Source: Spirochaetia bacterium (GTDB lineage: Bacteria; Spirochaetota; Spirochaetia; Treponematales; Breznakiellaceae). Taken from it: 16,395 nucleotides of DNA. The stretch spans positions 1 to 16,395 of the forward strand of contig BNUY01000060.1 of the NCBI GenBank assembly GCA_025997715.1. The letters run 5' to 3'. A program made the translations under genes and the position numbers. The notes beneath the pieces were generated by a model. The model made no database searches and had not been told where the DNA came from. It saw nothing but the letters and a program-made list of their open reading frames with translations. Positions 1-16,395 of the stretch are shown piece after piece (positions within the stretch are counted from its first letter, which is position 1; each line of letters starts with the position of its first letter).

Positions 1-942
1 GAAGGGGTTTTTGTGATGCTTGATAAATGCCTCGTGGACATCCTCGTCATAACATTCGGGATGCACCTGGAAGATGGTGGTGGCGTTGGTCGCCATGGGG
101 GAGTCCACATAAATGGGAATCTCCGGAATGATCCCCTCATCAACCAGCAGATGAAAATAGTAGACCAGTTCCTGGGTCCGTTCTATGGCAAAGGCGGGGA
201 TGATGATCCGCCCCTTGTTTTTGACGCAGCGCCGGGCTATTTCCCCCAGCTTGTGCATGGCGTCCGTGGTGGAATCATGGCGGCGGTCACCGTAGGTGCT
301 TTCCAGGACAATATAGTCCGGCGCGGGAACCTTGTCGGGGTCCCGGATGATGGGCTTCCCCTTGCGGCCCAAGTCGCCGCTGCAGAGAATGCGGGTCTTT
401 TTCCCGTCCTTTTTAACGGTGATATACGCCATGGCGGACCCCAGGATGTGGCCGGCATCGTAAAACTCCAGTTCCACCCCGTCCCCAATAGGCATGGGCC
501 GGTTATAGGAAACACTCACCATTTGCTCCGTGGCCTGGATCACATCCTTTTCGTTAAAAAGCGGCTCCCAGGTGAATTTTTCGCCCCGTTTTTTAGCCTG
601 CTTGCGGAGGTATATCGCGTCATGGGCCTGGATATTGGCGGAATCCATCATAATAAGGTTGGCTATATCCCGGGTCGCCGGGGTGGCGTAAATGTTCCGG
701 CGGTACCCCTTCTTCGCCAGCAGGGGCAGCAGCCCGCAGTGATCGTGGTGGCCATGGGTCAGCACTGCCGCATCGATCCGGTCGCTCTCTATGCCAAAGT
801 TCCGGTTTTTCCGGTCCGTTTCCGCCCGGGAACCCTGGAAGGCGCCGCAATCGATGAGGTAGGACGCGCCGTTCACCTCAATCACGTGTTTGGAGCCGGT
901 AACCTCCTCGGCGGCGCCGAGGGAATAGAAGTTGATAGCCAT
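1..942 (-). CDS. MBL-fold beta-CASP hydrolase (RNase J/CPSF-like), 3' end outside window
   Basis: The minus-strand frame stays open from the ATG at 942 to the window edge (314 codons), so the C-terminus is missing. It opens with MAINFYSLGAAEEVTGS, typical of the YSH1/CPSF73-like branch of the metallo-beta-lactamase superfamily. The zinc motif HxHxDH is THGHHDHCG at about residues 62-70. A DCG near residue 31, AGHILGSA near 166 and SGDLGRKG near 190 are further metal-site motifs, and LESTYGDR near 215 marks the beginning of the beta-CASP part. Family members are mostly zinc-dependent RNases; the substrate here is not known. The 942 start matches the family N-terminus but has no clear Shine-Dalgarno. 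An in-frame ATG at 1017 has GAGGG eight bases upstream and would add 25 residues. The family call is firm, the start uncertain. Confidence 0.88.
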   Translation of the reverse strand, partial: MAINFYSLGAAEEVTGSKHVIEVNGASYLIDCGAFQGSRAETDRKNRNFGIESDRIDAAVLTHGHHDHCGLLPLLAKKGYRRNIYATPATRDIANLIMMDSANIQAHDAIYLRKQAKKRGEKFTWEPLFNEKDVIQATEQMVSVSYNRPMPIGDGVELEFYDAGHILGSAMAYITVKKDGKKTRILCSGDLGRKGKPIIRDPDKVPAPDYIVLESTYGDRRHDSTTDAMHKLGEIARRCVKNKGRIIIPAFAIERTQELVYYFHLLVDEGIIPEIPIYVDSPMATNATTIFQVHPECYDEDVHEAFIKHHKNPF

Positions 943-1036
943 GGGGGTAGGATAGCGTATTTTGCGGGGTTTCAAAAGCCCTATTTGCCCGGGCCTGTGC
1001 TCTTTGACGGCGTCCATCCCATATACCCTCAGTTTA

Positions 1037-1066
1037 TTGACAGCTTGTTATGGTATAGAATATAGT
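1037..1066 (+). promoter_or_regulatory. sigma-70-type promoter reading toward the 22-residue ORF
   Basis: A perfect -35 box TTGACA (1037-1042) is followed after 18 bases by TATAGT (1061-1066). It points away from the MBL gene, toward the small ORF at 1121 and the structured stretch beyond it. It lies across the possible 5' region of the minus-strand MBL gene. Confidence 0.55.
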
Positions 1067-1078
1067 ACCTATTCTATA
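1054..1078. promoter_or_regulatory. Operator-like perfect inverted repeat over the -10 box
   Basis: TATAGAATA (1054-1062) and TATTCTATA (1070-1078) are perfect reverse complements separated by seven bases. The -10 box at 1061-1066 lies inside. The symmetry and position suit a dimeric repressor site, but a chance AT-rich palindrome cannot be excluded. Confidence 0.4.
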
Positions 1079-1120
1079 TTATGGAAACTATGCTTATTAA
1101 TAAAAAGGGAAGGGAAACTC

Positions 1121-1189
1121 ATGGCCGGAAATCTTTCCATTAAAACTCAGGTCATCAAAAAAGTAAAGGTTAAACCGTTACCGTTTTAA
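1121..1189 (+). CDS. Possible 22-residue basic peptide
   Basis: The ATG is preceded by the strong purine stretch AGGGAAGGGAAA at a workable distance and follows the promoter at 1037-1066. The peptide begins MAGNLSIKTQ and ends in the lysine-rich VIKKVKVKPLPF. No family is recognised. Its MAGNLSI start faintly resembles the MGNLTIA start of the neighbouring minus-strand protein, which may be coincidence. It could be a genuine small protein, a leader peptide controlling the structured RNA downstream, or a remnant. Support comes from the promoter, the ribosome site and the compact ORF, not from homology. Confidence 0.35.
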   Translation: MAGNLSIKTQVIKKVKVKPLPF

Positions 1190-1197
1190 AGTTTTTA

Positions 1198-1256
1198 GTT
1201 CGGAATTGATTCAATAGCAGAAAATCGTAACATCTGACTATTGGGTTTGACCGAAC
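1198..1256 (+). other. Imperfect hairpin in the spacer after the small ORF
   Basis: GTTCGG (1198-1203) pairs with CCGAAC (1251-1256), and CAATAG (1212-1217) pairs with CTATTG (1238-1243). The bases between the two stems allow several wobble pairs, giving one long hairpin with a loop of about 20 bases. It could be an untranslated structured RNA; no known riboswitch class is recognised. The rest of the 1190-1372 spacer holds no credible gene. Confidence 0.3.
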
Positions 1257-1372
1257 AAAAATGGTAGCCCGTCCAGGCTTATTTGATGCTCCCTCATTGG
1301 CCATTTAGCTAAGCGCCCGCCCAAGGGTGAGTGCTTTCCATTTCCCTTCCCTAAATTGTTATGCTCAAGTCA

Positions 1373-1885
1373 CTATAGCAATGCCTTAACCGAATTGGGA
1401 TCGAAGTTCACGGTGGTTTTAAAGTTCGATTCCGCCAATTTTTCTTCTATTGACTCTTTATCCTTTTTAAACCCCTCAAGCTGGGTTACGATAGCCGTTT
1501 GATCCAGCAGGGGTTCAAGATCTATCTTGTCCTTACCGCCCTCGGTATTGTACTCGTAGCGGACCTTTGCCTGTCTGCGGCACTTGTCCGCAATATCCTC
1601 AAAAAGGGCAATCCTGGCCTTGAGGGTTTCCAGCGCGATAAGGTCCGCACGGTTTACCACATTGGCGCTCTCAATAGCAAGGTTGAGTTCCCGCAGGGAT
1701 GACATTAAGGTATCCACTGCCTTGATGGTTTCCGCAAAGGTCTTGCCGTCAAAAAGCGACGTATTCTCCGCCGTGCCCGCGTCCTTAACGGCATCCGCCC
1801 GGCCTATCTGGGTGGTCAAATTCTTAATCCGTTCCTTGAGCTTATTCCTCAGCCGGAATGCGGAAGCAATGGTCAAATTACCCAT
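1373..1885 (-). CDS. Small coiled-coil protein, DIP1984-family-like
   Basis: This 170-residue protein is almost entirely charged helix. It has an N-terminal segment (about residues 5-30, FRLRNKLKERIKNL), a middle helix with LRELNLAIESANVVNRADL (about 64-82), a helix around LKARIALFEDIADK and a C-terminal helix before VNFDPNSVKALL. The order of a first helix pair, an L-x-x-L-N-x-A-I-x-x-x-N segment and a later E-x-x-x-L-D-x-x-I-like helix resembles the DIP1984 family, sometimes annotated as septicolysin, whose function is poorly defined. There is no signal peptide or membrane segment. The ATG has AGGAGG seven bases upstream. It is divergent from the AAA+ operon and shares a palindrome-containing control region with it. 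The gene is secure; the family assignment is moderate. Confidence 0.7.
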   Translation of the reverse strand: MGNLTIASAFRLRNKLKERIKNLTTQIGRADAVKDAGTAENTSLFDGKTFAETIKAVDTLMSSLRELNLAIESANVVNRADLIALETLKARIALFEDIADKCRRQAKVRYEYNTEGGKDKIDLEPLLDQTAIVTQLEGFKKDKESIEEKLAESNFKTTVNFDPNSVKALL

Positions 1886-1959
1886 GGTGTTCCTCCTGTT
1901 ACTGGTTCCATCATATCATATAAGGAGAATTGGCGTCAGTCTATCAAAATTTCATCAAA

Positions 1960-1981
1960 TATACTAAACGAGTATTTAGTA
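1960..1981. promoter_or_regulatory. Palindrome and -10 box between divergent genes
   Basis: TACTAAA (1962-1968) and TTTAGTA (1975-1981) form a perfect 7-bp inverted repeat with a 6-base spacer. A plus-strand -10-like TATACT occupies 1960-1965, overlapping the left arm. A minus-strand TATATT occupies 1958-1963. No convincing -35 box was found for either. A factor bound here could control the AAA+ operon and the DIP1984-like gene together. Confidence 0.35.
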
Positions 1982-2052
1982 GAAACACAAAAAAAACGCA
2001 TAAATTTTGCGAAATTTCCGGTTAAACCAAAAATTTTTCCTTATATAATAGT

Positions 2053-3753
2053 ATGCAAGGAAACGAAGTACAGGCGGAAAACAATCTTCTTACCCACATC
2101 AGCCGAATCGTCACGCTGTCAAACAAAAAGGGCTTGAGCGATGATTTTTTTGCCGAAGCGGAAGAGCACCTTGAGGCGGTAGGTGAAAAGCTCCGGGTAA
2201 GCCCGGTACAGGCGGTATTGTTTTCCCATTACCTGGGGAATTTCGGCGACTACTCAATAACCAGCGCGGACATTGCGGCGGCGATCCACTGTGACAAAAT
2301 TGAGATGATCCGTTACCTAGATGATATTGACTGCCTTGAACAGAAAAGGCTTATCTATCGCTGCCGAAAAGAGGGCTCATTCTTTGAACAGAGGCGGAAA
2401 GGCAAAGAGGGCGCGGTATACGGCGTCCCGGCGGATGTTGTTGCGGCGATACGGCAAAACAGGGGATACGAGGTTCCAAGAATGGAGAATCTTTCTACGG
2501 CGAAACTTTTCGAGGTATTGGAGGAACTCTTTTCCAAGCGTAAATATGATGAAGTGTCATTTTATAATTTTATGTCCGAGATACGATCCCTATTTGACCA
2601 GAACCCTACCCTTATGTTCGTGCAAACCATCAACGATTTTCGTCTCCCCGATGAAAATCTGGCGTTGCTCCTCTTTTTTTGTAACGCCCTTATCAATAAT
2701 GATGAAAAAACTATCTCCGGCACAGATTTTAACGGAGTATATGAACGGAGGTCGGAGGCAAACAGTGTAAAACGATCGCTCCGGGACAGTACAAACCCGC
2801 TCATCAAGTTGGAGTTGGTTGAAAACGAATGCCGTGACGGCCTGCGGGATACCGAATGTTTCAGGCTTACTGAAAAAGCGAAAACAGAATTGTTGTCTGA
2901 ACTGGAATTACCGGCGCAGCAGGCAAAATACCGGAAGGGCCTTATTGAATACAAAAGTATTGCCAAAAAGACCCTGTTTTACAATAAACGGGAAGCGGAG
3001 GCGATCCGGCGGCTCACCGGGTTATTACATCCCGCACCGTTTAACAAGGTACGGACGCGGCTTGCCAAAAGCGGTATGCGCACCGGATTTGCCTGCCTCT
3101 TTTCCGGCGCGCCGGGTACGGGAAAGACTGAGACCGTCTATCAGATTGCCCGCGCAACAAAACGGCCGATATGTATGGTGAGTATCGCGCAGACCAAAAG
3201 CAAATGGTTTGGCGAAAGTGAACAGAAAATAAAAGGGATATTCGACCGGTACCGCATGATGGTAAAAGAATCCCGCAGCTTAAAACAGCCTGTACCGATA
3301 CTGCTTTTTAACGAAGCCGATGCGGTTATCGGTAAACGCCGCCAACTGGATGATGTCAGATGCAGCCCCGGTCAAACTGAAAACGCCATCCAGAACATTA
3401 TCCTGCAGGAAATGGAAAACCTGGACGGTATTTTGATTGCCACCACCAATTTGACCAATAATATGGACAACGCCTTTGAGCGGCGTTTTCTGTACAAGAT
3501 CGAATTTGAAAAACCCTGCCAGGCGGCCCGTGAGGCAATCTGGAAAACTATGCTGCCCGGTTTATCCGCCGAAGAAACCTGCGAGCTGGCAAGCCGCTAC
3601 GACTTTTCCGGCGGCCAGATTGAAAACATTTCCCGGAAACGCGCCGTGGATGCGGTTCTTGGGGGTGAGGAGCCATCCTTTGATATGATGCTTACCTATT
3701 GCAGTGAAGAACGGAAAAGCAAGCAGCTGATCAGAATTGGTTTTGGGGTGTAG
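2053..3753 (+). CDS. AAA+ ATPase with N-terminal winged-helix-like regions
   Basis: 566 residues. The C-terminal third is a classical AAA module: Walker A GAPGTGKT (352-359), a pore-loop-like segment SKWFGESEQKI (383-393), Walker B ILLFNEAD (416-423), sensor 1 ATTN ending at N466, and arginine-finger candidates R477/R478 in NAFERRF. The KWFGES segment recalls the substrate-threading loop of VPS4/spastin-type and other classical AAA remodellers. The Walker B carries N-E rather than D-E. Two N-terminal stretches look like winged helices (about 55-115, with ITSADIAAAIHCDKIEMIRYL, and about 215-285). It leads five overlapping or closely spaced genes. The ATG at 2053 has little ribosome-site support and lies only three bases after TATAAT (2044-2049). 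An in-frame stop upstream (2023-2025) limits other choices. Role: ATP-driven remodelling or regulation, target unknown. Confidence 0.85.
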   Translation: MQGNEVQAENNLLTHISRIVTLSNKKGLSDDFFAEAEEHLEAVGEKLRVSPVQAVLFSHYLGNFGDYSITSADIAAAIHCDKIEMIRYLDDIDCLEQKRLIYRCRKEGSFFEQRRKGKEGAVYGVPADVVAAIRQNRGYEVPRMENLSTAKLFEVLEELFSKRKYDEVSFYNFMSEIRSLFDQNPTLMFVQTINDFRLPDENLALLLFFCNALINNDEKTISGTDFNGVYERRSEANSVKRSLRDSTNPLIKLELVENECRDGLRDTECFRLTEKAKTELLSELELPAQQAKYRKGLIEYKSIAKKTLFYNKREAEAIRRLTGLLHPAPFNKVRTRLAKSGMRTGFACLFSGAPGTGKTETVYQIARATKRPICMVSIAQTKSKWFGESEQKIKGIFDRYRMMVKESRSLKQPVPILLFNEADAVIGKRRQLDDVRCSPGQTENAIQNIILQEMENLDGILIATTNLTNNMDNAFERRFLYKIEFEKPCQAAREAIWKTMLPGLSAEETCELASRYDFSGGQIENISRKRAVDAVLGGEEPSFDMMLTYCSEERKSKQLIRIGFGV

Positions 3754-3772
3754 GGATAAAGGAGTAACAAGA

Positions 3773-4141
3773 ATGAACAATTACAAAGACTACTTTGAAT
3801 TTGAAGACGGGTCGTATTTTGCGGTCCAAGTAAACGGGAAGAAAGTTTTTATCCAACACGGGAATATTGATCTGTCTATAACATTGGATGGAAACAACCA
3901 CGATGAAATTGAAAAAATGGATAAGGAAACAAGGGTGCATCAAAATATCAGGATAGGCATTTTTGAAACTGAATACGATGCATTGGCCGGAGCGGAGTTA
4001 GAAACCTGGCATTTTATCTTTACGGAGAAACACGACAAAGGCATAAAACTAAAACCGCAAACACCGGCTTTTTGGAAAGCAGCGGTTGAACGTGATTCGC
4101 ATATTCTTGGGTTTGTTCCGGATGAGGATAAGATACAATGA
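3773..4141 (+). CDS. Hypothetical 122-residue protein in the AAA+ operon
   Basis: The chosen ATG has AAAGGAG about seven bases upstream, better than an earlier in-frame start that would overlap the end of the ATPase gene. The protein starts MNNYKDYFEFEDGSYFAVQV and has alternating hydrophobic residues typical of beta strands in its first half, with a charged C-terminus ([10 protein letters not shown]). There is no signal peptide, membrane segment or recognised domain. Its last codons overlap the next ATG by four bases (ATGA at 4138-4141), indicating translational coupling. The gene is well supported by its ribosome site and operon position; its function is unknown. Confidence 0.7.
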   Translation: MNNYKDYFEFEDGSYFAVQVNGKKVFIQHGNIDLSITLDGNNHDEIEKMDKETRVHQNIRIGIFETEYDALAGAELETWHFIFTEKHDKGIKLKPQTPAFWKAAVERDSHILGFVPDEDKIQ

Positions 4142-4449
4142 CAGATACCGAAAAAAATTACTTTGGCAAATTGTTTGAAGGCTTTTCAAAACCGGAACAG
4201 ATAAAAAACGTCCTGGACTTAATGGTTACCGCCAATGCCGGCATCCCGCAGGATCTACTCAACTCGCTTGAAATATGCGGTTTTGAATTGATTGAGCACA
4301 TAAAACAGGAGATGAAACGGAAAGAAGGGATTGAGTATAATGAGTACGATTGGCGGTGTGATAATGCCCGCGATGCAATTGCACTTGTGGATGAGAGCAT
4401 TGAGGTGATTCGCCGGTATTGGACGGTATTTAATAGGGAGGTAAAATGA
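4138..4449 (+). CDS. Hypothetical 103-residue helical protein in the AAA+ operon
   Basis: The gene begins inside the preceding stop (ATGA) and ends in another ATGA overlap with the sigma-like gene at 4446-4449, so three genes are chained by 4-base overlaps. The protein is acidic and mainly helical ([20 protein letters not shown], then [20 protein letters not shown]). There are no metal or catalytic motifs and no membrane segment. The family is not recognised. Position and size would suit an adaptor or partner of the ATPase or of the sigma fragment, but that is inference from context only. Confidence 0.7.
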
Positions 4450-4940
4450 ATTCAGAACCCGCTTTGAACATAACTACGGAACAGGAAAAAGAACTTTTTA
4501 AACAAATGCAAAGTGCAAAGGACAAGCTTATCAATGCAAATCAGCGCCTGGTGGAATCCATCGCCAGGAAGTATATCGACCGGGGGCTCCCCTTCTCCGA
4601 GTTGGTTCAGAAGGGGAACATCGGACTTATCAAGGCAGTGGAGAAGTTTGACTGCCAAAAGGACTTTAAGTTTTCCGCCTACGCCACCTGGTGGATACGC
4701 CAGGCCATCGCCCGGTCCATACCGGGAGAGGCCCGGAACATCCGGGTGTCGGTCTTCATGAGAGAACAGATCAACAAGGTAAGCCGGGAATCACAACTGC
4801 TTGAGAAGATTTTTGGCTGGGAGCCCACGGACGAAGAGATCGCCGGACGGCTCGGCTGGACTGCCCAGCGGGTTAGGTCGATCAGGAATGTTGCGATAGC
4901 TTCAGAATTAGCAGCAATAAAAAGAGCAAATGATGAATAA
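4446..4940 (+). CDS. Truncated sigma-70-like protein: regions 2 and 3.1 only, no region 4
   Basis: 164 residues. Region 1.2/2.1 begins near [21 protein letters not shown] (about 27-47). Region 2.2 is [20 protein letters not shown], and regions 2.3-2.4 are [17 protein letters not shown] (about 76-92). Region 3.1 follows with [14 protein letters not shown] and a second helix-turn-helix [16 protein letters not shown]. The protein ends (RANDE) before the region 3.2 finger and the -35-binding region 4, whereas housekeeping sigma factors continue for about 100 more residues. The -10 contact residues W82, W83 and Q86 remain, but the position equivalent to E. coli RpoD T440 is A89. The reading frame is intact and coupled on both sides, so this looks like a selected short protein rather than decay. 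It may compete for RNA polymerase core or act at extended -10 promoters. Confidence 0.85.
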
Positions 4941-5346
4941 AGGAACCTATGAAGAATGGCTTATATTGGTTCGGCAAGACGGGGCAGCACTGGAAGCTGT
5001 TCCGGAAGAATTTAAAACATCAGAATTATGCGGTGCGGCTGTTGAACAATGCGGCTGGGCCTTACTGTTTGTACCGGAAGAATTGAAAACCCGTGACCTG
5101 TGTTTTGACGCCGTTTGTGGTGCGGGACTTATGCTGGAGCATGTACCGGAACAATTCCGGGATGCAGAACTCTGTTTGGCGGCGGTTGATCATAACGGGT
5201 ACGCGCTCAAGTTTGTTCCCGAGGATGTTATGAACGAAGATATTTGCCTTGCCGCCGTGGACGAGGAGCCAAAGGCGTTTGAGTTTGTGCAGGAGCAGTG
5301 GCGGACAGAGATGGTGCGGGGATCGGCGGGGGTGAACTCTATTTGA
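4930..5346 (+). CDS. DUF4116 repeat protein
   Basis: 138 residues built from about five 24-residue units. The fourth is [20 protein letters not shown], and the others share A-A-V, A-L-x-x-V-P-E and a following charged x-x-L-C start. This is the DUF4116 pattern, found in many bacterial and phage-like proteins and of unknown function, probably a helical solenoid for protein contact. The gene overlaps the sigma-like gene by 11 bases; a second ATG at 4933 is equally possible. The last repeat ([17 protein letters not shown]) has diverged, and the short tail GSAGVNSI ends the operon. No terminator is visible after it. Gene and repeat family are secure, its job is not. Confidence 0.8.
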
Positions 5347-5486
5347 GTTAATCTTGCAAATGCTTCCTCATAGTCCAATGTTTTTGATTCGTTAAGTGCT
5401 TTTAGACCTTCTTGTCCAACGGTTTCAAACACGCCGTATATAGCGCTTGATATGATAGCAAACGCTATATATGGGATTTGTGGCTT
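5347..5486 (-). pseudogene. Gene-like fragment in the spacer, opposite strand
   Basis: On the minus strand, after a stop at 5487-5489, a frame reads PYIAFAIISSAIYGVFETV and then GLKALNESKTLDYEEAFARL, running on into the antisense of the DUF4116 gene. The composition (a hydrophobic stretch followed by a charged helix) looks like real protein. There is no ATG (only an internal GTG) and no ribosome site, so it is probably a remnant of a lost membrane-associated gene, or chance. The rest of the 5347-5583 spacer holds an inverted repeat and a promoter. Confidence 0.25.
5437..5471. repeat. Perfect 9-bp inverted repeat upstream of the GIY-YIG gene
   Basis: TATATAGCG (5437-5445) is the exact reverse complement of CGCTATATA (5463-5471), with a 17-base spacer. 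It ends 33 bases before the -35 box at 5505. It could be a two-site operator or a weak hairpin. There is no T-run after it on either strand, so a terminator role is unlikely. Confidence 0.45.
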
Positions 5487-5504
5487 TCAATGAAAATTTA
5501 GGTA

Positions 5505-5532
5505 TTGACACAGTGGGACGGAGAATTATAAA
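5505..5532 (+). promoter_or_regulatory. Sigma-70 promoter for the GIY-YIG gene
   Basis: A perfect TTGACA (5505-5510) is followed after 16 bases by TATAAA (5527-5532), about 50 bases before the start codon of the nuclease gene. It probably also drives the DUF2779 gene, which follows 31 bases after the first. Confidence 0.65.
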
Positions 5533-5583
5533 ATATGTTTAATCCTATCGTAGATGTTGGGTAATAAATAAGGAGACTTGAAG

Positions 5584-6411
5584 ATGCTTATTCCAAAAGA
5601 AACCGACGGAAATGTTGATGATAAGTTTGACCAAGGACAAATAATCCATCTTGGGAAATATGTCTATGCCTTGAAAGACCCCAGGGACGGAAAGGTCTTT
5701 TATGTTGGGCAGGGGACAGACGAACGGGTATTTAGCCATTTTAAGGGTGCAAGAGCCAGGCTCAAAGATGACCAGCCTGCTTCCAGTAAGGAATTGCGGA
5801 TTCTTGATATATGGAGGGACGATGCGGATGTTGAATGGAGCATCATAGCGTACGCGCTTAAGAAAGATGAAGCAGATCGTGTAGAATCCGCTACAATTGA
5901 CGCTTTGCGGTTGTCCCAAAATGGCGATCCGTTAAATGAAATCAATGGCAAACATTCAACATTTTTATCCAAAGATGAGCTTGCAATGATAGCCGCAGCG
6001 CCTATTAACCCGGAGCAAAAATGTAAGGTTATGATTTTTTCAATTACGAAAACTGCTAATTCAAAGTCGTCACCGGATGATATTTATAAAGCAACCCGTA
6101 TGGATTGGAAAGTAGCAGAGAAATATCGTAATCCTTCGGATGACTACTATGCAGTGGGGCTTGTATCGCAAGTTTCTATTGGGGGTTATAAAATTAAAAA
6201 ATGGAAGTCAGGTAATGATGGTCGTTGGCGTTTTGAAAGAGATCCTGAGGAGGCATCATTCCTTGTTAAAAAAAACTGGAAAAATATCATCTACCCTGCT
6301 ATGGGATATTTCCAGCTGGGAAATTACCTTATCGTTGAATTTGATGGTAATGGTAAGTTTCGGTTTCTACGTGGCGGCGGTACTAATTCAGAATGGCATT
6401 CTGTAGAATAA
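5584..6411 (+). CDS. LEM-3-like GIY-YIG nuclease domain protein
   Basis: 275 residues. The N-terminal domain carries the GIY-YIG signature in the form YVYAL (26-30) and YVGQG (40-44) with a following R48, a glutamate at about E101 in RVESATIDAL, and NEINGKH (118-124). This is the LEM-3-like variant of the endonuclease fold, in which the tyrosines, arginine and glutamate cut DNA with a divalent metal. The C-terminal half (from about 140: DIYKATRMDWKV, then YYAVGLVSQV and beta-rich segments to the end) resembles the companion domain commonly fused to this variant; its role is unknown. The ATG at 5584 is eight bases after AAGGAG and is preferred over TTG at 5578, which is too close. Its GC content is lower than that of the downstream core genes. 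The DNA target is unknown. Confidence 0.8.
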   Translation: MLIPKETDGNVDDKFDQGQIIHLGKYVYALKDPRDGKVFYVGQGTDERVFSHFKGARARLKDDQPASSKELRILDIWRDDADVEWSIIAYALKKDEADRVESATIDALRLSQNGDPLNEINGKHSTFLSKDELAMIAAAPINPEQKCKVMIFSITKTANSKSSPDDIYKATRMDWKVAEKYRNPSDDYYAVGLVSQVSIGGYKIKKWKSGNDGRWRFERDPEEASFLVKKNWKNIIYPAMGYFQLGNYLIVEFDGNGKFRFLRGGGTNSEWHSVE

Positions 6412-6442
6412 CTATCAACTAATCCTCAAAGGAGTCCCCTTC

Positions 6443-7984
6443 ATGAACCTCTCCAAATCCCGCTATTGTTCCGGCTTACAATGCCCCAAAATCCTCTGGC
6501 TTAATCAAAACAAGCATGAGGTGTACGATAAATCCGTCGAAAATACTGCCATCCTGGAACAGGGCAGTGTAGTGGGCGATCTCGCCATGGGGTATTATGG
6601 CGCATATATCGAGGCGCCGTTCAACAAAGATGATAAATCCGCGATGATTGTGGAAACCAAACGCTTGCTGGCCGCCGGGTGTAAAACAATCGGCGAGGCC
6701 TCTTTCGCCTTTGAGGGCAACTTTTGCAGTGTTGATATTCTGCGTGTTTTTGATGGGTATGTGGAAATTACCGAAGTAAAGAGTTCCACTGCAGGGGGAG
6801 ATGAGGACGATGTTGCTGTTGTGGACGAAAAGGCCGATTCCCAGGTCAAAGACATATATCTGCATGATATGGCTTTTCAGTACTATGTGCTTACCGGCGC
6901 GGGATACACGGTAAAGAAAACAACCCTGCTGCAGCTGAACCGTACGTACTACCGGGACGGCGATATCGATCTGCAGCAGCTCTTTATTGCGGAAGACTGT
7001 ACCGGGCGGGTGTTGGATCTGCAGCAGGGTATCAAAAGCAATCTTGACGAAATCAACGCCCTTGCTGACCTGAAAACCGAACCGGAAAGAGAAATCGGTA
7101 TGCAGTGCATAAAACCGTATCTCTGCGGGTTTAAAAAGTATTGCTGGCGGCATATCCCCGAAAACAGCGTCTTTGCTATTAACGGGACCGCGATGCATTG
7201 GAACAAAAAATTTGCAAGCCACGCACGGGGAATAACGACCTTTGAACAAATGCTTGAATCGGGCGAAAAACTAAGCCCCGCGGTCCTGCTACAGGTGAAG
7301 ACGGAAGTAGAAAAACAATCGGCTTTCACCGATAAACCCGCTATTAAGGAATTTTTGCAAACCATCACGTATCCGGTTTATCATCTTGATTTTGAAACCT
7401 TCATGCCTGCCATTCCGCCCTATAACGGTACCCATCCGTATTCGCAAATCCCCTTTCAATATTCACTCCACATACAGGAGGAGCCGGGCGCCGAACCGGT
7501 TCACAAGGAGTTTTTGGCAAAAGAGGGAACCGACCCGCGCCGTGCCCTTGCTGAACGGCTCTGTGCCGATATTCCCAAAAATGTCTGTACCCTTGCGTGG
7601 AATATGTCCTTTGAAAGGGGCCGCATAAAGACCCTCGCAAAGGAATTCCCCGATCTGGCGGACCACCTCATGAACATACACGACCATATTGTTGATCTCA
7701 TAGTGCCCTTCCGTTCCCATGATTATTATGATCGGGGCTTTAAGGGGCGTTCATCAATTAAGCTGGTACTGCCCGCCCTTTTCCCCAATGACCCGGAACT
7801 TGATTACAAGTCCCTGCACGGTATACACAACGGCGGTGAGGCAATGAACGCTTTCCTGAATCTGCACACAAAAACACCGGAAGAAATCGCCCAAATCCGC
7901 GCCGACTTGCTTGCCTACTGCCGCCTTGATACGCTGGCGATGGTCAAAATATTGGATAAACTGCACGAAGTAATGGTTGAATGA
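6443..7984 (+). CDS. DUF2779 protein: PD-(D/E)XK nuclease with DEDDy exonuclease and Cys cluster
   Basis: 513 residues. It starts MNLSKSRYCSGLQCPK with Cys9 and Cys14. A RecB/Cas4-like PD-(D/E)XK core follows, with D98 in SVDILRV and E111-V-K113. CIKPYLCGFKKYC supplies Cys222, Cys228 and Cys234, which with an N-terminal cysteine could bind an iron-sulfur cluster as in Cas4 and AddB. The second half is a DnaQ-type exonuclease: HLDFETF (D316, E318), AWNMSFE around N387, and YCRLD (Y492, D496) as motif III of the DEDDy class. This is the DUF2779 architecture, whose role is not settled. AAAGGAG lies nine bases before the ATG. The gene follows the GIY-YIG gene by 31 bases and is probably co-transcribed, pairing two nuclease types. 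No CRISPR array or cas gene is nearby. Confidence 0.85.
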   Translation: MNLSKSRYCSGLQCPKILWLNQNKHEVYDKSVENTAILEQGSVVGDLAMGYYGAYIEAPFNKDDKSAMIVETKRLLAAGCKTIGEASFAFEGNFCSVDILRVFDGYVEITEVKSSTAGGDEDDVAVVDEKADSQVKDIYLHDMAFQYYVLTGAGYTVKKTTLLQLNRTYYRDGDIDLQQLFIAEDCTGRVLDLQQGIKSNLDEINALADLKTEPEREIGMQCIKPYLCGFKKYCWRHIPENSVFAINGTAMHWNKKFASHARGITTFEQMLESGEKLSPAVLLQVKTEVEKQSAFTDKPAIKEFLQTITYPVYHLDFETFMPAIPPYNGTHPYSQIPFQYSLHIQEEPGAEPVHKEFLAKEGTDPRRALAERLCADIPKNVCTLAWNMSFERGRIKTLAKEFPDLADHLMNIHDHIVDLIVPFRSHDYYDRGFKGRSSIKLVLPALFPNDPELDYKSLHGIHNGGEAMNAFLNLHTKTPEEIAQIRADLLAYCRLDTLAMVKILDKLHEVMVE

Positions 7985-8005
7985 CCGCGAAGGAGGCAAA
8001 ACAAA

Positions 8006-8995
8006 ATGGGCATTTCTGGCCATCGTGATAAAATTAGAAGAAATGATAGCACCTACAAAACCATCCTTCCTTTGCATGAGGGAGATACCACCGATTACAG
8101 CCACCGAAAGGGAAAGGAAATAGCCGGTCTTAAAATAGATGAAGGAGTTACCGCCATACGCGCCTGTTTTGCGCATAACGAACTGACCGATCTGGTGATT
8201 CCCGACTCCGTTACCGAAATCGCCGGTGACGCCTTTATGTACAACTTGCTTAAGTCTCTTAGCCTGCCCAGAGGACTTACCTGCATTGATATTAGAGTAT
8301 TTGCGTATAATCGCCTGGAAAGCCTGGTGATTCCCGATTCAGTTACGGAAATTAAAAGCACGGCTTTTTATTCAAACCGGCTTACGGAGGTTAAACTGCC
8401 GGAAGGCCTTAAGTTTATCCGGAACCAGGTATTTATGCATAACTGTCTGACCCACATTGAGATTCCCGACTCCGTTACGGAAATCTGGGATGAAGCTTTT
8501 AAGTCAAACCAGCTTACGGAGGTTAAGCTGCCTAAAGGTCTTGAGCGGATAGATAACGGCGCCTTTATGAATAATTGTTTGGAAAGTTTTGAGATTCCCG
8601 ATTCCGTTACATCAATTGGCGATGACGCTTTTAAATCAAACCGCATTAGGTATATTAAACTACCCGAGGGTCTTGAAGACATAGCAAATGGTCTTGAGAA
8701 TATTGGCTCCAGGGTTTTTGGGAATAACAAGCTTGAACGCATTGTGCTCCCCATGAGTCTCAAATGGATTAGCGATACTGCCTTTAAAGGCAATCCCATC
8801 ACCAGTATTACTATCGGTGCAAACATTCAAGGGCAGCAATATTCTGACGACTTTACGCCTGCATTGCTGCCAAGTCCAACCGCTTTTGGTGTTTACGGGG
8901 TAAGTTTTATTGACAGCTATATTTATAACAATACTGCGGCCGGAACCTACGAATATGACAAGGCCGTAAAAAAATGGAATTATACGGAACCATAA
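8006..8995 (+). CDS. BspA/TpLRR-type leucine-rich repeat protein
   Basis: 329 residues with about ten tandem 23-residue repeats between roughly residues 45 and 265. Two repeat types alternate: IPDSVTEIxxxAF and LPEGLxxIxxxxF, giving a 46-residue supra-unit. One late unit carries an inserted near-duplication (GLEDIANGLENIGS). The C-terminal 60 residues (from ITIGANIQG) form a non-repeat cap. This is the Treponema pallidum-type LRR (LRR_5) seen in BspA surface proteins, which bind host or bacterial partners. However, no signal peptide is visible at MGISGHRDKIRR, so this copy may be cytoplasmic or exported another way. GGAGG lies about ten bases before the ATG, and the gene follows the DUF2779 stop by 21 bases. 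The spacer after it (8996-9115) holds a bulged GC hairpin near 9000-9036 without a T-run. Confidence 0.88.
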   Translation: MGISGHRDKIRRNDSTYKTILPLHEGDTTDYSHRKGKEIAGLKIDEGVTAIRACFAHNELTDLVIPDSVTEIAGDAFMYNLLKSLSLPRGLTCIDIRVFAYNRLESLVIPDSVTEIKSTAFYSNRLTEVKLPEGLKFIRNQVFMHNCLTHIEIPDSVTEIWDEAFKSNQLTEVKLPKGLERIDNGAFMNNCLESFEIPDSVTSIGDDAFKSNRIRYIKLPEGLEDIANGLENIGSRVFGNNKLERIVLPMSLKWISDTAFKGNPITSITIGANIQGQQYSDDFTPALLPSPTAFGVYGVSFIDSYIYNNTAAGTYEYDKAVKKWNYTEP

Positions 8996-9048
8996 ATTCG
9001 AGTGAAGGCGGCTTGCAGCCAACATTCCACCGCCTCGAAAAAGAGATA

Positions 9049-9077
9049 GTGACCTTTTTATCAAAAAAGTATATAAT
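9049..9077 (+). promoter_or_regulatory. Likely gyrA promoter
   Basis: A perfect TATAAT (9072-9077) lies 38 bases before the gyrA ATG. At 17 bases upstream is GTGACC (9049-9054), a four-of-six match to TTGACA. The start codon has GAAGGA six bases upstream. Confidence 0.55.
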
Positions 9078-9115
9078 ACCCTAACAAGTAATACCTGGTA
9101 GCAGAAGGAATAGAG

Positions 9116-11692
9116 ATGGCTTCCCAAGATGACAAACCGCCGGTAGTGACCGGAAAAATAATCCCCATTGCGATAGAAGACGAGGTTCGGACCGACTACC
9201 TGACCTATGCCATGTCGGTCATTGTGGCCCGGGCTCTGCCGGATGTGCGGGACGGCCTTAAACCGGTGCACCGGCGGCTGCTCTACGCCATGGACGACCT
9301 GGGGCTCCGTCCCAATGCGGCCACCAAGAAAAGCGCCCGTATCGTCGGTGACGCCATGGGAAAGTACCACCCCCATGGGGATGCCTCCCTCTACGACGCC
9401 ATGGTTCGTATGGCCCAGGAATTTTCCCTGCGCTATCCCGTGGTTCATGGGCAGGGTAACTTCGGTTCGATAGACGGCGACCCCCCTGCGGCCATGCGGT
9501 ATACCGAGGCCAAGCTTTCCAAGGTCGGTGACGAGATGCTCCAGGACCTGCACAAGGAGACCGTCGATTTTGTTCCCAACTACGATGAATCCCTGACGGA
9601 ACCGTCGGTATTGCCCGCAGCGGTGCCCAACCTCCTGGTAAATGGGTCCAGCGGTATCGCCGTAGGTATGGCCACCAACATGGCCCCCCACAATATGGTG
9701 GAAGTCTGCGATGCGGTCTGCGCCTATATCGACAACCCGGAAATCACCATCGAAGAACTGATGAAGTACGTAACCGGGCCGGACTTCCCCACCGGGGGGC
9801 TCATTTTTGGCCGCCGGGGTATCCGGGAGGCCTACAAAACCGGCCGGGGGAAGATCCTGGTCCGGGGCCGCTTTGCCGTGGAGACCACCAAGTCCGGCAA
9901 GGAACTCATTGTCTTTAACGAAATTCCTTATAATGTGAACAAAAAATTATTGCTGGAGCGTATCGGTATCCTCGTCCGGGATAAGGTGATTGACGGCATT
10001 TCCGCATTTAATGACGAATCAGACCGGGACGGTATCCGGGTGGTGATTGAGCTGAAGAAGGGGGCGATCCTCAAGGTCGTGCTGAACCAGCTTTTTTCCA
10101 ACACCCAGCTCCAGACCACCTTTGGGATCATCAACCTGGCCCTGGTTAATGGGCGTCCTCAGACGCTCAACCTCAAAGAACTTATCCACTACTTTGTGGA
10201 ACACCGGGTTGATGTGGTTACCCGCCGGACCCAATACGACCTGCGCAAGGCCGAAGAGCGCGCCCATATCTTAGAGGGATTGGTTATCGCCCTGGCAAAC
10301 ATTGACGAGGTGGTGGCCATCATCAAAGCCTCACGGGATATCAATACCGCCAAGGCCAAACTGCAGGAACGGTTTTTGCTCACCGAGGTTCAGGCCCAGG
10401 CCATTGTGGATATGCGCCTGGGACGGCTCACCAGCCTGGAAGTTGAAAAACTGGAGCAGGAACTGGCGGAACTCAAGGTCCAGATTGCCTACTATAAATC
10501 CCTGCTGGAAGATAGCAATAAACTGCAGGGGGTCATCAAGGACGAAACCCGTGACATATCCCAGCGGTATGGGGACAAGCGCCGCACCGAAATCGTCCAC
10601 GGTGAGGTGGAGAATATCAACATCGAGGACCTTATTAAAAAGGAAGAGATGATGATCCTCATTTCCAACCTGGGCTACGTGAAGCGGGTACCCGTTACGG
10701 CCTACAAAAACCAGGGCCGCGGCGGCAAGGGCATGATCAGCGCCAAGCTCAACGAAGACGACTTTGTGGAGCAGATTTTCGTTGCCTCCACCCACGAATA
10801 CATTACCTTCATCACCAGCGCGGGCAAGGCCTACTGGATGAAGGTCCACGAGATTCCCGAGGGAACCAGGACCGGCAAGGGCGCCCACATCAAGAGCCTC
10901 CTCACGGTTTTGCCGAATGAAGAAATAACCGCCATTGTGTCCCTCAAGGACTTTACCGATGACCGGTACCTGTTCATGGGGACCGCCCGGGGGGTAGTCA
11001 AAAAGGTACAGACCAGCGAATTCGCCAATGCCAAGACCCGGGGCAAAATTGCCATCAGGCTGGACGAGGGGGATAAGCTGGTCAGCGCCCTCCTTACCGG
11101 CGGCTCAGACGAGGTGGTCCTCATCTCCCGGAAAGGCCAGGCCCTCCGTACCCACGAGGATGCCGTTCGTGCCATGGGCCGGGCCGGCCACGGCGTTACC
11201 GGTATGAAGCTGGACGATGATGACGAACTGACCGGCGTCCTGCGGGTGGTTGCAGAGGAAACCATGCTTCTCCTTTCGGAATACGGCTTTGGCAAGCGGG
11301 TGGACTTTAGCGAGTTTAGTTCCCACGGGCGAGGCACACGGGGTCAGAAAATCTACACGGTCAGCGACAAAACCGGGGAACTGGTGGGCTGCGTCAATGT
11401 CCTGGATAACGAGGAAATCATGTGTATCACCAGCCAGGGCAAGTCTATCAAGCTCAAGGTGGCGTCCATTCGGGTTATGGGCCGCAGCGCCCAGGGGGTG
11501 CGGATACTCAGTATCGACAAGCCCGATTTTGTCATCGGGGTAGACCGGATTGTGAAGGAAGATGATGCCGAGGAGGCAGTCAAAGAGGCCGAGGTCGGCA
11601 ATACCGCGGATGAGGATGGCGATACCGAAACTCAGGGTTATGGGAATGTTTCACGTGAAACAGAAACCCCGGACGATGAAACCGAAAACTAG
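9116..11692 (+). CDS. gyrA: DNA gyrase subunit A
   Basis: 858 residues, full length. GyrA cuts and rejoins DNA in the GyrA2B2 enzyme that introduces negative supercoils. The N-terminal winged-helix/tower part has [20 protein letters not shown] and the catalytic pair R128-Y129 in AMRYTE. The C-terminal beta-pinwheel carries a GyrA-box QGRGGKG (533-539), which separates it from topoisomerase IV ParC. In the quinolone pocket [11 protein letters not shown]90 stands where E. coli has Ser83, while D94 (E. coli Asp87) is kept. Position 90 is also alanine in Mycobacterium tuberculosis, which is naturally less quinolone-sensitive, so reduced sensitivity is a reasonable inference here. An acidic tail from about residue 815 ends the protein, and its codons contain a parS site. 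No gyrB, dnaA or recF is in the window. Confidence 0.98.
11647..11662. other. parS: parS site inside the gyrA coding region
   Basis: TGTTTCACGTGAAACA is an exact 16-bp palindrome identical to the bacterial ParB-binding consensus. In gyrA it encodes most of N844-V-S-R-E-T849, the residue string typical of in-gene parS sites. ParB would nucleate here for chromosome segregation with ParA and SMC. Confidence 0.93.
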
Positions 11693-11729
11693 TAGGTAGA
11701 CACCATTGACAATGTGTATGAAGAATGTA

Positions 11730-11811
11730 AACCACCGACCACACGGACAATACGGACAAAAGAAAAAGACAGGCAAAAAACCAGTCCGTCTTGTCCGTGT
11801 GGTCCGTGGTT
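11730..11811. repeat. Long inverted repeat after gyrA (28-bp arms)
   Basis: The left arm (11730-11757) and right arm (11784-11811) are reverse complements over 28 bases with two mismatches, separated by a 26-base A-rich loop. The right arm is itself three 9-base tandem units: GTCCGTCTT, GTCCGTGTG and GTCCGTGGT. The RNA hairpin would be very stable and is followed by ATTTATTCTTT, so it may end gyrA transcription, though the stem is far longer than a normal terminator. It may instead be a dispersed REP-like repeat. Confidence 0.8.
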
Positions 11812-11860
11812 ATTTATTCTTTCGCCGGTATACACAAGTTAGTTCGGGGGGGGAATCCTG

Positions 11861-12544
11861 ATGTATTTTGATTACTACTATCTTATCCTCGTGGTACCCA
11901 CTCTTATCCTTTCGATTTGGGCTCAGATAAAGGTCAAATCCACCTTTGGGAAATATTCCCGGATACGGAACGGACGGAATATGACCGGCCGTGATGCGGC
12001 GGAACTTTTGCTGCAGGTAAACGGTATCCGGGATGTGGCCATAGAGCCTGTGGGTGGCTCCCTGACGGATCACTACGATCCCTCTTCCAAGGTGCTGCGC
12101 CTTTCCAAGCCCGTGTACGGCCAATCTTCTATCGCCGCTATTGGGGTCGCCACCCATGAAACGGGCCATGCCATCCAGTACGCCCGTTCCTACGGCCCCC
12201 TGATCCTTCGGAGCACCCTGGTTCCGGTGGCAAATATCGGTTCCTCCTTTGGTCCCTGGCTGGCGGTGGCGGGTCTCGTTTTTTCCTTCTCATGGCTGAT
12301 CAATTTAGGCATCATCCTCTTTGGCGTGGCGGTACTCTTCTATGTGATAACCCTGCCGGTGGAGTTTAACGCCTCCGCCCGTGCCCTGGCCATTCTGCGG
12401 GACAACAAGGTACTTAACCCCGACGAACTCCGGGGGGTACGGAAGGTACTGAGCGCCGCCGCCATGACCTATGTGGCATCCGCCCTTACCGCCCTCATGA
12501 GCTTCCTGCGGCTCATCCTCCTTTCTCGGAACCGCCGCCGCTAA
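11861..12544 (+). CDS. Membrane zinc metallopeptidase, YugP family
   Basis: 227 residues. A membrane segment at about 6-22 (YYLILVVPTLILSIWAQ) is followed by the zinc site HETGH (H99-E100-H103), hydrophobic segments at about 133-147 and 149-166, the candidate third ligand E168 in LPVEFNAS, and a last segment around 203-222. This is the pattern of the YugP/Zn_peptidase_2 family of integral-membrane peptidases; natural substrates are not established. The end is very basic (SRNRRR). The ATG has only a G-run (GGGGGGG) about seven bases upstream as ribosome site. The gene stands between the long inverted repeat and a lipoprotein gene and probably has its own promoter, though none is clear. Confidence 0.9.
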   Translation: MYFDYYYLILVVPTLILSIWAQIKVKSTFGKYSRIRNGRNMTGRDAAELLLQVNGIRDVAIEPVGGSLTDHYDPSSKVLRLSKPVYGQSSIAAIGVATHETGHAIQYARSYGPLILRSTLVPVANIGSSFGPWLAVAGLVFSFSWLINLGIILFGVAVLFYVITLPVEFNASARALAILRDNKVLNPDELRGVRKVLSAAAMTYVASALTALMSFLRLILLSRNRRR

Positions 12545-12593
12545 ACTTTGTCTTCCCAGCTATTTTTCGTATACTTATATCAGGAGTGTAATT

Positions 12594-13112
12594 ATGCAAA
12601 AAACTTTGAGCAGCCTTGCCTTGGGCTTAGCGGTCGTTTTGACTTTTGCCGGTTGTGCTCAGACCGGTAGGTCTGTTAGCAAGAGCGACGTGGTGGTGGA
12701 GACCATTGAGGTGAGTTCTTCCTTTGATGAGGTTCAGGGGAAAGCGTGGATACTGGATGAACTGGTAAGTGAGGCTGGCACTACGATCATTAACCGGCAG
12801 AAATTGGGCGCCGATGGCATGGGGGATGCCTTTACTCTGATTGTCGATAAGCAACGGATAAGTGGCAAAGCGGCGCCTAACCGGTATCTATCTCCCTATA
12901 CCCTAGGCCCTGACCAGGAGATTTCTATAAGCCCCATCGCCGGAACCCTTATGATGAGCATTGTGGAACCCGAGGGCATCCAGGAACGGGAGTACTACAA
13001 CTACCTGGAACAGGTAAACCAATGGCGCTTAACCGGCGATAAGCTTGAACTATATTCCGAGACCCCCGAGGGAGATCCGATAATCCTGGTCTATATCTCT
13101 AAAGAACTATAG
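12594..13112 (+). CDS. META-domain (HslJ-like) lipoprotein
   Basis: 172 residues. A lipoprotein signal MQKTLSSLALGLAVVLTFAGC ends in the lipobox cysteine C21, so the mature protein is a lipid-anchored envelope protein. The rest resembles the META domain seen in HslJ: a tryptophan-containing first strand WILDEL (about 53), FTLIVD, ISGKAAPNRYLSPY (about 90-103), ISISPIAGTLMMS (about 111-123) and WRLTGDKLELY (about 143-153). The usual G-x-G-x-x-x-C-N is changed to GKAAPNRY. META domains occur in heat-induced or virulence-related outer-membrane proteins and may mediate binding. AGGAG lies nine bases before the ATG. A -10-like TATACT (12570-12575) lies just upstream, with a weak -35. Confidence 0.8.
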   Translation: MQKTLSSLALGLAVVLTFAGCAQTGRSVSKSDVVVETIEVSSSFDEVQGKAWILDELVSEAGTTIINRQKLGADGMGDAFTLIVDKQRISGKAAPNRYLSPYTLGPDQEISISPIAGTLMMSIVEPEGIQEREYYNYLEQVNQWRLTGDKLELYSETPEGDPIILVYISKEL

Positions 13113-13189
13113 CGAGTTCCCCCAGTAAGTAAAGCCCCGGAGTAATCCGGTATATATATAGAAGAGATCTTCAAAAGAGGCTAAAACAG

Positions 13190-13687
13190 ATGTCGATTGA
13201 GCAGGTACGTGACTATTTAAAACGCTGGAACCGGGATACGGACATTATTGAAATGGAAGCTTCCACGGCCACGGTTTTGGAGGCGGCCAATGCCCTGGGG
13301 GTTATCCCTGCCCGGATTGCCAAGAGCATTTCCCTTAAACAGGGGGGTGGGGGGTCGCCGGTAGGGGCCATGGTGATTGTCGTCGCCGGGGATGTGAAGC
13401 TGGATAACCGCAAATACAAGGATCACTTTGGCGTAAAGGCCAAGATGCTCAGCCCCGAGGAAGCCCTTCAGTTCACCGGTCATGCGGTTGGCGGGGTTTG
13501 CCCCTTCGGCCTTCCCCCGGAGCTTCCGGTCTACCTTGATGTTTCCATGAAAAGGTTCACCACCGTATTTCCCGCCTGCGGTAGCGGCAATTCCGCCATA
13601 GAACTGACCCTGGATGAACTCAATGAATATTCCCAAAACAAGGAATGGGTGGATGTCTGTAAACCTATTAATGAAGTCGAGCCTTAG
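13190..13687 (+). CDS. YbaK/EbsC-family aminoacyl-tRNA deacylase
   Basis: 165 residues, about the usual size for a stand-alone YbaK domain. Diagnostic parts are IARIAKSISLK with the conserved lysine K45, VIVVAGDVKLDNRK (about 62-75) and TGHAVGGVCPFGL (96-108), followed by YLDVSMKRF and VFPACGSGNSAIEL. The family hydrolyses misacylated tRNA, classically Cys-tRNAPro in YbaK, with other members acting on Ala-tRNAPro. Which substrate this member uses cannot be read from the sequence. AGAGG lies about nine bases upstream of the ATG. The 77-base spacer before it contains a small CCGGA/TCCGG hairpin and TATATATA, a possible promoter. A parS site follows nine bases after the stop. Confidence 0.9.
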   Translation: MSIEQVRDYLKRWNRDTDIIEMEASTATVLEAANALGVIPARIAKSISLKQGGGGSPVGAMVIVVAGDVKLDNRKYKDHFGVKAKMLSPEEALQFTGHAVGGVCPFGLPPELPVYLDVSMKRFTTVFPACGSGNSAIELTLDELNEYSQNKEWVDVCKPINEVEP

Positions 13688-13696
13688 TCCGATGAA

Positions 13697-13712
13697 TGTT
13701 TCACGTGAAACA
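13697..13712. other. parS: parS site between convergent genes
   Basis: A second exact TGTTTCACGTGAAACA, 2,050 bases from the copy in gyrA. It is intergenic, between the YbaK-type gene and the convergent four-helix-bundle gene. It is followed by TTTTT on the plus strand, so the palindrome might also help end transcription. Confidence 0.93.
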
Positions 13713-13756
13713 TTTTTGTCTGTTTCTCCCATCCGGTAAGCACAGCCAGGGGATCA

Positions 13757-14221
13757 TCATCCTTTCTTTGTTGCTGTAGGCGTTGGCGGTACCGTTATTA
13801 TGGTCTGCGTCGTTAAAGTTCGCCCCGGTGATGTAGGGGTAGCTGGTGCGCCGGGGGCTGCCGGTGTACCGGATCCTGCTTTGAGGGATTTTATCGTATA
13901 GAATAGGATTTTCCGCAGTTCGTCACAATCCTGGATACCGGTGGTGGATTCGAATTCCGTTATAAAATCGGCTTCCTTGAGGATTTCCAGCCAATATTTA
14001 GTTGCCGCGCATTTCTGGAGCGCCTCCTGAAGCTTTGCCAGAAAGGCATCTTTGTTGGCCGCACATTCGGCTTCCACAAGGTTTGCCCCAATCCCGGTAC
14101 CGGCCTGCAAAAGCTGCTCGGACATGATATGCTCTTTTTTGTTATTGGCGAGGTTCTTGTAAAGCTGGACAATCTTAGCCGCGAATTGTCTGGTTTTTGC
14201 TTTTGTTTCGTTATTATCCAT
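13757..14221 (-). CDS. Four-helix-bundle protein (S23 family) with Pro/Thr-rich tail
   Basis: 154 residues. The first 115 match the family of small four-helix-bundle proteins first seen in 23S rRNA intervening sequences: RQFAAKIVQLYKNL, EQLLQAGTGIGANLVEA (about 35-51), then FLAKLQEALQKCAATKYWLEIL (about 59-80). The ancestral name S23 is misleading, and most members, including free-standing ones, have no proven role. From about residue 117 a low-complexity tail (GSGTPAAPGAPATP and on) rich in proline, threonine and alanine is added and is not part of the family. AGGAG lies seven bases before the ATG. No rRNA gene is nearby, so an rRNA intervening-sequence role is not suggested. Confidence 0.85.
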   Translation of the reverse strand: MDNNETKAKTRQFAAKIVQLYKNLANNKKEHIMSEQLLQAGTGIGANLVEAECAANKDAFLAKLQEALQKCAATKYWLEILKEADFITEFESTTGIQDCDELRKILFYTIKSLKAGSGTPAAPGAPATPTSPGRTLTTQTIITVPPTPTATKKG

Positions 14222-14234
14222 ACCAGACTCCTAA

Positions 14235-14336
14235 TCACAGACGATTCTCTTCAGTTAAAGCATATCTAATCCCTTCGGTCAAGGCCTTAAGGTGCTCATA
14301 AAAACCGGGAACCTGCTTGTTTGATTCCACTAACAT
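14235..14336 (-). pseudogene. Small ORF or gene remnant upstream of the four-helix-bundle gene
   Basis: A 33-residue frame (MLVESNKQVPGFYEHLKALT, ending TEENRL) stops 13 bases before the four-helix-bundle ATG. A second gene-like frame overlaps its upstream part: from just after the methyltransferase stop it reads FLANTIIGMSELALRAEYV, then diverges. The two look like one ORF broken by a frameshift, or a small coupled gene. No good ribosome site precedes the ATG. The remaining bases of the 14222-14412 spacer hold nothing else recognisable. Confidence 0.3.
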
Positions 14337-14412
14337 ATTCGGCTCGTAGCGCCAGCTCGCTCATGCCGATAATGGTGTTGGCAAGGAAGCAGATTATTGA
14401 TAGTACTCTATG

Positions 14413-15261
14413 TTAGGCGTAAGCGGCCGCCCATGCCTGTAATGCTATGCCGAAAGCTACCGATACGTTGAGGGAACCCTTGGCGCCGTAGGTGGGGATA
14501 GAGAGGCGGCCCAGGGAAGTGTCTGCGGCGGCCAGGGCTTGCGGACTTACCCCCAACTCTTCGGAACCGACAATCATTACCGCGTGTTTGGGAAAGGGGA
14601 AGTGGGCGATATCAATGCCGCCGGTTTCCAGGGCAAAGACGGGGGTTGTTGATAAAGCCTGGGGAAATTGTAAAGGCAGCCCGGTAAATTCGACGGCAAG
14701 GCGTTCCCAGGGAAGAATATCCGTACAGCCCATGGCGGTCCGTTTAGCCCGGGGGTGATTGGGGTCCGCGCAGAGGGGCGATAGATAGAGCTTTTCGACC
14801 CCGAAAGATTCGGCGGCCCGGAACATGGCCCCCACGTTAAAGGGGGAGCGGATATCCTCCAGGTAGACCCGCATTCCCGGGAAGGGGTGGCGTTTTCCGG
14901 GGTCAAGGCTGCCTCCGGCGTCGATAAAATCCCAGTCGGCGGTCTGCTTCCCCGTAGCGGTGAGGAGAATGTGGCGGACCGTGTTGATGGCCCGGCGGAT
15001 GGAAGCCCGACATTCGTCGCCAGTATCCTCCGGGGCGTATGTTCGCAGGCTGCCAAGGGCGGCGCTGAGGGCTTGCCGGACGGTGGGGGGAAAGGCACCG
15101 TCTTGGGTCAGGGTTTGCAGGGTATCCGTCAGATAGGGTAGTTCTCTACTTGCAACGAAGTTCCCGGCGCAGAGACGGAGTTCGGCTTCGGCGAAAGTTT
15201 TGGCGATTTTCCGGAGGCGCTGGGGACGGGGGAGTTGGGCGAGTTTATGGAGGGGGATCAT
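14413..15261 (-). CDS. SpoU/TrmH-family RNA 2'-O-methyltransferase
   Basis: 282 residues. The SPOUT knot is in the C-terminal half: motif 1 IRSPFNVGAMFRAAESFG (137-154), motif 2 MIVGSEELGVS (229-239) and motif 3 LSIPTYGAKGSLNVSVAFG (253-271). Asparagine, arginine and the SLNVSVA loop bind S-adenosylmethionine and place the RNA ribose. The first 125 residues form a helical, arginine-rich N-terminal domain (ASIRRAINTVRHIL), probably for RNA binding. The target nucleotide in tRNA or rRNA cannot be deduced. The start ATG at 15261 has only AGGT upstream as ribosome site. A -10-like TATAAT lies at 15281-15286 on this strand, suggesting its own promoter after the flgM terminator. Confidence 0.9.
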   Translation of the reverse strand: MIPLHKLAQLPRPQRLRKIAKTFAEAELRLCAGNFVASRELPYLTDTLQTLTQDGAFPPTVRQALSAALGSLRTYAPEDTGDECRASIRRAINTVRHILLTATGKQTADWDFIDAGGSLDPGKRHPFPGMRVYLEDIRSPFNVGAMFRAAESFGVEKLYLSPLCADPNHPRAKRTAMGCTDILPWERLAVEFTGLPLQFPQALSTTPVFALETGGIDIAHFPFPKHAVMIVGSEELGVSPQALAAADTSLGRLSIPTYGAKGSLNVSVAFGIALQAWAAAYA

Positions 15262-15280
15262 GGCAAATTTGACCTACACT

Positions 15281-15286
15281 ATTATA
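15281..15286 (-). promoter_or_regulatory. -10 box for the methyltransferase gene
   Basis: On the minus strand TATAAT lies 19 bases before the ATG at 15261. No convincing -35 box is present at the expected distance, where the T-run of the flgM terminator lies. Confidence 0.35.
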
Positions 15287-15300
15287 AGGCAGGAATCTCC

Positions 15301-15328
15301 AAAAAAAAGCGGAACCCCCCGGTTCCGC
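15301..15328 (-). terminator. Rho-independent terminator of flgM
   Basis: Read on the minus strand, GCGGAACC, a four-base GGGG loop and GGTTCCGC form a perfect 8-bp stem, directly followed by eight T residues. It lies 21 bases after the flgM stop codon. Confidence 0.92.
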
Positions 15329-15349
15329 CCTGAATCTACGCTGCGTTGC

Positions 15350-15634
15350 TTATATCCCGAAGACATCTATAATCTTATCGGCCGTGGCATTCAATAGAGT
15401 CTCGTTGATATAGGAAGGGTCGTTGATCTTTTTCTTCATCTCTTCAATGCGGTCCGCCCTGACATCCGGGGCTGCCATGATGAGCTCTTTTACCCGATAC
15501 AGCTCAGCCTGCTCCCGGGCTTCCGAGGAGAGGGAAATCGAGTCGGTTTTCTCACTCTGACTTACTTGACCGCTCCGTCCGGGCTTTTTACCGGGCTGAA
15601 TGGGTTCTATGGGACCAATTCCGTTGACCGTCAT
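15350..15634 (-). CDS. flgM: Anti-sigma-28 factor FlgM
   Basis: 94 residues from the preferred ATG at 15634. FlgM binds the flagellar sigma-28 factor and holds back late flagellar genes until the hook is complete. The N-terminus MTVNGIGPIEPIQP and a middle part SISLSSEAREQAELYRVKEL fit the family, followed by C-terminal helices DRIEEMKKKIND and LLNATADKIIDVFG, the sigma-binding region. An earlier ATG at 15640 adds two residues but lies too near the AGGA ribosome site, which is seven bases from 15634. A sigma-28-type promoter is directly upstream, so FlgM probably feeds back on its own transcription. Confidence 0.88.
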   Translation of the reverse strand: MTVNGIGPIEPIQPGKKPGRSGQVSQSEKTDSISLSSEAREQAELYRVKELIMAAPDVRADRIEEMKKKINDPSYINETLLNATADKIIDVFGI

Positions 15635-15656
15635 ACTCATATCCTACCTACCCCAA

Positions 15657-15684
15657 TTATCGGCATTTATCTGTTAATAGTTTA
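15657..15684 (-). promoter_or_regulatory. Sigma-28 (FliA-type) promoter of flgM
   Basis: On the minus strand TAAA (15684-15681) is followed after 16 bases by GCCGATAA (15664-15657), an exact match to the flagellar sigma-28 -10 element. The classical spacing is 15. The -35 element overlaps the last codons (V-N-Y-stop) of rsmI. The transcript would start about 15 bases before the flgM ATG, leaving a very short leader with the AGGA ribosome site. Confidence 0.7.
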
Positions 15685-16369
15685 CACGATTTTTGGATTT
15701 CTTTCCAGATACAAACACCGAAAATTCGCCCATTTGCCTGTTTTTTTCTGTTAAAACAAGCAGAATCTCCGCTACAGAACCCCGGAGATATTCCTCGTGT
15801 ACCTTAGTCATTTCCCTGCCCACACATACATATCGTTCATTATCAAGATCGGCCAGATCCGTCAAAAGCTTGAGAACCCTGAAGGGAGATTCGTAGAGAA
15901 CAAAGGCGGTTTCCATGTCCAGGAGTTCCTTCAGCCGGGAACGCCGCCGGCCGGCCTTCGGTGAGAGGAAGCCCTCAAAAACCACGGTTTTGTCCATGCC
16001 GCCTGAAACGCTAACCAGGGAAGCAAAGGCGGAAGGGCCCGGGATGGGGATCACCGTATGCCCGGCCTCCGCGGCAAGCCGCACCAGCAGGTTGCCGGGA
16101 TCGCTCAAAGCCGGAGTTCCGGCGTCACTGGCATAGGCCACGGTTTTGCCCTCCTTAAGGGAAGCAATCACCTTTTCGGCGGCGAATTCCTCATTTTGAG
16201 CGCGGCAGGAGAGCAGGGGAATGCGCAGACCCAGGTGGCTTAGCAGTTTGAGGGTACGGCGGGTATCTTCGCAGGCAACGAGGTCAACGGTTTTAAGGAT
16301 TTCCACCGCCCGGAAGCTGATATCCCCCAGGTTCCCTATGGGCGTGCCGATAATATACAAGGTTGACAC
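15674..16369 (-). CDS. rsmI: 16S rRNA (cytidine1402-2'-O)-methyltransferase RsmI
   Basis: 231 residues. RsmI adds the 2'-O-methyl group at C1402 in the decoding centre of 16S rRNA. Family motifs are TPIGNLGD (9-16), CEDTRRT (33-39), SDAGTPALSDPG (81-92) and PIPGPSA (108-114), the tetrapyrrole-methylase-type S-adenosylmethionine site. Many RsmI proteins have about 280 residues with an extra C-terminal domain; this one ends soon after FSVFVSGKK, so that domain is missing. The start used is GTG at 16369, fitting the family beginning STLYIIGTP, but no ribosome site is visible. The frame stays open to the window edge, so an upstream start cannot be excluded. The gene precedes flgM, whose promoter overlaps its 3' end. 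Confidence 0.93.
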   Translation of the reverse strand: MSTLYIIGTPIGNLGDISFRAVEILKTVDLVACEDTRRTLKLLSHLGLRIPLLSCRAQNEEFAAEKVIASLKEGKTVAYASDAGTPALSDPGNLLVRLAAEAGHTVIPIPGPSAFASLVSVSGGMDKTVVFEGFLSPKAGRRRSRLKELLDMETAFVLYESPFRVLKLLTDLADLDNERYVCVGREMTKVHEEYLRGSVAEILLVLTEKNRQMGEFSVFVSGKKSKNRVNY

Positions 16370-16395
16370 AGGGTCAGTATAACCGATATGGCCGC

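Follow-up and report, generated by a model that had tools for sequence, protein, structure and literature searches.

Two copies of one 16-bp palindrome lie within 2 kb of each other on a gyrA-bearing contig of a spirochaete. This raises the question of whether the copies are parS sites, at which ParB could act in chromosome segregation, and whether the gyrA side of this DNA lies close to the replication origin. The window, meaning the whole stretch of 16,395 nucleotides that was analysed, is the entire contig C60 of a MAG of 3.38 Mb (447 contigs, 76.9% complete). The features from gyrA onward are listed in Table 1.

Table 1. Coordinates of gyrA, the two palindromes and the genes downstream in the window
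Feature	Position	Strand	Basis and remarks
gyrA, DNA gyrase subunit A	9116..11692	+	Pfam DNA_topoisoIV and DNA_gyraseA_C; acidic C-terminal tail holds parS site 1
parS site 1	11647..11662	.	Exact palindrome inside the gyrA reading frame
Putative neutral zinc metallopeptidase (PF04298)	11861..12544	+	Pfam
META-domain (HslJ-like) gene	12594..13112	+	Pfam; conserved block
YbaK-type aminoacyl-tRNA editing domain protein (ybaK)	13190..13687	+	Pfam; conserved block
parS site 2	13697..13712	.	Exact palindrome between convergent genes, 3' of ybaK
23S rRNA-intervening-sequence protein (PF05635; IVP)	13757..14221	-	Pfam; conserved block
SpoU-family rRNA methyltransferase	14413..15261	-	Pfam; conserved block
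FlgM	15350..15640	-	Pfam; conserved block
Tetrapyrrole-methylase-family protein	15674..16369	-	Pfam; RsmI by reading; conserved block

Exact copies of the palindrome in the window, the MAG and related genomes

A scan of the window found TGTTTCACGTGAAACA exactly at both positions given in Table 1, as the original prediction had stated. We take this 16-mer to be the ParB consensus, that is, the parS of B. subtilis type. No third parS-like site with three or fewer mismatches was found anywhere in the window. The prediction had also called such matches very rare by chance, and our estimates agree: a first-order Markov model gave an expectation of 2.6e-6 exact copies per window and 5.4e-4 per 3.38 Mb. 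When 200 dinucleotide shuffles were scanned at up to three mismatches, the mean was 0.05 matches, and two or more matches were seen in 1 of the 200. The scan of the whole MAG returned five exact copies, none with one or two mismatches and 17 with three. The reversed control pattern gave seven matches at up to three mismatches and none at up to two.

The palindrome was then sought in a set of 57 genomes, comprising the own genome, four others of the genus and the rest from the family and order. Exact parS was present in 37 of the 57 (own included), and the reversed control in none. At up to two mismatches, parS was found in 48 genomes and the reversed control in 20, so weak matches are not evidence. 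Exact parS was absent from 20 of the 57 genomes, and nine had no site even at up to two mismatches; most of these nine are incomplete genomes, whereas completeness is 97-98% for G013, G020 and G036. In the same set, gyrA was recovered in 51 genomes, own included (E <= 1e-100), DnaA in 49 and ParB in 51. Among 76 distinct sites chosen by their inner letters, the outer free letters were T at 71 sites and A at 66; beyond the 16-mer, only a weak A/T preference was seen.

Three of the five exact copies in the MAG lie on contig C161 (5.9 kb), at 2240, 2557 and 5796; the copy at 5796 falls within a long repetitive ORF (3688-5898). The ArfB encoded on this contig is 69-70% identical to the ArfB proteins of the congeners G001 and G002, and the identity between those two proteins is 86%; all ArfB matches in this comparison fall on DNA loci. 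At ten distinct loci in other members of the family, a parS lies no more than about 113 nt from the end of the ArfB match, and the ArfB stretches of G001, G002 and G003 contain no parS. Nucleotide comparison of C161 with the loci of relatives showed similarity in the ArfB gene only, at best 83.6% over 403 nt (L142). Since its ArfB is divergent and parS lies near ArfB in the family, C161 looks like the parS region of another family member. By this one gene, it is probably mis-binned or foreign. A count of five parS sites for this genome was therefore rejected. A foreign contig in the bin can make the parS count of a MAG misleading.

As C161 belongs to the same MAG, the two sites in the window might likewise sit in a contaminating or acquired segment, outside the centromere region of the host chromosome. 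However, from gyrA through the RsmI-like gene, the genes of the window match their G001 counterparts at 94-100% identity and stand in the same order, and most of the block is common to the complete genome of G003. We regard such an origin of the sites as extremely improbable.

The partition proteins and the position of the replication origin

The original prediction depended on the genome having a parB gene, and a parAB operon was found in the MAG. The overlapping ORFs lie on contig C19 and encode ParA (L020:6221-7021; Pfam domain AAA_31) and ParB (L020:7011-7949; ParB_N, HTH_ParB and ParB_C). ParB aligned to solved ParB/Spo0J chains, with values of 3e-60 to 1vz0 and 9.4e-49 to 6t1f, and it carries GERR and ENVQR boxes. 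The Caulobacter numbering of ParB was set on this alignment; the residues at the equivalent positions are R 173, A 179, K 184 and G 201. R173 and G201 are described as absolutely conserved in ParB, with Q and R at these positions in Noc (PMC7383237). The ParB of the MAG has R and G, not the Q173 and R201 of Noc, and a reading of the palindromes as Noc binding sites (NBS) was rejected. By its domains and its R/G specificity residues, the predicted ParB is of the parS-binding type. ParA and ParB are 99.6% and 97.1% identical, respectively, to their counterparts in G001, which indicates that both belong to this genome and are not mis-binned.

No match to dnaA was found in the MAG. The best gyrB-family match scored 399.7 bits, under the family cut-off of 882.4; it was rejected as gyrB and is probably parE. 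The origin region itself is thus probably missing from the MAG. With neither dnaA nor a true gyrB recovered there, the distance of the parS sites to the origin had to be inferred. By reading, gyrB and dnaA were also absent among the window genes to the left of gyrA, and the first 13.8 kb of contig C1 of G001 likewise contained neither gene among its ORFs of 150 aa or more. With no gyrB beside gyrA in either place, gyrA is probably separated from gyrB in this group.

The complete congener G003 (4,059,867 bases) has dnaA at 712, gyrA at 4,052,479-4,054,953, and gyrB, named by reading, adjoining the record end. Its parS sites at 4,046,627 and 4,047,447 lie 12.4-13.2 kb from that end. After gyrA, the window and G003 alike have META, ybaK, parS, IVP, spoU, flgM and rsmI in this order. 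G003 has further ORFs in between: transporter-like ones, an aldolase-like one and a second copy of META. The PF04298 metallopeptidase gene of the window is present in G001 and was not found after gyrA in G003. In G003, 7 of the 9 slices sampled for GC skew between 0 and 1.6 Mb were positive, and 10 of the 11 sampled from 1.8 Mb onward were negative. The sign changed at the record junction, and three slices (0.6, 1.0 and 2.4 Mb) ran contrary to the trend. The G003 block is about 13 kb from dnaA and from the GC-skew switch.

Exact parS shared a contig with dnaA in 19 of the 36 further genomes that have it, and in 17 of these 19 every exact site was within 20 kb of dnaA; short contigs bias a count of this kind towards nearness. 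In G035 and G038, which belong to one genus, parS lay 275-339 kb from dnaA. The skew was weak and sampled in both: in G035, the sign of most 20-kb slices switched from negative to positive near 2.54 Mb, at a distance of about 35 kb to parS and 240 kb to dnaA, and in G038 the switch fell between 140 and 180 kb, in the vicinity of gyrA and about 160-200 kb from parS. The synteny with G003 points to an origin-proximal position of the block in the window. Together with the distances to dnaA in 17 of the 19 other genomes, it supports the earlier proposal that the gyrA side of the window is probably near the origin. Origin-proximal parS in the window is well supported by these genome comparisons.

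Nearness to gyrA and placement at gene 3' ends

gyrA was on the parS contig in 23 of the 37 genomes with exact sites, a same-contig count that favours nearness because many contigs are short. In 21 of these 23, the exact sites lay at offsets of -42 to +5837 nt relative to where the gyrA match ends, at or beyond the 3' end of the gene. In G035 and G038, members of one genus, the distances between parS and gyrA were 100 and 171 kb. Only exact parS entered this tally; the C161 sites of the own genome and 14 genomes with gyrA elsewhere or not found were excluded, two gyrA pieces of G033 were counted as one, and the gyrA end of G024 was taken separately. Exact parS was present in five single-contig genomes: G003, G031 and G032 have it no more than 6 kb from gyrA and 17 kb from dnaA, and in G035 and G038 it lies beyond both distances.

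We also examined 60 named spirochaete loci (L123-L181 and L183). The gyrA stop was located in 58, and 27 of them had at least 6.5 kb downstream. Between -150 and +6500 nt of gyrA, 14 of the 27 had exact parS, 15 had a site at up to one mismatch and 12 had none. A parS site was found in five of the 31 loci with less than 6.5 kb after gyrA. Some named loci repeat genomes of the set (for example, L133 is G005, L180 is G028 and L167 is G024), so these counts and those from the genome set are not independent of each other. A link between parS and gyrA as a rule for most relatives was rejected, as only 15 of the 27 loci with 6.5 kb had a site. These results indicate that the link is common but loose, and not universal.

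Site 1 ends 27 nt from the gyrA stop codon, in the variable acidic C-terminal tail of GyrA. It is in frame and codes for VSRET, within the peptide NVSRET; the original prediction had not mentioned this location in a coding sequence. At the same position of the gyrA tail, G001 has an exact copy and G002 a copy with one mismatch, in which the last base of the site is changed synonymously. VSRET is retained in the own genome, G001 and G002. Site 2 begins 10 nt past the last base of the ybaK stop, as it does in G001, and lies in no called gene. An opposite-strand ORF at 13217-13732 spans site 2 and overlaps ybaK.

The reading frame and the retained peptide would fit an explanation in which site 1 is kept for its coding content and site 2 is accidental. 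However, hardly any exact copy is expected by chance in the window, as given above, and site 2 stands outside the called genes. The near relative L123 also has a similar acidic GyrA tail without site 1 or the peptide, yet it carries a parS after ybaK. We give almost no credence to coding and chance as the source of the two sites.

The offset of parS from the ybaK stop is 1 nt in L123, 5 nt in G032 and 2 nt in G015, and in G003 parS is inside the ybaK frame, at its 3' end. In L173, L174, L178, G045 and G039, parS starts 2-8 nt past the gyrA stop, and the gyrA tail of G053 contains two TGTTCCACGTGGAACA sites. Both sites in the window thus lie at gene 3' ends, and the parS sites of relatives are found on either side of the stop codon. 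Most simply, the overlap of site 1 with gyrA is a parS sitting in, or taken up by, the fast-changing acidic tail of GyrA.

Palindromes at gene ends could instead be chiefly hairpins, serving as weak terminators or mRNA 3' ends of gyrA and ybaK, with ParB binding secondary. Many sites of relatives do lie 0-80 nt past the 3' ends of gyrA, ybaK, META or arfB. A TTTTTG run comes directly after site 2, whose predicted RNA fold has -9.1 kcal/mol (z -1.94, equalled by 11 of 200 shuffles) and, on the other strand, -6.6 kcal/mol (z -2.12, 7 of 200 shuffles). However, a terminator scan of 11400-14300 reported neither site; it reported five others, against 3.4 in shuffles. Site 1 lies in an open frame without a T run, with z -1.09 (29 of 200 shuffles). 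A hairpin also needs no particular letters, whereas the exact letters recur across the 57 genomes as counted above and the reversed control does not, and the 16-mer is the ParB consensus. On the terminator scan and the fold scores, termination was rejected as the main role, and we judge a chiefly hairpin function highly improbable.

The position at the gyrA 3' end recurs in several spirochaete families, overlaps the reading frame in one genus and does so in G053 too, where the sites are TGTTCCACGTGGAACA. If this position were selected, ParB loaded there could couple the state of the segregation complex to gyrase expression or to local supercoiling. We consider this very unlikely.

Proposed function and comparison with known ParABS systems

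The evidence points to both 16-mers being, almost certainly, working chromosomal parS sites that are bound by ParB and help to separate newly copied origin regions. By analogy with known systems, ParB from the parAB operon elsewhere in the genome would bind each palindrome. It would load at parS as a clamp, slide in a CTP-dependent manner over the DNA from gyrA to rsmI, and may recruit condensin (SMC) at the parS region. ParA would move the ParB complex, and the newly copied origin regions would then separate. Published accounts describe ParB as loading at parS, spreading, recruiting SMC and parting origins with ParA (PMC8242196, PMC9712426, PMC7083940). The sites in the window are a further instance of this well-known element, real but expected. 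The overlap with gyrA and the common neighbourhood of parS and gyrA are modest points of interest.

The finding locates the centromere-like region in a spirochaete chromosome that is not yet finished. We suggest that parS near gyrA may be a helpful, though far from sure, landmark of the origin in fragmented genomes of the order. A survey of 400 species is cited as finding parS in almost 70% of them and, in about 75% of the species with parS, at a distance from ori of no more than 5% of the genome (Livny et al. 2007, via PMC8242196). At the level of titles and abstracts, we found no work on parS in Treponema or on parS beside gyrA, and absence from print is not claimed.

The system resembles the ParABS of B. 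subtilis type in having the same 16-bp palindrome, twice within about 2 kb, a parAB operon in the genome and an origin-proximal position in the complete congener. It differs in that one parS copy is inside gyrA and that parAB is apart from parS (on another contig here; best parB of G003, 1.42 Mb). Borrelia burgdorferi is likewise a spirochaete with chromosomal parS and ParB, which in the present genome are known from sequence. Its oriC-proximal parS is reported within a broad ParB ChIP-seq peak, and its ParB recruits SMC (PMC9712426). In Borrelia, parA and parB are described as close to parS and ParZ is used (PMC9712426), whereas here parAB lies on another contig. Corynebacterium glutamicum also has a cluster of 16-bp parS sites near oriC, ten over 35 kb (PMC7083940), compared with two in 2 kb in the window. 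One of those ten is inside a coding sequence, trpCF (PMC7083940), and a parS within a gene, as at site 1, is therefore not new.

gyrA and parS in other spirochaetes

We found no parS, with up to one mismatch allowed, in at least 6.5 kb downstream of gyrA in twelve named spirochaete loci (L126, L128, L142, L143, L145, L146, L150, L153, L155, L164, L166 and L172). In two genomes of one genus (G035 and G038), 275-339 kb separated parS from dnaA, and the distance between parS and gyrA was 100-171 kb. The sampled GC skew changed sign away from dnaA in both genomes, closer to parS in G035 and closer to gyrA in G038.

The gyrA tail of G053, from a different family of the same order, carried two TGTTCCACGTGGAACA palindromes. 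Among the matches listed, G047, G056 and G044 of the same family had sites in which one arm takes this form. Together, the sequences suggest a variant parS in this family.

Outside the spirochaetes, parS lay 1.6-2.5 kb downstream of gyrA in three Balneolota-type records (L184, L185 and L194; Gracilimonas, Balneolales), a nearness that may be due to chance or to an old link.

Positions of parS and possible variant sites
Feature	Locus	Position	Remark
Two TGTTCCACGTGGAACA palindromes	L097 (G053:C25)	9282 and 9331	within gyrA tail
parS locus, one genus	L099 (G035:C1)	2498000-2515000	
parS locus, same genus	L100 (G038:C1)	330000-347000	
Contig with three exact parS	L019 (G000:C161)	1-5898	

Contig C161 of the MAG

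The ArfB of C161 was 69-70% identical to those of the congeners, which were 86% identical to each other. Because of this greater divergence, C161 probably comes from another member of the same family.

Genes left of gyrA

Gene names for window positions 1-9000 were assigned by reading ORFs, which gave a metallo-beta-lactamase-fold gene, an AAA ATPase, a short sigma-factor-like gene and a leucine-rich-repeat gene. The arrangement in the complete congener (G003) predicts gyrB left of gyrA, whereas the window has these other genes there instead.
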